From assembly GCF_014203015.1 (NCBI RefSeq), contig NZ_JACHIB010000001.1, positions 124,001 to 188,000 of the forward strand: DNA of 64,000 nucleotides, in the 5' to 3' direction. The position numbers were made by a program, and so were the translations under genes. Below the pieces are notes generated by a model, which worked only from the letters and a program-made list of their open reading frames with translations, was not told where the DNA came from and did no database searches. Of the stretch, positions 1-64,000 are shown piece by piece; the stretch's first letter is position 1; each line of letters starts with the position of its first letter. This stretch comes from Castellaniella defragrans. GTDB taxonomy: Bacteria; Pseudomonadota; Gammaproteobacteria; Burkholderiales; Burkholderiaceae_B.

Positions 1-210
1 GGCGATGCCGGTCAGGCCCTGGACGCCGTCCTGCGCGGCCTGGGCCGCGAGCTCCGCGACGCGCTGGGTGCTGCGCACCCGCTGCAGGCCGGTGCCCGTG
101 TGCACGGCCACGCCGCAGGAGTCGTAGCCCCGGTATTCCAGGCGGCGCAGGCCTTCGAGCAGGACGGGAACGATGTTGTGCTGCGCCACGGCGCCGACGA
201 TGCCACACAT
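1..210 (-). CDS. glmS: Glucosamine-fructose-6-phosphate aminotransferase, N-terminal fragment
   Basis: The reverse strand from 210 to the window edge encodes 70 residues that begin [20 protein letters not shown] and continue through [13 protein letters not shown], the start of the class II glutamine amidotransferase domain of GlmS. Cys2 is the N-terminal nucleophile exposed after removal of Met, and the RGYDS motif belongs to the glutaminase site. The enzyme makes glucosamine-6-phosphate from fructose-6-phosphate and glutamine for peptidoglycan and LPS. The gene runs off the left edge, so the isomerase domains are not visible. It is divergent from the Lrp-type regulator. Confidence 0.93.
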
Positions 211-340
211 GGGGGAATGCTCCTGGTACGGAAAGACGGTTCGGGAAGGCGGCCGGAAAAAGGATCCGGAAAGACGGGGCCGGCGGAACCCGGCCCGGCT
301 TTGCGCTATTGTGGACCGGAGTGCCTGAAATAAGGTTTCT

Positions 341-356
341 ATTTGAGCATTCAAAT
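341..356. promoter_or_regulatory. Inverted repeat in the glmS/lrp divergent region
   Basis: ATTTGA, a 4-base GCAT spacer, then TCAAAT form a perfect inverted repeat. It sits in an unusually AT-rich patch (about 331-425) between the divergent glmS and Lrp-type genes. It is a candidate operator, possibly for autoregulation; the assignment is inferred from position and symmetry only. Confidence 0.4.
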
Positions 357-383
357 GGAATATGATTTCATATAAGATCATCC

Positions 384-400
384 ATGAAATCGGATTTCAT
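384..400. promoter_or_regulatory. Perfect palindrome, candidate Lrp-type operator
   Basis: ATGAAATC-G-GATTTCAT is an 8+8 base perfect inverted repeat. A further GATTTCAT half-site lies at 364-371, one helical turn and a half upstream. The pair lies about 90-120 bases before the regulator start. Multiple phased AT-rich half-sites are typical of Lrp/AsnC autoregulated promoters. Confidence 0.5.
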
Positions 401-487
401 GAACTACATGGAAATGAATTGAATGGATCAAGCGGGGCCTCGCGTCCTGCATCCTGCTCACAGCTGTTGCGACCCGGAAACATCTTC

Positions 488-961
488 ATGCCCAAGCTCG
501 AACTCGACGACCTGGACCGCCGCATCCTCGACATCCTGCAGCAGGACGGCGCCCTCGGCAACCAGGAACTGGCCGCGCGCGCGCACACCTCGCCGCCGAC
601 CTGCCTGCGGCGGGTGCGCCGCCTGACCCGGGCGGGCGTCATCCAGCGGCGGGTGGCCATCCTGGATCCGGCCCTGATGGGGACGGCCCTGACGGTCCTG
701 ATCGAAGTCACGCTGGACGCGCAGGCGGCCGCGCAGGCCGACGCCTTCGAGGCCCGGCTGCTGGCCGAGCCGGCCATCCAGCAGTGCTATCGCGTCAGCA
801 GCGGGCCGGACTTCATGCTGGTCGCCCTGGTGGCGGACATGGCGGCCTACCAGGCCCTGGCGCTGCGCTGCCTGACGGGCGATCCGCGCGTGCGCAACGT
901 GCGCAGCTTCTTCGCCACGCGGCGCAGCAAGTTCGACACCCGGATCCCGCTGGCCCCTTGA
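488..961 (+). CDS. Lrp/AsnC family transcriptional regulator
   Basis: The 157-residue protein starts MPKLELDDLDRRILDILQQD, the classical Lrp opening. A winged helix-turn-helix at about residues 8-65 (ELAARAHTSPPTCLRRVRRL) is followed by a RAM effector-binding domain at about 70-150 (VLIEVTLDA, CYRVSSGPDFMLVALVADM). Length and domain order match ordinary Lrp-like regulators of amino-acid metabolism. The frame stays open upstream to 362, but the methionine at 488 fits the family start. The AT-rich palindromes upstream suggest autoregulation. The target genes cannot be named; neighbours do not form an obvious regulon. Confidence 0.88.
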   Translation: MPKLELDDLDRRILDILQQDGALGNQELAARAHTSPPTCLRRVRRLTRAGVIQRRVAILDPALMGTALTVLIEVTLDAQAAAQADAFEARLLAEPAIQQCYRVSSGPDFMLVALVADMAAYQALALRCLTGDPRVRNVRSFFATRRSKFDTRIPLAP

Positions 962-1022
962 GGCATCCGGCTCCGTCTGCGGGCGCAGCGAACGGCGCGA
1001 GCCGGCCGGAGGCAACCCCCGA

Positions 1023-2060
<1,038 letters not shown>

Positions 2061-2078
2061 TCTCGATCGGGTCCGGGT

Positions 2079-5072
<2,994 letters not shown>

Positions 5073-5444
5073 GATGCGGATTCAACCCTTGAGACCTGAA
5101 ACGATTGCGTGCAGGAGATAGCCTAACAGAATGCAACAGGCGCAACCGCCGGAATTCCGGCCGATTCGTCGCCGAACCAACACGACTCGGGGAAAACGAG
5201 AGGGCGAATCCAGAATTTTCATTGACTCAGGGAAATCCCCATGTCAAACTTGCGAATTGCCTGTTTTCTGACCTTCTGACCTCGGTTTCATGCCATCGGC
5301 CTTGCGCCGGGTGTGCCGTTTGGGTTGATCCGGTCGGCGCATGCGACTGATTCTTGCCCGGCAGACATCCGCGGCAGCAACCCAGCGGGGACATCCATCC
5401 GTTCCCCGCGGCATACCGCCCGCGTTCGCGGGCGCAAGGAAACC
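5073..5444. other. Divergent intergenic region upstream of the RhlE-type helicase
   Basis: This 372-base stretch separates the divergent hybrid kinase and helicase genes and is AT-richer than its surroundings between about 5090 and 5290. A TTGACT at 5222-5227 could be a -35 element but has no good -10 at 17 bases. The open frames here have no recognisable protein character. A long leader is common for DEAD-box helicase genes of the cold-shock type, so a structured 5' UTR is possible but not demonstrated. Confidence 0.4.
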
Positions 5445-7100
5445 ATGTCCTTCGACTCCCTGGGGCTTGCGCCCCAGCTCGTGGCCGCCCTGCGCGACCT
5501 GAGCATCGACACCCCCACCTCCGTCCAGTCCGCCGCCATCCCGCAGGCGCTGGCCGGCCACGACCTGATGGTGTCCTCGCAGACCGGCAGCGGCAAGACC
5601 GCCGCCTTCATGCTGCCCGCCCTGCAGCGCCTGGGCCACCACGCCGGCGCGGGCGGACGCGGCGTGCAGATCCTGGTCCTGGCGCCCACGCGCGAACTCG
5701 CCATGCAGGTGGCCGACGCCGCCCGCGCCTACGGCAAGCAGATCGACGGCCTGCGCGTCGCCACCGTGGTCGGCGGCATGCCCTACGGCGCCCAGATCAA
5801 GTCCCTGTCGCGCCGCGTGGACGTGCTGGTCGCCACCCCGGGCCGCCTGATCGACCACCTGCAGGCGCGCCGCGTGAACCTGTCCACCGTCCAGACCCTG
5901 GTGCTGGACGAGGCCGACCGCATGCTGGACATGGGCTTCATCGAGGACATCGAGACCATCGTCCGCGCCACGCCGGCCGAGCGACAGACGCTGCTGTTCT
6001 CGGCCACGCTGGACGGCACGGTCGCCCACCTGGCGGCCAACATGATGCGCGAACCGAAGCGCATCGAGGTCTCGCACGCGCACCAGAAGCACACCCACAT
6101 CACCCAGCACCTGCTGTACGCCGACGACAAGGCCCACAAGCTGCGCCTGCTGGATCACCTGCTGCGCGACACCACCCTGGACCAGGCCATCGTCTTCACC
6201 GCCACCAAGCGCGGCGCCGACGACCTGGCCGACCACCTGAGCGACGAGGGCTTCGCCGCCGCCGCCCTGCACGGCGACATGAACCAGCGCCAGCGCACCC
6301 GCACCCTGGGCCTGCTGCAGAAGGGCCAGGTGCGCGTGCTGGTGGCCACCGACGTGGCCGCGCGCGGCATCGACGTGCAGACCATCAGCCACGCCGTGAA
6401 CTACGACCTGCCCCTGCAGGCCGAGGACTACGTGCACCGCATCGGCCGCACCGGCCGCGCCGGACGCAACGGCCAGGCCATCACCCTGGCGGTGCACGCC
6501 GAACGCCACAAGGTCCGCCGCATCGAGCACTTCATCGGCCAGGCCATCCCCATGGAAACCATCCCCGGCCTGGAGCCGCAGCGGTCCGTGCGCCCCACCT
6601 ACAAGGACAAGCCCGCCCGCGGCGCGCGCCCGCAAGGCGGCAAGCCCCACGGCAAGCCCTGGCACAAGGATGGCCCCGCCGCCGGCGGCGCGCCGCGTGC
6701 GCGCAAGCCCTGGCAAGAGGACGCCCGGGCGGGCGGGGACACGCGCCCCGTCCATGCCCGCAAGCCCGCCTGGCAGCAGGACGCCCAGGCCGCCGACGGC
6801 AGCCGTCCGGCGCGCGCCCCCAAGCCCTGGGAACAGAACGGCCAGGCCGACGGCGCCCGCCCGGCGCGCGCCCGCAAGCCCTGGGAACAGGACAAGCCGG
6901 CGTTCGCCCGCGCGGAGCGTGGCGAAGGCCGCCCCTTCCACGCCAAGGCCGAGCGCGCCCCGCACGGCGCGGGTCCGCGCCAGAGCCGCGACGGCGACGC
7001 ACCGCGCGCCGCCCGCCCCGCCAAGACCGGCGCCAAGCCGTCCTTCAAGCGGCAGGCCCGCCAGGATCAGCCCCGCGCGGCGCGTCCCCGGTTTGCCTGA
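5445..7100 (+). CDS. rhlE: DEAD-box ATP-dependent RNA helicase, RhlE type
   Basis: 551 residues from the Met in MSFDSLGLAP. The core shows a Q motif (TPTSVQ), Walker A SQTGSGKT (45-52), PTRELAMQ, TPGRLIDHL, VLDEADRMLDMGF (DEAD box), SATLDG, then the second RecA domain with VFTATKRGADDLADHL, ATDVAARGIDV and HRIGRTGRAG. The enzyme unwinds short RNA duplexes in ribosome assembly or mRNA decay. After about residue 385 a long basic, Pro/Ala-rich tail contains four copies of a KPW-centred unit. The frame is open upstream to 5313, but family alignment supports this start. A clear terminator follows. Confidence 0.93.
   Translation: MSFDSLGLAPQLVAALRDLSIDTPTSVQSAAIPQALAGHDLMVSSQTGSGKTAAFMLPALQRLGHHAGAGGRGVQILVLAPTRELAMQVADAARAYGKQIDGLRVATVVGGMPYGAQIKSLSRRVDVLVATPGRLIDHLQARRVNLSTVQTLVLDEADRMLDMGFIEDIETIVRATPAERQTLLFSATLDGTVAHLAANMMREPKRIEVSHAHQKHTHITQHLLYADDKAHKLRLLDHLLRDTTLDQAIVFTATKRGADDLADHLSDEGFAAAALHGDMNQRQRTRTLGLLQKGQVRVLVATDVAARGIDVQTISHAVNYDLPLQAEDYVHRIGRTGRAGRNGQAITLAVHAERHKVRRIEHFIGQAIPMETIPGLEPQRSVRPTYKDKPARGARPQGGKPHGKPWHKDGPAAGGAPRARKPWQEDARAGGDTRPVHARKPAWQQDAQAADGSRPARAPKPWEQNGQADGARPARARKPWEQDKPAFARAERGEGRPFHAKAERAPHGAGPRQSRDGDAPRAARPAKTGAKPSFKRQARQDQPRAARPRFA
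6701..6893 (+). repeat. KPW-centred tandem repeats in the helicase tail
   Basis: The tail carries repeated units KPWQEDARAGG, KPAWQQDAQAADG, KPWEQNGQADG and KPWEQDKPAF, separated by Arg-Pro-Ala-Arg linkers. At the DNA level the core aagccctggga is repeated almost exactly. Such basic tails in RhlE proteins help bind RNA; the repeat number is likely variable between strains. Confidence 0.65.
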
Positions 7101-7123
7101 TCCGGTGATCTGATCGCCTCGCT

Positions 7124-7157
7124 GCCCCGGCACCAACATGCCGGGGCTTTTGTTTTA
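7124..7157 (+). terminator. Rho-independent terminator after the helicase gene
   Basis: GCCCCGGCA and TGCCGGGGC form a perfect 9-base-pair stem with a 6-base loop, followed at once by TTTTGTTTT. It begins 23 bases after the helicase stop codon. Confidence 0.88.
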
Positions 7158-7285
7158 TAGTCGTGGCATCCCTCCACGTCGCGGCTTGCAGGCCGCTCCG
7201 ATTCGCCAGGCACGCAGCAGTCCGCAGGGACTGCCGCGTGTCCGGGTTCATCCGTAGGGGACTGTCCTATCTCCCGCCTCGCCCC

Positions 7286-8467
7286 ATGATGGAACCGCCC
7301 GCCGTCCACACCCCCTCCGGCCTGCCGGAACCCGACGCCGATGCGCGTGCCCACGGCGCCCGCGTCCAGGCCATGCTCGCGCAGCGCATCCGCGACGCCG
7401 GCGGCTGGCTGCCGTTCGAGCGCTGGATGGAAGCCGCCCTGTACGCGCCCGGCCTGGGCTACTACAGCGCCGGCAGCGCCAAGTTCCACCGCGAAGGCGA
7501 TTTCACCACCGCTCCCGAAACCAGCCCCCTGTTCGGCCGGGCGCTCGCGCGCCAGGTCGCCCAGGTGCTGGAGGCCAGCGGGTCCGCCCGCGTCCTGGAA
7601 TTCGGCGCCGGCTCGGGCGCCCTGGCCGCCGCGCTGATTCCCGCCCTGCGGGACCTGGGCATCGAGGCCGAATACGACATCCTGGAACTGTCCGCCGACC
7701 TGCGCGCCCGCCAGCGGGACCGCCTGTCGGACCGGGCCGGCCAGGTGCGCTGGCTGGACGCGCTGCCGGAGGCCTTCAGTGGCTGCGTCGTCGCCAACGA
7801 AGTCCTGGACGCCATGCCCGCCGTCCTGTTCCGCTGGAACGCCGCGGGCGAGCCCGAACTGCTGGGCGTCGCCCTGGACGCCCGGCCCGAGGCCGCCGCG
7901 CCCTTCCGCTGGGCGGCGCGGCCGGCGCCGCCGCCCACCGCCACCGCCCTGGCCGCGCGCATGCCGCCCCTACCCGGCTACCAGTCCGAAATGAACCCGC
8001 AGGCCGAGGCCTGGGTGCGCGACCTGGGCCGCTGGCTGCGGCGCGGCGCCGCCCTGCTGATCGACTACGGCTTTCCGCGGGCCGAGTACTACCACCCCCA
8101 GCGCCTGCGCGGCACGCTGATGTGCCATTTCCGCCACCATGCCCACGACCAGGCGCTGATCCTGGCCGGCCTGCAGGACATCACCGCCCACGTGGATTTC
8201 ACCGCCATGGCGGACGCCGCACTGGACGGCGGCCTGGACGTGCTGGGCTACACGTCCCAGGCGCGCTTCCTGATGAACGCGGGCCTGACGGACCTGATCC
8301 GCGCCCCCGGCGACGATCCCGCGCAGCGCGCGCGCCAGCTGACCGCCCTGAACACCCTGCTGTCCGAGGCCGAGATGGGCGAGCTGTTCAAGGTCCTGGC
8401 CGTCGGCCGAGGCCTGGACGCGCCCCTGCTGGGCTTCGCCCGCGGCGACCGGCGCGACCGGCTGTAG
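7286..8467 (+). CDS. MidA/NDUFAF7-like SAM-dependent methyltransferase
   Basis: 393 residues. The SAM-binding glycine motif LEFGAGSGALAAAL lies near residue 112, and VVANEVLDAMP near residue 170 is diagnostic of the DUF185/MidA family. The N-terminal GGWLPFERWMEAALYAPGLGYY also matches. Mitochondrial NDUFAF7 methylates an arginine of a complex I subunit; the bacterial substrate is unknown. Two adjacent Met codons at 7286 and 7289 give the best start, although the frame is open to 7163. It lies beyond the helicase terminator, so it is a separate transcription unit. Confidence 0.88.
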   Translation: MMEPPAVHTPSGLPEPDADARAHGARVQAMLAQRIRDAGGWLPFERWMEAALYAPGLGYYSAGSAKFHREGDFTTAPETSPLFGRALARQVAQVLEASGSARVLEFGAGSGALAAALIPALRDLGIEAEYDILELSADLRARQRDRLSDRAGQVRWLDALPEAFSGCVVANEVLDAMPAVLFRWNAAGEPELLGVALDARPEAAAPFRWAARPAPPPTATALAARMPPLPGYQSEMNPQAEAWVRDLGRWLRRGAALLIDYGFPRAEYYHPQRLRGTLMCHFRHHAHDQALILAGLQDITAHVDFTAMADAALDGGLDVLGYTSQARFLMNAGLTDLIRAPGDDPAQRARQLTALNTLLSEAEMGELFKVLAVGRGLDAPLLGFARGDRRDRL

Positions 8468-8521
8468 GCGGCCGGACACGGCCAGGCATCCCAGGCCGGG
8501 GCCATCGCCCGGCTTCCTACC

Positions 8522-9310
8522 CTACCCCACCTTCAAGCCGAAGCTGTTCATCAGGCGCCGCGTGGCGAAGTCCGGCCGTCCGCCGGTGAACAGCGCCAGG
8601 TCGTCCTCTTCCGGATGCAGGGCGTCGGCGCGGCGCGGCAGCAGGCTGCGGGCGCGCCGGGCGATGGCCTCGGCCGGATCCAGCCAGTCCACGGGCCAGG
8701 GCGCCAGCCGGCGGAACACGTTGGCCATGAAGGGATAGTGCGTGCAGGCCAGCACCACGATGTCGGTGCGCGCGCCGTCTTCTTCCACGAAACAGGGGCC
8801 GATCTCGGCGGCCACGGCCTCGTCGCTCACCGGCAGGCCGCGGACGTAGGCTTCCGCCATGCGCGCCAGCCGGGGCGAGCCCACCAGGGTCACGTGGCAT
8901 TGCGAGGCGTAGGACTGGATCAGGTCGCGGGTGTAGTCGCGCCGCACCGTGCCCGGCGTCGCCAGCACCGACACCCGCCCGGAGCGCGTGCGCTCGGCCG
9001 CCGGCTTGATGGCCGGCACGGTGCCGACGAAGGTCATGCCCGGATAGGCCGCGCGCAGCGCGGCGCCCGCCACCGTGAAGGCGGTGTTGCAGGCGACGAT
9101 GCACAGGGCCGGATCATGGTCGCGCAGCAGCCCGTCGAACAGGTCCACGATCCGGTCCCGCAGGGCGTCCTCGGCCCAGCCGCCATAGGGGAAGCCGGCA
9201 TCGTCGGCCACGTAGACGAAGCGCCGCTCGGGCATCAGCACGCGCGCCTCGCGCAGCACGGTCAGGCCGCCGATGCCGGAGTCGAAGACGAGGACGGGCT
9301 GGTCATCCAT
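8522..9310 (-). CDS. murI: Glutamate racemase
   Basis: 262 residues beginning [20 protein letters not shown]. The two catalytic cysteines are seen in ACNTAF and ACTHYPFM, together with the substrate-binding DSGIGG and the PYGG-type segment FPYGG. The enzyme interconverts L- and D-glutamate for peptidoglycan. A GGAGGA ribosome-binding site 7 bases before the Met at 9310 decides this start over an in-frame ATG at 9331. The third position of the CNTA motif is followed by Phe rather than the commoner Ser, a minor variation. It reads towards the methyltransferase gene. Confidence 0.94.
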
Positions 9311-9410
9311 GGGTCGATCCTCCGCAGTCATGGCGCACGCCTTTCGCACCTTTCCAGGTGCGCCGGCGGTGCCGTCCCGGGCCGTCCGCTGCATCCGACG
9401 GATCGATCCC

Positions 9411-10598
9411 TCAGCATCCCGCCCCGACCCCCGCCAGCGCCGCCAGCCGCGCCGCGCGCAAGTCCTCGCGGATGCGGGCGGGATCGCCCCCGGCCGCGCG
9501 CGCGACCGCTCCCGCGTCGATGGCGCGCACGGCCTCGATGCGCCGCGCCCACGCGGAGAGATCGACGTCCCCGCGCACGCAGGAGGCCGCCTCGAGCAGC
9601 GCCCGGCAGCGATCCGGGCGGCGCCACGCATCGCAGGATTCCAGCAGGCCGAGCCAGGCCTCCGCGCCGCCGGCGCCGCCTTCCAGGCCTTGCAGGACCA
9701 CCGGCAGCAGGCGCGCCAGATCGCGGCAGGCCGAGGGCGCGCGCAGCGCGTCCTGCAGGCCGGGCCCGGAGGCGCGGCACAGCAGGGCGTAGCGCTGGGC
9801 GAGATCCAGCCCGCGCTCCGCCGCCGCGTGCAGGCCCGCGCGCACCTCGCCGTCCCACGCCAGGCCGGGCGCGACCCGCTCCAGCGCCCCGCATGCGGCC
9901 AGCACGTCCAGCATGCGGCCGGGGTGGCCCGTCATCAGCCCCTTGGCGAACTCCTGCCAGACGCGTTCGGGCACCAGGGCGTCCACCTCGCCGCCGCGCA
10001 CCAGCGCGCGGCACAGGTCCAGGGTCTCGGGGGCGATGGAGAAATCGTGGAAGCGCGCGGCGAAGCGCGCCAGGCGCAGCAGGCGCACGGGATCCTCGAC
10101 GAAGGCCGGCCCCGTGTGGCGCAGCACGCGGGCGCGCACGTCGGCCACCCCGCCCAGGGGATCGATCAGCGCGCCGTCGGGCGCCCGCGCGATGGCATTG
10201 ACCGTGAGGTCGCGGCGGCGCAGGTCGTCTTCCAGGGTGACGTCCGGCCCGGCGTGGAACACGAAGCCCCGGTAGCCCCGGCCGGATTTGCGCTCGGTGC
10301 GCGCCAGGGCGTATTCCTCGTGCGTGCGCGGATGCAGAAAAACGGGGAAATCCCCGCCCACCGGCGTGAACCCGCGCGCCGCCATGATTTCGGGACTGGC
10401 ACCCACCACCACCCAGTCGCGGTCGCCCGCCGGCTGGCCCAGCAGGGCGTCGCGCACCGCGCCGCCGACGATGTAGACCTCCAGGCCGGCGACGGCCGGG
10501 TCGTCCGCATCCAGGCCGCCGTCCGGCGGCGCCGCGCGGTCCCGGCCCGGCCCGGCCTCGCCAGGACCGGCGTGGCCGGCGCTGCGGCGCGCGGTCAC
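9411..10598 (-). CDS. cca: CCA tRNA nucleotidyltransferase
   Basis: 395 residues. [11 protein letters not shown] with DRDWVVVG gives the nucleotidyltransferase signature and its metal-binding aspartates. [29 protein letters not shown] and [15 protein letters not shown] complete the class II CCA-adding motifs. It adds or repairs the 3' CCA of tRNAs. The best start is a GTG at 10598 whose bases overlap the stop of the upstream slt gene (GTGA), implying translational coupling. The frame continues far upstream, but only as an antisense-free shadow of slt. No C-terminal HD phosphohydrolase motif is obvious, so it resembles the shorter class. Confidence 0.92.
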
Positions 10599-12754
10599 GG
10601 CCGCGCCGTCCGCGTCCCGTCCATGGGGCCGACGGTGCCCAGGCGCGCCTTCAGCGAATCGGGCTGGCCGGAGAACAGCATCGCGTAGTAGACCGCGTTG
10701 GACAGGACGTTCTTCACGTACAGGCGGGTCTCGGTGAAAGGAATGGTCTCGGCGAAGATCGCGCCTTCGACCGGCGCCTGGAGCTGGGCGCGCCAGCGTT
10801 TCGGCCGGCCCGGCCCGGCGTTGTAGCCCGCCGTGGCGAGCAGCTCGGAGCCGCTCAGGTCCCGCAGCACCATGTTGAGATAGTTCGTGCCCAGGATCGT
10901 GTTGGTGTCGAAATCGTTGACCTGGCTGGGCTTGAAGTCCTTCATGCCGATCTTGCGCGCCACGTGGCGCGCGGTGGCCGGCATCAGCTGCATCAGGCCC
11001 GACGCCCCGACGCGCGAACGGGCGTCGGTGATGAAGCGCGATTCCTGGCGGATCAGGCCGTAGACCCAGGCGGGGTCCAGGTCGATCAGGCGCGCCTTGG
11101 CGGCCACCTGGCCCTCGAAGGGCGCGATGAAGCGCTGGCTGAAGTCGGCCACGCCGCGCGTCAGCAGGGAGGTGTTCACCACCCGGTCGTAGATGTGCTG
11201 CTCGCGGGCGAATTCCGCCGCGCCGCGCAGCTGGGCGTCGCTCATGCCGCGCAGGGCGAAATTCCATTCGGGCACGGCTTCCCTGCGCCAGCCCAGGTCG
11301 AACAGCGCCACGGCGCGGCGCAGGCCGGGATTGGCCCGCGCCTGGGCGGTCCAGGCCGGGTCCAGGGGAGCGGGCTGCGGCGGCAGGGCCGGCGTGCGGC
11401 CCAGTTCCTCGGCCGCCAGCAGGCCGTAGAAGCCCTGCTCGGCGGCGATGGACTCGTAGTACTGGCGCGCGGCCACGGCATTGCCCTGGGCCGCCAGGGC
11501 GCGGCCGTACCAGTAGCGCCAGACGGGCTCGTCGGCCTGCCGCCCGCTCATCTTGCGGATGGCCGTGGCGACCCGGTCCCAGTCGATGGGCGCGGCGCGC
11601 AGTTCGGCGCGAACTTCCCAGGCGTGGTTGTAGTCGGTCATGGGCACGAAGCCGGACTGCCGGTACCAGCGCACGGCCTCGGGATCGACGTTGAGCGCGG
11701 CCACCAGACCGAACTGCCCCCAGACCCATTGCAGGTCGGCCTTCGGCATCCAGCCCGCCCAGCGTTCCTGGATGAATCGGGCGGCCTCGGACCGGTCGTC
11801 GCTGCGCGCCAGGCGCGACAGGGCGATGGCGGCCAGCTCGAAATCCACGGCGGCGCGCGGCTGGCCGCGGGATTCCAGCCATTTGCGCGGATTTTTCATC
11901 AGCGCGGCGTACTGCACCATGGCCGCGTCGTCGAACACCACGCCGGCCATGCGGTCGGCCTCGCCCTGCTTGCCGCTTTCCAGGGTGTCGCGCAGCAGGC
12001 CGTTCAGCTCCTTGCGGCTGAGGATGTGGTCGGCCGCCGCCTGGTCCAGCAGGTCCCAGCAGTCGGCATTGGGCTGGAACACGTCCAGCACCTCGGCCGC
12101 GCGGGCGCGCTTGCCGCTCTGGTGGCGCGCCAGCAGCAGGGCGCAGCGCACCGCCGCCGAGGGCTCGGCCACCGCCGGCACCCGCAGGGCCTGGGCGTAG
12201 TCGCCGGAGCGGGTGGCCGCCAGGATCCAGTCGGCGCGGATGCGTTCGTCCAGGTAGGTGCCGGCCGCGTCGGCCAGGAACTGGCGCACTTCGGCGTCCG
12301 GGACGGGACGGGCGCGGTCCTGCAGCCGGTTGCGCAGCGCCCAGTAGCGTGGATACAGGCCCAGCACCGGGTCGGCGGCGGCCAGCGGCGCCAGGCGGTC
12401 GAGATCGGCCCAGCGCCGCTTCTGGAAGGCCTCGTAGGCGTCCACGACGGCCTGGCGGGCGGCGGGCGGCACCACCACCGGCGCGGGCGCCGGCACCACC
12501 GGAGGCGGCAGGGTTTCGGGCGCAGCGGGCGCAGCGGGCGCAGGCGCGGGCGAGTCCGAGGCCGGCGCGGCCAGGACGACGCGCGGGGCTTCGCCCGCCT
12601 GCTGTTCGGCGGCCGTGGGCGCCTGGGCGCCCGCGCAGCCCGACAGGCCCAGCAGGGCCGCCAGGCCCCAGGCCATGTACCGATGACGCGATCGGGACGA
12701 GGCCGGCTCTGCATCCCCGGCGAATCCCGGATATCCTATGAAACTTCGCCTCAT
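10595..12754 (-). CDS. slt: Soluble lytic murein transglycosylase, putative lipoprotein
   Basis: About 719 residues. The C-terminal third holds the lysozyme-like fold: [13 protein letters not shown] with the catalytic Glu, [17 protein letters not shown] and [15 protein letters not shown]. The large N-terminal part is helical, as in the Slt70 superhelical ring. The N-terminus has arginines followed by [14 protein letters not shown], a lipobox-like sequence, so it is probably a periplasmic lipoprotein. I chose the Met at 12754; 12676 (just before the hydrophobic core) and 12799 are alternatives, the last overlapping ygfA. It cleaves peptidoglycan to anhydromuropeptides and is coupled to cca through GTGA. 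Confidence 0.88.
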
Positions 12755-12783
12755 GGCCAAAAACCCCGCGAACCAGTCACTAC

Positions 12784-13413
12784 ATGAATCAGAACGCACA
12801 GGATAACGCAGCCGCCCTGCGGACGCGACTCAAGCAGCGCCGCGCCGGGATGCCGCCCCAGGACCGCGAGCGCGGCGCGCTGCTGATCCGCGGCCGCCTC
12901 TACACCTGGCTGGCGACCAACCGCACCCGCCTGCGCGAATCGGGCCGCCCCGACGTGCGCGGCATCGCCGCGTTCTGGTCCATGGCCGACGAGCCCGCCC
13001 TGCAGGCGCTGCTGCGCCAATGGGCGGAAGACGAGACCCTGACGGTCTCGCTGCCGGTCGTGGCGGCGCCCGGCCAGCCGCTGCGCTTCCGCGCCTGGAC
13101 GCCGGACACCCCCATGAAACCCGGGGCCTACGGCATCCTGGAGCCCGACGGCCCCGAAGCCCCCGCCCCCGACGTCGTGCTGGTGCCCACGCTGGGCTAC
13201 ACGCGCCAGGGCGACCGCCTGGGCTACGGCGGCGGCTACTACGACCGCACCCTGGCGGCGCTGAAGGCCGCCGGCCATGCGTTCACCTCGGTGGGCGTGG
13301 CCTGGGCCTGCGGCGACCTGAGCGGCGAGGCCTACGCCCCCGCCGCGCACGACGTCCGCCTGGACGCGGTCCTGACCGACAAGGGCTGGGCCGTGCCGGC
13401 GCCGGAACTGTAG
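12784..13413 (+). CDS. ygfA: 5-formyltetrahydrofolate cyclo-ligase
   Basis: 209 residues. Conserved family motifs are visible: RTRLKQRRAGMPPQ near the N-terminus, PTLGYTRQGDRLGYGGGYYDRTLAAL for ATP and folate binding, and VGVAWACGDL near the C-terminus. It converts 5-formyl-THF to 5,10-methenyl-THF with ATP, feeding the folate pool that MetF (next gene, opposite strand) draws on. It is divergent from slt with only about 30 bases between starts, so promoters must overlap coding sequence. Confidence 0.92.
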   Translation: MNQNAQDNAAALRTRLKQRRAGMPPQDRERGALLIRGRLYTWLATNRTRLRESGRPDVRGIAAFWSMADEPALQALLRQWAEDETLTVSLPVVAAPGQPLRFRAWTPDTPMKPGAYGILEPDGPEAPAPDVVLVPTLGYTRQGDRLGYGGGYYDRTLAALKAAGHAFTSVGVAWACGDLSGEAYAPAAHDVRLDAVLTDKGWAVPAPEL

Positions 13414-13483
13414 ACGCGGGACCCGCCCGCGGATCGCCGTGCCTTCATCGCGCCTGCGGCAATGAGGCCGGCACGCCGGAACT

Positions 13484-14329
13484 CTAGGCGTCCAGCCCCA
13501 GGTTGGCGCAGATCTGCGCCACCGCGTCGGCGTTGTTCAGGGTGTAGAAATGCGCCCCCGGCGCGCCCTGCTCCAGCAGGCGCGCGGTCAGCCGCGTGAT
13601 CACCTCGATGCCAAAGGCGCGGATGGACGCCTTGTCGTCGCCGAAGTCCTGCAGCCGCAGCCGCATCCAGCGCGGGATTTCCGCCCCGCACATGGACGAG
13701 AAGCGCGCCAGCTGGGTGTAGTTGGTCACCGGCATGATGCCCGGCGTGACGGGGATGTCCAGCCCTTGCGCGCGCACCCGGTCGACGAAATCGAAATAGG
13801 CGTCCGGATTGAAGAAATACTGGGTGATGGCGCCGTCGGCCCCGGCCCGGACCTTGTCCACGAAATGCCGCAGGTCGGCCGCCGCGCTTTCGGCCTGGGG
13901 ATGCATTTCGGGATAGGCGGCGACCTCGATGTGGAAGTGGTCGCCGTAGTGCTCGCGCACGAAGCGCACCAGGTCGGCGGCGTGGTGCAGCTCGCCCGTG
14001 TCGCCGCCCATGCCCGAGGGCAGGTCGCCGCGCAGGGCGACCAGGCGGCGGATGTCGCGCGCGCGGTAGTCGTCCAGGATGGCGCGCAGTTCCGCGCGCG
14101 TCGCGCCGATGCAGGACAGGTGCGGCGCCACGTCCACGCCCAGGTTCTGCAGCATGCGCACGGTGTCGGCCGTGCCGGTGCGGGTGGAGCCGCCCGCGCC
14201 GAAGGTCACGCTGACGTAGGCCGGCCGCAGGGCCTCCAGCCGCTTGGCGGAGCGCACCAGGCGTTCCTGGGCGGCGATGTCGCGCGGCGGGAAGAATTCC
14301 AGGCTGATCGCGGAGGCGGAACCGTTCAT
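13484..14329 (-). CDS. metF: Methylenetetrahydrofolate reductase
   Basis: 281 residues beginning MNGSASAISLEFFPPRD, the typical MetF opening. SVTFGAGGSTRTGT, PHLSCIG, LVALRGDLP, AYPEMHP and QYFFNPDAYFDFVDRV are the expected flavin and folate-binding motifs. It reduces methylene-THF to methyl-THF for methionine synthesis. The start codon overlaps the stop of the holin-like gene (ATGA), and ahcY lies upstream in the same direction, so the three probably form one methyl-cycle operon under the SAH riboswitch. Confidence 0.95.
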   Translation of the reverse strand: MNGSASAISLEFFPPRDIAAQERLVRSAKRLEALRPAYVSVTFGAGGSTRTGTADTVRMLQNLGVDVAPHLSCIGATRAELRAILDDYRARDIRRLVALRGDLPSGMGGDTGELHHAADLVRFVREHYGDHFHIEVAAYPEMHPQAESAAADLRHFVDKVRAGADGAITQYFFNPDAYFDFVDRVRAQGLDIPVTPGIMPVTNYTQLARFSSMCGAEIPRWMRLRLQDFGDDKASIRAFGIEVITRLTARLLEQGAPGAHFYTLNNADAVAQICANLGLDA

Positions 14330-14661
14330 GAGGTCAGCAACCCCGCCAGGGCCGTGGACACGATGCTGTAGACGATCGCGCCGATCACCGCCCACCAGAA
14401 GCCGTCCACCTGGAAGCCTTTCAGGATGGAGCCGGCGAACCAGAACACCAGGGCGTTGAGCACCAGCAGGAACAGGCCCAGCGTGACGATGGTCAGCGGC
14501 AGGGTCAGCAGGATCAGCAGGGGTTTGACCACGGCATTGAGCAGGCCCAGCACCAGCGCGGCGATCAGCGCCGAGCCGAACGAGGCCACGGTGATGCCGG
14601 GCAGGATGTAGGCCACGACCAGCAGGGCCACGGCGTTCAGGATCCAGACGAGCAGCAGCAT
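14326..14661 (-). CDS. Phage holin family 4 / YvlD-like membrane protein
   Basis: 111 residues, almost entirely hydrophobic, with four predicted membrane segments (about 3-25, 28-50, 55-78, 87-108) and the conserved GLLNAVVKPLLILLTLPLTI stretch of the phage_holin_4_2/YvlD family. The function is unknown; despite the family name there is no phage context. It sits between ahcY and metF, an arrangement I recall from other Burkholderiales, with a 4-base overlap into metF. Confidence 0.85.
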   Translation of the reverse strand: MLLLVWILNAVALLVVAYILPGITVASFGSALIAALVLGLLNAVVKPLLILLTLPLTIVTLGLFLLVLNALVFWFAGSILKGFQVDGFWWAVIGAIVYSIVSTALAGLLTS

Positions 14662-14704
14662 GATGGAACTCCCGGAAAAAGGATCGGAATCGGAGGCGCC
14701 CGAT

Positions 14705-14720
14705 CCCCGGCGCGCCGGGG
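14705..14720. other. Perfect 16-base GC palindrome between ahcY and the holin-like gene
   Basis: CCCCGGCGCGCCGGGG lies 17 bases beyond the ahcY stop codon in the 75-base gap before the holin-like gene. It could form an intercistronic hairpin that attenuates or stabilises the ahcY message. No T tract follows, so I do not call it a terminator. Confidence 0.4.
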
Positions 14721-14736
14721 GCGGGGCGCACGGGGA

Positions 14737-16143
14737 TCAATAGCGGTAATGGTCCGGCTTGAACGGGCCTGCGACCGGCACGCCGATGTAGTCGGCCTGC
14801 TTCTGCGTCAGCGTCGTCAGGCGCACGCCCAGCTTCTTCAGGTGCAGGCGGGCGACCTTTTCGTCCAGGTGCTTGGGCAGCACGTAGACCTGGCCGGTCT
14901 TGTAGTGGTCGCCGCGCGTGTACAGCTCGATCTGGGCGATGGTCTGGTTGGTGAAGGACGCCGACATCACGAAGGACGGATGGCCGGTGGCGCAGCCCAG
15001 GTTCACCAGGCGGCCCTTGGCGAGCAGGATGACGCGCTTGCCGTCCGGGAAGATGATGTGGTCCACCTGGGGCTTGATTTCCTCCCAGGGCAGGTCTTCC
15101 ACCGAGGCGACGTTGATCTCGCTGTCGAAGTGGCCGATGTTGCAGACGATGGCCTGGTCCTTCATGCGGTACAGATGGTCGCGGTCGATGACGTGGTAGT
15201 TGCCGGTGGCCGTGACGAAGATGTCCGCCTGCTCGACCACGTCGGCGTCGTTCAGGTCCACCACGCGGTAGCCTTCCATCGAGGCCTGCAGCGCGCAGAT
15301 GGGATCGACTTCCGTGACCCAGACCTGGGCGCGCAGGGCGGCCAGCGCCTGGGCGCAGCCCTTGCCCACGTCGCCGAAGCCGCAGACCACGGCGATCTTG
15401 CCCGCGACCATCACGTCGGTGGCGCGCTTGATGCCGTCCACCAGGGATTCGCGGCAGCCGTACAGGTTGTCGAACTTGGACTTGGTGACCGAGTCGTTGA
15501 CGTTGATGGCGGGGATCTTCAGCTCGCCGCGCTGCGACATCTGGTAGAGGCGGTGCACGCCGGTGGTGGTTTCCTCGGTCACGCCGCGGATCTGCGCCAG
15601 CCGCGTGGAATACCATTTCGGGTCGCGGGCCAGCTGCGCCCGGATGGCGGCGAACAGCACGCGCTCTTCCTCGTTGCCGGGGCGGGCGATGACCGAGGCG
15701 TCAGCCTCCGCGCGCGCGCCCAGGTGCAGCAGCAGGGTGGCGTCGCCGCCGTCGTCCAGGATCATGTTGGCCTGCTCGCCCGGCCAGTCGAAGATGCGGT
15801 GCGTGTACTGCCAGTAGTCTTCCAGGGACTCGCCCTTGACGGCGAACACCGGCGTGCCGCCCGCGGCGATGGCGGCGGCGGCGTGGTCCTGGGTGGAGAA
15901 GATGTTGCACGAGGCCCAGCGCACTTCCGCGCCCAGGGCCTTCAGGGTCTCGATCAGCACCGCCGTCTGGATGGTCATGTGCAGGCTGCCGGCGATGCGC
16001 GCGCCCTTCAGGGGCTGGGACGCGGCGAATTCTTCCCGCGTGGCCATCAGGCCGGGCATTTCGGTTTCGGCGATGGCGATTTCGCGGCGGCCCCAGTCGG
16101 CCAGGGCGATGTCGGCGATGACGTAGTCGTGTGCAGTGCTCAT
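14737..16143 (-). CDS. ahcY: S-adenosylhomocysteine hydrolase
   Basis: 468 residues, the proteobacterial length. Visible motifs are [16 protein letters not shown], the NAD-binding [29 protein letters not shown] with the active-site lysine, [12 protein letters not shown] and [14 protein letters not shown], ending in the usual KPDHYRY. The enzyme splits SAH to adenosine and homocysteine and keeps methyltransferases free of product inhibition. The leader carries an SAH riboswitch that should switch expression on when SAH accumulates. It is the first gene of the probable ahcY-holin-like-metF operon. Confidence 0.97.
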
Positions 16144-16240
16144 GGTGATCCTGTAGAGCCTGCGCCGGCGAAGGGGGCGTCACGGCCGTGCCCACCCCCG
16201 CCCGCGCAGGACGGCGATGGGCGCCGTTTGAAGAAGGAAT

Positions 16241-16307
16241 CCCGAGCCTGGCGGCGCGGGCGGGATCCATCGGATTCCACCGCCGCACCGGTGCAGCGCC
16301 CCTCGGG
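16241..16307 (-). ncRNA. SAH riboswitch aptamer in the ahcY leader
   Basis: Read on the reverse strand, the leader begins CCCGAGGGGCGCTGCACC and ends GCCGCCAGGCTCGGG. CCCGAG and CTCGGG pair as P1, and the conserved GGCGCTGC and CCAGGCTCGG blocks match the published SAH (adenosylhomocysteine) riboswitch consensus. Between them is a GC-rich variable hairpin. The aptamer starts about 10 bases after the -10 box and ends about 97 bases before the ahcY start. In this class ligand binding raises expression of SAH-recycling genes. The expression platform is unclear; an ACGGCG/CGCCGT hairpin follows but has no T tract. Confidence 0.9.
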
Positions 16308-16316
16308 CAAGTCCGA

Positions 16317-16322
16317 ATTATA
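16317..16322 (-). promoter_or_regulatory. -10 box (TATAAT) of the ahcY promoter
   Basis: A perfect TATAAT on the reverse strand lies 9 bases before the SAH aptamer, so transcription should start almost exactly at the riboswitch. The -35 region is poor, with no hexamer close to TTGACA at 16-18 bases. Confidence 0.7.
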
Positions 16323-16363
16323 GCGTGGGCGTCCCTGCCATGGCGGAGACGCCCGCGCGGCGT

Positions 16364-18295
16364 TCAGGACGCCGGCTGGGCGGGCAGCCGCGACGCCGGC
16401 AGGAAGGCGTCGGAGAAGCAGACGCTCTCGTCCAGCCCCTGGGCGATGAACGCCGGCGCCGCGGCCTCGACCATCCGCACCGAGCCGCACAGATAGACCT
16501 CGTAGCCGCTCAGGTCCGTGAAATCGGCCAGGATGGCTTCATGCACCAGGCCGGTGCGCCCCGTCCAGCCATCGCCTTCGGCGGGCTCGGAGAGCACCGG
16601 CACCACGGTGAAATTGGCGTGCTCGCGCTGCCACTGCTCGCAGCGTTCGAGCATGTACAGGTCCTCGCGCCGGCGCACGCCCCAGTACAGCCGCATGGGA
16701 CGCTGCACGCCGCGCGCGAAGGCGTCCTCCACGATGCTCTTGACGGGCGCGAAGCCCGTGGCGCCGGCCACGAACAGGATGGGCTGGCGGCTGTCGCGCA
16801 GCGTGAACTGGCCCAGCGGCCCCTCGAAGCGCACCACATCGCCGGGCTTCATGCCCTGGAACACGTGGGTCGTGAAGCGTCCCCCCGGGACGAGGCGGAC
16901 GTGCAGCTCGATCAGCGCGTCCGCACCGGGCCGGTTGGCGAAGGAGAAGGCGCGCCGCTGGCCGTCGTCGAGCACGATGTTGATGTACTGCCCCGCCTCG
17001 AAGTCCAGCGCCGCGCCCTCCGACGGCCGCAGGACCAGGAGCATCACGTCCTGGGCGAGCGGCTCCAGGCGCTCGACCACGGCGGTGTATTCGCGCACGG
17101 TGCGGGCCGTGCCCGCGCCCGCGACGGCGTCCTCGACCTCGACGACCATGTCGCCGCGCGGCACGGCGCAGCACATCAGGGCCATGCCGCGGGCCTTCTG
17201 GGCATCGGTCAGCGCGCCGGGGCTGTAGGGCCGGTGGTCGTAGGCGCCCTGCTGGACGGTGCAGATGCACAGGCCGCAGGCGCCGTTGCGGCACTCGAAG
17301 GACAGCGGCAGGCCTTCCCGCAGGCCGGCGTCGAGGATGGTCTCGCCCTCGCGCGCCTGGAACTGCGCGCTCGTGCCTTGCCCGCCGTGGATGACGAGCC
17401 CCGCCATGCGCCGCTCGCCGCGCCGGAACCGCGGCGGCCACCAGGGCAGCAGCGCGAGCAGCACGGAGCCGCCGACCACCAGGGCCCACACCCAGGCCAT
17501 CGGCCATTGCGTCATCAGCGGAAAGACCGCCATGTAGAACCAGTCGGGCTCGATCCGGGCGACGGCCCGGGCCAGGTCGCTGACCCCGCCCTGGCTGTGC
17601 ACCGGCGCCACGAACGACAGTGCCACCAGCGTGGCGAGCAGGCCGGCGGCGATGGCCCGCGGCGGCGTGGTGCGCGCCTTGGGCACCCGTTGCGCGTGGA
17701 TCGACATGACCATCAGCACCACCAGCGGCAGGCCCACGTGCATGAAGGACAGCAGGGTGAAGAAGCGGTTGCCGACGTGCTCGGTGTAGAGGAAATTGCG
17801 CATCAGCGCGCCGTCGAAGATCGGCAGCCAGTCGAGCCATTCAAACGTGGCCACGGTGACGTACTGCGCCAGCTGGTCCCAGGGCAGCATGTAGCCGTTG
17901 ATGCCCGTGGCGTAGACCATCCAGATCAGCATCACCCCGGTCATCCAGGAGAACCAGCGGAACCCGCGGAACCGGTCGAAGGCGAAATAGCGCAGCATGT
18001 GCAGCGCCATGGTGAGCACCATCGCGTCCGAGGCGTAGCGGTGCACGCTGCGCAGGATGCCGCCCAGCCACCATTGCGTGGTGCTCAGCTCGATCACCGA
18101 GTCGTAGGCGTCGACGATGCCGGTCTCGAAGAACACGTAGAGGTACAGGCCGCTGCCCCCCACCACCCAGAACAGGAAGAAGGAGATGGCGCCCAGGTGA
18201 TAGAAGGGATTGATGCGGTCGCCGAACGCGGCATTGAACATGCCTTCGACGCGCAGGAAGAGCCATTGCAGCAGGCTCTGGATTCTCTTGATCAT
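16364..18295 (-). CDS. Cytochrome b6 - [2Fe-2S] ferredoxin - FAD/NAD(P)H reductase fusion
   Basis: 643 residues. Residues 1-285 are a cytochrome b6-like membrane domain with two His pairs 14 residues apart (His85/His99 and His186/His200), the bis-haem spacing of b6. Residues 297-390 are a plant-type ferredoxin with cysteines 335, 340, 343 and 375. Residues 395-643 are a ferredoxin-NADP reductase module (RAFSFANRP, VAGATGFAPVKSI, YLCGSVRMVEAA). Electrons could pass from NAD(P)H through FAD and 2Fe-2S to membrane haem b, or the reverse. An AAGGGA ribosome site precedes the start. It lies 10 bases after the subunit-I-like gene and ends the operon. Confidence 0.85.
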   Translation of the reverse strand: MIKRIQSLLQWLFLRVEGMFNAAFGDRINPFYHLGAISFFLFWVVGGSGLYLYVFFETGIVDAYDSVIELSTTQWWLGGILRSVHRYASDAMVLTMALHMLRYFAFDRFRGFRWFSWMTGVMLIWMVYATGINGYMLPWDQLAQYVTVATFEWLDWLPIFDGALMRNFLYTEHVGNRFFTLLSFMHVGLPLVVLMVMSIHAQRVPKARTTPPRAIAAGLLATLVALSFVAPVHSQGGVSDLARAVARIEPDWFYMAVFPLMTQWPMAWVWALVVGGSVLLALLPWWPPRFRRGERRMAGLVIHGGQGTSAQFQAREGETILDAGLREGLPLSFECRNGACGLCICTVQQGAYDHRPYSPGALTDAQKARGMALMCCAVPRGDMVVEVEDAVAGAGTARTVREYTAVVERLEPLAQDVMLLVLRPSEGAALDFEAGQYINIVLDDGQRRAFSFANRPGADALIELHVRLVPGGRFTTHVFQGMKPGDVVRFEGPLGQFTLRDSRQPILFVAGATGFAPVKSIVEDAFARGVQRPMRLYWGVRRREDLYMLERCEQWQREHANFTVVPVLSEPAEGDGWTGRTGLVHEAILADFTDLSGYEVYLCGSVRMVEAAAPAFIAQGLDESVCFSDAFLPASRLPAQPAS

Positions 18296-18305
18296 TGGAT
18301 TCCCT

Positions 18306-19742
18306 TCAAGCCTTCGAGTCGCGCGCCGCCGGCGGGCGCATGGCGCGGATCGCCACCACCACGAACAGCAGCCCTCCGATGATGGCGATGAGGCCGCCCA
18401 GCCCCATCATGCCCATGCCGACCACCTCGCCGGTGCTGCGCAGCACCTGCTCGGCGCCCGCCACCTTGCGCTGCACCCCGTAGCCGCCGGACCAGACCAG
18501 CCCGGTGATGTGGATGAGCTGCCCGATGCCGTAGAGCCAGGGCTGCCAGGTGGCCATGCGGCCCTGCGGCGCGCGGTAGCCCAGCGCGGGCAGGACGCGG
18601 TAGACCACGCCCATGAGCGCCAGCGTCACGCCGACGATGCAGCCATGGTAGTGGGCCGGGATGCGCACGTTGCTGCCGGCGATGAAGATGCCGATCACGC
18701 CGCCCGCGGCGAACACCAGCACCGAGGCGAGCAGCGCCGCGCGCAGCGGCCGCTGCTCGGGGGCGCGCAGCCGCACCGCGAGCGCGCCGTAGACCACCGA
18801 CAGGCCGACCGGCAGGATGGCGGGGCCGCCGCCCAGGCGCATGGCCCAGGTGAGCAGGGCGCGGTGCTCGACGGACGCCACGTCGTGGGCGAGATAGGCG
18901 TAGGGCGTGACGAAGACCCCTGCCAGCGCCAGGGAGAACATCATGACCGTGACGCGCGGCGTCAGCACGGAACGCGCGCCGCACGCACTGGCCAGCCACA
19001 GCCAGGCCACCAGCATCAGCAGGGTCCAGGTGAACTGCAGGGCATGGCCGCCGCCCCAGAACAGGATCTCGTAGTAGGCCTTGCCGTGCAGCGAGGTGGG
19101 CAGCACGGCCCAGGACCAGGCGAAGCCGAGCACGCCGACGGCCGCGGCCACGGCGGCCGCGCCCAGGCCGAAGCCCAGCGCGCCCCGCCCGTCGTAGCGC
19201 ATGCCCAGCCGGGGCGCCGCCAGCAGGCTGCGCAGCACCAGCAGCGTCGCGCCCAGGCCGAACATCACCAGGCCCGCCAGGAACAGCGGCGATTCGAGCA
19301 CCGGGATGTAGTTGGCCATGATGGGCTGGCCCGGATTCAGGAAGGGCGCCAGCGCCATGGCGAGCGTGCCGGCGGCGGTGATCCACAGGCCCGGCCAGGC
19401 CAGCCATTGCGCGCGCGCGGTGCCGTACAGGCTCCAGAGCAGGCCGGCCATGGCGACGAACCAGACCAGCACCGACAGGTCCACGTGCAGCACCAGGGAA
19501 ATCTGGAAGAAGTCGGCGGCCGGCAGCCAGCGGTTCACGTAAGGGGTGCGCGAGGCCACCAGCAGCACCGAGAAGATGCCCGAGCCGATCAGCGCGGCCA
19601 GCCCGAGGCCGAGCCAGCCGCGCCCCAGCGTCAGGCGCGCTTCGCCGGAGACGTCCAGCTGGTAGTCCGCGCCCAGGCGCGCCGGCGGCGGAGCGGCCGG
19701 GACGCCTTGCAGGCCCGGCACATGACAGGGGTTCGCGCTCAT
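18306..19742 (-). CDS. Haem-copper oxidase subunit-I-like protein without the His-His copper pair
   Basis: 478 residues with about twelve membrane segments and an HCO subunit I pattern: His86 (LHVDLSVLVWF), His233 (GGGHALQF) and His364/His366 (HYHGCIVG). The adjacent His pair that completes CuB in true oxidases and NO reductases is not seen; only isolated His286 and His293 lie in that region (AHDVASVEHRALL). It may therefore bind haem but not form the usual binuclear centre. Automated annotation would probably call it a cytochrome c oxidase or cbb3 subunit I. The start overlaps the stop of the preceding small gene by ATGA. Confidence 0.72.
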   Translation of the reverse strand: MSANPCHVPGLQGVPAAPPPARLGADYQLDVSGEARLTLGRGWLGLGLAALIGSGIFSVLLVASRTPYVNRWLPAADFFQISLVLHVDLSVLVWFVAMAGLLWSLYGTARAQWLAWPGLWITAAGTLAMALAPFLNPGQPIMANYIPVLESPLFLAGLVMFGLGATLLVLRSLLAAPRLGMRYDGRGALGFGLGAAAVAAAVGVLGFAWSWAVLPTSLHGKAYYEILFWGGGHALQFTWTLLMLVAWLWLASACGARSVLTPRVTVMMFSLALAGVFVTPYAYLAHDVASVEHRALLTWAMRLGGGPAILPVGLSVVYGALAVRLRAPEQRPLRAALLASVLVFAAGGVIGIFIAGSNVRIPAHYHGCIVGVTLALMGVVYRVLPALGYRAPQGRMATWQPWLYGIGQLIHITGLVWSGGYGVQRKVAGAEQVLRSTGEVVGMGMMGLGGLIAIIGGLLFVVVAIRAMRPPAARDSKA

Positions 19743-20242
19743 TGCAGGACGATGCCTCCCTTGTCGGCGTTGAAATCGATCACCAGCACCTGGGCCGGCG
19801 CCAGCGTGACCACCGCCTCATGCTGCTGGACGGCTCCGCGGGCCGACTGGTCGTCGCGGAAGCGCACGGCGATGCGGTGCTCGCCCGCCGGGACGTCCAG
19901 GCGCCGGTACAGGGTGGAGGCGCCATCGCGCGACAGGCCCGAGGGCGCGGAGACGTGGCTGACCACCTGCCGGCCGTCGAGGTCCACCTCGATGCTCACC
20001 GGCGAGCGTTCCCGTTCGCATTTCGCGGCCCCGCGCATGTTGGGCGCGAGCTTGGCGAGTTCTTCGGCGGTGTAGGGCCGGCAGTCGGCCAGCCGCGCGC
20101 CGTGGTGCATGAAGCTGACCTTGATCTGCGCCATGTCGGGCCCCAGGGGGTGGTAGACGGGCCAGCGCGAAAAGACGCCGATCGCCACGGCGAAACAGCC
20201 ATACAGCAGGGCCTGGCCAAGCCAGTCGAACACGCGCCTCAT
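19739..20242 (-). CDS. Small membrane-anchored protein of the NOR-like cluster (orf1 position)
   Basis: 167 residues. One N-terminal membrane segment (about 8-27, GQALLYGCFAVAIGVFSRWP) is followed by a soluble, probably periplasmic domain rich in beta strands (VSIEVDLDGRQVV, YRRLDVPAGEHRIAVRF). I do not recognise the fold. An AGGAG ribosome site precedes the Met. Its place just after a SenC gene matches the position of the orf1 reported in norSY-senC-orf1 clusters of ammonia oxidisers; whether it is homologous cannot be judged here. It is coupled to the next gene through ATGA. Confidence 0.7.
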   Translation of the reverse strand: MRRVFDWLGQALLYGCFAVAIGVFSRWPVYHPLGPDMAQIKVSFMHHGARLADCRPYTAEELAKLAPNMRGAAKCERERSPVSIEVDLDGRQVVSHVSAPSGLSRDGASTLYRRLDVPAGEHRIAVRFRDDQSARGAVQQHEAVVTLAPAQVLVIDFNADKGGIVLQ

Positions 20243-20341
20243 CGGGGCTCTCCTAGGGAATGGGGGCTTGCGTCTCCGGGCGCCGGCGCCGCGATCCGGC
20301 CGCGGGGGCGGCGCCCGGCACGCGGATCGGACGCGCGTGCG

Positions 20342-21214
20342 TCAGGCGATGCCACGGTCCCTCTTTTTGGCTGAAATCCTGCGGCTCGTGCGCCATTCGT
20401 TGATGAAGAAGGCCATCATCAGGATGAAGAAGGTCGCGCCGCCGGCGATCTGGACCGGCAGGGTGTAATCGACCCGGTAGGCGCCGGTTTCCGGATCCAG
20501 CACCGTGCACATGATGCGGATGCGGTCCATCAGGTTGTCGAGCACGGAGTTTTCCGCGTTCATGGGCAGGCCGGCGAGCAGCATCTTCAGCGGCTCGCCC
20601 AGTTCGCCCGCCACGACGTCCTCGCCGTAGATCTGGCGCACGATGCGCCCGTCGGCGTCGAGCACCGAGACCTGGAGGACGTGGTCGAAGCCGGCCGGCG
20701 TGGCCGCATAGGCGAAGCCGAAATCCGCTGTCAGCGCGGGGACGATGGCCGCGGGCGGGCTGAGGAAATCCCAGTTGGGCGTCGTGATGCCGTACTGGGT
20801 GGCGAATGCCTTGAGCGCCTGCGGCGAATCCGCGGGCTGGTTGAAGCCGATGCTGACGACGTTGAACTGGCTGGCGCCCACGCTCTTTTGCAGGGCCTCG
20901 ACGGCTTCCTGCAGCGAACGGGTGGTGGCGGGACAGATCTGGAAGCAGCCGGTGTAGATGAAGCTGACCAGCAGGGGCTTGCCGCGGAAGGAGGAAAGGG
21001 CCACCGGGCGGCCCTGGCGATCCAGCAGGATGTGATCGCCGACCTGCCGCCCGAGCGCCGCCTGGCTGAGGCGCAGGGCCTGCCCGGGATCCAGCCCGGG
21101 ATTCCCGGCCGCCTCGGCGCGGCCCGCGGCCGGCGCCGCCATCAGCGCCAGCCCCAGACCGCATGCCGCAAATCCCCGCCATGCGCGGGAGAGAATCGAC
21201 CCGCCGGACCCCAC
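20342..21214 (-). CDS. SCO1/SenC family copper chaperone with C-terminal membrane anchor
   Basis: 290 residues from a GTG start. A signal-like N-terminus (GLGLALMAAPAAGRAEA) leads into a thioredoxin fold with the SCO copper motif CFQIC (Cys-x3-Cys) in SFIYTGCFQICPATT and the distal His in FDHVLQVS. The C-terminus adds a membrane helix (GGATFFILMMAFFINEW) and a basic tail, which most SCO proteins lack. SCO proteins insert copper into CuA sites, which fits the CuA subunit encoded two genes upstream. The gap to the next gene (20243-20341) is the only sizeable one in the cluster. Confidence 0.88.
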   Translation of the reverse strand: MGSGGSILSRAWRGFAACGLGLALMAAPAAGRAEAAGNPGLDPGQALRLSQAALGRQVGDHILLDRQGRPVALSSFRGKPLLVSFIYTGCFQICPATTRSLQEAVEALQKSVGASQFNVVSIGFNQPADSPQALKAFATQYGITTPNWDFLSPPAAIVPALTADFGFAYAATPAGFDHVLQVSVLDADGRIVRQIYGEDVVAGELGEPLKMLLAGLPMNAENSVLDNLMDRIRIMCTVLDPETGAYRVDYTLPVQIAGGATFFILMMAFFINEWRTSRRISAKKRDRGIA

Positions 21215-21239
21215 TATCTTCCCCGGTGCGCCCCGCGCG

Positions 21240-22940
21240 TCAACTCAGGCCCCACAGCTGGCTCAGGTACTTCCAGTTGACGAAGTAGTAGAGCACGAAG
21301 GCCAGCAGGAAGACCATGGCCAGGACGAAGGTGCCGGGCGCCACGAAGCCCGCCGAGCCGTAGGTCTGGGCCGCGAGGGTCGGCGCGGCGCGCTGGACCG
21401 GCGTGAAATGGGGGCTGACCGCGCCGGTGTCGAGCCGCTTGCCGAACAGCAGGGAGCCGATCACCAGGTAGACGAAGAGCGCGCCGCCGATGATGGCCAC
21501 GACCCCGCCGATACCCACCAGCCCCATCATCAGGTAGGCCGCGCCCGGCCATTCGTAGGCCAGCGCATGGCCGTTGAAGGCCATGTCCCAGTGGCGGCGG
21601 GATACGCCCAGCGTGCCGGCGCCCATCATCACGAGGCAGAAGAAGTACATCGCGAAGCCGAAGAGGTAGGGCTGGATGCGCGCCAGGTCGGGCGAGATGA
21701 TCTCGCGCCGGAACAGCACCGGAATCAGGAAGTAGGTCAGGCCCATGAAGGTCAGCGTGGAGCCGATGACGACGGTGGCGTGGAAGTGGCCGGGCACGTA
21801 GATGGTGTTGTGGATGAGCAGGTTGAGCTGCTCGGTGCCCATCATCACCCCCGAGATGCCGCCCAGGAAGCCGAAGCCGACCAGCGAGATGAAGACGCTG
21901 GAGAACACGGGATTGCCCCAGGGCGCCTTGCGCAGCCATTCAAACAGGCCCTTGTTGAAGCCCCGGGCGCGCTGCGCGACTTCCATGGCGCCGGGAATCG
22001 ACAGGGCGTGGATCATCGAGGCCAGCACGGCGAAATACATGAAGTAGCTGGTGTTGACGATCTTCCATTCGGTGCTGACGCCCGGGTCGGCCAGGATGTG
22101 GTGGGCGCTGGCGAGCTGCAGGAACAGGATGTACAGCAGGAAGGCGCCGCGGCTGACGCGCTCGGACATGGGCTTGGCGCCGAAGGCGATGGCCGCCACG
22201 GCATACCAGATCGAGATGTGGGCCGCGACGTTGATCTGCTGGGACGAGTGGCCCAGCGCCCACCAGATCACCCGGTACACCAGCGGATCGACGTTCTGCA
22301 GCAGCCCGATGGACATGAAGAAGGTCGGGATCAGGATGATGGCGCCCGACAGCAGGGTGAAGACGGCGATGATCGCCGCCGTCATGGCGCCGAACGTGAC
22401 CAGGGGGACCGAGCCTTCGTAGGTCTTTTCCCGCTTGGCGACGACCATCGTGCCGAAGAACACGCCGCAGGCGATCAGCGCGCCGACGGCGAACACGATC
22501 AGCCCGAGATAGAACGACCAATGGGCCATCATCGGCACATAGGAGGTCATCATCACGCTGGAATCGCCCCGGAACACGGCGATGTTGTTGACCACCGCGC
22601 CGACGAGCATGAGCGCGTAGGCGAGCCAGGCGATGCGCGGGGTGGCGATGCGGCAGCGCAGCAGGGTCGAGGAGGCGAAATACAGTACCGCGATCTCGAA
22701 GAAGATCATCCAGTAGATCAGCATGTCCAGGCCGTGCGCCGTGAGCACCATGTAGAAGGTGTCGGCGGGCAGCCAGTGCACGGCGGGCCAGCGGGTGAGC
22801 ACCACGCCGATGGCCAGCAGGCCGCCGACGAGCAGCGCCACGATGGCCGTGACGGCGTTGATCTTGATGAGTTTTTCAGCCTGGTCCTCGAACTGCAGAC
22901 CCGAGCGCGGACACGTGCGATAAGTGGTATGAGTGGCCAT
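21240..22940 (-). CDS. Haem-copper oxygen/nitric oxide reductase subunit I (NorS-like)
   Basis: 566 residues with about 13 membrane helices. Haem ligands are His69 (TAHGLDM) and His385/His387 (PGHFHATVV). The CuB ligands are His231 (ALGHSSQQ), His280 and His281 (SAHHIL). The position four residues after His231, Tyr in A- and B-type oxidases, is Gln235, so the cross-linked tyrosine is missing. With a CuA subunit, a SenC gene and a small orf beside it, this resembles the norSY-senC-orf1 (sNOR) clusters proposed as NO reductases in Nitrosomonas. Oxidase activity cannot be excluded. An AGGGA ribosome site precedes the ATG. Confidence 0.82.
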   Translation of the reverse strand: MATHTTYRTCPRSGLQFEDQAEKLIKINAVTAIVALLVGGLLAIGVVLTRWPAVHWLPADTFYMVLTAHGLDMLIYWMIFFEIAVLYFASSTLLRCRIATPRIAWLAYALMLVGAVVNNIAVFRGDSSVMMTSYVPMMAHWSFYLGLIVFAVGALIACGVFFGTMVVAKREKTYEGSVPLVTFGAMTAAIIAVFTLLSGAIILIPTFFMSIGLLQNVDPLVYRVIWWALGHSSQQINVAAHISIWYAVAAIAFGAKPMSERVSRGAFLLYILFLQLASAHHILADPGVSTEWKIVNTSYFMYFAVLASMIHALSIPGAMEVAQRARGFNKGLFEWLRKAPWGNPVFSSVFISLVGFGFLGGISGVMMGTEQLNLLIHNTIYVPGHFHATVVIGSTLTFMGLTYFLIPVLFRREIISPDLARIQPYLFGFAMYFFCLVMMGAGTLGVSRRHWDMAFNGHALAYEWPGAAYLMMGLVGIGGVVAIIGGALFVYLVIGSLLFGKRLDTGAVSPHFTPVQRAAPTLAAQTYGSAGFVAPGTFVLAMVFLLAFVLYYFVNWKYLSQLWGLS

Positions 22941-22953
22941 GTCGATCCCTGTT

Positions 22954-23493
22954 TTACTTGACGTACAGGCGGCTCACCATCTCGTGGTGGCCGATGCCGC
23001 AATACTCATTGCACACGATGGAGAAGGTGCCGGACTCGGTCGGCGTGACCTTGATCACGTGCTCGTAGCCGGGCACCACCTGGATGTTCATGTTGACGGG
23101 CTGCAGCGAGAAGCCGTGGTTGTAGTCCATCGCGGTCAGGTGCAGCTTGTAGGTCTTGCCCTTTTCCAGTTCCAGGATCGGCCACCAGCTCCACAGCCGG
23201 GCGATCAGGTAGATGTCGGAGCCTTCGGGCGGCGCGACCACGGGGATTTTCTGTTCGGTTTCGGTGCGGACCGTCCATTTGTCCACGAAGGCCTGCGTCT
23301 GGGCCATGAATTTCGCGGGATTGGTCTTGTAGGTTTCGGTCGCCAGGTTCTGCTTGCCGTAGACGTGCCAGAACACCATCATGAAGAACATGATCATGCA
23401 CCAGATGAAGGCGATGATGATCCAGGTGGCTTCGAGGCGGTCGAGCGGGTGCTTCCACCACAGCCGTTCCGAGGGGGGCAGGATTGCGCTCAT
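22954..23493 (-). CDS. CuA-containing subunit II (NorY-like)
   Basis: 179 residues with one N-terminal membrane helix (about 22-43, TWIIIAFIWCMIMFFMMVFW) and a periplasmic cupredoxin domain. The CuA site is complete: His in DYNHGFSL and Cys-x3-Cys-x3-His-x2-Met in CNEYCGIGHHEM. It would receive electrons from a c-type cytochrome or similar donor and pass them to subunit I. It is short, as in B-type HCO partners. AAGGA precedes the start, and the gene lies 9 bases after the 51-residue membrane peptide. Confidence 0.88.
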   Translation of the reverse strand: MSAILPPSERLWWKHPLDRLEATWIIIAFIWCMIMFFMMVFWHVYGKQNLATETYKTNPAKFMAQTQAFVDKWTVRTETEQKIPVVAPPEGSDIYLIARLWSWWPILELEKGKTYKLHLTAMDYNHGFSLQPVNMNIQVVPGYEHVIKVTPTESGTFSIVCNEYCGIGHHEMVSRLYVK

Positions 23494-23502
23494 GGTGCTT
23501 CC

Positions 23503-23658
23503 TTATTTGGCTGCGGGAATCGTCAGGATGTCGATGAAGCCCCATAGGTTGTAGATGACCATGGGGATGACCACACCTAGAAACAGCAATAGAAAGGGGC
23601 TGTCCAGCAATTGCTGGATGAGCGGCACTTTTTCGTCTTCGTCGTCATGGTGATCCAT
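23503..23658 (-). CDS. Small single-span membrane peptide, first gene of the NOR-like operon
   Basis: A 51-residue frame begins MDHHDDEDEKVPLIQQLL, crosses the membrane once (FLLLFLGVVIPMVIYNLWGF) and ends IDILTIPAAK. It has a strong AGGAG ribosome site 8 bases before the ATG and lies 9 bases upstream of the CuA subunit, which strongly supports translation. Acidic, His-containing N-terminus and single helix resemble the small accessory subunits (IIa or IV type) of B-family haem-copper enzymes. No homology can be claimed without a search. Confidence 0.75.
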   Translation of the reverse strand: MDHHDDEDEKVPLIQQLLDSPFLLLFLGVVIPMVIYNLWGFIDILTIPAAK

Positions 23659-23745
23659 GGCTGTTCTCCTCTCGTGAAACCTCCCGGGGCTTTTTATTGG
23701 GGGATGGAATGGAAGCCCGGTACAAATCTATTTCAGAGTGTTGTG

Positions 23746-23751
23746 ATTGTC
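23746..23751 (-). promoter_or_regulatory. Possible -10 element of the NOR-like operon
   Basis: GACAAT on the reverse strand matches TATAAT at four of six bases. It lies where a -10 box should be if the FNR/Dnr-type site is centred at -41.5, giving a start near 23739. Confidence 0.4.
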
Positions 23752-23773
23752 CGGACCCGCAGAAACCGGCGCC

Positions 23774-23787
23774 ATGATCCAGATCAA
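23774..23787 (-). promoter_or_regulatory. FNR/Dnr-type binding site upstream of the NOR-like operon
   Basis: On the reverse strand the sequence is TTGATCTGGATCAT, differing from the TTGAT-N4-ATCAA consensus of FNR, Anr and Dnr regulators only at the last base. It lies 116 bases before the first gene. This supports induction under low oxygen or nitric oxide. It is also 66 bases from the divergent COX15-like gene and could affect both. Confidence 0.65.
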
Positions 23788-23852
23788 TTTTCAGGGATGA
23801 GCCCGGGGTTTTACGCAAATAGTCCGCCGGCGCGCCGCCAAAGGATGTGAAA

Positions 23853-24812
23853 ATGCCGCACGGCCCGTCCGAGGACGCCCGAAAAGGCCGGCGCCCGCGG
23901 CGCCGGAACATCCCCATCCCCATTCGAGAAGCCGCAGGAATGAGCGAACTTGCCCCCCTCCCAGGCCGCACGCCTTCCCGCCCGGCCGGCCGGCTGATGC
24001 TGCTGCGCGGCATGGCCTGGACCTGCGCCGTGCTGGTGCTCGTCATCATCGGCCTGAGCGCCCACATCCGCCTGACCCGCACCGCTCCGGCCTGCGAGCC
24101 CTGGCCCCAGTGCCAGGACTCGCTGTCGCAGGCGCCGCGCGCGCAGCCGCCCGCCGGCGCGCGCGAGCCTTCGCCGGCCGTGCGCATGGCGCACCGCGTG
24201 ACCGCCTCGGCGACCCTGCTGCTGGTGCTGGCCATGCTGGCGACCACCCTGAGCGCGCGCCCCGCCCTGCGGGCCGAAGGCCGGCTGGTCCTGGGCATGC
24301 TGGGCCTGACGCTGTTTCTCGCGGTGCTCGGGCGCTGGGGAGGATCGTCGCTGCACCCGGCCGTGACGCTGGGCAACCTGCTCGGGGGCTTCTGTCTGTT
24401 CGCCCTGGGCACGCGGCTGGCGCGCACCGCGACGCCCACGCCCACGCCCGCGGGGAGCGGCGGCCAGGGCGGCCGGGACGGCCAGGCGCCGCCGCGGCGC
24501 TGGGTGCGGCCCGCGATCCTGCTGGTGCTGGCGCAGATCGCCCTGGGCAGCCTGATGGGCGCGGACATCGCCTGGCTGCAGACGACGCACCGCGTCACCG
24601 GGCTGGCGCTGGTGGCGCTGCTGCTGACGCTGTCCTGGCGCGTCCGGCGCCAGGGCGGCCGCGCCCTCGCCGCCGCGCTGGCGGTCCTGCCCGTGCTGCT
24701 GGCGATACTGGGGCTGGCGCTCACGGCGCCCGCTCCGCCGCTGGCGCTGATCCTGGCGCACAATCTCTGCGCCGCGCTGCTGCTCGCGGCGCTGGCGGGA
24801 ATCAGGCGCTAG
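23853..24812 (+). CDS. COX15/CtaA-like haem A synthase family protein
   Basis: 319 residues with about eight membrane helices. Family-like elements are GLSAHIRLTRTAPACEPWPQC (after helix 1), RMAHRVTASATLLL, LHPAVTLGNLLGGF, QTTHRVTGLALVAL and LAHNLCAALLLAAL, giving the periodic His residues of CtaA/COX15. Family members oxidise haem O to haem A with an electron donor. No ctaB (haem O synthase) is nearby. AAAGGA 7 bases upstream favours the ATG at 23853; the Met at 23940 would give 290 residues. It is divergent from the NOR-like operon, suggesting service to that enzyme. Confidence 0.72.
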   Translation: MPHGPSEDARKGRRPRRRNIPIPIREAAGMSELAPLPGRTPSRPAGRLMLLRGMAWTCAVLVLVIIGLSAHIRLTRTAPACEPWPQCQDSLSQAPRAQPPAGAREPSPAVRMAHRVTASATLLLVLAMLATTLSARPALRAEGRLVLGMLGLTLFLAVLGRWGGSSLHPAVTLGNLLGGFCLFALGTRLARTATPTPTPAGSGGQGGRDGQAPPRRWVRPAILLVLAQIALGSLMGADIAWLQTTHRVTGLALVALLLTLSWRVRRQGGRALAAALAVLPVLLAILGLALTAPAPPLALILAHNLCAALLLAALAGIRR

Positions 24813-24855
24813 GGGCCGTCCGGCGCGCCCACGGGCCGCGGCCCCGCCGCCCGCC

Positions 24856-26319
24856 TCACGGCGCCGCGGACGGCGCCGCGCCCATGGCGTGGAAGAGGCG
24901 CGCGGCCTCCAGCAGCCGCTGCGCGCGCACGTCCAGGGCGTCCAGTTCCGCCAGCTCCGCCTGGCGGCCGGCCGCGCGGGCGGCCGACGGCGGCACCGCG
25001 CCCAGCGCCGCGCGCCGGGCGGCATCGGCGGCGGCGCCCCGGGCCGCCCCGGCGGCCGCGTCCCCGGCGGCCTGCGCGGCGCCCGCCTGCTCCAGCGAGG
25101 CCAGCGCATCGGCCACCTCGCGGAAGGCGGCCAGCACCGTGCTCCGGTAATCGTCCTCGGCCGCCGCGTAGGCGCGCAGGCTGGCGCGCTGCTGCGCCCG
25201 CAGGGCGCCGCCATGGAACAGCGGCGCCGTCAGGCCGCCCGCGAGGCTCCACAGGGCGCCCTCGGGCGACAGCGCGGCCGGCCAGTCGTAGCCGCCGCGC
25301 CCCATGGCCGCCGTCAGCGTCAGGCTGGGGAACAGGTCGGCGCTCGCCGCGCCCGCGTCGTGGGCCGCCGCGGCGAGCGCCGCCCGCGCCGCCTGGACGT
25401 CGGGCCGCGCGGCCAGCAGCGCGGAAGGCACCAGCACGGGGATGCGCGCGGGCAGGCGCAGCCGCTCGAAGGGGATGGCCTCGGGCGCCCGGTCGGGCGT
25501 GCGCCCGAGCAGCACGGCCAGGGCATGCCGGAGCGTGAGCGCCTGCGCCCGCAGGCCCGGGATCTGCGCCGCCACGGCCTCGGCCTGGCGGCGCGCGTCC
25601 AACACGGCGGCGCGCGGCGCGGCGCCCAGGGCCTGGCGGCGGGCGGACTCCGCCGCGTCGCGCCGCAGGCCGTCGGCCACGGACGCCAGGATGCGCAGGC
25701 GCGCCTGCAGCACGGACAGGGTCAGCGCGCCGGACACCACGTTCGCCGCCAGCGCTTCGCGGGCGGCGCGCCACTGGGCCGCACGCTGCTCCACCCGCTC
25801 GGCCAGGGCTCGGTTGCGCTCGCGGATCGAGCCGAACAGGTCGAAGGTGTAGCGGACCTGGGCCTGGCCGACGAAGGTGTCGTAGAGCGAGGTGCGGGGC
25901 AGCTCGGGCAGGGGCGGCGGCAGTTCCAGCGGCAGGCCGAGCGCGCGCTGGCGCGCCGCCTGGGCGCCCAGGTCGACCGAGGGCAGTTCCGTGGCGCCGA
26001 CCTGCGCCCGCAGGACCTCGCGCGCCGCCTCCAGACGCCCGCGCGCGGCGGCCAGGTCGGGATTGGCCGCGCGCGCTTCGGCCACCAGCGCATCCAGCTC
26101 GGGCGCGCCGAACGTCGTCCACCAGGACGCCTCGGGCGCCTGCGCCGCCACCAGTTCGGGACCGTCCGCCGGCGCGGCATCCGGCGGCGGGCCCGCGACG
26201 TAGCGCGCCGGTTCGGGCACGGCCGGCGGCCGCCCCGAAGGCCCCAGGGCGCAGCCCGCCAGGCCCAGGCTCGACGCCAGGCCCAGCACGGCCGCCGCCC
26301 TCGTCCGCCGGCCGTTCAT
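24856..26319 (-). CDS. RND efflux outer membrane lipoprotein, NodT/TolC family
   Basis: 487 residues with a lipoprotein signal (VLGLASSLGLAGC) and the doubled OEP repeat of the NodT/OprM family: WWTTFGAPELDALVAEA with NPDLAAARGRL in the first half, and AARPDVQAARAALAAAAHDAGAASADLFPSLTLTA in the second. It forms the outer-membrane channel of a tripartite efflux pump. Its ATG overlaps the stop of the RND permease (ATGA), and it is the last gene of the operon. Confidence 0.92.
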   Translation of the reverse strand: MNGRRTRAAAVLGLASSLGLAGCALGPSGRPPAVPEPARYVAGPPPDAAPADGPELVAAQAPEASWWTTFGAPELDALVAEARAANPDLAAARGRLEAAREVLRAQVGATELPSVDLGAQAARQRALGLPLELPPPLPELPRTSLYDTFVGQAQVRYTFDLFGSIRERNRALAERVEQRAAQWRAAREALAANVVSGALTLSVLQARLRILASVADGLRRDAAESARRQALGAAPRAAVLDARRQAEAVAAQIPGLRAQALTLRHALAVLLGRTPDRAPEAIPFERLRLPARIPVLVPSALLAARPDVQAARAALAAAAHDAGAASADLFPSLTLTAAMGRGGYDWPAALSPEGALWSLAGGLTAPLFHGGALRAQQRASLRAYAAAEDDYRSTVLAAFREVADALASLEQAGAAQAAGDAAAGAARGAAADAARRAALGAVPPSAARAAGRQAELAELDALDVRAQRLLEAARLFHAMGAAPSAAP

Positions 26320-29300
26320 GGCGCTTCTCCCGCGGGGCGGCCCGCGTCCCCGCCCTCATCCCCGTCCCGGACCCGGAACATCAGCGCGTACAGGGCTGGC
26401 AGCACGAAGACCGTGAGCACGGTGGCGCTGGTGATGCCGCCCATCAGGGCGGTGGCCATGGGGCCGAAGAAGTCGCTGCGCAGCAGCGGGATCAGCGCCA
26501 GCACGGCGGCGGCCGCCGTCAGCGTGATGGGGCGGAAGCGCCGCACGGTCGCGTCCACGATGGCGTCGATGCGGCGATGGCCGGCCGCGATGTCCTGCTC
26601 GATCTGGTCCACCAGGATCACCGAATTGCGCATGATGATGCCGAACATGGCGATCACGCCCAGCAGGGCGACGAAGCCGAAGGGCTTGCCGAAGATCAGC
26701 AGCGCGAGGACCACGCCGATCAGCCCCAGCGGCGCGGTCAGGACCACCAGCACCACCCGGGAGAAGCGCTGCAGCTGGATCATCAGCAGGGTCAGCACGG
26801 CCACGACCAGCACCGGAGTCTGGGCGTTGATCGACGCCTGCGCCTTGGCGCTGCTTTCCACCGCGCCGCCCACCTCGATGCGGTAGCCGACGGGCAGGCC
26901 GGCGCGGATGTCGGCGAGCCGCGCGTCCACGGCCCGTGTCAGATCGATCCCCTCGACGCCCGGCGCCACCTCGGCGCGCACGGTGATCGTGGGCTGCCGG
27001 TCGCGCTCCCAGACGATGGCGTGCTCCAGCCCCTCGCGCATCCCGCCCAGCGCCTCCAGGGGCACGGCGCCGCGCGGCGAGGGCAGGGCCAGATGCGCCA
27101 GGGCCCCGGGATCGCCGCGCTCGGACTCGGGCGCGCGCAGGTCGATGCGGATCAGGCGGTCGCCCTCGCGGTACTGCGACACGGGCCGGCCCGACAGGGT
27201 CATGGCGAGGAAATCCGCGACGTCGCGCGAGGCGATGCCCAGCCGCTGCGCGGCCTGCTGATCGACCTCGAAATGCGACACGCGCGCCGAGGGCTCGTCC
27301 CAGTCGAACTGCGTGTTGCGGGCGCGGGGATCGGCGCGCAGCACGGCCGCCACGGCCTCCGCCGCCTGGCGCACGCGCGGGACGTCGTCGCCGCTGACGC
27401 GGAACTGGACCGGGAAGCCGACGGGCGGACCCGACTCCAGGCGCGACACCCGCCCACGCACGGCCGGGAATTCCGTGCGCAGCGCCGATTCCAGCCAGGG
27501 CTTGAGCGCTTCCCGGTCCTCGATGGACTTCGCCGTGACGACATACTGCGCGAAGTTCGGCGACGGCAGCTGCTCGTCCAGCGGCAGGTAGAAGCGCGGC
27601 GCGCCGGTGCCCACGAAGCCCACGGCGCGCGCCACCTCGGCGCGTCCGTCCAGCAGCGCCTCCAGGCGCTTCGCCTGCGCCAGCGTCGCCTCGAACGAGG
27701 CGCTTTCGCGCAGCCGCAGGTCCACCAGCAGCTCCGGCCGGGCCGAGTCGGGGAAGAACTGCTGCGGCACCAGCCGGAAGGCCGCCAGCGCGGCCACGAA
27801 CAGCGCCAGCGTCACGGCGACGACGCCGCCGCGGCGGCGCACACAGGCATGCAGCCAGCGCCGCAGCCGGCGGTAGAAGGGCGAATCGTAGAGGTCGCGC
27901 GCCGCGGCGCCGTCCGCCGGCGCGGGATGCGCGTGCGGCCGCAGCAGGGCGTGGCCCAGCAGCGGGATCAGGATCACGGCGGCCAGCCAGGACACCAGCA
28001 GCGAGATGGCCGACACCTGGAAGATCGAGCGCGTGTATTCCCCGGTGTTCGAGCGCGCCAGGGCGATCGGCAGGAAGCCCGCGACCGTGACCAGGGTGCC
28101 CGTCAGCATGGGAAACGCCGTGCTGGTGTAGGCGAAGGCCGCCGCGCTCAGCCGGTCCCAGCCCTGCTCCAGCTTCACGGCCATCATCTCGACCGCGATG
28201 ATGGCGTCGTCCACCAGCAGGCCCAGCGCCAGGATCAGGGTCCCCAGGGACACCTTGTGCAGCCCGATGCCCATCCAGTCCATGGCCAGCGCCGTCAGCG
28301 CCAGCACCACGGGGATCGAGATCACCACCACCATGCCGGTGCGCAGTCCCAGCGACACCAGGCTGACCAGCAGCACGATGGCCACGGCCTCGCCCACGGC
28401 GCGCAGGAATTCGTCGACCGAGGCCGTCACGGCGTCGGGCATGCTGGCGACTTCTTCCAGCGACAGGCCGGTCGGCAGCCGCTCCCGCAGGCCGGCCACC
28501 GCGTCGCGCAGCTGCCGCCCCAGGTCCACCACGTCGTAGCCTTCGGCGGCGGTCACGCCGATGCCCAGCACCGGCCGCCCGGCATGCCGCATCTGCGTGG
28601 ACGGCGGCTGCGCCGCGCCGCGCCGGATCTCGGCGATGTCGCCCAGGCGCACCAGCCGGTCGCCGGCGGGCACCAGCGTGTCGGCCAGGTCCTCCAGGCT
28701 GTGAAACTGCCCGGTGGGACGCACGTACAGCCGGTCGGACGCGGTGGATACCACGCCGGGGTCGGCCACGGCGTTGCGCGCGGCGATCGCCTGACTGATG
28801 CGCGCGGGCGTCAGGCCCGATTGCGCCATCACGGCGTTGGGAATGCGGACCTCGATGCGCTCTTCCTGGTCGCCGAAATAATCGACCTTGGCCACGCCCG
28901 GCACCCGCAGCAGCACGGTGCGCAGGATGTCGGCCTGGTCGCGCAGCTGCGCCGGCGTGTAGCCGTCGCCCGCCAGCGCGTAGATGTTGGTGTACACGTC
29001 GCCGAATTCGTCGTCGAAGAACGGCCCGGCCACGCCGGCGGGCAGTTCGGCGGCCAGGTCGCCGATCTTCTTGCGCACCTGGTACCACTCGTCGGGCACC
29101 TTGCGGGCATCCACGGCCTCGCTCATGAAATAGAAGATCGTGGACTGGCCCGGCCGCGAATAGCTGGCGGTGTAGTCGCGGTGCGGCATTTCCTGCAGCT
29201 TGCGTTCGATGCGGTCGGTGACCTGCTCGCGCACCTGCTCGGCCGTGGCGCCGGGCCACAGGGTCTGGACCACCATGACGCGGAAGGTGAAGGGCGGATC

Positions 29301-29447
29301 CTCGGACTGCGCCAGGCGCAGGCCCGCCAGCGTGCCGGCCACCACCATGACCGCGATCAGGTAGATCACCAGCGAGCGATGCAGGATCGCCCAGCGCGAC
29401 AGGTTGAATCCCCCGTCCGCCGGATGGGCCCCGGACGGCCCGCTCAC
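26316..29447 (-). CDS. RND family efflux inner-membrane transporter
   Basis: 1043 residues from a GTG at 29447 that overlaps the stop of the membrane-fusion gene (GTGA). It has the twelve-helix RND layout with two large periplasmic loops. Helix 1 is IYLIAVMVVAGTLAGLRLA, helix 4 holds LGLLVDDAIIAVEMM with the paired aspartates of the proton relay, and the end shows FGIIMRNSVILVDQI and ALMGGITSATVLTVFVLPAL. The QSEDPPFTFRVMVVQTLWPG start suggests a less-studied HAE1-like subgroup rather than AcrB. The substrate is unknown. Confidence 0.92.
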   Translation of the reverse strand: MSGPSGAHPADGGFNLSRWAILHRSLVIYLIAVMVVAGTLAGLRLAQSEDPPFTFRVMVVQTLWPGATAEQVREQVTDRIERKLQEMPHRDYTASYSRPGQSTIFYFMSEAVDARKVPDEWYQVRKKIGDLAAELPAGVAGPFFDDEFGDVYTNIYALAGDGYTPAQLRDQADILRTVLLRVPGVAKVDYFGDQEERIEVRIPNAVMAQSGLTPARISQAIAARNAVADPGVVSTASDRLYVRPTGQFHSLEDLADTLVPAGDRLVRLGDIAEIRRGAAQPPSTQMRHAGRPVLGIGVTAAEGYDVVDLGRQLRDAVAGLRERLPTGLSLEEVASMPDAVTASVDEFLRAVGEAVAIVLLVSLVSLGLRTGMVVVISIPVVLALTALAMDWMGIGLHKVSLGTLILALGLLVDDAIIAVEMMAVKLEQGWDRLSAAAFAYTSTAFPMLTGTLVTVAGFLPIALARSNTGEYTRSIFQVSAISLLVSWLAAVILIPLLGHALLRPHAHPAPADGAAARDLYDSPFYRRLRRWLHACVRRRGGVVAVTLALFVAALAAFRLVPQQFFPDSARPELLVDLRLRESASFEATLAQAKRLEALLDGRAEVARAVGFVGTGAPRFYLPLDEQLPSPNFAQYVVTAKSIEDREALKPWLESALRTEFPAVRGRVSRLESGPPVGFPVQFRVSGDDVPRVRQAAEAVAAVLRADPRARNTQFDWDEPSARVSHFEVDQQAAQRLGIASRDVADFLAMTLSGRPVSQYREGDRLIRIDLRAPESERGDPGALAHLALPSPRGAVPLEALGGMREGLEHAIVWERDRQPTITVRAEVAPGVEGIDLTRAVDARLADIRAGLPVGYRIEVGGAVESSAKAQASINAQTPVLVVAVLTLLMIQLQRFSRVVLVVLTAPLGLIGVVLALLIFGKPFGFVALLGVIAMFGIIMRNSVILVDQIEQDIAAGHRRIDAIVDATVRRFRPITLTAAAAVLALIPLLRSDFFGPMATALMGGITSATVLTVFVLPALYALMFRVRDGDEGGDAGRPAGEAP

Positions 29448-30565
29448 CGGCCGCCTCCGGCCGGCGCGGCGGCATGGGGCCGGTAGGGCACGGCCTGGAC
29501 GCGCTGGCCTTCGGACACCGTGTGCGCACCCTGGGCGAGCACGATCTGGCCGGGCTCGATGCCGGCCGCGACCGTCACGGTGTCGGCGCCATAGGCGGCG
29601 ACCTCGACCGGCCGCAGGGCCAGCGCGCCCCCGGCGCCCACGACCCAGACCGCCGGCCCGTCTCCCCGATGGAACAGCGCCGTGGCGGGCAGGGTGTAGC
29701 GGGGCGCGCCGGCCGCGGGCGCCCGGAAGCGGACCGTGGCCGTCATCCCCAGGCGCAGCGCCGGGTCCGCCGCGTCGAGCCGCAGCTTCACCCGGAAACC
29801 GAGGCTCGCCGGATCGGCGGCCCGGGCGACTTCCCGCACGCGGGCGGGCAGCCGCACGCCCGGAAGCGCCATCGGCTCGACCTCGGCCGCCTGGCCAGGC
29901 CCGATCCCCGCCACGCGGCGTGCGGGCAGGTCGGCGACGGCCTCCAGGCCGTCTCCCCAGGCCAGGGTGTACACGGGCTGGCCCGCCGCGACGTTCTGGC
30001 CCGTCCCGGCCTGCTCGGCGACGATCACGCCGTCGTGGCCGGCGGCCAGCCGCGTGTAGGCCATCTGGTCGCGCGCCCGCGCCAGGGCCTGGCGGGCCTG
30101 TTCGTACTGCGCCCGCGCCTGGGCCAGCTGGGCGCGCGTCTGTTCCGCCTGGGCCTGGGCGATCAGCCCCTCGCGCCCCTGGGCCTGGTCGCGCCGCCCC
30201 TGCCGCTCGGCCACGTCCAGCGCTTCGCGCGCGGCCTGATGGGCGGCCTGGGCCGCCGCCAGGTTCTGGCGCCAGAGTTCGGGATCGAGTTCCGCCAGGA
30301 GCTGCCCGGCGCGCACGGCGTCGCCCAGCCCCGCGTGGCGCTGCAGGATCAGCCCCGCCTGCCGGAACGACAGCGGCATGGATTCGGGCGCGGCGATCAC
30401 GCCCGGCGCGGTCCAGACGGCGGGGTCCGCATCGGGCCGGACCTCGACCGTCGGCGCCGGACGCGGCGGCGGCTCGGCCTGCTCGCGCGCGCCGCAGGCG
30501 GACAGGGCCGCGCAGACGGCGATCAGGACCAGACGGTACGGCGGACGGGCGAGGATGTCTTTCAT
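29444..30565 (-). CDS. RND efflux membrane-fusion lipoprotein
   Basis: 373 residues with a lipobox (CAALSACGA), a biotinyl-lipoyl-like hairpin split by an Ala/Gln-rich coiled coil at about 100-170 (AAAQAAHQAAREALDVAERQ, QAEQTRAQLAQARAQYEQ) and the beta-barrel and membrane-proximal domains. It bridges the RND pump and the outer-membrane channel. It is the first gene of the operon, 280 bases from the divergent TetR gene, and is presumably repressed by it through the palindrome between them. Confidence 0.9.
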   Translation of the reverse strand: MKDILARPPYRLVLIAVCAALSACGAREQAEPPPRPAPTVEVRPDADPAVWTAPGVIAAPESMPLSFRQAGLILQRHAGLGDAVRAGQLLAELDPELWRQNLAAAQAAHQAAREALDVAERQGRRDQAQGREGLIAQAQAEQTRAQLAQARAQYEQARQALARARDQMAYTRLAAGHDGVIVAEQAGTGQNVAAGQPVYTLAWGDGLEAVADLPARRVAGIGPGQAAEVEPMALPGVRLPARVREVARAADPASLGFRVKLRLDAADPALRLGMTATVRFRAPAAGAPRYTLPATALFHRGDGPAVWVVGAGGALALRPVEVAAYGADTVTVAAGIEPGQIVLAQGAHTVSEGQRVQAVPYRPHAAAPAGGGR

Positions 30566-30670
30566 GTGCGTCCCAGCGAGCGACGGCCGGGCAACCCGGC
30601 GAACGGCCCCGGCCCGCGCGCTCGCCGGCCGTCATGCCGACGGGGAGTTTATTTCAATACAATATCGAAT

Positions 30671-30692
30671 TCAAATACATTGATGTATTTGA
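30671..30692. promoter_or_regulatory. 22-base perfect palindrome, candidate TetR operator
   Basis: TCAAATACAT and its exact complement ATGTATTTGA are separated by TG. The site stands in an AT-rich stretch between the divergent efflux operon and tetR-type gene, about 106 bases from the former and 154 from the latter. Length and symmetry suit a TetR dimer. Confidence 0.75.
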
Positions 30693-30715
30693 AGCGCAGG
30701 AGCCGACGGGTAGGT

Positions 30716-30755
30716 GCCGGAGCGCGGGGGCCGGAGCGCGGACGCCGAAGCGCAG
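30716..30755 (+). repeat. Three 14-base tandem repeats before the TetR gene
   Basis: GCCGGAGCGCGG recurs at 30716 and 30730, and a variant GCCGAAGCGCAG at 30744, giving a strict 14-base period. They lie between the operator and the TetR start, so they fall in its leader. The role is unknown; they may be simple slippage products. Confidence 0.6.
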
Positions 30756-30845
30756 AGGCCGGGGCGGGATGCGGACACGGGGATGCAGGCGCGCCCGGAT
30801 CCGCGCATGCGCGGACCCACGGTTTGTTCCTACAATCCGGACATC

Positions 30846-31520
30846 ATGAAGACGAAAATCCGCCTGACCCGCGAGCAGAGCCGGGCACAGACCCGGCAGC
30901 GGCTGCTCGACGCAGCGCGCACCCTGTTCGCCGCGCAGGGCTACGCGGCCACCAGCGTCGAGCAGATCGCGCTGGAGGCCGGCTACACCCGGGGCGCCTT
31001 CTATTCCAATTTCCGGGACAAGACGGGCATCTTCCTGACGCTGCTGCGGTGCGAGCACGAACGCATCATGGCGGAACTGCAGGCGCTGCTGGACGCGCCC
31101 GCCCCCGAAAGCCAGGCAAGCCCGCCGCACCGGGACCTGCTGGAATCGCGGCTGCTGGCGCACTACGCGCGGCTGCAGCTGGATTCCCAGCGGCTGGCGC
31201 TGATGCTGGAGGCGCGGCTGCACGCGGCGCGGGACGCGGCCTTCGAGCCGCATTTCCGCCGCTTCCGGGAGGATCTGCTGGAGGCCGTGGGCCGCTACGC
31301 CCGGACCTTCGCGCAACGCGCCGGGCTGGCGCTGTCCATGAGTCCGGAAGACCTGGCCTTCGGCTTCGTGGCGCTGTGCGACGGCTGTGCGCTGCACCGG
31401 CTGGCGGGCAGCCCGCCGGGCGACGAGGACATCGAACGCATCCTGCGCGCCTTCATGAAGCGGATGGCGTTCGAGCCGCCCGGGCCGTCCCGATCCTCCG
31501 AACCGCCCGGGTCGCCCTAA
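30846..31520 (+). CDS. TetR family transcriptional regulator of the efflux operon
   Basis: 224 residues. The N-terminal helix-turn-helix is clear: RQRLLDAARTLFAAQGY, SVEQIALEAGYTRGAFYSNF at about 15-60. The C-terminal ligand domain is variable and ends in a Pro/Ser tail. The start MKTKIRLTREQSRAQTRQ is preferred over upstream in-frame starts by the family pattern. Divergent orientation and the palindrome suggest it represses the RND operon and itself, with an unknown inducer. Confidence 0.9.
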   Translation: MKTKIRLTREQSRAQTRQRLLDAARTLFAAQGYAATSVEQIALEAGYTRGAFYSNFRDKTGIFLTLLRCEHERIMAELQALLDAPAPESQASPPHRDLLESRLLAHYARLQLDSQRLALMLEARLHAARDAAFEPHFRRFREDLLEAVGRYARTFAQRAGLALSMSPEDLAFGFVALCDGCALHRLAGSPPGDEDIERILRAFMKRMAFEPPGPSRSSEPPGSP

Positions 31521-31616
31521 CAGTCGGGATTGCTCCGACCGTCCGGACCGCCCGAGCCGTCCGCGTCCCGAGGGAGGGGCGGCCGCCCCGGCGCGGAGAT
31601 GCGCCGGGCGCACCCA

Positions 31617-31643
31617 GGAAAACGGCCCGCCGGAGCGGGCCGT
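31617..31643 (-). terminator. Rho-independent terminator after metK
   Basis: On the reverse strand ACGGCCCGC and GCGGGCCGT form a perfect 9-base-pair stem with a 4-base loop, followed by a short TTTT run. It is 41 bases beyond the metK stop. The short T tract lowers confidence slightly. Confidence 0.65.
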
Positions 31644-31683
31644 GCGGGCCGTGTGCCGCGAACCGTACTGCCGGCCGCCGTCC

Positions 31684-32847
31684 TCAGGCCGCGGCTTTCA
31701 GGATCTGCACCTTGTCGGTGGCTTCCCAGCTGAATTCCGGCTCGCTGCGGCCGAAATGGCCGTAGGCGGCGGACTTGGAATAGATGGGGCGCAGCAGGTC
31801 GAGCATGTTGATGATGCCCTTGGGGCGCAGGTCGAAGTGCTCGCGCACCAGGCGCGCGATCTGCTCGTCGGGGATCACGCCCGTGCCTTCGGTGTAGACC
31901 GTGATGTTGATCGGCTCGGCCACCCCGATGGCGTAGCTGACCTGCACCTGGCACTGGCGCGCCAGGCCGGCGGCGACGATGTTCTTGGCCACGTAGCGCG
32001 CGGCGTAGGCGGCGGACCGGTCGACCTTGGACGGGTCCTTGCCGGAGAACGCGCCGCCGCCGTGCGGGCAGGCGCCGCCGTAGGTGTCGACGATGATCTT
32101 GCGGCCCGTCAGGCCGCAGTCGCCCTGCGGCCCGCCGATGACGAACTTGCCGGTGGGATTGATCAGGAACCGGGTCTTGTCCGTGAGCAGGCCGTCGGCG
32201 AAGACCGGGCGGATGATGTGCTCGATGGCGGCGTCGCGGATCTCGGCCTGGGAGATGTCGGGATGGTGCTGGGTGGACAGCACCACGGTATCGACCTCGG
32301 CCGGCTTGCCGTCGACGTAGCGGAAGGTGACCTGCGATTTCGCGTCCGGGCGCAGCCACGGCAGGCGGCCGTCCTTGCGCAGTTCGGCCTGGCGCTGCAC
32401 GATGCGGTGCGCGTACCAGATCGGCGCGGGCATCAGGTCGGGGGTTTCGTCGCAGGCGTAGCCGAACATCAGGCCCTGGTCGCCGGCGCCCTGGTTCAGG
32501 ATTTCTTCCGGCGAGCGGTCCACGCCCTGGGCGATGTCGGGGGACTGCTTGTCGTAGGCGACCAGCACCGCGCAGCCCTTGTAGTCGATGCCGTAGTCGG
32601 TGTTGTCGTAGCCGATGCGGCGGATCGTGTCGCGCGCGACCTGGATGTAATCCACGTTGGCGGTCGAGGTGATCTCGCCGGCCAGCACGACCAGGCCGGT
32701 GTTGCAGAGGGTTTCGGCGGCGACGCGGGAATTCGGGTCCTGTTCGAGCAGCGCATCGAGGATGGCGTCGGAGATCTGGTCGGCGACCTTGTCGGGGTGC
32801 CCTTCGGAAACGGATTCGGAGGTAAAGAGAAAATCGTTGTTTGCCAC
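31684..32847 (-). CDS. metK: S-adenosylmethionine synthetase
   Basis: 387 residues starting at a GTG (protein [20 protein letters not shown]). The ATP-binding and metal motifs are all visible: [48 protein letters not shown] and the closing GHFGR region. It makes SAM from methionine and ATP. AGGA lies 8 bases before the GTG; the frame is open to 32910, but homologues begin at ANNDFLF. With ahcY and metF elsewhere in the window it completes much of the methyl cycle. Confidence 0.96.
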
Positions 32848-33014
32848 AGCGATGCGTCCTGTAAAAACGCCGGGGTCCGCCGGCGCGAGGTTGAACGAAA
32901 CGCGTTGCACCTCTTCAGGATATCGGGGCGCGACGCTTTAGCGGAAATGAGCCCGGCCGGATCGGGCCGCCGGGTGATCGCTCCGCAAGTTGTCGGTTAA
33001 CTCAGCGATCCCGG

Positions 33015-33033
33015 CCATTTTAAGCGAAAATGG
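33015..33033. promoter_or_regulatory. Inverted repeat between metK and the acyltransferase genes
   Basis: CCATTTT-AAGCG-AAAATGG is a 7+7 base perfect inverted repeat in the 286-base divergent region. On the metK strand it includes a TTAAAAT that could be a -10. It is a candidate operator or promoter element for one or both directions. Confidence 0.4.
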
Positions 33034-33133
33034 AAACCGTCCGAAAGAAAGCATATTCCCCGGTGTGGTGTTTGCCCGGCCCGCGCATCCGCGGACCGGG
33101 CGGCGCGCCGGAGCCAGACCGCCTCTCCATTTC

Positions 33134-34006
33134 ATGCCGCTGTCCCTCGTCCGCCTGCTGGCCGCGCTGCCCCTGTCCTGGCTCCAGGCCATCGGCCGGC
33201 TGCTCGGCACGGCCGTCTACCTGTTCCCCGGCCGCTACCGCCGCCGCCTGCGGGCTAACGCCGCCCAGGCGGGCTATGCCGACCCCGCCTTCGCCCGCCG
33301 CGCGGCCGCCGAATCCGGCGCCATGATCCTGGAGATCCCCAAGGTCTGGTGGCGCACGCCGCAGTGCCTGGCCCTGACGGGCGGCGACCAGGAATCCGTG
33401 GTGCGCGAGGCCCTGGCCGAAGGCCGGGGCGTGCTGTACCTGACACCCCACCTGGGCTGCTTCGAGATCACCGCGCGCCACCTGACGCAATACGGCCCGC
33501 TGACGGTGATGTTCCGCCCTTCGCGCAGCCCGCTGCTGGACCCCATCGTCGAATCCGCGCGCGACATGCACAATCTGCGCGCCGTGCCGGCCAACCGCAA
33601 CGGCGTGCGCGAATTCGTGCGCGCCCTCAAGCGCGGCGAGGCCGTGGGCATGCTGCCCGACCAGGTGCCACGCGAAGGCGACGGCGTCTGGCTGCCCTTC
33701 TTCGGCCGCCACGCCCTGACCATGACCCTGGCCGCGCGCCTCGCCCTGCAGACAGGCGTGGCCGTGATCCTGACCGCCGGCGAGCGCCTGCCGGGCGGGC
33801 GCGGCTGGCGCATCCACTACCTGCGCCTGTCCGAGCCGCTGCCCGACGACCCCACTGCGCTGGCCGCCGCCATCAACCAGGCGATGGAGGCCCTGATCCG
33901 GCGCTTCCCGGAGCAGTACCTGTGGAGCTACAACCGCTACAAGCAGCCGGACGATGCGCCGCCCCACCCCGGCGAATCCGCGCCGGCGCCCCATGAACCG
34001 GCCTGA
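33134..34006 (+). CDS. LpxL/HtrB-type lipid A acyltransferase (first copy)
   Basis: 290 residues. An N-terminal membrane segment precedes the catalytic motif PHLGCFE (His-x4-Glu), with FRPSRSPLLD, RNGVREFVRALKRGEAVGMLPDQVP and WLPFFGR, all standard for Kdo-dependent lipid A acyltransferases. They add secondary acyl chains to lipid A at the inner membrane. The Met at 33134 fits the family start; the frame is open to 32990. A second, divergent paralogue follows after 41 bases. Bordetella species carry two adjacent lpxL homologues, which fits this pair. Confidence 0.9.
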   Translation: MPLSLVRLLAALPLSWLQAIGRLLGTAVYLFPGRYRRRLRANAAQAGYADPAFARRAAAESGAMILEIPKVWWRTPQCLALTGGDQESVVREALAEGRGVLYLTPHLGCFEITARHLTQYGPLTVMFRPSRSPLLDPIVESARDMHNLRAVPANRNGVREFVRALKRGEAVGMLPDQVPREGDGVWLPFFGRHALTMTLAARLALQTGVAVILTAGERLPGGRGWRIHYLRLSEPLPDDPTALAAAINQAMEALIRRFPEQYLWSYNRYKQPDDAPPHPGESAPAPHEPA

Positions 34007-34047
34007 GCGTGCGGCCCGCGCCGCCGCCCTTCCCCGCTTTCCCGACC

Positions 34048-34938
34048 ATGGCTTTCGATAAAAAACCCCTGCTGCGCGCCGTCCTGGGCCATTTCGGCCG
34101 CTGCTCCACCGCCGCGCGGCTGCGCTGGGGACGCTTCCTGGGGTGGCTCACGCCCCGCCTGCTGCGCTCGCGCGCCCACATCGTCCGGGTGAACCTGGAA
34201 CGCTGCTTTCCCGGCCTGTCGCCGTCCGAGCGCGACGCCCTGGCGCGCCGCCATTTCCGTCTGCTGGCCCAGTCCTTCGTCGACCGGGGCCTGTGCTGGT
34301 TCGGCGCGCCCGAGCGCATCATGAACACGGTGGAACTGCACGGCGAGCACCACCTGCAGGCGCTGCTGGACCAGGGGCGCCGCATCCTGATGTTCGCGCC
34401 GCACTTCATCGCCCTGGACGCCGCGGCCACGCGCCTGACCCTGTTCCTGAAGGAGTCGGCCACGCTGTACACGCGCCAGAGCGACGCCGACGTGGACGAG
34501 ATCGTGCGCCTGGGGCGCGGGCGCTTCAACCAGGTGCACCTGGTCAGCCGCCACGACGGCGTGCGCGGCCTGATCCGGCACCTGCGCAAGGGCATCCCCG
34601 TGTACTACCTGCCGGACATGGACTTCGGCCGCCAGGGCAGCGCCTTCATTCCCTTCTTCGGCGTGCCCGCCGCCACCCTGCTGTCGGCCGCGCAGATCGC
34701 CGCCGCCTGGGACGCCGTGGTGGTGCCGGTCATCAGCCGCCTGGATCCCGAGACGGGCCGCTACCGGGTGGACGTCGGCCCGCCCGTGGAGGACTTCCCC
34801 GGCGACGACGGCCCCGAGGCCGCCACCGCCCGCCTGAACACCCTGATCGAGGACGAGGTCCGCCGCGATCCGGCGCAGTACTACTGGGTGCACCGGAGGT
34901 TCAAGACGCGGCCGGAGGGGGAGAAGGGGTTCTATTGA
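34048..34938 (+). CDS. LpxL/HtrB-type lipid A acyltransferase (second copy)
   Basis: 296 residues. The catalytic motif here is PHFIALD (His-x4-Asp), with YTRQSDADVDEIV, LIRHLRKGIPVYYLPDMDFG, IPFFGVPAAT and a C-terminal YYWVHRRFKTRPEGE typical of HtrB. It differs enough from the first copy to act on another position of lipid A. The ATG at 34048 is preferred, but a GTG at 34009 would start directly after the first gene; neither has a strong ribosome site. It is the last ordinary gene before the accessory patch. Confidence 0.9.
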   Translation: MAFDKKPLLRAVLGHFGRCSTAARLRWGRFLGWLTPRLLRSRAHIVRVNLERCFPGLSPSERDALARRHFRLLAQSFVDRGLCWFGAPERIMNTVELHGEHHLQALLDQGRRILMFAPHFIALDAAATRLTLFLKESATLYTRQSDADVDEIVRLGRGRFNQVHLVSRHDGVRGLIRHLRKGIPVYYLPDMDFGRQGSAFIPFFGVPAATLLSAAQIAAAWDAVVVPVISRLDPETGRYRVDVGPPVEDFPGDDGPEAATARLNTLIEDEVRRDPAQYYWVHRRFKTRPEGEKGFY

Positions 34939-34943
34939 CCCAT

Positions 34944-34989
34944 CCTCATGGACGTTACATCATATGAAAAATGGTAACGTCTTCTGAGG
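34944..34989. other. Interrupted stem-loop at the left edge of the accessory patch
   Basis: GACGTTAC (34951-34958) pairs perfectly with GTAACGTC (34974-34981), and CCTCA (34944-34948) with TGAGG (34985-34989) outside it. The 15-base loop is AT-rich. It starts only 6 bases after the acyltransferase stop. It could be an operator, an RNA hairpin or part of a junction. Confidence 0.45.
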
Positions 34990-35055
34990 GAAATGCAAGG
35001 TCATGCGGTCCGGCCGCGATGCAAACAATGTCTCGGACAAACTCAAGTCGGCCAG

Positions 35056-35087
35056 ATCGCGCTCCGCAGGGGCGCGTGGATTGAAAC
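35056..35087 (+). CRISPR. Isolated type I-C-like CRISPR repeat (left copy)
   Basis: The 32-base unit ends in GGGGCGCGTGGATTGAAAC, the hallmark of type I-C repeats, and contains the expected GCGCTCC/GGGGCGC hairpin. Thirty bases are identical to a second copy at 36565-36594. No further repeat occurs at spacer distance on either side, and there are no cas genes in the window, so this is an orphan unit. Confidence 0.75.
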
Positions 35088-35096
35088 CTGTGGATG

Positions 35097-35552
35097 TCAG
35101 GCATGCCCACCCTTGGGAGCATGGTTTTTGCTTCGCTCAACCTCAAGCCATTTACATGCCAGCCCGACCACCTTGGGGATTGGCTTGCTGCCGGTGCGGT
35201 AGTGGGCGATCATGCGCCGGGTCATGCCCAGTGTTTCGGCGGCACCGCTCAGTGATAGGTCATTGCGTTGCATCCAGGCGTTGAACTCCGACGCCGTGGG
35301 CAGCCCGGCTTGTTCTCGGCCAAGCTCGTACAGGCGGTCGGCGCCCATATCGAGCCCATCTGGCCAGTCCAGGCCGTGGCCCCAGTCGTCGCGTTGCATC
35401 TTTGCGAAGAACTCGTCGTTTCGCAGCGCATCGAAGGGTGGGTTGGCGAGATCGGACAGATCGACGCGCAGGGTTTCACCGGTGCTCCAGTCGATCTCTA
35501 CGGTCAAGGGGCCGACGATGCGGGCGTCCTTGATGTTCGGTGGGGTTTTCAT
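35097..35552 (-). CDS. DUF2442-XRE type protein, probable antitoxin-like partner of DUF4160
   Basis: 151 residues. The N-terminal half (IVGPLTVEIDWSTGETLRVD, LANPPFDALRNDEFF) matches the DUF2442 pattern of about 80 residues. The C-terminal half has a helix-turn-helix (LSLSGAAETLGMTRRMIAHY). The start overlaps the stop of the DUF4160 gene (ATGA). DUF4160-DUF2442 pairs are common in accessory DNA and are suspected toxin-antitoxin modules, but a toxic activity is not established. The gene ends 9 bases from the left CRISPR repeat, so its last residues may be altered by the junction. Confidence 0.8.
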   Translation of the reverse strand: MKTPPNIKDARIVGPLTVEIDWSTGETLRVDLSDLANPPFDALRNDEFFAKMQRDDWGHGLDWPDGLDMGADRLYELGREQAGLPTASEFNAWMQRNDLSLSGAAETLGMTRRMIAHYRTGSKPIPKVVGLACKWLEVERSKNHAPKGGHA

Positions 35553-35782
35553 GGATTCAGCCTCCGGTATTCGGTCATGTATTTCGTGGTGTTTTCCTGA
35601 ATGTCTTCGAGAGCAGGAATCAGTCGCTTTGCCGGGGTGACGCCACCCGCCAGGACTCGGCACGTTTCGATGGACACCGATACCCGGCTACCGTCGCGAA
35701 ATTCGACATGGACATGAGGAACGCCGTGCTCGTTGCCATTGATACGGATACGCCAGTCGTCGTGTGGTGGATAGGTCGTCAT
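35549..35782 (-). CDS. DUF4160 domain protein, possible toxin-like partner
   Basis: 77 residues with the DUF4160 signature: a short basic region, then EHGVPHVHVEFRDGSRVSVSIETC and a helical C-terminus. HxPHVHV is the family's conserved histidine cluster. It precedes the DUF2442-XRE gene with a 4-base overlap, and a palindrome covers its promoter region. Base composition is visibly less GC-rich than flanking genes, consistent with horizontal transfer. Confidence 0.8.
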   Translation of the reverse strand: MTTYPPHDDWRIRINGNEHGVPHVHVEFRDGSRVSVSIETCRVLAGGVTPAKRLIPALEDIQENTTKYMTEYRRLNP

Positions 35783-35792
35783 AGGCGTATAG

Positions 35793-35811
35793 TAGTGTAA
35801 TTATTACACTA
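35793..35811. promoter_or_regulatory. 19-base palindrome upstream of the DUF4160-DUF2442 pair
   Basis: TAGTGTAAT-T-ATTACACTA is perfect, AT-rich, and lies 10 bases before the DUF4160 start codon. It probably overlaps the promoter and would be a natural autoregulatory operator for the XRE-containing partner. Confidence 0.7.
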
Positions 35812-36024
35812 TATCAAGATGGCCGGAGCGTTTCCTGTCTCAGCGGCATTCGGAGGGTTACTGTCGAATGTGCGCCGGGTCGGCGGCTTCGGCGGGGCCT
35901 GCGTCTGCGCCTGGGGCCATGTAACAGGCGCAGGCTGATCACAGGGAAGGGCGGCGTATTCGCGCCGCCCTCGTTCTTCATGCGCGACTATCCTCTGTGC
36001 CTTTTTGATACGGGGGTGGTGACG

Positions 36025-36240
36025 ATGGGCGCTGCGAATCAGATTTCGACGCAGAGGTTTCCCTTTGGGCGGGACATGGTGTTTGCCGCCTTTGTCCGGT
36101 CGGTGAGGGCGTGCGGATATGACCTGGAAAGCGCCGACGAGTATGAGAAAGTCCAGGCCCGCATGGTCAAGAGCGCCAATACGACCTATCGGGGGATCAC
36201 CGAGACGAGGGAGGGCGATCCTATATTGCCCTTCCCAGGG
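36025..36240 (+). pseudogene. Truncated open frame in the accessory patch
   Basis: The frame starting MGAANQISTQRFPFGRDMVF reads plausible protein (RSVRACGYDLESADEYEKVQARM) for about 70 residues. It then runs into the antisense of the XRE gene, where the frame stays open to 36444 but reads like shadow sequence. It looks like the 5' part of a small gene whose 3' part has been lost. I do not recognise the product. A low-GC context and no clear ribosome site make expression doubtful. Confidence 0.4.
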
Positions 36241-36243
36241 GCG

Positions 36244-36540
36244 TCAGAAGTCCAGTTGCTCCAGCGTGACACCCATCGCAGCGGCAATGCGCTCCCGGAT
36301 CGCTTTCTTGGGCTTGGCGTCTGGCGCTTCCATTGCAGCATAGCTTGGCTGGCGAATCTCCAGGCGTCGCGCCATTTCGGTTTGCGTCAGGCCCAGATGC
36401 TCACGCCAGGCGCGAATCACGCTCCAGTCGTTCTTCACGGATAGGCGCATGACTTCGTGAGGCGTTGTGCGATCGGCGGGGATGCGGCCAGCGGGCTTTT
36501 GCCCGCCGGTGAGCTTGATGTATTCGTCGTAGGGCAGCAC
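36244..36540 (-). CDS. XRE-family antitoxin-like regulator, probably missing its N-terminus
   Basis: 98 residues from a GTG. VLPYDEYIKLTGG is the internal start of the Phd/XRE antitoxin pattern, followed by a helix-turn-helix, WREHLGLTQTEMARRLEIRQPSYAAME. The frame continues upstream as KPAFV, the residues that precede this motif in relatives, and then runs straight into the CRISPR repeat at 36563. The original start codon therefore seems to have been replaced. No toxin gene lies next to it, so it is an orphan. Confidence 0.7.
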   Translation of the reverse strand: MLPYDEYIKLTGGQKPAGRIPADRTTPHEVMRLSVKNDWSVIRAWREHLGLTQTEMARRLEIRQPSYAAMEAPDAKPKKAIRERIAAAMGVTLEQLDF

Positions 36541-36562
36541 AACGAAGGCCGGCTTGGTGTGA

Positions 36563-36660
36563 AGCGCGCTCCGCAGGGGCGCGTGGATTGAAACGCGTCG
36601 ACACCCTGCTCGCGGTGGAGCCGTTCTGATTGCGCTTCATAGGAGCGCACAGATCGAAAC
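36563..36660 (+). CRISPR. Relict type I-C-like CRISPR unit: repeat, one spacer-sized gap, decayed repeat
   Basis: The right repeat ends at 36594 with the same 30 bases as the left copy. A 34-base gap (36595-36628) follows, the normal I-C spacer length. A degenerate repeat then occupies 36629-36660 and still ends in GATCGAAAC. It matches the intact repeat at 22 of 31 positions, and all nine differences are transitions. Decay of the last repeat is typical of the trailer end of an array, so the leader would lie to the left. No cas genes are in the window. Confidence 0.72.
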
Positions 36661-36713
36661 ACGCCGGGACGCTTCCCCGCGATCCAGTGCGCATCGAGCG
36701 GCCCGGCGTGTTT
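36657..36713. other. 12-base perfect inverted repeat in the dapF leader
   Basis: AAACACGCCGGG (36657-36668) and CCCGGCGTGTTT (36702-36713) are exact complements separated by 33 bases. The left arm overlaps the end of the decayed CRISPR repeat. The right arm ends 17 bases before dapF. It could fold as a long-loop hairpin in the dapF leader or act as a two-way stop. Confidence 0.5.
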
Positions 36714-36730
36714 GAGAGGATAATGCTGCG

Positions 36731-37603
36731 ATGATCTGGAACTTCACCAAAATGCACGGCGCGGGCAACGATTTCGTCGTCCTGGACGGCGTGCGCCAGT
36801 CCATCGAACTCACGCCCGATCGCGTCCGGGCGCTGGCCGACCGCCATCGCGGCGTCGGCGCCGACCAGATCCTGCTGGTCGAAGACCCCCTGCATCCGGA
36901 CGCGGACTTCCGCTACCGGATCTTCAATGCCGACGGCGGCGAGGTCGAGCACTGCGGCAACGGCGCGCGCTGCTTCGTGCGCTTCGTGCACGAGCAGGGC
37001 CTGTCGCGGCGCAATCCGCTGCGCGCCGAGATCGCCACGGGGCTGATCGTGCTGCACGAGGCCGACGACGGCCAGGTGAGCGTGGACATGGGCCGCACCG
37101 CCTTCGCGCCCGCGGACCTGGCTTTCGATCCCGCCGGCCTGGAAACCCGCGCCTGCGGCGGCGACACCCTGTACCGCCTGGACCTGCCGCCCGAGGCGGG
37201 CGAGGCCTGGTGCTCGCTGGTGGCGATCTCCAACCCCCACGCCGTGGTCCAGGTGGACGACGCGGACGCGCATCCCGTCGCCCGGATCGGGCCGGCGATC
37301 GAATCCCATCCCCGCTTCGCCCAGCGCGTCAATGCGGGCTTCATGCAGGTGATCGACCGCCACCACATCCGCCTGCGGGTCTACGAACGCGGCGCGGGCG
37401 AAACGCTGGCCTGCGGCACCGGCGCCTGCGCCGCTGCCGTGGCCGGCATCCGACGCGGCCTGCTGGACAGCCCGGTGCGGGTGGACACGCGCGGCGGAGT
37501 CCTGCGGATCGAATGGGACGGCCAGGTCCTGCGCATGCAGGGGCCGGCGACCACGGTATTCCATGGCCGGATCGACATCGACGCGCTGGTCGCGTCCTTC
37601 TGA
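36731..37603 (+). CDS. dapF: Diaminopimelate epimerase
   Basis: 290 residues. The two catalytic cysteines occur in EHCGNGARC and ACGTGACAA, with [14 protein letters not shown] at the start and [10 protein letters not shown] before the second cysteine. The enzyme converts LL- to meso-diaminopimelate for peptidoglycan and lysine. GAGAGG lies 11 bases before the ATG. It starts the conserved dapF-DUF484-xerC operon. Confidence 0.96.
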
Positions 37604-37637
37604 CCGGCCGCGCCTTCTTGACTGACGGAAAGCCCAC

Positions 37638-38318
37638 ATGACACAGGACGCATTCACCGCCCAGGACGTGGCGGACTACCTCAGCCGCAACCCCGATTTC
37701 TTCGAGACGCACGCCGACGTCTTCGCTTCGCTGAGCGTGCCCCACCCGCACCAGGCCCGCGCGATCTCGCTGGGCGAGCGGCAGATCCTGACGCTGCGCG
37801 CGCGCGTCAAGGAACACGAGCACCGGCTGATGCAGCTGCTGCACAATGCCGGCGGCAACGAGCGCATCAACCAGTCGCTCATGCAGTGGTGCGCGCGCAT
37901 GCTGGCCGAGCCCGACGCCAGCCGCATCCCGGCCCACATCATCCGCAGCCTGTCGGACCAGTTCGACCTGAGCGCCATCGCCCTGCGGGTCTGGGACCTG
38001 CCCGCGCTGGCGGACAGCGAATTCGCCCAGGATGTGGACGCCGGCATCCGCGCCTACGCCGAGAGCCTGGCGCAGCCCTACTGCGGCCCGCTCAAGGACC
38101 AGGAGCCCGCCCGCTGGCTGGCGTCCGAGCCCGCCTCGCTGGCGATCCTGCCCCTGCGCACGCTGAACGGCGCCGCGCCGGTCGGCCTGCTGGTCCTGGG
38201 CTCGGACGACGCCGGGCGCTTCACGCCCGACATGGGCACGGCCTTCCTGTCGCTGATCGCCTCGCTGGCGGGCGCGGCCCTGGGACGGCTGGCCCGCACG
38301 GCGCCCGAGGCGGCCTGA
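37638..38318 (+). CDS. DUF484 family protein (GAF-like)
   Basis: 226 residues. YLSRNPDFFETHADVFASL, PHPHQARAISLGERQ and a C-terminal GAF-like half (SLAILPLRTLNGAAPVGLLVLGSDD) match DUF484. A coiled coil lies around 45-70. The family is encoded between dapF and xerC in many proteobacteria, but its role is unknown. It is 34 bases after dapF and 13 before xerC. Confidence 0.9.
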   Translation: MTQDAFTAQDVADYLSRNPDFFETHADVFASLSVPHPHQARAISLGERQILTLRARVKEHEHRLMQLLHNAGGNERINQSLMQWCARMLAEPDASRIPAHIIRSLSDQFDLSAIALRVWDLPALADSEFAQDVDAGIRAYAESLAQPYCGPLKDQEPARWLASEPASLAILPLRTLNGAAPVGLLVLGSDDAGRFTPDMGTAFLSLIASLAGAALGRLARTAPEAA

Positions 38319-38331
38319 GCGGCGGATCGCC

Positions 38332-39378
38332 ATGAACGCGCGTTCCGGAGGCCGGCGCCCGCGCGCCGGCGTCGGGGCAGCGGCCCCCGCCGCGCGGCCG
38401 GCGGCACCCACCCCCGAAGAAACCGCGCCGGACGACGCCCTGGCCGAGGCCTGGCTGTCCGAGCTGGGGGCGCAGCAGCGCTATTCCAGCCATACGATCG
38501 CCGCCTACCGCCGCGACCTGCGGGCGCTGCGGCAGTGCTTTCCCGGCCAGCCGCTGGACGCGCTGGGCGAGGCCCACATCCGCCAGGCGCTGGGACGGCT
38601 GCATGCCTCGGGGCTGCAGCCCCGCAGCCTGGCGCGCGCCCTGGCCGCCTGGCGCGGCTACTACGAATGGCGGGCGGACGCCGCCGGCCTGACGCGCAAT
38701 CCGGCCCACGGCGTGCGCGCGCCGCGCATCCCGCACAGCCTGCCCAAGGCCCTGTCCGTGGACCAGGCCCAGGCCCTGCTGGACCGCAGCCACCTGCCGC
38801 CCGCCGAAACCCCGGTCGAGCGGCGCGACATGGCCATGTTCGAGATCCTGTATTCCGGCGGCCTGCGCCTGTCGGAACTGGTCGGCCTGGACTGGCGGCC
38901 GGTGCGCACGCCCGGCCACGTCTCGCACAGCTGGATCCAGGCCGACGAGGGCGAGGCCGTGGTGCGGGGCAAAGGCGGCAAGACGCGCATCGTGCCGCTG
39001 GGCCGCCAGGCCCTGGCCGCCCTGCGGGCCTGGCTGGAAGTCCGCGACGCGCTGCTCGGCCCCCGCTCCGACGAGGACGCGCGGGCCGCGCTGTTCCTGG
39101 GCGAACGCGGCCAGCGCATCGGTCCGCGCGTGGTGCAGCTGCGCCTGCAGGCCCTGGCGCAGCGCGTCGGCCTGCCGCTGCACGTGCATCCGCACAGCCT
39201 GCGGCACAGCTTCGCCAGCCACCTGCTGCAATCCGCCCAGGACCTGCGCGCCGTCCAGGAACTGCTCGGCCACGCCAACATTTCCACGACGCAGATCTAC
39301 ACCCGGCTGGACTTCCAGCACCTGGCCGCCAGCTACGACCAGGCGCACCCCCGGGCGCGCCGCAAGACGGAAGATTGA
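38332..39378 (+). CDS. xerC: Tyrosine recombinase XerC
   Basis: 348 residues. After a Pro/Ala-rich N-terminal extension, the SAM-like DNA-binding domain (LAEAWLSELGAQQRYSSHTIAAYRRDL) leads into the catalytic domain: Arg in GGLRLSELVGLDW, Lys in GKGGKTRIVPLG, His-x-x-Arg in HPHSLRHSFASHLL, then LLGHANISTTQIYTRLDF with the nucleophilic Tyr. XerC with XerD resolves chromosome dimers at dif. A short insert (RPVRTPGHVSHSWIQADEG) separates the first Arg from the Lys strand, longer than in E. coli. Confidence 0.94.
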   Translation: MNARSGGRRPRAGVGAAAPAARPAAPTPEETAPDDALAEAWLSELGAQQRYSSHTIAAYRRDLRALRQCFPGQPLDALGEAHIRQALGRLHASGLQPRSLARALAAWRGYYEWRADAAGLTRNPAHGVRAPRIPHSLPKALSVDQAQALLDRSHLPPAETPVERRDMAMFEILYSGGLRLSELVGLDWRPVRTPGHVSHSWIQADEGEAVVRGKGGKTRIVPLGRQALAALRAWLEVRDALLGPRSDEDARAALFLGERGQRIGPRVVQLRLQALAQRVGLPLHVHPHSLRHSFASHLLQSAQDLRAVQELLGHANISTTQIYTRLDFQHLAASYDQAHPRARRKTED

Positions 39379-39491
39379 CGCGAGACTGGAATCGGCACGA
39401 TCCCACGGCCGGCGCGGTCCCACGGCCGGCGCGGTCCCGGGGCCAGGACGCGGGCACCCCGGCCGGCCCGCACGGCCGCGCCGTCCGGCGC

Positions 39492-40679
39492 TCAGGCCAG
39501 GAACCGGCGCGCCAGCAGCACCCAGTAGGCGGCGCCGATGGCGAGATTCTCGTCGTTGAAGTCGTAGCCCGGGTTGTGCACCATGCAGGCGCCGGCCTCG
39601 TCCCCTTCGCCGTTGCCGATCAGCAGGTAGCTGCCCGGGCGCTTTTCCAGCATGTAGGCGAAGTCCTCGCTGCCGGTCAGGGCCGGCCCCTGGCGCTCGA
39701 TCCGGTCGGCCCCCAGCAGCTCCTCGCCGATCAGGCGCGCGAACTCGGTTTCCGCGCAGCTGTTGACCAGCACGGCGTAGCCGCGCCGGTAGTCGATCCT
39801 CGCGGTCACGCCGAAGCTCTGCGCCTGGGCGTGGACCAGCGCCTCGATGCGCTGCTCGACCAGCCGGCGGACCTCGGGATCGAGCGTGCGCACGCTGAGC
39901 TCCAGGCGCGCGCTCTGCGGGATCACGTTGTTGGCGTGGCCGGCGCGCAGCACCCCCACCGTCACCACGGCGGTGTCCTGGGGGTCCACGTTGCGCGACA
40001 CCACGGTCTGCAGCGCCATCACCAGGCTGGCCGCCGCCACCACCGGATCGGCGGCCTTGTGCGGCAGGGCGCCATGGCCGCCGCAGCCTTCGAGGGTGAT
40101 GCAGACCTTGTCGGACGAGGCCATCATGGCCCCTTCGCGGAACACCAGCCGCCCGCGCGGCCAGCCCGGCATGTTGTGCATGGCGAAAATGGCGTCGCAC
40201 GGATATTTCTGGAACAGGCCGTCGGCCATCATGCGCACGGCCCCGCTGTCGTCCGTGCCGTACTCCTCGGCCGGCTGGAAGATCAGGTTCAGCGTCCCGG
40301 AAAACCCGCCCGACTCGGCCAGCACGCGGGCCGCGCACAGCAGCATGGCGGTATGTCCGTCATGGCCGCAGGCGTGCATCACGCCGGGATTCCGGCTGGC
40401 GTACGGCAGGCCGGTCGCCTCCTGGATCGGCAGGGCGTCCATGTCGGCGCGCAGGCCCAGCGCGCGCCGGCCGCTGCCCTTGCGCAGCCGCCCCACCACG
40501 CCGGTGCCGCCCAGGCCGCATTCGACCTCGTAGCCCCATGACTTCAGCCGCGACGCCACCAGCTCGGCGGTGCGGTGCTCGCCGAAGGACAGCTCCGGAT
40601 GGCCGTGGATGTCCCGGCGCAGGTCGATGAACTCGCGCGCGTAGGTCCGGACGGCATGCAGCAGGGGATGGTCGTTCAT
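39492..40679 (-). CDS. M20 family amidohydrolase (hippurate hydrolase-like)
   Basis: 395 residues. HACGHDGHTAMLL and FQPAEEYG hold metal-binding Cys/His and the catalytic Glu pair of the M20D group; HNMPGWPRG and TGSEDFAYML complete it. It probably removes an acyl group from an N-acyl amino acid or related amide; the substrate is not fixed by sequence. It follows the MFS gene in the same direction with 49 bases between, so uptake and hydrolysis may be coupled. Confidence 0.9.
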   Translation of the reverse strand: MNDHPLLHAVRTYAREFIDLRRDIHGHPELSFGEHRTAELVASRLKSWGYEVECGLGGTGVVGRLRKGSGRRALGLRADMDALPIQEATGLPYASRNPGVMHACGHDGHTAMLLCAARVLAESGGFSGTLNLIFQPAEEYGTDDSGAVRMMADGLFQKYPCDAIFAMHNMPGWPRGRLVFREGAMMASSDKVCITLEGCGGHGALPHKAADPVVAAASLVMALQTVVSRNVDPQDTAVVTVGVLRAGHANNVIPQSARLELSVRTLDPEVRRLVEQRIEALVHAQAQSFGVTARIDYRRGYAVLVNSCAETEFARLIGEELLGADRIERQGPALTGSEDFAYMLEKRPGSYLLIGNGEGDEAGACMVHNPGYDFNDENLAIGAAYWVLLARRFLA

Positions 40680-40728
40680 CCGACACTCCGATCAAGAACA
40701 GACAAGGGGAAAACGGGCCATGGCCGCC

Positions 40729-42084
40729 TCAATCCACGAGGGCCCGCTTCCCCCCGGTTTCGGGCAGCAGCACGATGCCCACGATGGTGAGGACGCTGGT
40801 GGCGACCACGTACAGCGCCGGCGCGGCCGGGTTGCCGGTGACCTCGATCAGCCAGGTGACAACGAACTGCGTGGATCCGCCGAACACCGCCACGCCGACG
40901 GCATAGACGATCGACAGGCCCAGCGCCCGCACGTGGCGGGGGAACTGCTCGGGGATCATCACGATCGACGGCGCGCCGCTGATCGCGGTCAGGCCGGCCA
41001 GCAGCAGTGTCGTCAACGCCAGCGTCGCGAGATTGGTGTGTTCGAGCAGCAGCAGGAAGGCCGGCAGCGTCAGCACGGCCAGTGCCACGCGCGGCCACAG
41101 CACGACGGGCTTGCGGCCGTAGCGGTCCGACAGCCAGCCGCCCAGCAGGGAGCCCAGCCACGTCACCAGGCCGTACGTCACGGTGGCGAGCATGCCGACG
41201 ACCGGCGTCAGCTTCAGGGTCACGATGGCGTAGCTCGTCATGTACATGGACACGTAGGTCGATACCGTGCCGCCGATGACCACCAGCACCCCGAGCAGGG
41301 CCGGGCGGACGTAGTTGCGCAGGCGCGGCCGGGGCTGCGCGGCGGCGCGCGCACGGCCGTCGTCCATGTCCAGCGATTCGGGCATGTGGCGGCGCAGGAA
41401 GACCGCCACGAAGATCAGCACGGACCCCAGCAGGAACGGCAGCCGCCAGCCCCAGGACAGCATCTGCTCGGGCGACAGCGACAGCGTCAGCAGCACGCCG
41501 ATGATGCCGGCGACGAGGGCGGCCAGCCCCTGGCTGGCGAGCTGCCAGCTGCCGTAGAGCCCGCGCCGGCCCGGCGGCGCGACCTCGATCAGGTAGGACG
41601 TGGAGGGGCCGACCTCGCCGCCCAGCGCCAGGCCCTGGATCAGCCGGCACAGCACGACGATGACGGGCGCGGCCAGGCCGATGCTGTCGTAGGACGGCGT
41701 CAGCGCCAGGCCCAGGGTGCCCACGACGATGAGCGCGATGGTCAGCAGCATCGCGGGCTTGCGGCCCGCCCGGTCCGCCAGGGCGCCGATCAGCACCCCG
41801 CCCAGGGGCCGCGTGACGAAACCCACGCCGAACACCGCCACCGACAGCAGCAGGCTCATGAACGGCGTGGACGCCGGGAAGAAGGTCTTGCCGATGTAGA
41901 CGGCGAAGAAGGCGTAGGTGGTGAAGTCGTAGAACTCGATGGCGTTGCCCGCCACCGTGGCCGCGACGACGCGGCGTGAAACCTCCGGCCGGCCGGAGGC
42001 CGCGCCGTGTTCCGCTCCCGCGGAGCGCGTCCGCGGGGGTAAAGGGATTGCCGCGGCCGCGCGGCCCGTGCTGCTGTTGGCCAT
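40729..42084 (-). CDS. MFS transporter, metabolite:H+ symporter (MHS) type
   Basis: 451 residues with twelve membrane helices. GNAIEFYDFTTYAFFAVYIGKTFFP after a short N-terminus, RPLGGVLIGALADRAGRKPAM (MFS motif A) and GGEVGPSTSYLIEVAPPGRRG are typical of the MHS group that imports organic acids and zwitterions such as shikimate or proline betaine. The neighbouring amidohydrolase and divergent LysR gene suggest a small catabolic module. The substrate is unknown. Confidence 0.9.
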   Translation of the reverse strand: MANSSTGRAAAAIPLPPRTRSAGAEHGAASGRPEVSRRVVAATVAGNAIEFYDFTTYAFFAVYIGKTFFPASTPFMSLLLSVAVFGVGFVTRPLGGVLIGALADRAGRKPAMLLTIALIVVGTLGLALTPSYDSIGLAAPVIVVLCRLIQGLALGGEVGPSTSYLIEVAPPGRRGLYGSWQLASQGLAALVAGIIGVLLTLSLSPEQMLSWGWRLPFLLGSVLIFVAVFLRRHMPESLDMDDGRARAAAQPRPRLRNYVRPALLGVLVVIGGTVSTYVSMYMTSYAIVTLKLTPVVGMLATVTYGLVTWLGSLLGGWLSDRYGRKPVVLWPRVALAVLTLPAFLLLLEHTNLATLALTTLLLAGLTAISGAPSIVMIPEQFPRHVRALGLSIVYAVGVAVFGGSTQFVVTWLIEVTGNPAAPALYVVATSVLTIVGIVLLPETGGKRALVD

Positions 42085-42141
42085 GATCGAGTCTCCTCAC
42101 GTGCCGCCTCATGTGCGGCCATCTTGTCTGGTCCTTGCATC

Positions 42142-42197
42142 TTATGAATCTGCTTTTAATTCGTCCAATGCATAGTTATCATTGAATGGATTCATAA
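42142..42197. promoter_or_regulatory. Spaced inverted repeat in the LysR/MFS divergent region
   Basis: TTATGAATC (42142-42150) and GATTCATAA (42189-42197) are exact complements 38 bases apart, in AT-rich sequence. The two arms flank the likely MFS promoter and the region just before the LysR start. Paired sites at this distance suit the activation and recognition sites of a LysR tetramer. Confidence 0.5.
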
Positions 42198-42219
42198 AAC
42201 TCATTGACGGGCGATACTC

Positions 42220-43122
42220 ATGAACCTGCGCCACCTGGAGCATCTGCTGGCCGTGGCGGACACCGGCTCCTTCAGCCGCGCGGCGGAACAGCACCACATC
42301 ACCCAGTCCGCCCTGAGCCGCAGCATCCAGACGCTGGAGGACGCGCTGGACGCGCGCCTGATCGACCGCGTGGGCAAGCGCAACGAACTGACGCCCTTCG
42401 GCCAGGCGGTCGTGCAGCGCGCGCGCCGCATGGTGCTCGACGCCGCCGAACTGCGCCGCAGCGCCGAATTCCTGCGCGAGGGCCACATGGGCTCGCTGCG
42501 CATCGGGCTCGGCTCGGGGCCGAGCGCCATGCTGATGCGGCCGTTCCTGGGCTACATGGCGCGGACCTTTCCCGGCGTGGAAGTCAGCATCTCGCCGGGC
42601 GCGACGGAGCTGCAGGTGCCGCAGCTGCGGCAGCGCGCGCTGGACGCGCTGGTAGTCGACGTGCACCGCGTCGCGCCGGCCGCCGACCTGGTCATCGAGG
42701 TGCTGAGCGACATGCGCGCGGGCTTCATCTGCCGCCACGACCATCCGCTGCGGCAATCCGGCGCGGCCGTCTCCTTCGCCGAAATGCGGCGCTACCCGCT
42801 GGCCTCGACGCCGCTGAGCGCGGAAGTGTCCCGCGGCCTGATCGCCCGCTACGGCGCCAGGGCCGACCCGCGACAGGCGGTGACCCTGCGCTGCGACGAC
42901 ATCCACAGCCTGCTGGACACGGTCCGCGAGAGCGACGCCATCTTCCTGGGCATCCTGGGCCCGGCCTGGCCGGACATCCGCGCGGGGCGGCTGGCGGAAC
43001 TGGCGGTGCGCCCGGCGCTGGACGCCTCGGCCCGCTTCGCCCTCGTCACGCTGGCCGACCGGACCGAGGCGCCGGCCATGGCCATCCTGCGCCGGTTCGC
43101 GGCCGAGCGGCTGCGGGACTGA
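42220..43122 (+). CDS. LysR family transcriptional regulator
   Basis: 300 residues. MNLRHLEHLLAVADTGSFSRAAEQHHITQSALSRSIQTLE is a textbook LysR winged helix-turn-helix. The C-terminal periplasmic-binding-like effector domain spans about 90-295 (GSLRIGLGSGPSAMLM). It is divergent from the MFS-amidohydrolase pair and probably controls it. The inducer is unknown. Confidence 0.92.
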   Translation: MNLRHLEHLLAVADTGSFSRAAEQHHITQSALSRSIQTLEDALDARLIDRVGKRNELTPFGQAVVQRARRMVLDAAELRRSAEFLREGHMGSLRIGLGSGPSAMLMRPFLGYMARTFPGVEVSISPGATELQVPQLRQRALDALVVDVHRVAPAADLVIEVLSDMRAGFICRHDHPLRQSGAAVSFAEMRRYPLASTPLSAEVSRGLIARYGARADPRQAVTLRCDDIHSLLDTVRESDAIFLGILGPAWPDIRAGRLAELAVRPALDASARFALVTLADRTEAPAMAILRRFAAERLRD

Positions 43123-43230
43123 AGGGGGCCGGGCGCGGGGCGCGGCCCAGGCCGGAATCGACGCCCGCCGGCCGCGCGCAGGGGCGACCGGGCACCGGAC
43201 CCGCGTGCGTTCAACGGCCGCCTTGCATCT

Positions 43231-44136
43231 TCACCGGCCGCCTTCCTTCATGGATTGCAGCAGCCGCGCGCGGCGCGCCCGCGTCTCGCGCAGGGCCAGG
43301 AGCACGCCGCCATGCGGCCCGAATGCGACCGACAGGAAATGGAGGACGCCCGCCGACAAAATGATGGCCGGCGACGCGGGCACGTCCGCGTGATAGGACA
43401 CCAGTAGGCCCGCGTAGGACGCCAGGGCGCCCAGCGCCGCGGCCAGCGCCATCTGGGCGCCCACCGGACGCGCCCAGAACCGCGCGGCCGTCGCGGGCAG
43501 CATCATGATGCCCACCACCATGAGGGTGCCCAGCACCTGGAAGCCGGCCACCAGGTTGAGCACCAGCAGCAGCAGGAAGCCGATGTGCGCCCAGGCGCCC
43601 GCCCGGCCCTCGGCGCGCAGGAAGCCGGGATCCAGGCATTCCATCGCCAGCACGCGCAGCAGCGCGGCCAGCGCCAGCAGCGTGACGCTGCTGACGACGG
43701 TGACCAGGATCAGGGCCGCGTCGCCGAGCCCCAGGACGGTGCCGAACAGCACGTGGATCAGGTCCATGTTGGTGCCCTTCAAGGACACCAGCAGCACCCC
43801 CAGGCCGAGCGACACCAGGTAGAAGGCGGCGAAGCTGGCGTCCTCGCGCAGCGGCGTCATGCGCGACACGAGGCCGGCCAGCACGGCCACCGCCACGCCG
43901 GTGACCAGGCCGCCGAGCGTCATGGCCGTCATGGACAGCCCGGCCGTCAGGAAGCCGACGGCCACCCCCGGCAGGATGGCGTGGGCCATGGCGTCGCCCA
44001 TCAGGCTGAGGCGGCGCAGCACCAGGAACACGCCCAGGGGGCCGGCGGCGAAGGCCAGCGCCAGCGCGCCCGCCAGGGCGCGGCGCATGAAGCCGAATTC
44101 GACGAAAGGCTGCGCCAGCAGGTGCCACAAGTCCAT
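43231..44136 (-). CDS. znuB: Zinc/manganese ABC transporter permease (ZnuB-like)
   Basis: 301 residues with eight or nine membrane helices and the ABC-3 family core: LGVFLVLRRLSLMGDAMAHAILPGVAVGF and VLGTLMVVGIMMLPATAARF. The start codon shares one base with the stop of the ATPase gene (TGATG). With the Zur box and Zur-type regulator just upstream, zinc is the likely substrate. There is a basic C-terminal tail (RETRARRARLLQSM). Confidence 0.88.
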   Translation of the reverse strand: MDLWHLLAQPFVEFGFMRRALAGALALAFAAGPLGVFLVLRRLSLMGDAMAHAILPGVAVGFLTAGLSMTAMTLGGLVTGVAVAVLAGLVSRMTPLREDASFAAFYLVSLGLGVLLVSLKGTNMDLIHVLFGTVLGLGDAALILVTVVSSVTLLALAALLRVLAMECLDPGFLRAEGRAGAWAHIGFLLLLVLNLVAGFQVLGTLMVVGIMMLPATAARFWARPVGAQMALAAALGALASYAGLLVSYHADVPASPAIILSAGVLHFLSVAFGPHGGVLLALRETRARRARLLQSMKEGGR

Positions 44137-44876
44137 CAGACGGCCTCCGCGGCGCACAGGTGGCGGGCCAGGTGCAGATTGGACGCGGACAGCACCTGGC
44201 CGCTGTCGCCCCAGCCCACGACCTGGCCGGCCAGCAGCAGGGTCTGCGGGAAATAGGCGCGCACCATGTCCAGGTCGTGCAGCACGGCGATCAGGGTGCG
44301 TCCTTCGCCGTGCCACCGGTGCAGCAGGGCCAGCAGATCTTCCGTCGTGGCCCGGTCCACCGCGGCGAAGGGCTCGTCCAGCAGGATCACCCGCGCATCG
44401 CGCAGCATCAGCCGCGCGAACAGCGCGCGCTGCCGCTGGCCGCCGGACAGCGTGTTCACCGGCTGGCGGCTCAGCCCGGCCAGGCCCACGGCGCGCAGCG
44501 CGGCCTCGACGGCGTCCCGGCCCGCGTCGTCCAGGCCGCGCCAGGCGCCCAGCCGATGCCAGGCGCCCATGGCCACCAGGTCGAAGGTGCTGATGGGAAA
44601 ATCCAGGTCCAGTTCGGCCGACTGCGGCAGGCAGGCCAGGTCGCCCGCGATCTCCGGATCGATGCGGATGCGCCCCCGGATGGGGCTGAGGCGGCCCGCC
44701 ATGGCCTTGATCAGGGTGGATTTCCCCGCCCCGTTGGGCCCCACCACCGCCGTCAGCGACCCGCGCGCGAACGCGCCGCTGGCGTCGCGCACCGCGATGC
44801 GGTCGCGCCAGCCCAGCCAGAGCTGCTGCAGCTCGATGGCGGGCGGCGCGGCGCCGGGCGCCGGGCTCACCACCAT
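44136..44876 (-). CDS. znuC: Zinc/manganese ABC transporter ATPase (ZnuC-like)
   Basis: 246 residues. Walker A GPNGAGKSTLIKAMAG, Q-loop CLPQSAEL, signature LSGGQRQRALFARL, Walker B VILLDEPFAAVD and the switch His in VLHDLDM are all present. It powers the ABC-3 permease that follows. The Met at 44876 overlaps the 3' end of a small upstream frame. No substrate-binding protein gene (znuA) is adjacent. Confidence 0.9.
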   Translation of the reverse strand: MVVSPAPGAAPPAIELQQLWLGWRDRIAVRDASGAFARGSLTAVVGPNGAGKSTLIKAMAGRLSPIRGRIRIDPEIAGDLACLPQSAELDLDFPISTFDLVAMGAWHRLGAWRGLDDAGRDAVEAALRAVGLAGLSRQPVNTLSGGQRQRALFARLMLRDARVILLDEPFAAVDRATTEDLLALLHRWHGEGRTLIAVLHDLDMVRAYFPQTLLLAGQVVGWGDSGQVLSASNLHLARHLCAAEAV

Positions 44877-45010
44877 TGCAGCGCCCAGCCGGTCAGCAGC
44901 CACAGGAACAGCACGGCCAGCGCGGCGCGGCGCATGCGCCGTCCGGCCGACAGCAGCAGCGAGGAGCCGCGATAGCGGCCCGATCTGATGAAGGGGGGAA
45001 AATGGGACAT
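44867..45010 (-). CDS. Small single-span membrane protein upstream of znuC
   Basis: A 47-residue frame starts MSHFPPFIRSGRYRGSS, has a basic patch (RRMRR) and one membrane segment (AALAVLFLWLLTGWALQWW), and ends by overlapping the znuC start by 10 bases. It is the first frame after the Zur box in this direction, so it would be the first zinc-responsive product. I do not recognise it, and it may be a leader frame rather than a functional protein. Confidence 0.45.
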   Translation of the reverse strand: MSHFPPFIRSGRYRGSSLLLSAGRRMRRAALAVLFLWLLTGWALQWW

Positions 45011-45054
45011 AATCGACTGTGGCATACACATACACGCAATGGCGTATCGGATCC

Positions 45055-45072
45055 GTTACGTTATAACATAAC
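45055..45072. promoter_or_regulatory. Zur box in the znuCB/zur divergent region
   Basis: GTTACGTTATAACATAAC differs from a perfect palindrome by one base and matches the proteobacterial Zur consensus GTTATGTTATAACATAAC at 17 of 18 positions. It lies 45 bases before the small frame and znuCB on one side and 4 bases before the zur start codon on the other, so it can control both. The core GTTATAACATAAC recurs at the TonB operon. Confidence 0.85.
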
Positions 45073-45075
45073 CCC

Positions 45076-45543
45076 ATGAATATGAAGGCCCATTCCCACT
45101 CGCCCGACGAGATCGCGGCGCGCCTGGACACAGCCGAACGGCTCTGCGCCGAGCGCGGATCGCGGCTGACGCCCCTGCGGCGCCTGGTGCTGGAAACGCT
45201 GCTGAACCACCCCGGCAGCCTCAAGGCCTACGAACTGCTCGACGCCCTGCGCTCCGCGCAGCCCGGCGCCGCGCCCCCCACGGTCTACCGCGCGCTGGAT
45301 TTCCTGACGGAACAGGGCCTGATCCACCGGCTGGACGTCATCAACGCCTGGAGCGCCTGCACCGACGCGGGCGGCACGCCCCACGACGTGCTGGTCGTCT
45401 GCACCCGCTGCGGCAGCGTCGCCGAACTCAGCGACCCCGACCTGGGCCGCCGCCTGGCCGCCTGCGTCGCCCAGGCCGGCTACACCCTGAGCGGCCAGGA
45501 AACCGAACTGCGCGCGCTCTGCCCCCGCTGCCGGGAAGCCTGA
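45076..45543 (+). CDS. zur: Fur family zinc uptake regulator
   Basis: 155 residues. SRLTPLRRLVLETLLNHPGSLKAYELLDALR and APPTVYRALDFLTEQGLIHRLD form the winged helix of Fur proteins. The structural zinc site is made by VCTRCGSV and LCPRCREA. Its Zur box, znuBC neighbours and Cys pairs favour Zur over Fur. An alternative start two residues later (Met3) is possible. The operator overlaps the translation start region, implying autoregulation. Confidence 0.88.
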   Translation: MNMKAHSHSPDEIAARLDTAERLCAERGSRLTPLRRLVLETLLNHPGSLKAYELLDALRSAQPGAAPPTVYRALDFLTEQGLIHRLDVINAWSACTDAGGTPHDVLVVCTRCGSVAELSDPDLGRRLAACVAQAGYTLSGQETELRALCPRCREA

Positions 45544-45631
45544 GCCGCCCGAATCACGCCTCGGTCACGCCCGGGCCGCGGCCAAGCCGCACCCGAGCCC
45601 CGCCCCGATCACGGCCGAACCACCTTCCGGC

Positions 45632-47149
45632 TCACGCCTCCGGCGCGGGCGTCCGCGTCTCTGCGAGCGCGCAACGCAGCACGAACTGGAACACCGCCCC
45701 GGCGCCGGACTGCGGCAGCAGCCGGATCGTGCTCTCGTGCAACCGCAGGATGCGGTCCACGATCATCAGCCCGAATCCGCCCGAACGCGTTTCCTGGGCG
45801 GCCGCATAGCCCGTGAACGCGGGACGCTCGAACAGATGCCGCGCCAGCACGGGGGACACGCCCGGCCCGGTGTCGCGCACGGTGACCTCGATGCCGTCCC
45901 GCCCGCGGGGCTGCAGCCGCACGGTGATTTCCCCGCCCTCCGGCGTGGCGCGCACCGCGTTGTCGATCAGGTTGACCAGCACGCGTTCGATCATGGTCAG
46001 ATCGGCCGTCACCCGCGGCAGCCCCGGGGCGATGTCGGCCACCAGGCGCTGCCGCCGGGCCTCGGCCGCCAGTTCAAACTTCTGGAAGACGTCCTGCAGC
46101 AGGTCGGGCAGGAAGAACGGCTCCATCTGGGGCCTGACGATGCCGTACTCCAGCCGCGCGAGCTCGAACATTTCCTGGGCCAGGAGGCCGACCTTGCGGC
46201 TCTGCTCCAGGGCGATGTCGAGATAGCGCAGCCGCTCGGCCGGATCCAGCGTATCGGCCTTCATCCGCAAGGTTTCCAGGTAGCCGTGCAGCGACGTGAG
46301 CGGCGTGCGCAGGTCGTGCGAAAGATTGGCGAACAGCTCGCGCCGCTGCCGGTCCTGGTCCCGCAGCGCCTGCCATTGCCCGTCGATGCGCCGGGCCAGG
46401 TCCTCGAAGCTGCGGCTCAGCAGCATCAGGTCGCTGCCGCTGTGCGCCGCCCGCCTGAGCAGCGGCCTGGCCTGCGGCAGCCAGGACATGCCATGGCGCC
46501 TGAGGCCGCTCACCGCTTCGGTCAGCGTGCGCAGCGGGCGGGTGATCAGGTGGAACGCCGTCAGCCCGGCCAGCAGCCCCAGCAGGGCCACCAGGGCCAT
46601 GGACCACAGCATCGCATTGGCCGCCCCGCCGGCATTCACGCGCTCGGCGAGCGACTGGCGGCTCTCGCCCTGCAGGATCACGTAGACGAAGCCCGCCTCG
46701 CGGCCCGCCGCCTTCAGCGGCGCGGCGCTGAAGACCTTGCGGCCGGCGGGATCGCGCGGATCGTCGCCGAAGATCGGCAGCGTGCTGCCGCCCAGCAGCG
46801 ACCGGATGGGGGCCAGGTCCACCCGCGCGCGCTTGACGGCTCCCTCGGGGGCCGAATAGGAGCGGATGCGGCCGGCCTCGTCGAGCAGGTAGACCTCGAC
46901 GCTGGGGTTCACCGCCATGAGCTTGTCGAACAGCTCGTGCACCGCCGCGGGGTTGAACCCGCCGGCCGCCACCAGTTCCGGATAGTTGGCGATCTGCGGA
47001 GCCAGGTCCAGGGAAAGCCGCTGGGTGACTTCCTGCTCGTGCCGTTCGCTGCCCTGCATCTGCAGGGCGACCGAAGCGGCGCAGCAGGCCAGCAGCAGCA
47101 CGACGAACACGGCCGACAGGCGCTGCGACAGCGAGAGCCTGCGCATCAT
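45632..47149 (-). CDS. Two-component sensor histidine kinase
   Basis: 505 residues. Two membrane helices (about 10-29 and 178-203) enclose a periplasmic sensor domain of about 150 residues. A HAMP segment, HisKA with FANLSHDLRTPLTSLHGYLE, and HATPase_c with NAVRATPEGG, VRDTGPGVSP and GGFGLMIVDRI follow. The start overlaps the response regulator stop by ATGA. The pair is divergent from a cytochrome b/MsrP-like/Met-rich operon, which it probably controls; the signal is unknown. Confidence 0.9.
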   Translation of the reverse strand: MMRRLSLSQRLSAVFVVLLLACCAASVALQMQGSERHEQEVTQRLSLDLAPQIANYPELVAAGGFNPAAVHELFDKLMAVNPSVEVYLLDEAGRIRSYSAPEGAVKRARVDLAPIRSLLGGSTLPIFGDDPRDPAGRKVFSAAPLKAAGREAGFVYVILQGESRQSLAERVNAGGAANAMLWSMALVALLGLLAGLTAFHLITRPLRTLTEAVSGLRRHGMSWLPQARPLLRRAAHSGSDLMLLSRSFEDLARRIDGQWQALRDQDRQRRELFANLSHDLRTPLTSLHGYLETLRMKADTLDPAERLRYLDIALEQSRKVGLLAQEMFELARLEYGIVRPQMEPFFLPDLLQDVFQKFELAAEARRQRLVADIAPGLPRVTADLTMIERVLVNLIDNAVRATPEGGEITVRLQPRGRDGIEVTVRDTGPGVSPVLARHLFERPAFTGYAAAQETRSGGFGLMIVDRILRLHESTIRLLPQSGAGAVFQFVLRCALAETRTPAPEA

Positions 47150-47862
47150 GGCGAGGGCCCCTCCGCCGCCAGCTTGTAGCCGCGTCCCCAGACCGTCAGG
47201 ATCAGGCGGGGCTCGGACGGATTGCGTTCGATCTTCATGCGCAGCCGGTTGATGTGCGTGTTCACCGTATGCTCATAACCGTCGTGCCGGTAGCCCCAGA
47301 CCTGGTTGAGCAGGTCCAGGCGCGAGAACACCCTGCCGGGATGGCGGGCAAAGAAATGCAGCAGGTCGAATTCGCGCGGCGTCAGTTCCACCGGCCGGCC
47401 CTCCAGGCGCACCTCCCGCGCGATCGGGTCGATGCCGAGCCCGCCCAGCACGAGCACGCCGGCATCCAGCCGGGCGTTGCGCGCCAGGGCCTCGCTGCGC
47501 CGCAGCAGCGCGCGCATGCGCGCGACGAACTCCAGCATGGAAAACGGCTTGGCCAGGTAGTCGTCGGCCCCCAGTTCCAGCCCCAGGATGCGGTGCACCT
47601 CGCTGGAGCGCGCGCTGGTGATGATGATGGGAATGTAGTGGGCCATGGCGCGCGCCTGCCGGCAGATCTCCAGCCCGTCCACGCCGGGCAGCATCAGGTC
47701 GAGCACCAGCGCGTGCCAGCCTCCCTGGGCGAGCGCGGCCACGCCCTGGGTGCCGTCGGCGACGCGCACGGCGTCGTAGCCTTCGTCCCGCAGGTGCATG
47801 CGCAGGAGTTCGGCGACGTGGTCGTCGTCCTCGACGATGAGGATCCGTTTGGGAGCTTCCAT
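47146..47862 (-). CDS. OmpR family response regulator
   Basis: 238 residues. Receiver domain ILIVEDDDHVAELL, phospho-acceptor Asp in VLDLMLPGVDG, Lys in LAKPFSM; then a winged helix DNA-binding domain (LTPREFDLLHFFARHPGRVFSR, LNQVWGY, VNTHINRLRMKIE, VWGRGYKL). The Met at 47862 fits the family; the frame is open further upstream into the promoter. It is first in a two-gene operon with its kinase. Confidence 0.92.
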   Translation of the reverse strand: MEAPKRILIVEDDDHVAELLRMHLRDEGYDAVRVADGTQGVAALAQGGWHALVLDLMLPGVDGLEICRQARAMAHYIPIIITSARSSEVHRILGLELGADDYLAKPFSMLEFVARMRALLRRSEALARNARLDAGVLVLGGLGIDPIAREVRLEGRPVELTPREFDLLHFFARHPGRVFSRLDLLNQVWGYRHDGYEHTVNTHINRLRMKIERNPSEPRLILTVWGRGYKLAAEGPSP

Positions 47863-47895
47863 CCGGCCATTATCCGACAGGACGGCGCGCCGAAT

Positions 47896-47913
47896 GTTCA
47901 CGATTTTTTGAAC
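47896..47913. promoter_or_regulatory. Inverted repeat in the regulator/cytochrome b divergent region
   Basis: GTTCA-N8-TGAAC lies in the 95-base gap between the OmpR-type regulator and the cytochrome b gene. It is AT-rich compared with both sides and is a candidate binding site for that regulator. Confidence 0.4.
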
Positions 47914-47957
47914 TTTCGGCGAGGATTCCGGGATCGGGGGCCTCCCATAATGCGCCC

Positions 47958-48614
47958 ATGAAAGCCGATCCGACACCCCCTCTCCCCGTGCGCGGCAAGC
48001 CGCTGCAGCCCCTGTGGCTGCGTGCGACGCACTGGATCAACGCCCTGGCCGTGCTGATCATGGTCATGAGCGGCTGGCGCATCTACGACGCATCGCCCCT
48101 GCTCGATGTCACGTTTCCCGCGGGCATCACGCTGGGCGGCTGGCTGGGCGGAGCGCTGCAGTGGCATTTCGCCGGCATGTGGCTGTTCGCCTTCAACGGG
48201 CTGGCCTACCTGCTCCTCAACCTGTCCACGGGCCGGCTGGTCCGCCGCCTGTTCCCCGTGACGGCGCGCGGCGTCCTGGCCGATGCGCGGCGGGCGCTCG
48301 CGGGGCGCCTCGCGCATGCGGACCCGAGCCGCTACAACCAGGTGCAGCGCGCCGCCTACCTGTTCGTGATCCTGGACCTCGTCCTGCTGGGCCTCAGCGG
48401 CCTGGTCCTCTGGAAATCGGTGCAATTCCCGCTGCTGCGCGAACTTCTGGGGGGCTACGAGGCGGCCCGGTGGATCCATTTCTGCGGCATGGCCGCCCTC
48501 GTCACCTTCGCGCTCGGCCACGTCGTCATGGCCGTGCTGGTGCCCCGATCGCTGCTCGCCATGGTGACGGGCGGCCCCCGCTCGCGCCGGCCCGGCCAGG
48601 AAACCGCATCATGA
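47958..48614 (+). CDS. Di-haem cytochrome b (b561/hydrogenase-type) membrane subunit
   Basis: 218 residues with four membrane helices. His residues suited to haem b are in LRATHWINALAVL, GALQWHFAGMWLF, ARWIHFCGMAAL and FALGHVVMAV. This is the bacterial b561/Ni-Fe hydrogenase cytochrome b fold. It overlaps the next gene by ATGA, so it is probably the quinol-linked electron donor to the molybdoenzyme, in place of the MsrQ/YedZ partner found elsewhere. Confidence 0.87.
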   Translation: MKADPTPPLPVRGKPLQPLWLRATHWINALAVLIMVMSGWRIYDASPLLDVTFPAGITLGGWLGGALQWHFAGMWLFAFNGLAYLLLNLSTGRLVRRLFPVTARGVLADARRALAGRLAHADPSRYNQVQRAAYLFVILDLVLLGLSGLVLWKSVQFPLLRELLGGYEAARWIHFCGMAALVTFALGHVVMAVLVPRSLLAMVTGGPRSRRPGQETAS

Positions 48615-49393
48615 AACTCTCCCTCTGGCACAAGGACAATGCCCAGGCCGTCGTGGCCGAGGCGCAGGACCTGATCGGCAGGCGCCTGCCGCTGGCTTCG
48701 CGCCGCCGCTTCCTGGCGCGCGGACTGACGCTGGGCGGGCTGTGCCTGCTGGGCGGCTGCCGCATCGACGACAACGCCACGGCCGAAGCGGCATTGCAGC
48801 GGATCTCGCGCATCAACGACTGGGCGCAGGGCCGGCTGTTCGACCCCGCGCTGCTCGCGCCCACCTACCCGGACTCCATGATCGCGCGTCCCTTCCCGTT
48901 CAACGCCTTCTACGGCGAGGACGAGGTGCCGCGCATCGATGGCGGGGCATTCCGGCTGGAGGTCTCCGGCCGGGTCTCCCGCAAGCAGCCATGGGCGCTG
49001 GATGAGCTGCGCGCGCTGCCCCAGTCCACGCAGGTCACGCGCCACATCTGCGTGGAAGGCTGGAGCGCGATCGGCAAATGGGGCGGCCCCCGCCTGGGCG
49101 ACTTCCTGCGCGCGGTCGGCGCCGACCTGGATGCGCGCTACGTCGGCGTCCACTGCGCCGACGACTACTACACCAGCATCGACATGGCGACCGCCCTGCA
49201 TCCCCAGACGCTGATCGCGCTGGACTGGGACGACCGGCCGCTGCCGCCGAAGTACGGCTTTCCGATGAAGCTGCGCATCCCCACCAAGCTCGGCTACAAG
49301 AACCCGAAACACGTCCGGGCGATCTTCGTGAGCAACACCTTCAACCGCGGCTACTGGGAAGACCAGGGCTACAACTGGTTCGGAGGCAGCTGA
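48611..49393 (+). CDS. MsrP/YedY-like molybdopterin oxidoreductase
   Basis: 260 residues of the sulfite-oxidase fold. A twin-arginine-like RRRFLARG (31-38) and LLGGC50 suggest Tat export and possible lipidation. Cys147 in RHICVEGWSAIGKWGG is the molybdenum ligand; YTSIDMATALHPQTLIALDWD and YGFPMKLRIPTKLGYKNPKHV are further YedY-type motifs. MsrP proteins reduce protein methionine sulfoxide in the periplasm. The downstream methionine-rich protein is an obvious candidate substrate. It is coupled to the cytochrome b gene by ATGA. Confidence 0.85.
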   Translation: MKLSLWHKDNAQAVVAEAQDLIGRRLPLASRRRFLARGLTLGGLCLLGGCRIDDNATAEAALQRISRINDWAQGRLFDPALLAPTYPDSMIARPFPFNAFYGEDEVPRIDGGAFRLEVSGRVSRKQPWALDELRALPQSTQVTRHICVEGWSAIGKWGGPRLGDFLRAVGADLDARYVGVHCADDYYTSIDMATALHPQTLIALDWDDRPLPPKYGFPMKLRIPTKLGYKNPKHVRAIFVSNTFNRGYWEDQGYNWFGGS

Positions 49394-49482
49394 CGCAGGC
49401 GCCCGGCTTCTTTTTTCCCACCGCGGCATCCGCCGCTCTTTTCTCTTTTTTCCCTTTTTACCCTCCCTATAAAGGAAACATC

Positions 49483-49830
49483 ATGAAAAACACTGCTTTC
49501 GCCACCGCCGCGCTTTCCGCCTGCCTCGCCCTGGGGGCCGCCTCGGCCTTCGCCGCCGGCACGATGGGCAAGGACAAGATGGGCATGGAAAAGCCCGCCC
49601 CGTCCGGGCAGGCCATGCACAAGGACGGGATGGGCAGGAACGCAATGAGCCAGGACAAGGCGGGCATGGACAAGATGGGCCAGCATAAGACGGGCATGGA
49701 CAAGCAGGGCATGACCCGCGAGCCGATGTCCAAGGACGGCCAGTCCGCCATGAGCCCCATGGGCAAGAAGGACATGGACAAGATGGGCATGGAAAAAGGC
49801 GGCATGGGCAAGGACGGGATGAAGCAGTAG
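49483..49830 (+). CDS. Methionine-rich pentapeptide MXKDX repeat protein
   Basis: 115 residues. A Sec signal (SACLALGAASAFAAG) is followed by about 91 residues that include 18 methionines, in units such as MGKDKMGMEK, MDKMGQHKTG and MGKKDMDKMG. Lys, Asp and Gly make up most of the rest, and there is no cysteine after the signal region. AAAGGA precedes the ATG. Periplasmic Met-rich peptides can absorb hypochlorite or bind copper. Azospira MrpX with its YedY partner is a described case of the first. A separate start after a 90-base pyrimidine-rich gap may give it its own expression level. Confidence 0.88.
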   Translation: MKNTAFATAALSACLALGAASAFAAGTMGKDKMGMEKPAPSGQAMHKDGMGRNAMSQDKAGMDKMGQHKTGMDKQGMTREPMSKDGQSAMSPMGKKDMDKMGMEKGGMGKDGMKQ

Positions 49831-50161
49831 AGGCCAGGGGCAGCCGGGGCGGGCCTGGGCGCCGCGCCGCGGCACGCATTCCAGGAGCGGCGGCGCGGCC
49901 CCAACGGCCCCAGCCCCGGGCGACGACCGGGGCCGGCTACGCACTGGGCGCCCGGGAAGCCGAACCGCGCGCCCGTCCCCCGCTGCCGGCAAAACCGATC
50001 CGCCGAACGGCCGAGGCCCAGGTTTGCCCTAAACCCGGGCCTATGATGTAATCGCATGCTGATCGCCACATCCCCCAGTCCGCCGCCGGGAAGGCCAAGA
50101 CCTCCTGCATCCGGCGCAGCAACGGCCAGGGCGAGGATGGCGCATCGCATTCGAGGCCATC
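49831..50161. other. Intergenic region before cobW
   Basis: 331 bases. It contains a GC hairpin at 49913-49933 (GCCCCGG and CCGGGGC with a 7-base loop) without a T tract, possibly ending the Met-rich protein transcript. TATGAT at 50042-50047 could be a -10 for cobW but lacks a good -35. I see no convincing gene on either strand. Confidence 0.5.
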
Positions 50162-51280
50162 ATGAACACTGCTCCATCCGCCGATTCCCTGATTCCCGTC
50201 ACCGTGCTCACCGGTTTCCTGGGGGCGGGCAAGACGACCCTGCTGCGCCGCATCCTGACGGAATTCCACGGCCAGCGCATCGCCGTCATCGAAAACGAGT
50301 TCGGCGAGGAAAACATCGACAACGACCTGCTGGTCCAGGACAGCGACGAGCAGGTCGTGGAACTGAGCAACGGCTGCGTCTGCTGCACCGTGCGCGGCGA
50401 CCTGATCCGCACCCTGGGCGACCTCGCCGCCCGGCGCGCCGCCGGCGACGTGCGCTTCGACCGCGTGATCATCGAGACCACGGGCATGGCCAATCCCGGC
50501 CCGGTCTGCCAGACCTTCTTCATGGACGACGACATCGCCGCCACCTACCGGCTCGACGCCGTGGTCACGGTGGTGGACGCCAAGCACGGCATGGCCACCC
50601 TGGACCGCCAGGAAGAAGCCCAGCGCCAGGTCGGCTTCGCCGACCGCATCCTGATCTCCAAGAAGGACCTGGTCAACGAGGCCGACTACCAGGCCCTGCG
50701 CGCCCGCCTGGTGCGGATCAATCCGCGCGCCTCCATCCTGCCCGCGCACTTCGGCGAGACCGACCTGAAAGCCCTGCTGGACGTGAGCGGCTTCGACCTG
50801 GACGCCATCCTGGACATCGATCCGGAATTCCTCGCCGAGGAAGCCGCCGCCCACGACCACCACGGCCATGACCATCACGGCCACGGCCACGATCACCACG
50901 ATCACGAGCACGACGACGAGGACGGCCACCACGCCTGCGGTCCCGCCTGCGGCCACCCCGATCACCACCACGCCCACCACGACGACGAGATCGGCGCCTT
51001 CGTGTTCCGCTCCAACCGCGCCTTCGATCCGGAACGCCTGGAGGACTTCCTCAGCGGCATCGTCCAGGTCTACGGCCCGGACCTGCTGCGCTACAAGGGC
51101 ATCCTGTACATCAAGGGCATCAATCGCCGCATGCTGTTCCAGGGCGTTCACATGATGTTCGGCGCGGAGCCCGGCAAGCCCTGGCCCGCCAGTGAAAAAC
51201 CGAATACCCGCATGGTCTTCATCGGCCGTAAACTGCCTCAGGACATCTTCACCCAGGGGCTCGAACAATGCCTGGCCTGA
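50162..51280 (+). CDS. CobW/COG0523 family GTPase with His-rich metal-binding segment
   Basis: 372 residues. Walker A GFLGAGKTTLLRR (18-30), the metal-binding CVCC motif (GCVCC, 71-75), IETTGMANP and SKKDLV for GTP specificity are present. Residues 231-273 contain about 20 histidines with acidic residues and a CGPACGHPDHHHAHH cluster, a likely zinc reservoir. The C-terminal CobW_C domain (FRSNRAFDPERLEDFL) is complete. Such GTPases deliver zinc or related metals to target proteins. It is 77 bases before dksA, and they are probably co-transcribed. No strong Zur box was found upstream. Confidence 0.9.
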   Translation: MNTAPSADSLIPVTVLTGFLGAGKTTLLRRILTEFHGQRIAVIENEFGEENIDNDLLVQDSDEQVVELSNGCVCCTVRGDLIRTLGDLAARRAAGDVRFDRVIIETTGMANPGPVCQTFFMDDDIAATYRLDAVVTVVDAKHGMATLDRQEEAQRQVGFADRILISKKDLVNEADYQALRARLVRINPRASILPAHFGETDLKALLDVSGFDLDAILDIDPEFLAEEAAAHDHHGHDHHGHGHDHHDHEHDDEDGHHACGPACGHPDHHHAHHDDEIGAFVFRSNRAFDPERLEDFLSGIVQVYGPDLLRYKGILYIKGINRRMLFQGVHMMFGAEPGKPWPASEKPNTRMVFIGRKLPQDIFTQGLEQCLA

Positions 51281-51357
51281 ACGCCACATCACCGCCACTC
51301 CACCGGATCTTCCGGGCGCGGCGGACGGGACCCGGCACATAAAGAAGAGGACACGAC

Positions 51358-51798
51358 ATGGCTACCAAATCCAGCACCAAATCCCAGGGTAAGCTGCTCA
51401 CGGAAAAAGAGCTGCTGGCGATGCCTGAAAAGGACTACATGAACGAGGCCCAGCTGGCGTTCTTCCGCGACCGCCTGCACCAGCTCGAACACGAGATCCT
51501 GACCAACGCCGGCGCCACCACCGAAAACCTGCGCGAGACCCAGTACGTGCCCGACCCGGCCGACCGCGCGACGATCGAAGAAGAACACGCCCTGGAACTG
51601 CGCACCCGCGACCGCGAGCGCAAGCTGCTGAAAAAGGTCCAGCAGGCCATCGCCCGCATCGACGCCGGCGAATACGGCTGGTGCGAGGAAACCGGCGAGC
51701 CCATCGGCATCGCCCGCCTGCTGGCGCGGCCCACCGCCACCCTGTCGCTGGAAGCGCAGGAACGCCGCGAAATGCGCCAGAAGCTCTACGGCGACTGA
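51358..51798 (+). CDS. dksA: DksA-type RNA polymerase regulator with one-cysteine finger
   Basis: 146 residues. The coiled-coil tip DPADRA (66-71) that enters the polymerase secondary channel is intact. The zinc-finger region reads YGWCEETGEPIG and TLSLEAQE, leaving only Cys109 of the usual four. This is the C-x2-T / S-x2-A form seen in zinc-independent DksA proteins. It works with ppGpp in the stringent response. An AAGAAGAGGA-like ribosome site precedes the ATG. It ends 13 bases inside the convergent DUF2149 gene. Confidence 0.92.
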   Translation: MATKSSTKSQGKLLTEKELLAMPEKDYMNEAQLAFFRDRLHQLEHEILTNAGATTENLRETQYVPDPADRATIEEEHALELRTRDRERKLLKKVQQAIARIDAGEYGWCEETGEPIGIARLLARPTATLSLEAQERREMRQKLYGD

Positions 51799-52151
51799 TC
51801 CCCTCCTGCGCGCTCCGCCCGGGGCGCGTCCGTTCCCGGGGGCGTCGGCCCCTCGGGCACGTAGATCATGCGTCCGTCGTCCAGACGATAGGTGACGCCG
51901 GCGCGGGCGCCCAGCCCCTGGCCGACTTCCCCGCTCGATTCGTAGCGCGTCAGTTCCTTGCCGTTCTTGACGGTGATGCGCATGCCGGCCTCGCCCGGGC
52001 GCTCGACCACCACGACCGGCGCGCCGGAAAACGGATTGAGCGGATTCCGGGCGATCGTCGCCATCAGCACCCCGATCACGACCAGGAACAGGTCGATCAT
52101 GTTGATGACCGAGAGCATCGGGTCGCTCTCTTCTTCCTCCAGGAACCGCAT
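51786..52151 (-). CDS. DUF2149 family protein (ExbD-like partner)
   Basis: 121 residues. MRFLEEEESDPMLSVINMIDLFLVVIGVLM matches DUF2149: a short acidic cytoplasmic start, one membrane helix with an Asp at its edge (NMIDLF), and a periplasmic tail. The topology equals ExbD/TolR, and it follows an ExbB-like gene through TGATG, so it very likely forms the proton channel that energises the TonB-type uptake system encoded here. Confidence 0.82.
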   Translation of the reverse strand: MRFLEEEESDPMLSVINMIDLFLVVIGVLMATIARNPLNPFSGAPVVVVERPGEAGMRITVKNGKELTRYESSGEVGQGLGARAGVTYRLDDGRMIYVPEGPTPPGTDAPRAERAGGDQSP

Positions 52152-52663
52152 CAGGCCTTCCCTCCGGCGCGCATGCGCTCCAGTTCGCGCAGATCCTGCA
52201 GCAGCCAGCGCCGCCGCACGGCGAGGACGAAGAAGCAGATGCTGGCCGCCAGCAGCGCCAGGATCACGGCCGAGAAGGCCGCCACCATGTTCCTGCCCAC
52301 GGCGGCGGCGTCGTTGCCGCCCAGCGCCAGCAGGGCCGGCCCCATCGGAATCATGGTCGCGATCAGGCCCAGCATGGGCGCCGTGCGCGACACGATGCGC
52401 AGCCATTCCAGCCGCCGCATGATCCAGAGTTCCAGGTCGTCGCTGTCCACGCCCGGCGGGCCGTCTCCCGCAGCCGCCCGCCGCGCATGGGCCAGCAGCG
52501 CCCGCGGGTGCGTACCGCGGCGGCGCTGCCAGGCCTCGACGGCGAAGGCGCCCAGCATCGCCAGGGCATAGGCCAGCGCGCCTGCGATCAGCAGCAGCAC
52601 CGGGACGAGGAAGACGCGCGAGACGTCGTAGATCAGGGTTTCGAGTTCGGCGAACGGAGTCAT
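52151..52663 (-). CDS. MotA/TolQ/ExbB proton channel family protein
   Basis: 170 residues with three membrane segments (about 13-40, 95-115, 125-150). RTAPMLGLIATMIPMGPALLALGGND is the conserved TolQ/ExbB pore segment. It is shorter than E. coli ExbB. The start overlaps the CobN-like stop, so expression is tied to that gene. With DUF2149 it should convert proton motive force into work on the receptor or the chelatase-like protein. Confidence 0.85.
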   Translation of the reverse strand: MTPFAELETLIYDVSRVFLVPVLLLIAGALAYALAMLGAFAVEAWQRRRGTHPRALLAHARRAAAGDGPPGVDSDDLELWIMRRLEWLRIVSRTAPMLGLIATMIPMGPALLALGGNDAAAVGRNMVAAFSAVILALLAASICFFVLAVRRRWLLQDLRELERMRAGGKA

Positions 52664-55600
52664 GGCATGCCCTCGGCGGGATGGATGGATCGGGGGGAAG
52701 AAAGATCGGCGGGACCGGCGGCCGTGCGGCGCGCACGGCGCCCCTGGGCGGCCTGCCACAGCGCGCCGCCGCACACCAGGCACAGCATTGCCGCCAGCAC
52801 GCGCAGCCGGCGGTCCGGCGGCTCCGGCGCGGGCGCGGGCAGGGCGGCCGGCTCCAGCACGGGGCCGCGCACGGGTTGCCGCGGCGCATCGGCCGGCGCC
52901 TCCGGCGTGCCCGCGGCGCCGGCCTGCGGCGCGGGAGACGCATTCAGCCCGTAGCCCTGCGCCAGGGCGGCCACGTAGCGGCGCGTCGGCTCGGCCCCGG
53001 CATGGGTGCCGAAGCGGCGTTCCAGTTCCAGCCAGCGCCGCGCCAGTTCGCGCCGGGTGGCCTCGCCGGCGTCCCAGTAGCCCTTGCGGATGGCCTCGGC
53101 CATGCGTTCGAGGATCTGCGCCTGCGCCGCGGGGTTGTCCCGCTCGAACCAGGCCGGCGTTCCCAGCCCGCGGGCATCGGCGACGTAGGTGTCGAACAGC
53201 GCCTGCCACTGGTCGTCCCGCACCGTGGAGGCATCCGCCGCCTGCCAGCCGAACAGGTTGCTGGCCGCCTTCAGCACTTCCAGCGTGCCGGCATAGCCCT
53301 CCCGCCGCATGGCAGCGATCCACTGGGGGTTCAGGTAGCGCGTGCGCAGTTCGTCGGCCAGGAAGCCCGCCAGCCCGGTTGTCCGGGCGCCGCCCGCGCG
53401 CAGATCGGACACCAGCAGCTGGGGCGCCTGGCCGTCCAGGTGGCGCACGGCGGCCGACAGCCCGCCCAGGAACTCGAACGGGTGGTCTGTCGACAGCACC
53501 CCGTGCAGGTTCGACGAACGCGACATCACCGCCGCCTGCACGCCCCGCAACTGCTCGGCCAGCGGATTGACGCCTGCCGGCGCCTCGCCCCAGGCGCCCT
53601 GCCCGTAGGCGTGCCGGCTGCTGTCGAGGAACTGCCGCCCCAGCGCGGCATCGCCGTCCCATTCGGCCGAGCGCCGCGCCAGATCGGGCACGCCGGTCCC
53701 GTAGGATCCCGGCGCGCTGCCGAAGATGCGCTGGCGCGCGACCCGCGCGGCCGTCTCCGGCGGCAGGCCGCGCGCCGCCAGGGCGGCCTCGATGCCGCGG
53801 CTGTGGCCGGCGACCGGATTGCCCGGCTCGTCCAGCGCGGCCAGGCGCGCCAGCGCATCGTCGAGCAGCCGCATGAAGGCGTCGAACTGGTCCCGGTACA
53901 CGCCGGTGACCTGGACGACCACGTCGACGCGCGGACGGCCCAGTTCGGCGGCGGGGATGATCTCCAGCGCCGTGACGCGGCCGCCCTCGTCCCAGACCGG
54001 CCGCAGCCCCAGGGCATGCAGGACCTGCGCCTCGGTGACGCCCAGATGGCGGACCGCCTCGGATGCCCACAGGCTGAAGGCGATCTTGCGCGGCCAGGCG
54101 CCGCCGTGCGCCGCGCGGAACGCCTCGATCAGCTGCGCATAGGCGGTGGCGGCCGAGTCGTAGGCGGCGCGCGCCGGGATCTTGTCGGCCTCGAAGGCAT
54201 ACAGGTTGCGGCCGCCCACCGCGTCGGGATTGCGGATCGGGTCGCCGCCCGCGCCCGGCTCGACGAACCGGCCCGCCAGGCCGGCCAGCAGGGCTTCGTT
54301 CTCACCGGTATCGCGCAGCCGGCGATCCAGCTCCCGCGCCCGTGCGGCCAGGGCCGCCGCGGCGGCCGGCAAGGGCGCGGCCGCAAGGCCGGGAGACACG
54401 GCTCCGGAAGACAGCATCCTGCGCACCGCCTGGTAGGCGGGATTGCCGGGCAGGACGGCCGGATCGGCCGCGAACGCCTCGCCGCGGTCCATCCCCAGCG
54501 CCGCGAGCAGCGGCGCGCCCAGCTGCTGCATGACGGTGGAGACGCGGTGCGCGGGCTCGGCCGGCTGGCCGAAGACGTGCAGGCCCAGCGGCATGGCCGT
54601 CCGCGCCAGTTCGTGCAGGTGGTCGTGCAAGGCCCGCAGAAAACCCTCGAAATCCTGCTCGGCGCGCGGCATCGTCCAGCCGAGGTCCTCGTGCAGGTGG
54701 GCCGCGGCGGCGGCCTCGCGGATCCGGGCGGCCGCCCGTTCGCGCACGGCGCCGCCATCGAGCTGCTGGTACTCGTGGATCAGCTGGTGCAGGTCGCGCA
54801 GTTCGTCGTACAGCCCGGCCGGCGCGAAAGGCGGCGTCTGGTGGCTGATGGTCACCGCCCGGCCGCGGCGCCGGGCCTGGATCGCCTCGCCGACATTGTC
54901 CTGGATGTAGGGATAGAACACCGGCAGGCTGCCCACGGCCAGCCAGGGATAGTCGTCGGCGGCCAGCCCGCGGTCCTTGCCGGGCAGCCACTCCTGCGTG
55001 CCGTGCGTGCCCAGGTGGATCAGCGCGTGCGCGCCGTACTGCCGCTGCAGGTACAGGTAGGCCGCCAGGTAGAGCGGGTCGGGCACGCTGGCGGTATCGT
55101 GATAGTGGGCCCAAGGATCGGCGTGGCGCGGCATCTGCGGCATGACCAGCAGGTGCCCGAGCCGCCAGCACGGGATCACGAAATAGCGCCGGCCGCCGAT
55201 CTCGCGCACCGCGCGGTGCCGGGCGGGATCGCCCAGGGCGCGCAGCCCGGTCCGGCGGCGCTCAGGCAGCCCGGCCAGCCAGCGCTCGTAGTCTTCCAGC
55301 GGATACAGGCCGGCCAGGCCTTCGGCCAGCAGGGCCTCCGGCGCCACGCTGCCGTACAGCGCGCCCAGCATCCGCTGGCCCGCCGCGATGGCCCGCGCCT
55401 CGTCCACCGGCGCGCCGGCATCGTAGCCGTGCGCCGCCAGCGCGGCCTGGATGGAGACGATGCTGCGGGGAACGTTCAGGTTCGAGGCTCCCAGGTTCTT
55501 CTCGCCGGCCGGGTAGTTCCAGAACATCAGCGCCAGCTTCTTGTCCGCCGGCGGCGTGCGGCGCAGCGCCACCAGGCTGCGCAGCTTGGCGATCAGGGCA

Positions 55601-56817
55601 TCGGCCTGGGCGGGCAGCAGGTCGCTCACGCCCGCTGTCGAGGCGGACAGGACCAGCGGATCGCCGACCCCCCAGCTCTCCGGGCCGGCCAGGAACACGG
55701 CGGCCGTCCGGGACGGCACGCCGCTGGCGGCCGCGGGCCAGTCGGCCGCCGCGCCGTCGCGGAAGCGGAGCGTCTGGATCACCGGCACGTCCAGCGCCCG
55801 GAAGTCCCGGCGCCGCGCCGCGCCGTCGCGCAGGTGGGTGAGATTGACCAGGACGTCGATGCGGCCCGGGCCGAGGATGCCCGCCAGGCCCTGCGGATCG
55901 GCCGCGTCGGCCCAGAACACGAGGGGCAGCAGTCCGGCCGCTTCGGTGCGCTCGACCAGTTCGTCCACTTCCCGGGTCAGCAGGTCGGCGACCACGCCGG
56001 CGTGGATCAGGAAGGCGACCCGGCCCGCGGCGGGACGGGGGGCATCCCGCCGCGCCGCCTGCCAGGCCAGATAGTCCTCCACGCGCTCGAAGACGCGGGG
56101 CGCGCGCGGATGATAGAAGCCGGTCTGCGGCAGGCGGCGGGGCGCCGCGAGCAGGTGCGCGGGCGGATCGCCCCCGTCGCGCACGGCCCGCGCCAGGGCG
56201 AAGAAGCGCCGGAAGTTGTCCGCGCCGCCGGCGGCATACAGGGCCGCCAGCGCGCCGGCCACGGGCGGCGCCAGCCCCTGCCCCGCTGGGGGACCGCCCC
56301 CCACCGTCAGGCGGGGCGCGGCGTCCGGCGCCGAGGAGGGGCAGGCCTGGCCCAGGCGCCGCGTCACCCGGGTCCGGTCCCCGGGGCGCGGCACGTCCAG
56401 CACGACCAGCGCGGCGGCCCGCACCGCGGCGCACAGGAGCCCAGGCTCGGCCGCATCGACGTCCAGGTGGCCCAGGGGCACGGCCTGCGGCCCGGCGAAG
56501 TCCCGCAGGCGCTGGAACTTCTCCGCCGAGACGAAATCATCGTGCAGCACGAGCACCGTCGCCGCGCCGGCACCGGCGGCCTCCGGCGCGGCGGGCGCAA
56601 GCCCGGATGCGGCCGCGCCCGCCGCCAGGCCCGGCAGCCACCCCAGCCCCAGCAGCCACAGCACGCCCAGCAGCCGCCACGGCAGCCGTCCTGGCAGGCG
56701 GCCCGGCCGCCTCGACAGCCCCGGCAGCAATCCCGGCAGCCGCCCCGGCAACCCGGGCAGCCACGACCACGGCGACAGGCGGCCCGGCCGCCGGCGCATT
56801 TCAACGGACCGGCTCAT
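52660..56817 (-). CDS. Membrane-anchored CobN/magnesium chelatase subunit H-like protein
   Basis: 1385 residues. Chelatase H/CobN motifs run from about 480 to 1290: LMFWNYPAGEKNLGASNLNVPRS, HLGTHGTQEWLPGKDRGL, FFYPYIQDN-type PVFYPYIQDNVGEA, RNLYAFEADKIPARAAYDSA, FSLWASEAVRHLGVTEAQ and FGSAPGSYGTGV. Unlike cytosolic CobN it has an N-terminal hydrophobic segment (about 48-70) after Pro/Leu/Arg-rich repeats, and a C-terminal helix (LRVLAAMLCLVCGGALW) before a basic tail. Most of the chain is therefore probably periplasmic. The Zur box and TonB context suggest handling of a zinc or metallophore ligand; no other cobalamin-synthesis chelatase subunits are present. Confidence 0.82.
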   Translation of the reverse strand: MSRSVEMRRRPGRLSPWSWLPGLPGRLPGLLPGLSRRPGRLPGRLPWRLLGVLWLLGLGWLPGLAAGAAASGLAPAAPEAAGAGAATVLVLHDDFVSAEKFQRLRDFAGPQAVPLGHLDVDAAEPGLLCAAVRAAALVVLDVPRPGDRTRVTRRLGQACPSSAPDAAPRLTVGGGPPAGQGLAPPVAGALAALYAAGGADNFRRFFALARAVRDGGDPPAHLLAAPRRLPQTGFYHPRAPRVFERVEDYLAWQAARRDAPRPAAGRVAFLIHAGVVADLLTREVDELVERTEAAGLLPLVFWADAADPQGLAGILGPGRIDVLVNLTHLRDGAARRRDFRALDVPVIQTLRFRDGAAADWPAAASGVPSRTAAVFLAGPESWGVGDPLVLSASTAGVSDLLPAQADALIAKLRSLVALRRTPPADKKLALMFWNYPAGEKNLGASNLNVPRSIVSIQAALAAHGYDAGAPVDEARAIAAGQRMLGALYGSVAPEALLAEGLAGLYPLEDYERWLAGLPERRRTGLRALGDPARHRAVREIGGRRYFVIPCWRLGHLLVMPQMPRHADPWAHYHDTASVPDPLYLAAYLYLQRQYGAHALIHLGTHGTQEWLPGKDRGLAADDYPWLAVGSLPVFYPYIQDNVGEAIQARRRGRAVTISHQTPPFAPAGLYDELRDLHQLIHEYQQLDGGAVRERAAARIREAAAAAHLHEDLGWTMPRAEQDFEGFLRALHDHLHELARTAMPLGLHVFGQPAEPAHRVSTVMQQLGAPLLAALGMDRGEAFAADPAVLPGNPAYQAVRRMLSSGAVSPGLAAAPLPAAAAALAARARELDRRLRDTGENEALLAGLAGRFVEPGAGGDPIRNPDAVGGRNLYAFEADKIPARAAYDSAATAYAQLIEAFRAAHGGAWPRKIAFSLWASEAVRHLGVTEAQVLHALGLRPVWDEGGRVTALEIIPAAELGRPRVDVVVQVTGVYRDQFDAFMRLLDDALARLAALDEPGNPVAGHSRGIEAALAARGLPPETAARVARQRIFGSAPGSYGTGVPDLARRSAEWDGDAALGRQFLDSSRHAYGQGAWGEAPAGVNPLAEQLRGVQAAVMSRSSNLHGVLSTDHPFEFLGGLSAAVRHLDGQAPQLLVSDLRAGGARTTGLAGFLADELRTRYLNPQWIAAMRREGYAGTLEVLKAASNLFGWQAADASTVRDDQWQALFDTYVADARGLGTPAWFERDNPAAQAQILERMAEAIRKGYWDAGEATRRELARRWLELERRFGTHAGAEPTRRYVAALAQGYGLNASPAPQAGAAGTPEAPADAPRQPVRGPVLEPAALPAPAPEPPDRRLRVLAAMLCLVCGGALWQAAQGRRARRTAAGPADLSSPRSIHPAEGMP

Positions 56818-56819
56818 CG

Positions 56820-58796
56820 TCAGAACCTCGCCGTCAGGCCGGCGAAGAAGCGCCGTCCCTCGTCCGCGCGGTCGTACGCGTCGGCATCGTCGTTGGCCAG
56901 GCGCTCGTCGCTCAGGTTCTCGATGCCCAGGTGCAGGCTCAGGCTGCGGCTGAGTTCGTAATCCGCATACCAGTGCAGCAGGGTATGGCCGGGGCGGTCG
57001 TCGAGCGTGGCCGAACGGTACTGCGATCCGATGTATTCCACCCGCAGCCGGGTCGAGAGCCGCGCCAGCGGCGTCCACTCCACGGTGGCATGGGCGCGGT
57101 GGCGGGACCGGTCGGCCAGCCGCTCGCCCGTCGTCCGGTCGCGGGCGTCGAGCAGGGTGTAGTTGGCCTCCACCCGCCAGTCCCGGGCCAGCTCGGCGCC
57201 GGCCGTCAGCTCCAGCCCCCGCAGGCGGGTCCGCGCGACGTTCTCGTAGTCCAGGCAGACCCGCCCGCGCACGTCGCAGACCGGTTGCCGCACGGTCTCG
57301 ATCAGGTTCTTCACGTCGTTGTGGAACAGCGTCGCGCTCGCCGACCAGGCGCCCCCGTCGTAGGCCGCGCCCAGTTCGTAGGACTGGTTGGTCTCGGGCT
57401 GCAGGTCCGGATTGCCGCGGATGACGCCGCGCCCGCCCATGGCGGCCCAGGACTCGTATTCCGGCGACAGCTGCTTGAGCGACGGCGCCTTGAAGCCCCG
57501 TCCCGCGCCCGCCCGGAAAGTCAGCGCATCGCTTGGATGGAACAGCAGGTAGGCCCGCGGGCTGGCTTCCCAGCCGAAGTCGGGATGATGGTCGAAGCGG
57601 CTGCCCAGCACCAGTTCCCAGCGCTCCCCCAGCCGGATCTCGTCCTGGCCGAAGACGGCCCGCAGGTTCTGGGCCTTGCGGCCCGCGCGGTTCACGCTCG
57701 GGTCCTCCAGGCTCTCGCGCCGCAGCTCCGCGCCGAGGCTCACCCGATGCGCCCGGCCGACGGACACGTCCGCCCGGCCGTCGAGCACGGTGTCGGTGAA
57801 CCGGTTCGGCCCCGTCGAGTCCGCGCCGTCGCTGCGCCACGCCTCGCGGTACAGCGTGGACCGGTACAGCCGGACCCGCGTTCCGCCCCAGTTCCACCGG
57901 CCGGTGTGCGAAAGCGCATAGCGGCGGCGCTGGACGTCGTTGTCGGCGACATAGGGGCTCCCCGCGGACGCTTCCCGGATGCCGGACTGCGATTCGGTGC
58001 CCGCGTCCATGGACAGGTCGATGCGCTGGCGCGCATCCGGCGTCCAGGCCAGCCCCACGTGCCCATTCTGCGCGCGCTGCCGGTCCAGCGCGGTGAGCGC
58101 CGTGTCGGCCGCATCCCGCAGCGCGTCGCGGTGCCGGTATTCCCCCCAGGCGTTCAGGCCCAGGCGGCCGGGCACCAGCGGCCCGCCGACGTAGAAGCCG
58201 CTCTTGTACTGCTTGCCGCCCAGGTCGTGGTCGCCGAACAGCGCATAGCCGCTGAACGAGCCTTCCCAGCGGTCGGTCGCCGCGCGGGTCAGGACGTTGA
58301 CCACGCCGCCCAGCGCCTCGGACCCATACAGCGAGGACAGCGGACCGCGCACGACCTCCACCCGGTCGATGGCTTCGGTCGGGATCCAGCCCAGCTCGAA
58401 GTCGGAATGGGCGATCGCCGAGGAGGACGCGCTGATGCGCTGGCCGTCCACGAGCATCAGCGTATGCCCGGCGCTCATGCCCCGGATGGAGATCCCGCGC
58501 CGTCCCAGCCCGGCGCTTTCCAGATCGACGCCGACCGTATCGCGCACGGCGTCGCCCAGGTCGTTGACGGGCCGGCGGCGCAGCGCCTCGCCCTCGATCA
58601 CCGCGACGCTGGCCGGCGCATCGGCCCGGCTGCGCGGGGTATCGGTGGCCGTCACGACGACGCCCGGCAACTCGGCGACCTGCCGTTCCCCCGGGCCGGC
58701 AAGGCGCCCGGGCTCCGTCTCCTCCGCGGCCGCCGCCGCGCCCATGGCCCCCCAGGCGGCCAGGCAGATCCCGGCCAGTGCCTTCCTGCTGCTCAT
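56820..58796 (-). CDS. TonB-dependent outer membrane receptor, Zur-controlled
   Basis: 658 residues. A signal peptide ends near AAAAAEE, a TonB-box-like VVVTATDTPRSRADAP follows, then the plug (VIEGEALRRRPVNDLGDAVRD, RGISIRGMSAGHTLMLVDGQRI, VEVVRGPLSSLYGSEALGGVV) and a 22-strand barrel closing in RFFAGLTARF. It resembles BtuB/CirA-type receptors. Two cysteines sit in an outer loop (PVCDVRGRVCLDY). A Zur box lies 118 bases upstream, and CobN-like, ExbB and DUF2149 genes follow with gaps or overlaps of a few bases. The ligand is most likely a zinc species. Confidence 0.9.
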   Translation of the reverse strand: MSSRKALAGICLAAWGAMGAAAAAEETEPGRLAGPGERQVAELPGVVVTATDTPRSRADAPASVAVIEGEALRRRPVNDLGDAVRDTVGVDLESAGLGRRGISIRGMSAGHTLMLVDGQRISASSSAIAHSDFELGWIPTEAIDRVEVVRGPLSSLYGSEALGGVVNVLTRAATDRWEGSFSGYALFGDHDLGGKQYKSGFYVGGPLVPGRLGLNAWGEYRHRDALRDAADTALTALDRQRAQNGHVGLAWTPDARQRIDLSMDAGTESQSGIREASAGSPYVADNDVQRRRYALSHTGRWNWGGTRVRLYRSTLYREAWRSDGADSTGPNRFTDTVLDGRADVSVGRAHRVSLGAELRRESLEDPSVNRAGRKAQNLRAVFGQDEIRLGERWELVLGSRFDHHPDFGWEASPRAYLLFHPSDALTFRAGAGRGFKAPSLKQLSPEYESWAAMGGRGVIRGNPDLQPETNQSYELGAAYDGGAWSASATLFHNDVKNLIETVRQPVCDVRGRVCLDYENVARTRLRGLELTAGAELARDWRVEANYTLLDARDRTTGERLADRSRHRAHATVEWTPLARLSTRLRVEYIGSQYRSATLDDRPGHTLLHWYADYELSRSLSLHLGIENLSDERLANDDADAYDRADEGRRFFAGLTARF

Positions 58797-58914
58797 TTCC
58801 AGATCCTTTCCTTCCAAGACGCTGCGATGCCGCGAAGCGGGAATGCCGGTGCCTCGGGGCGGGAATGCCGGGCTCGCCCCGGCGCCGATGCCCGGCACCT
58901 CGGCCGGACGAAAT

Positions 58915-58932
58915 GCAATGTTATAACATAAC
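58915..58932. promoter_or_regulatory. Zur box upstream of the TonB-CobN-like operon
   Basis: GCAATGTTATAACATAAC matches the Zur consensus at 16 of 18 positions and shares the 13-base GTTATAACATAAC with the box at the zur gene. It lies between the TonB receptor and the divergent hslV gene. Zinc sufficiency should therefore repress the receptor operon. Confidence 0.8.
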
Positions 58933-59021
58933 ACTTGCACCAGACAGCGGCCGGCATCCCGCCGCCGCTTGAAAAGCCGGCGCCCCGCCCCCATGTAGGC
59001 TTCTCCACCCGAGGGAACCGC

Positions 59022-59555
59022 ATGGAACAATTTCACGCCACCACCATCGTCTGCGTCCGGCGCGGCGAAGACGTCGCCCTGGGCGGCGACGGCCAGGTCA
59101 CGCTGGGCAACATCGTCATCAAGGGCACGGCCCGCAAGATCCGCCGGCTCTACCACGACCAGGTCCTGGCCGGCTTCGCCGGCGCCACGGCGGACGCCTT
59201 CACCCTGCAGGAGCGCTTCGAGGCCAAGCTGGAAAAGCACCAGGGCCACCTGATGCGCGCCGCCGTGGAACTGACCCGCGACTGGCGCACCGACCGCGTG
59301 CTGCGCCGGCTGGAAGCCATGCTGATCGTGGCCGACCGCGAACACACCCTGGTGCTGACCGGCAACGGCGACGTCCTGGAACCTGAATACGGCATCGCCG
59401 CCATCGGCTCGGGCGGCGCCTACGCCCAGGCGGCGGCGCGCGCCCTGCTGGACGCCACCGACCTGCCGCCCGCCGACATCGTCAAGAAGTCCCTGGAGAT
59501 CGCCGGGGAGATCTGCATCTACACCAACCAGAACCACATCGTCGAAACGCTCTAG
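59022..59555 (+). CDS. hslV: ATP-dependent protease proteolytic subunit HslV
   Basis: 177 residues. MEQFHA precedes [23 protein letters not shown], so the catalytic N-terminal Thr is residue 7 after a six-residue propeptide, as in other Burkholderiales. [12 protein letters not shown] and [21 protein letters not shown] are further 20S-type motifs. It forms the HslVU protease with the ATPase encoded 10 bases downstream. The frame extends to 58935, but this ATG fits homologues. Confidence 0.95.
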
Positions 59556-59565
59556 GCCCGCCTCC

Positions 59566-60903
59566 ATGTCTGATGCCACCCCCATGACCCCCAAGGAAAT
59601 CGTCTCGGAACTGGACAAGCACATCGTCGGCCAGGACAAGGCCAAGCGGTCGGTGGCCGTGGCGCTGCGCAACCGCTGGCGCCGCCAGCAGGTCCCCGAG
59701 CCCCTGCGCCACGAGATCGTGCCGAAGAACATCCTGATGATCGGCCCCACCGGTGTGGGCAAGACCGAGATCGCCCGCCGCCTGGCCCGGCTGGCCAACG
59801 CTCCCTTCATCAAGATCGAGGCCACCAAGTTCACCGAGGTCGGCTACGTGGGCCGCGACGTGGACACCATCGTGCGCGACCTGGTCGAGGTCGCCATCAA
59901 GCAGACGCGCGAGACCGAGATGCGCCGCGTGCGCACCCAGGCCGAGGACGCCGCCGAGGACCGCATCCTCGACGCCCTGCTGCCGCCCCCGCGCAACGCG
60001 CGCGGCGAGCCCGAGCGCGAGGAAGGCAACAACACCCGCCAGATCTTCCGCAAGCGCCTGCGCGAAGGCAAGCTGGACGACACGCAGATCGACATCGAGG
60101 TCGCCCAGACGCCGCCGCACATGGAAATCATGGCGCCTCCGGGCATGGAGGAAATGACCGAGCAGCTGCGCGGCATGTTCGCCGGCCTGGCCCAGGGCAA
60201 GACCAAGTCGCGCAAGCTGTCCGTCAAGGAAGCCTTCCGCCTGCTGGTCGAGGAGGAAGCCGCGCGCCGCATCAACGAAGAGGACCTGCGCACCCACGCC
60301 GTGACGCTGGCCGAGCAGCACGGCATCGTGTTCCTGGACGAGATCGACAAGATCGCCGCGCGCCAGGAGCAGGGCGGCGCCGACGTCTCGCGCCAGGGCG
60401 TGCAGCGCGACCTGCTGCCGCTGGTCGAGGGCACCACCGTCAACACCAAGTACGGCATGGTGCGCACCGACCACATCCTGTTCATCGCCTCGGGCGCCTT
60501 TCATCTGTCCCGCCCGTCGGACCTGATCCCGGAACTGCAGGGCCGCTTCCCCATCCGCGTGGAGCTGGATTCCCTGACGGCCGAGGATTTCGTGCGCATC
60601 CTCGACGAGACCGACGCCTCGCTGACCAAGCAGTACACCGCCCTGCTCGCCACCGAGGACGTGACGCTGGAATTCACCCAGGAAGGTGTGCGGCGCCTGG
60701 CGGAGCTGGCCTTCGAGGTCAACGAGCGCACGGAGAACATCGGCGCCCGGCGCCTGTACACGGTGATGGAAAAGCTGCTGGAGGACCTGTCCTTCGAGGC
60801 CGCCAGCCCGGGCGCGGAAACCGTGGTGATCGACGCCGCCTACGTGAACGACAAGCTGGCCGAGACCGCCGGCAGCCAGGACCTGGCGCGCTACGTGCTG
60901 TAG
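59566..60903 (+). CDS. hslU: ATP-dependent protease ATPase subunit HslU
   Basis: 445 residues. [22 protein letters not shown] opens the protein; Walker A is [15 protein letters not shown], Walker [13 protein letters not shown], sensor [14 protein letters not shown], and [14 protein letters not shown] is the pore loop with GYVG. The C-terminus DLARYVL docks on HslV. An intermediate domain lies at about 110-240. It unfolds substrates for HslV and may be heat-induced. Confidence 0.96.
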
Positions 60904-60933
60904 GCGCGGGCGGCCCCGCGCGGCGCGGCTGCC

Positions 60934-61350
60934 TCAGCGCTTCTTCAGTTCGACGATGCGGTAGCGGCCGCCGGCGCGCTCGGCCGTGAACTCGACCCGG
61001 TCGCCCGCCGCGATCCCCGCCAGCAGGGCGGGATCGACCTGGTAGACCAGGGTCATGGCGGGCAGGTCGAGCTTGTCGATGGCGCCGTGGCGAATGGCGA
61101 TCTTGCCGGCGGGGGCGTTCACCCGCACCACCTCGCCACTGGCCTGGGCCTGGACGGGCGCCGCCGCGCGCGCCGCGGACGGCAGGCTCCAGATGCCGGC
61201 CGCCGCCAGCGCCAGCACGGCCGGCGACGCGGCCATCCCGCCCGCCAGGGGCAGGGCGCAGGCAAGCGCCAGGCACCGGGCCCGGATCCGGATCCCAGTC
61301 CTGATCCCGGGCCACGTCCCGAACCCGGTCCGCAAGGCATGGAAACGCAT
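60934..61350 (-). CDS. CusF-like periplasmic copper-binding protein
   Basis: 138 residues. A long basic N-terminus leads into a hydrophobic export segment, then a small beta-barrel: SGEVVRVNAPAGKIAIRHGAIDKLDLPAMTLVYQV and GDRVEFTAERAGGRYRIVEL. This is the CusF pattern, with the His (IRH) and one Met (PAMTL). The second Met and the Trp that cap copper in E. coli CusF are replaced by Val-region residues and Leu, so affinity may differ. It lies alone, convergent with hslU. The start is uncertain because the N-terminus is unusually long. Confidence 0.75.
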   Translation of the reverse strand: MRFHALRTGFGTWPGIRTGIRIRARCLALACALPLAGGMAASPAVLALAAAGIWSLPSAARAAAPVQAQASGEVVRVNAPAGKIAIRHGAIDKLDLPAMTLVYQVDPALLAGIAAGDRVEFTAERAGGRYRIVELKKR

Positions 61351-61426
61351 GGGCTAAACTCCTTTCTGCTGCCCGGCGACACGCCGCCAGGGCACTTCCA
61401 GCATACCGCAAACCGAGAAGATCCCC

Positions 61427-61975
61427 TTGTCCGTCCCAGCCTCCGCCTCCGCCGCCGTTCCCGCCTCCGCCCCTGCTCCCGTCCCCGGCTACGACCTGCG
61501 TCCCGCCACCGAATCCGACATCCCGGCCGTTCACGCCCTGATGCGCGAGATGGCGGAATTCGAGAAACTGACCGGCATCTTCCAGGCCACGCACGACAGC
61601 CTGCGGCAGAGCTTCTTCGGCCCGGAGCCGGCCGCCCGCTGCCTGGTCATCACGACCGCCGAGGATCCGGCCACGGCCATCGCCTACATCATGTGGTTCC
61701 ACAACTATTCCAGCTTCCTGGACCGGCGCGGCCTGTACCTGGAGGACGTCTACATCACCCCCGCCCACCGGGGACGCGGCCTGGGCGGCTGGGTGCTCAG
61801 GCACCTGGCGGCGCTGGCCGTGGAACTGGGCTGCGGCCGCTTTGAATGGGTGGTGCTGGACTGGAACGAGAACGCCATCGAATTCTACAAGCACCACGGC
61901 GGCGAGATCCTGGACGACTGGCGCGTGGTGCGCGTCACCGGCGACGCCCTGCTGCGCCTCGCGGGGCGGGCCTGA
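61427..61975 (+). CDS. GNAT family N-acetyltransferase
   Basis: 182 residues from a TTG. RPATESDIPAVHALMREMAEFEKL, the acetyl-CoA loop TPAHRGRGLGGWVLRHLAALA, and WVVLDWNENAIEFYKHHGGE are standard GNAT motifs and resemble spermidine/diamine acetyltransferases. The substrate is unknown. AGAAG before the TTG is weak, and the Ala/Pro-rich first 20 residues could be untranslated; however no better start precedes RPATESD. Confidence 0.82.
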   Translation: MSVPASASAAVPASAPAPVPGYDLRPATESDIPAVHALMREMAEFEKLTGIFQATHDSLRQSFFGPEPAARCLVITTAEDPATAIAYIMWFHNYSSFLDRRGLYLEDVYITPAHRGRGLGGWVLRHLAALAVELGCGRFEWVVLDWNENAIEFYKHHGGEILDDWRVVRVTGDALLRLAGRA

Positions 61976-62000
61976 ACCGCGCCGCCCTTTCACCCGGAGC

Positions 62001-62040
62001 CGAATCCGCCCGAATCCGCCCGCCGCGGCCCGAATCCGTC
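62001..62040 (+). repeat. Short tandem repeat before the adenosyltransferase gene
   Basis: CGAATCCGCC occurs twice in tandem at 62001 and 62011, with a third copy CGAATCCGTC at 62031. The 141-base gap is otherwise rich in CCCGAA-like motifs and shows no gene. Confidence 0.55.
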
Positions 62041-62116
62041 CTGCCCAGCCCTCATCCGCCCGAACCCGGTCTCTCATCCCGGCCGGAACCCATACCCGAA
62101 CCCACAGGAGCCTGCC

Positions 62117-62668
62117 ATGTCGATCCGCGTCTCCATCGTATCCACCCGCACCGGCGATGACGGCACCACCGGGCTGGGCGACAAGACCCGCGTGCCCAAG
62201 GACGCCCCGCGCATCGCCGCGCTGGGCGACGTGGACGAGCTGAACAGCGCCATCGGCCTGTGGCGCGCCGCCGCCCTGCCCGCCGACGTCGACGCCCTGC
62301 TGGACCGCATCCAGCACGACCTGTTCGACCTGGGCGGCGAGCTCTGCATCCCGGGCTGGACGGCGCTGCGGGACGAACACGTGCTGCGCCTGGACGAGGC
62401 CCTGAAACGCTACAACGCCGAACTGGGTCCCTTGCAGGAATTCATCCTGCCCGGCGGCTGCCCGGCCGCCGCGCATGCGCACATGGCGCGCACCATCGCC
62501 CGCCGGGCGGAACGGTCCGTGGTGGCGCTGTCGCGCCAGGAAGCGGTGAACCCGCCCGTGCTGCACTACCTGAACCGCCTGTCGGACCTGTGCTTCGTGC
62601 TGGCGCGCCGCCTGAACCGTGCGGCGGGAGTGCCGGACATCCTATGGGAGCGCGACGATCAGCGCTGA
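62117..62668 (+). CDS. pduO: PduO-type ATP:cob(I)alamin adenosyltransferase
   Basis: 183 residues. TRTGDDGTTGLGDKTRVPKDAPRI is the N-terminal ATP-binding motif; ALGDVDELNSAIGLW, FDLGGELCIPG, FILPGGCPAAAHAHMARTIARRAERS and YLNRLSDLCFVLAR are the other conserved blocks. It forms coenzyme B12 from cob(I)alamin. AGGAG stands before the ATG. It ends 10 bases inside the convergent AhpD-like gene. Confidence 0.94.
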   Translation: MSIRVSIVSTRTGDDGTTGLGDKTRVPKDAPRIAALGDVDELNSAIGLWRAAALPADVDALLDRIQHDLFDLGGELCIPGWTALRDEHVLRLDEALKRYNAELGPLQEFILPGGCPAAAHAHMARTIARRAERSVVALSRQEAVNPPVLHYLNRLSDLCFVLARRLNRAAGVPDILWERDDQR

Positions 62669-63186
62669 TCGTCGGAATGCACCTGCAGCGCTTCCAGGAA
62701 GCGCGACACCATGTTGTAGGCCGCGACGGTGGCCGTCAGCTCGACCAGCTCCCGGTCCGGGAAATGCCCGCGTATGGCCTGGAACACGGCGTCGGGCACC
62801 TGCACGGCGCGCGTCATCGCGTCCGCATAGGCCAGCACGGCCCGTTCGCGCGCATCGAACCGGTCCGCCGGGATCTCGTCCAGCGCCAGGGCGTCGAGCT
62901 GGTCCTGGCGCAGCCCCTCGCGCAGGGCGATGGGCGCATGCTGGTCGGCCTCGTAGGGCGCGCGGTTCAGGTGCGCGATGCGCATGATGACCAGTTCGCG
63001 GATGGCGCCGTCCAGGGCGCAGCGGTGGCGGATGGCGGTCAGGTAGTTCAGCCAGCCTTCGGCCGCGGGGGGGCTGTGCAGCAGCATCTGGTACAGGTGC
63101 AGCACGCTGCCGCGCTCGGCGACGATGCGGTCCGCAAGCGCGGCCGCCTCGCCGCGGCTCAGGTCGGCGTAGTCGATTCGGGCCAT
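62659..63186 (-). CDS. Carboxymuconolactone decarboxylase/AhpD-like protein lacking the CxxC
   Basis: 175 residues, all helical. IRELVIMRIAHLNRAPYEADQHAPIALREG and REVELTATVAAYN-like RELVELTATVAAYNMVSRFL match the CMD family. The Cys-x2-Cys-x3-His redox site of AhpD is absent; only the last His (QHAPIA) remains where it is expected. A peroxidase role is therefore unlikely, and the reaction is unknown. Confidence 0.83.
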   Translation of the reverse strand: MARIDYADLSRGEAAALADRIVAERGSVLHLYQMLLHSPPAAEGWLNYLTAIRHRCALDGAIRELVIMRIAHLNRAPYEADQHAPIALREGLRQDQLDALALDEIPADRFDARERAVLAYADAMTRAVQVPDAVFQAIRGHFPDRELVELTATVAAYNMVSRFLEALQVHSDDQR

Positions 63187-63283
63187 GAAGATCTCCGTGG
63201 GGTCTGCGTGGGGTTTCCGTGGCGCCCCCCGGCCGGCGGGCCGCGGGGCGGGGAAGAAGGACAGCCGGGCATGCGCGCCGGGC

Positions 63284-64000
63284 TCAGGCGGGCAGGACCT
63301 GGCGCACCGTGCGGTCCAGCCGCGCGACGATCTCGTCGATGTCGGCCGCCGTGCAGATGAAGGGCGGCGCCAGCAGCACGTGGTCGCCGTGGACGCCGTC
63401 GACGGTGCCGCCCATGGGATACACCATCAGGCCGTTTTCCATGGCCTGGCGCTTCAGGCGCGCATGCGTCTTCAGGGCCGGATCCAGCACGGACTTGTCG
63501 GCCCGGTCGCGCACGAATTCCACCCCCACGAACAGGCCCCGGCCGCGCACGTCGCCGACGTTGGGATGGTCGGCGAAGACTGCGCGCAGCCGCGCCCGCA
63601 GTTGCTCGCCGCGCGCCAGGACGTTGTCCAGCAGGGCGTCGCGCCGGATCACGCGCTGCACCGCCAGGGCGGCGGCGCAGGCCGTGGCGTGGCCCATGTA
63701 GGTGTGGCCGTGCTGGAAGAATCCGCTGCCGTTCACGATGGTGTCGTAGACGCGGCGGCTGGCCAGCATGGCGCCGATGGGCTGGTAGCCCGCCCCCAGG
63801 CCCTTGGCGATGGCCAGGATGTCCGGGGCGACGCCGTCCTCGGCGCAGGCGTACAGGTGGCCGGTGCGCCCCATGCCGGACATGACCTCGTCCAGGATCA
63901 GCAGCACGCCGTGCCGGTCGCAGACCTCGCGGATGCGGCGCAGGTAGGTGCGCACCGGCGGCAGCGCGCCCGCGGTGGCGCCGACCACGGTTTCCGCCAC
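63284..64000 (-). CDS. Class III aminotransferase, C-terminal fragment
   Basis: The last 238 residues of a PLP enzyme that continues past the right edge. LLILDEVMSGMGRTG binds the cofactor with the Asp, DILAIAKGLGAGYQPIGAM carries the Schiff-base Lys, and FFQHGHTYMGHATACAAALA follows. MGHxTACA-type sequences are common in omega-amino acid and putrescine-type transaminases of unassigned substrate. The visible first codon is a GTG inside the gene, not the start. Confidence 0.9.
   Translation of the reverse strand: MAETVVGATAGALPPVRTYLRRIREVCDRHGVLLILDEVMSGMGRTGHLYACAEDGVAPDILAIAKGLGAGYQPIGAMLASRRVYDTIVNGSGFFQHGHTYMGHATACAAALAVQRVIRRDALLDNVLARGEQLRARLRAVFADHPNVGDVRGRGLFVGVEFVRDRADKSVLDPALKTHARLKRQAMENGLMVYPMGGTVDGVHGDHVLLAPPFICTAADIDEIVARLDRTVRQVLPA

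Follow-up and report, generated by a model that had tools for sequence, protein, structure and literature searches.

What is encoded by the compact run of seven genes that extends on the minus strand from 23658 to 16364 of the window (the whole stretch of 64,000 nucleotides of Castellaniella defragrans DNA that was analysed), and by which route would its products receive electrons? An earlier note had described the run as an extended sNOR-like cluster, with a reductase fusion that could pass NAD(P)H electrons directly to a membrane complex. We propose instead that the cluster encodes a nitric oxide reductase of the eNOR family, which has received little study, together with accessory proteins, and we give this reading a probability of about 0.75. 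The sources of the family are reportedly Hemp and Gennis (2008) and Murali et al. (2024).

The intergenic distances, in order from the peptide gene, are 9, 13, 25, 99, -4 and 10 nt, and ahcY follows the last gene after a gap of 220 nt. The operon-like unit of seven genes, the membrane peptide in front of the CuA gene and the cytochrome b-ferredoxin-flavin composition of the fusion, all of which had been recognized earlier, were confirmed, the last by profile search (Table 1). In an alignment, the divergently encoded CtaA/COX15-like protein lacks the second extracytoplasmic loop and its Cys pair.

Table 1. Features of the locus, with positions in the window
Feature	Position	Strand	Remarks
FNR/Dnr-type palindrome TTGATCTGGATCAT	23774..23787	-	129 bp upstream of first gene
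Peptide, 51 aa, single TM	23503..23658	-	likely small subunit of eNOR core
Putative eNOR subunit II, membrane-anchored CuA cupredoxin	22954..23493	-	PF00116, 22.3 bits (cut-off 22)
Putative eNOR subunit I (P0003), heme-copper superfamily, B-family-like, Gln235 at active-site Tyr position	21240..22940	-	PF00115, 202.6 bits
SCO1/SenC-type protein	20342..21214	-	PF02630
P0005, 167 aa, single-TM beta-sandwich protein (model), two conserved Cys	19739..20242	-	no Pfam match
P0006, 12-TM heme-copper-oxidase-like protein without helix-VII CuB His pair	18306..19742	-	weaker COX1 match, 55.4 bits
P0007, membrane cytochrome b (4 His)-[2Fe-2S]-FAD/NAD(P)H reductase fusion	16364..18295	-	cytochrome b, Fer2, FAD and NAD domains
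CtaA/COX15-like heme A synthase, divergent	23940..24812	+	PF02628 on longer reading 23847-24812

The identity of the core enzyme is indicated by subunit I, which keeps the histidine ligands of heme and CuB (H69, H231, H280, H281, H385 and H387) and lacks the active-site Tyr of B-family oxygen reductases, replaced here by Gln235. The same Gln is present in 132 of the 133 rows of the alignment, which comprises the query and 132 distinct homologue frames (copies from the window among them); the remaining row has a gap. According to PMC8756737 (methods and Table A4), a Gln in the active site is the mark of eNOR, and passages of PMC11388526, which cite Murali 2024, state that eNOR has been biochemically characterised. 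Furthermore, the 15 rows with Gln group together beside the B family (SH-aLRT 96) in a quick tree that carries long-branch warnings elsewhere and has no named characterised eNOR sequence among its rows. From its family, the core enzyme of the window is predicted to reduce NO.

The other core components fit this arrangement. Even though the Pfam score of the CuA cupredoxin is barely over its cut-off, the ligand set is complete (H126, C161, E163, C165, H169/H170 and M172, with conservation of at least 97% across 97 rows); since it is conserved, the entry route for cytochrome c looks intact. The SCO1/SenC-type protein is probably the copper chaperone for CuA. The peptide gene was detected in 77 of the best 80 of 573 relatives, the three misses falling at contig ends, and four plasmid loci have short ORFs of 41-60 aa at its place; by place and size we take the peptide to resemble subunit IIa of ba3 oxidase, consistent with its likely role in the core.

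The regulatory site proposed upstream of the cluster was also borne out. It matches 9 of 10 consensus bases, and sites that agree with the consensus at 8 or more of 10 bases occur in 55 of 78 upstream regions, namely, those of the window and of 77 of the best 80 of 573 relatives, which are not independent of one another (three relatives were omitted, their peptide gene being cut by a contig end). The other 23 regions are below this level, and the background rate is 10% in random 300-bp windows and 6% in shuffles. In 45 of the 55 regions having a site, it is located 70-130 bp upstream. The FNR/Dnr-like site, as a feature of the family, exceeds chance.

Denitrification genes recur in the neighbourhood. 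Among those of the best 80 of 573 relatives with at least 9 kb of upstream sequence, nirS or nirJ was found near 24 of 50 and not near the other 26, and an FNR-type regulator lies near 23 of 50 relatives (query proteins confirmed by HMM, as were the CtaA, Ccm, NirS and NirJ names of neighbours). Of two plasmid homologues from Thermus, that of TF24 lies near nirS and an Rrf2 regulator, and that of HB5018 is near multicopper oxidase, Rrf2 and DUF542 genes. The window genome encodes NirK 3.3 kb past the right end of the window, and a search of it for NirS returned weak propeller matches only. Two further candidate NO reductases, recognized by their motifs, are present in this genome (L004 with HLWVEG, L006 with HYWVEG), so that NO removal could be accounted for without the cluster.

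The accessory genes are nearly constant in the closest relatives, the 80 best of 573, whose loci are not independent within the order. Where the flank was sufficient, the COX1-like gene was found in 56 of 57 and the fusion in 57 of 57; moreover, the clusters of 53 of 57 include a heme O synthase gene (CtaB), and 56 of 57 encode a cytochrome b-[4Fe-4S]-FlpD fusion (P0008), both of which are missing at the window locus. The nine-gene version is common in Burkholderiales, for example in the cultivable Simplicispira lacusdiani (L032), and the window has a shortened one. The search for P0008 in the window genome returned two matches: P0007 and, at C1:278102, a weakly matching cytochrome b. With its FlpD domain, the P0008 of the relatives resembles the MvhD/FlpD subunit of hydrogenase-heterodisulfide reductase complexes; it has four conserved Cys and, different from that subunit, is fused to a ferredoxin domain with two clusters and to cytochrome b. 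Among 200 genomes from the order, subunit I was present in 19, the COX1-like gene in the same 19 and the full-length fusion in 18 of them, which supports the co-occurrence that the earlier note had proposed to check, although five of the 19 (G039, G102, G118, G179 and G187) have the COX1-like gene or that of the fusion in another place or on the opposite strand. The last two genes are retained in close relatives, contrary to the absence that the earlier note would have counted against its view, whereas the fusion was unseen outside the order: no cytochrome b fusion is annotated adjoining the core in two Thermus and one Thermomicrobium plasmid eNOR loci, and no full-length match was found within the stretches examined, some of them truncated, of eight other eNOR loci (L285-L288, L290-L292 and L136 of Defluviimonas).

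The window cluster shares with the eNOR family the active-site Gln, the CuA cupredoxin subunit II, the B-family-like subunit I and, in some cases, nearby nir genes, but the Burkholderiales clusters add CtaB, SCO, two cytochrome b fusions, the beta-sandwich protein and the CuB-less COX1-like protein, two of these additions being absent from the window form. A literature search with Murali 2024, the main eNOR paper, outside its reach found no description of such a gene composition, and the novelty of the nine-gene cluster is provisional.

The protein that had been described as a second subunit I deserves this name only in part. Its COX1 match, its 12-TM fold and its heme-ligand histidines (H86, H364 and H366, invariant in 38 rows) stand, but the CuB pair of helix VII is replaced, so that, with H233 kept, the three-His CuB set is incomplete and a role as second catalytic subunit is ruled out. 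As a single sequence it matched none of the solved structures, whereas its profile matches ba3 oxidases, and its model (12 TM, pLDDT 91) has a ba3 enzyme as best structural match (TM 0.66). The beta-sandwich protein, duplicated in one locus (L215), had no credible match among solved structures (best Foldseek E 0.013) and is probably periplasmic. From composition and neighbours, both proteins are more likely accessory than parts of a second catalytic centre; they could handle heme, assist in assembly or relay electrons.

Since some relatives of the COX1-like protein adjoin genes for heme A synthase or for the maturation of cytochrome c, a role in electron transfer is no more likely than one in heme handling or assembly. 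It is possible to hypothesize, tentatively, that this protein, perhaps with the fusion, serves the synthesis or insertion of heme A, the fusion providing reductant for the CtaA-type monooxygenation and the COX1-like protein being a heme-handling scaffold. Mitochondrial COX15 needs a ferredoxin and its reductase. Among 25 loci from a phylum sample (L221-L245) whose flanks, up to 1.5 kb, have no match to P0005, P0007 or P0008, the COX1-like gene adjoins CtaA in seven, CtaB in one and a DrrA-like ABC ATPase in five. Three further loci of the order lie in ccm clusters and one lies beside a CcsA-like gene; in five eNOR clusters (L144, L148, L149, L157 and L219) CtaA follows the gene, and CtaB and CtaA are often in the cluster. 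On the other hand, 12 of the 25 loci, several at contig ends, have no such neighbour; the ABC ATPase, rejected as CcmA by HMM, is no known heme exporter; and of the 50 relatives (from the best 80 of 573) whose upstream sequence reached 9 kb or more, 29 had a CtaA match and 21 had none, heme A in the eNOR core itself being putative.

The fusion combines a soluble part that matches BenC/MmoC-type ferredoxin-NAD(P)H reductases with a membrane part that matches cytochrome b6; different from either, it unites both in one protein, and its gene belongs to an NO reductase cluster. In 'Candidatus Accumulibacter', a protein that joins cytochrome b/b6 to NAD and flavin domains has reportedly been described. 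By profile search the reductase domains of the fusion look complete, and an alignment of 71 rows shows conservation of four His in the cytochrome b part and of four Cys in the ferredoxin part; the flavin part is predicted to face the cytosol. We consider it unlikely, if worth stating, that the eNOR of Burkholderiales and kin is a multi-protein membrane system in which one or two cytochrome b proteins with cytosolic flavin or Fe-S modules, together with the CuB-less protein, exchange electrons between the NO-reducing core, the quinone pool and NAD(P)H, perhaps also ferredoxin. The more specific proposal of the earlier note, with the fusion (perhaps with the COX1-like protein) as a built-in part that passes NAD(P)H electrons straight to the core, bypassing bc1 and cytochrome c, appears more doubtful still. 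The near-perfect co-occurrence of the genes in the order and the seemingly complete reductase would suit it, but the bypass is argued against because the CuA site is intact and the cytochrome c entry kept, as well as by the eNOR loci outside the order in which the fusion was unseen and by the five genomes with displaced genes.

That subunit I is a B-family-like oxygen reductase, in particular a high-affinity oxidase, is improbable. Its closest solved structures are ba3-type oxidases, the match to the Thermus thermophilus enzyme spanning most of the protein and its ligands; the tree places it beside the B-family oxidases, and CtaA/CtaB neighbours fit an oxidase-type heme. An oxygen-reductase role is also argued, in a passage of PMC6967387, for the sNOR of Nitrosomonas europaea. 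However, the catalytic Tyr of the oxidase is Gln in every homologue with a readable site, and nir genes and an NO/low-oxygen-type site are nearby.

The idea of an sNOR with extra genes can be dismissed as extremely improbable after direct comparison with two norSY-senC-orf1 loci of ammonia oxidisers (L134 and L135), which share with the window the order of CuA subunit, subunit I and SenC but have Asn at the helix-VI diagnostic position, low identity in subunit I (22% over 441 residues for L135, only a 57-residue match at 37% for L134) and, after SCO, an orf for a hydrophobic protein in place of the single-TM beta-sandwich protein. Their NorY rows fall on the A/C-family side of the quick tree, separated from the window subunit I by a split of 99 SH-aLRT with a long-branch warning. 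Passages of PMC6967387 and PMC11388526 tie sNOR to the B family, and because the tree disagrees with them, its deep branches are unsafe.

If the cluster does encode an eNOR, the core would take electrons from periplasmic cytochrome c via CuA and would reduce NO to N2O under low oxygen or NO, with an FNR/Dnr-type regulator in control, and it may thereby deal with the NO produced by the organism's NirK. Judging from composition and neighbours, the fusion would be an accessory source of reductant that connects cytosolic NAD(P)H with the membrane, either through the quinone pool or through another protein encoded in the cluster.

NO reductases make the greenhouse gas N2O. For subunit I, Pfam and NCBIfam offer oxidase names only, and plasmid records call its kin oxidases, so that bacteria with such a subunit can be missed as NO reducers. 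A fixed set of accessory genes would make this form of eNOR recognizable and would give access to the questions of its electron donor, its heme content and a possible coupling of NO reduction to energy conservation; moreover, the occurrence of a heme-copper superfamily protein that lacks CuB next to genes for heme A synthesis and cytochrome c maturation merits attention in its own right. If the multi-protein arrangement were true, eNOR would be a complex for NO respiration that has an electron entry of its own on the cytosolic side, in contrast to cNOR, qNOR and sNOR.

Aligned with the Thermus ba3 oxidase, subunit I of the cluster (P0003) presents GHSSQQ where ba3 has GHPIVY, the catalytic Tyr being replaced by Gln. 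In the passages of PMC8756737 consulted, including Table A4, this diagnostic residue is Tyr in oxygen reductases, Glu in cNOR and qNOR, Asn in sNOR and CuANOR, Gln in eNOR, and Asp in gNOR. Gln occupies the position in 132 of 133 rows (the query plus 132 distinct homologue frames above 300 bits, the window's own copy counted), the remaining row having a gap. For comparison with sNOR, we considered the AMO-positive genomes of the same order (12/399), 8 of which, all of one genus, were scanned for COX1. Two of the 8 (L134 and L135) carry CuA, subunit I, SCO, and a hydrophobic orf in succession, which corresponds to the norSY-senC-orf1 order, and feature the motifs GHVFIN and GHVVIN. The window subunit I is 22% identical to that of L135 across 441 residues, while its match to L134 is limited to 57 residues (37%). 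It also falls on the other side from these sNOR rows in a tree that came from a quick search, carries long-branch warnings, and holds no named, biochemically studied eNOR sequence. Since this tree moreover sets the sNOR rows apart from the B family, contrary to published work tying sNOR to that family (passages of PMC6967387 and PMC11388526), we gave the residue more weight than the deep branches. The sNOR label of the earlier note thus gives way to eNOR, given Gln rather than Asn, the low identity to L134 and L135, and the position in the quick tree.

Among the 133 rows, two Thermus thermophilus plasmid eNORs (L137 and L139) show Lys (GHFK) in place of the second helix-X His, the expected low-spin heme ligand; a Lys-ligated heme is possible there. 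The heme-copper subunit I proteins of L028 and L029, 28% identical to P0003, form an unplaced group whose helix VI reads FHNMHY and whose helix-VII HH is replaced by YHM. Outside the window, at G000:C4:73612-81486, about 6 kb separates a second NirK-like frame (492 aa) from an odd COX1-family protein (L002, motif GHNAVG).

The cluster has the layout described in the earlier note, with seven genes on the minus strand: a 51-aa single-TM peptide (1), CuA subunit II (2, P0002), subunit I (3), SenC (4, P0004), a predicted beta-sandwich protein (5, P0005), a COX1-like protein (6, P0006), and a cytochrome b-[2Fe-2S]-FAD/NAD(P)H reductase fusion (7, P0007). The gaps between them are tight (9, 13, 25, 99, -4, and 10 nt), with ahcY following after a further 220 nt, and therefore a single transcription unit is plausible. 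An FNR/Dnr-type site with at least 8 of 10 matches occurs in 55 of 78 upstream regions (the window and 77 relatives from the best 80 of 573), 45 times at 70 to 130 bp and 10 times further up, and this score is not reached in the other 23; the background rate is 10% in random 300-bp windows taken from these loci and 6% after shuffling of the upstream regions. The block between ahcY and metK may represent a putative insertion. Its divergent CtaA-like protein misses most of the second extracytoplasmic loop, including a Cys pair kept in 6/6 aligned relatives.

Features of the eNOR region (window coordinates)
Feature	Position	Remark
Block between ahcY and metK	16143-31684	eNOR cluster, CtaA, RND efflux set
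Seven-gene cluster	23658 -> 16364	minus strand
FNR/Dnr-type site TTGATCTGGATCAT	23774-23787	129 bp before first start codon
CtaA-like protein	23940-24812	
OEP	24856-26319	RND efflux set
AcrB-type	26316-30635	RND efflux set
TetR	30714-31520	RND efflux set

Among the best 80 of 573 relatives, hence close kin and mostly Burkholderiales judging from titles, two gene orders are common, 1-2-3-CtaB-4-8-5-6-7 and 1-2-3-CtaB-4-7-5-8-6, 8 (P0008) being a cytochrome b-2x[4Fe-4S]-FlpD fusion. In the 57 of these 80 whose downstream flank reaches at least 8.6 kb (the other 23 were too short and left out), we found CtaB in 53, SenC in 57, fusion 8 in 56, P0005 in 57, P0006 in 56, and P0007 in 57. The window and relative L095 present just the reduced order 1-2-3-4-5-6-7; no copy of fusion 8 was found elsewhere in the window genome, whose single CtaB match (C1:215297, 38% identical to that of L034) lies about 4 kb from an aa3-type oxidase gene. 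On either flank, the 50 of the best 80 with at least 9 kb upstream carry nirS/nirJ (24), an FNR-type regulator (23), and CtaA (29).

Co-occurrence across genomes, a check attached to the earlier note, held in the order: strong matches to subunit I (E <1e-130) and P0006 (E <1e-100) occur in the same 19/200 genomes, and full-length P0007 (E <1e-200) in 19, 18 of them shared, although shared ancestry inflates any p value drawn from such counts. At a loose limit of 1e-60, P0007 matches 183/200 genomes, the matches listed below the 1e-110 break covering only its reductase or only its cytochrome b part, as in other proteins. G011 has subunit I without P0007. In G153, P0007 shares a 4-kb contig with P0004-like and P0005-like genes and the beginning of a further cytochrome b gene, so that this contig probably represents a truncated cluster. 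G145 has a weaker P0006 (5e-67) without eNOR, and G081 a subunit I match at 26% only. The three genes lie together on one strand in 10/19 genomes; the fusion or P0006 is displaced or on the opposite strand in 5 (G039, G102, G118, G179, and G187), and contigs split them in 3 (G030, G126, and G170). In a phylum sample of 398 genomes, subunit I matches (E to 1e-50) come from 30 genomes and P0006 matches (E to 1e-20) from 58; P0006 accompanies subunit I in 29/30 (exception, G554) and stands without it in 29.

A profile of 38 P0006 sequences retrieved ba3-type oxidases and 7deg from the PDB (19 sequences, best E 7e-13), and the predicted model (pLDDT 91) best matches a ba3 oxidase (TM 0.66). H86, H233, H364, and H366 are invariant in the 38 sequences, and the helix-VII CuB pair is absent. 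For 25 phylum loci (L221 to L245, among the best-scoring matches) in which P0006 has no P0005, P0007, or P0008 match at its side, the adjacent gene is CtaA (7), CtaB (1), a DrrA-like ABC ATPase (5), or none of the tested neighbors (12); paralogues in the order lie within ccm clusters (three) or beside a CcsA-like gene (a fourth). The CtaA, CtaB, ccm, and CcsA-like neighbors make a role in heme handling or assembly no less likely than one in electron transfer.

The putative electron carriers keep their ligands: CuA in P0002 (97 rows) and, at 97% or more, four cytochrome b His (85, 99, 186, and 200) and ferredoxin Cys 335, 340, 343, and 375 in P0007 (71 rows), and four His, eight cluster Cys, and four FlpD Cys in P0008 (82 rows). 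We only infer a cytosolic flavin part in P0007, because a simple hydropathy scan gave four membrane windows, fewer than the cytochrome b part should have. In L215, two P0005-like genes (4973-5467 and 7105-7602) each adjoin a gene encoding a cytochrome b fusion, an arrangement that hints at a partnership of P0005 with such proteins.

Outside the order, four eNOR loci (L287, L288, L291, and L292) read 1-2-3-CtaB-4-8-5, with nirS behind the cluster in L288 and L292. L290 reads 1-2-3-CtaB-4, with no match to 5, 7, or 8 within the next 5.5 kb, L286 reads 1-2-3-4-8-8-5-6-CtaA, and L285 is cut after SenC. P0007 is found in none of these seven stretches, and P0006 lies within the run only in L286 (L291 has one 4.7 kb upstream); therefore, in the phylum P0006 shares a genome with eNOR more often than a cluster. 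A Defluviimonas plasmid carries the core together with CtaB and SCO, a cytochrome b gene, and a gene of the size of 5 matching P0005; in Thermomicrobium the core is accompanied by heme O synthase. On two Thermus plasmids the core stands by itself, in the neighborhood of nirS or a multicopper oxidase as well as an Rrf2 regulator. From these gene contents, the accessory genes look to have been added in steps, and distant kin, too, show a link to NO-making enzymes.

The consulted passages of PMC4940428, PMC6967387, PMC8756737, PMC12569097, PMC11388526, PMC8114936, PMC10734462, and PMC9270275 name no eNOR accessory genes; Murali 2024 lies outside this comparison, which limits any claim of novelty. 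From the observed gene content, residues, and neighbors we infer all activities. The earlier note suggested that P0007 could feed NAD(P)H electrons directly into the complex, bypassing bc1 and cytochrome c, which is possible and not favored. Most likely, electrons would enter the core from cytochrome c through CuA, NO would be reduced at the heme/CuB site with Gln235 nearby, and the accessory proteins would support assembly or reductant supply.
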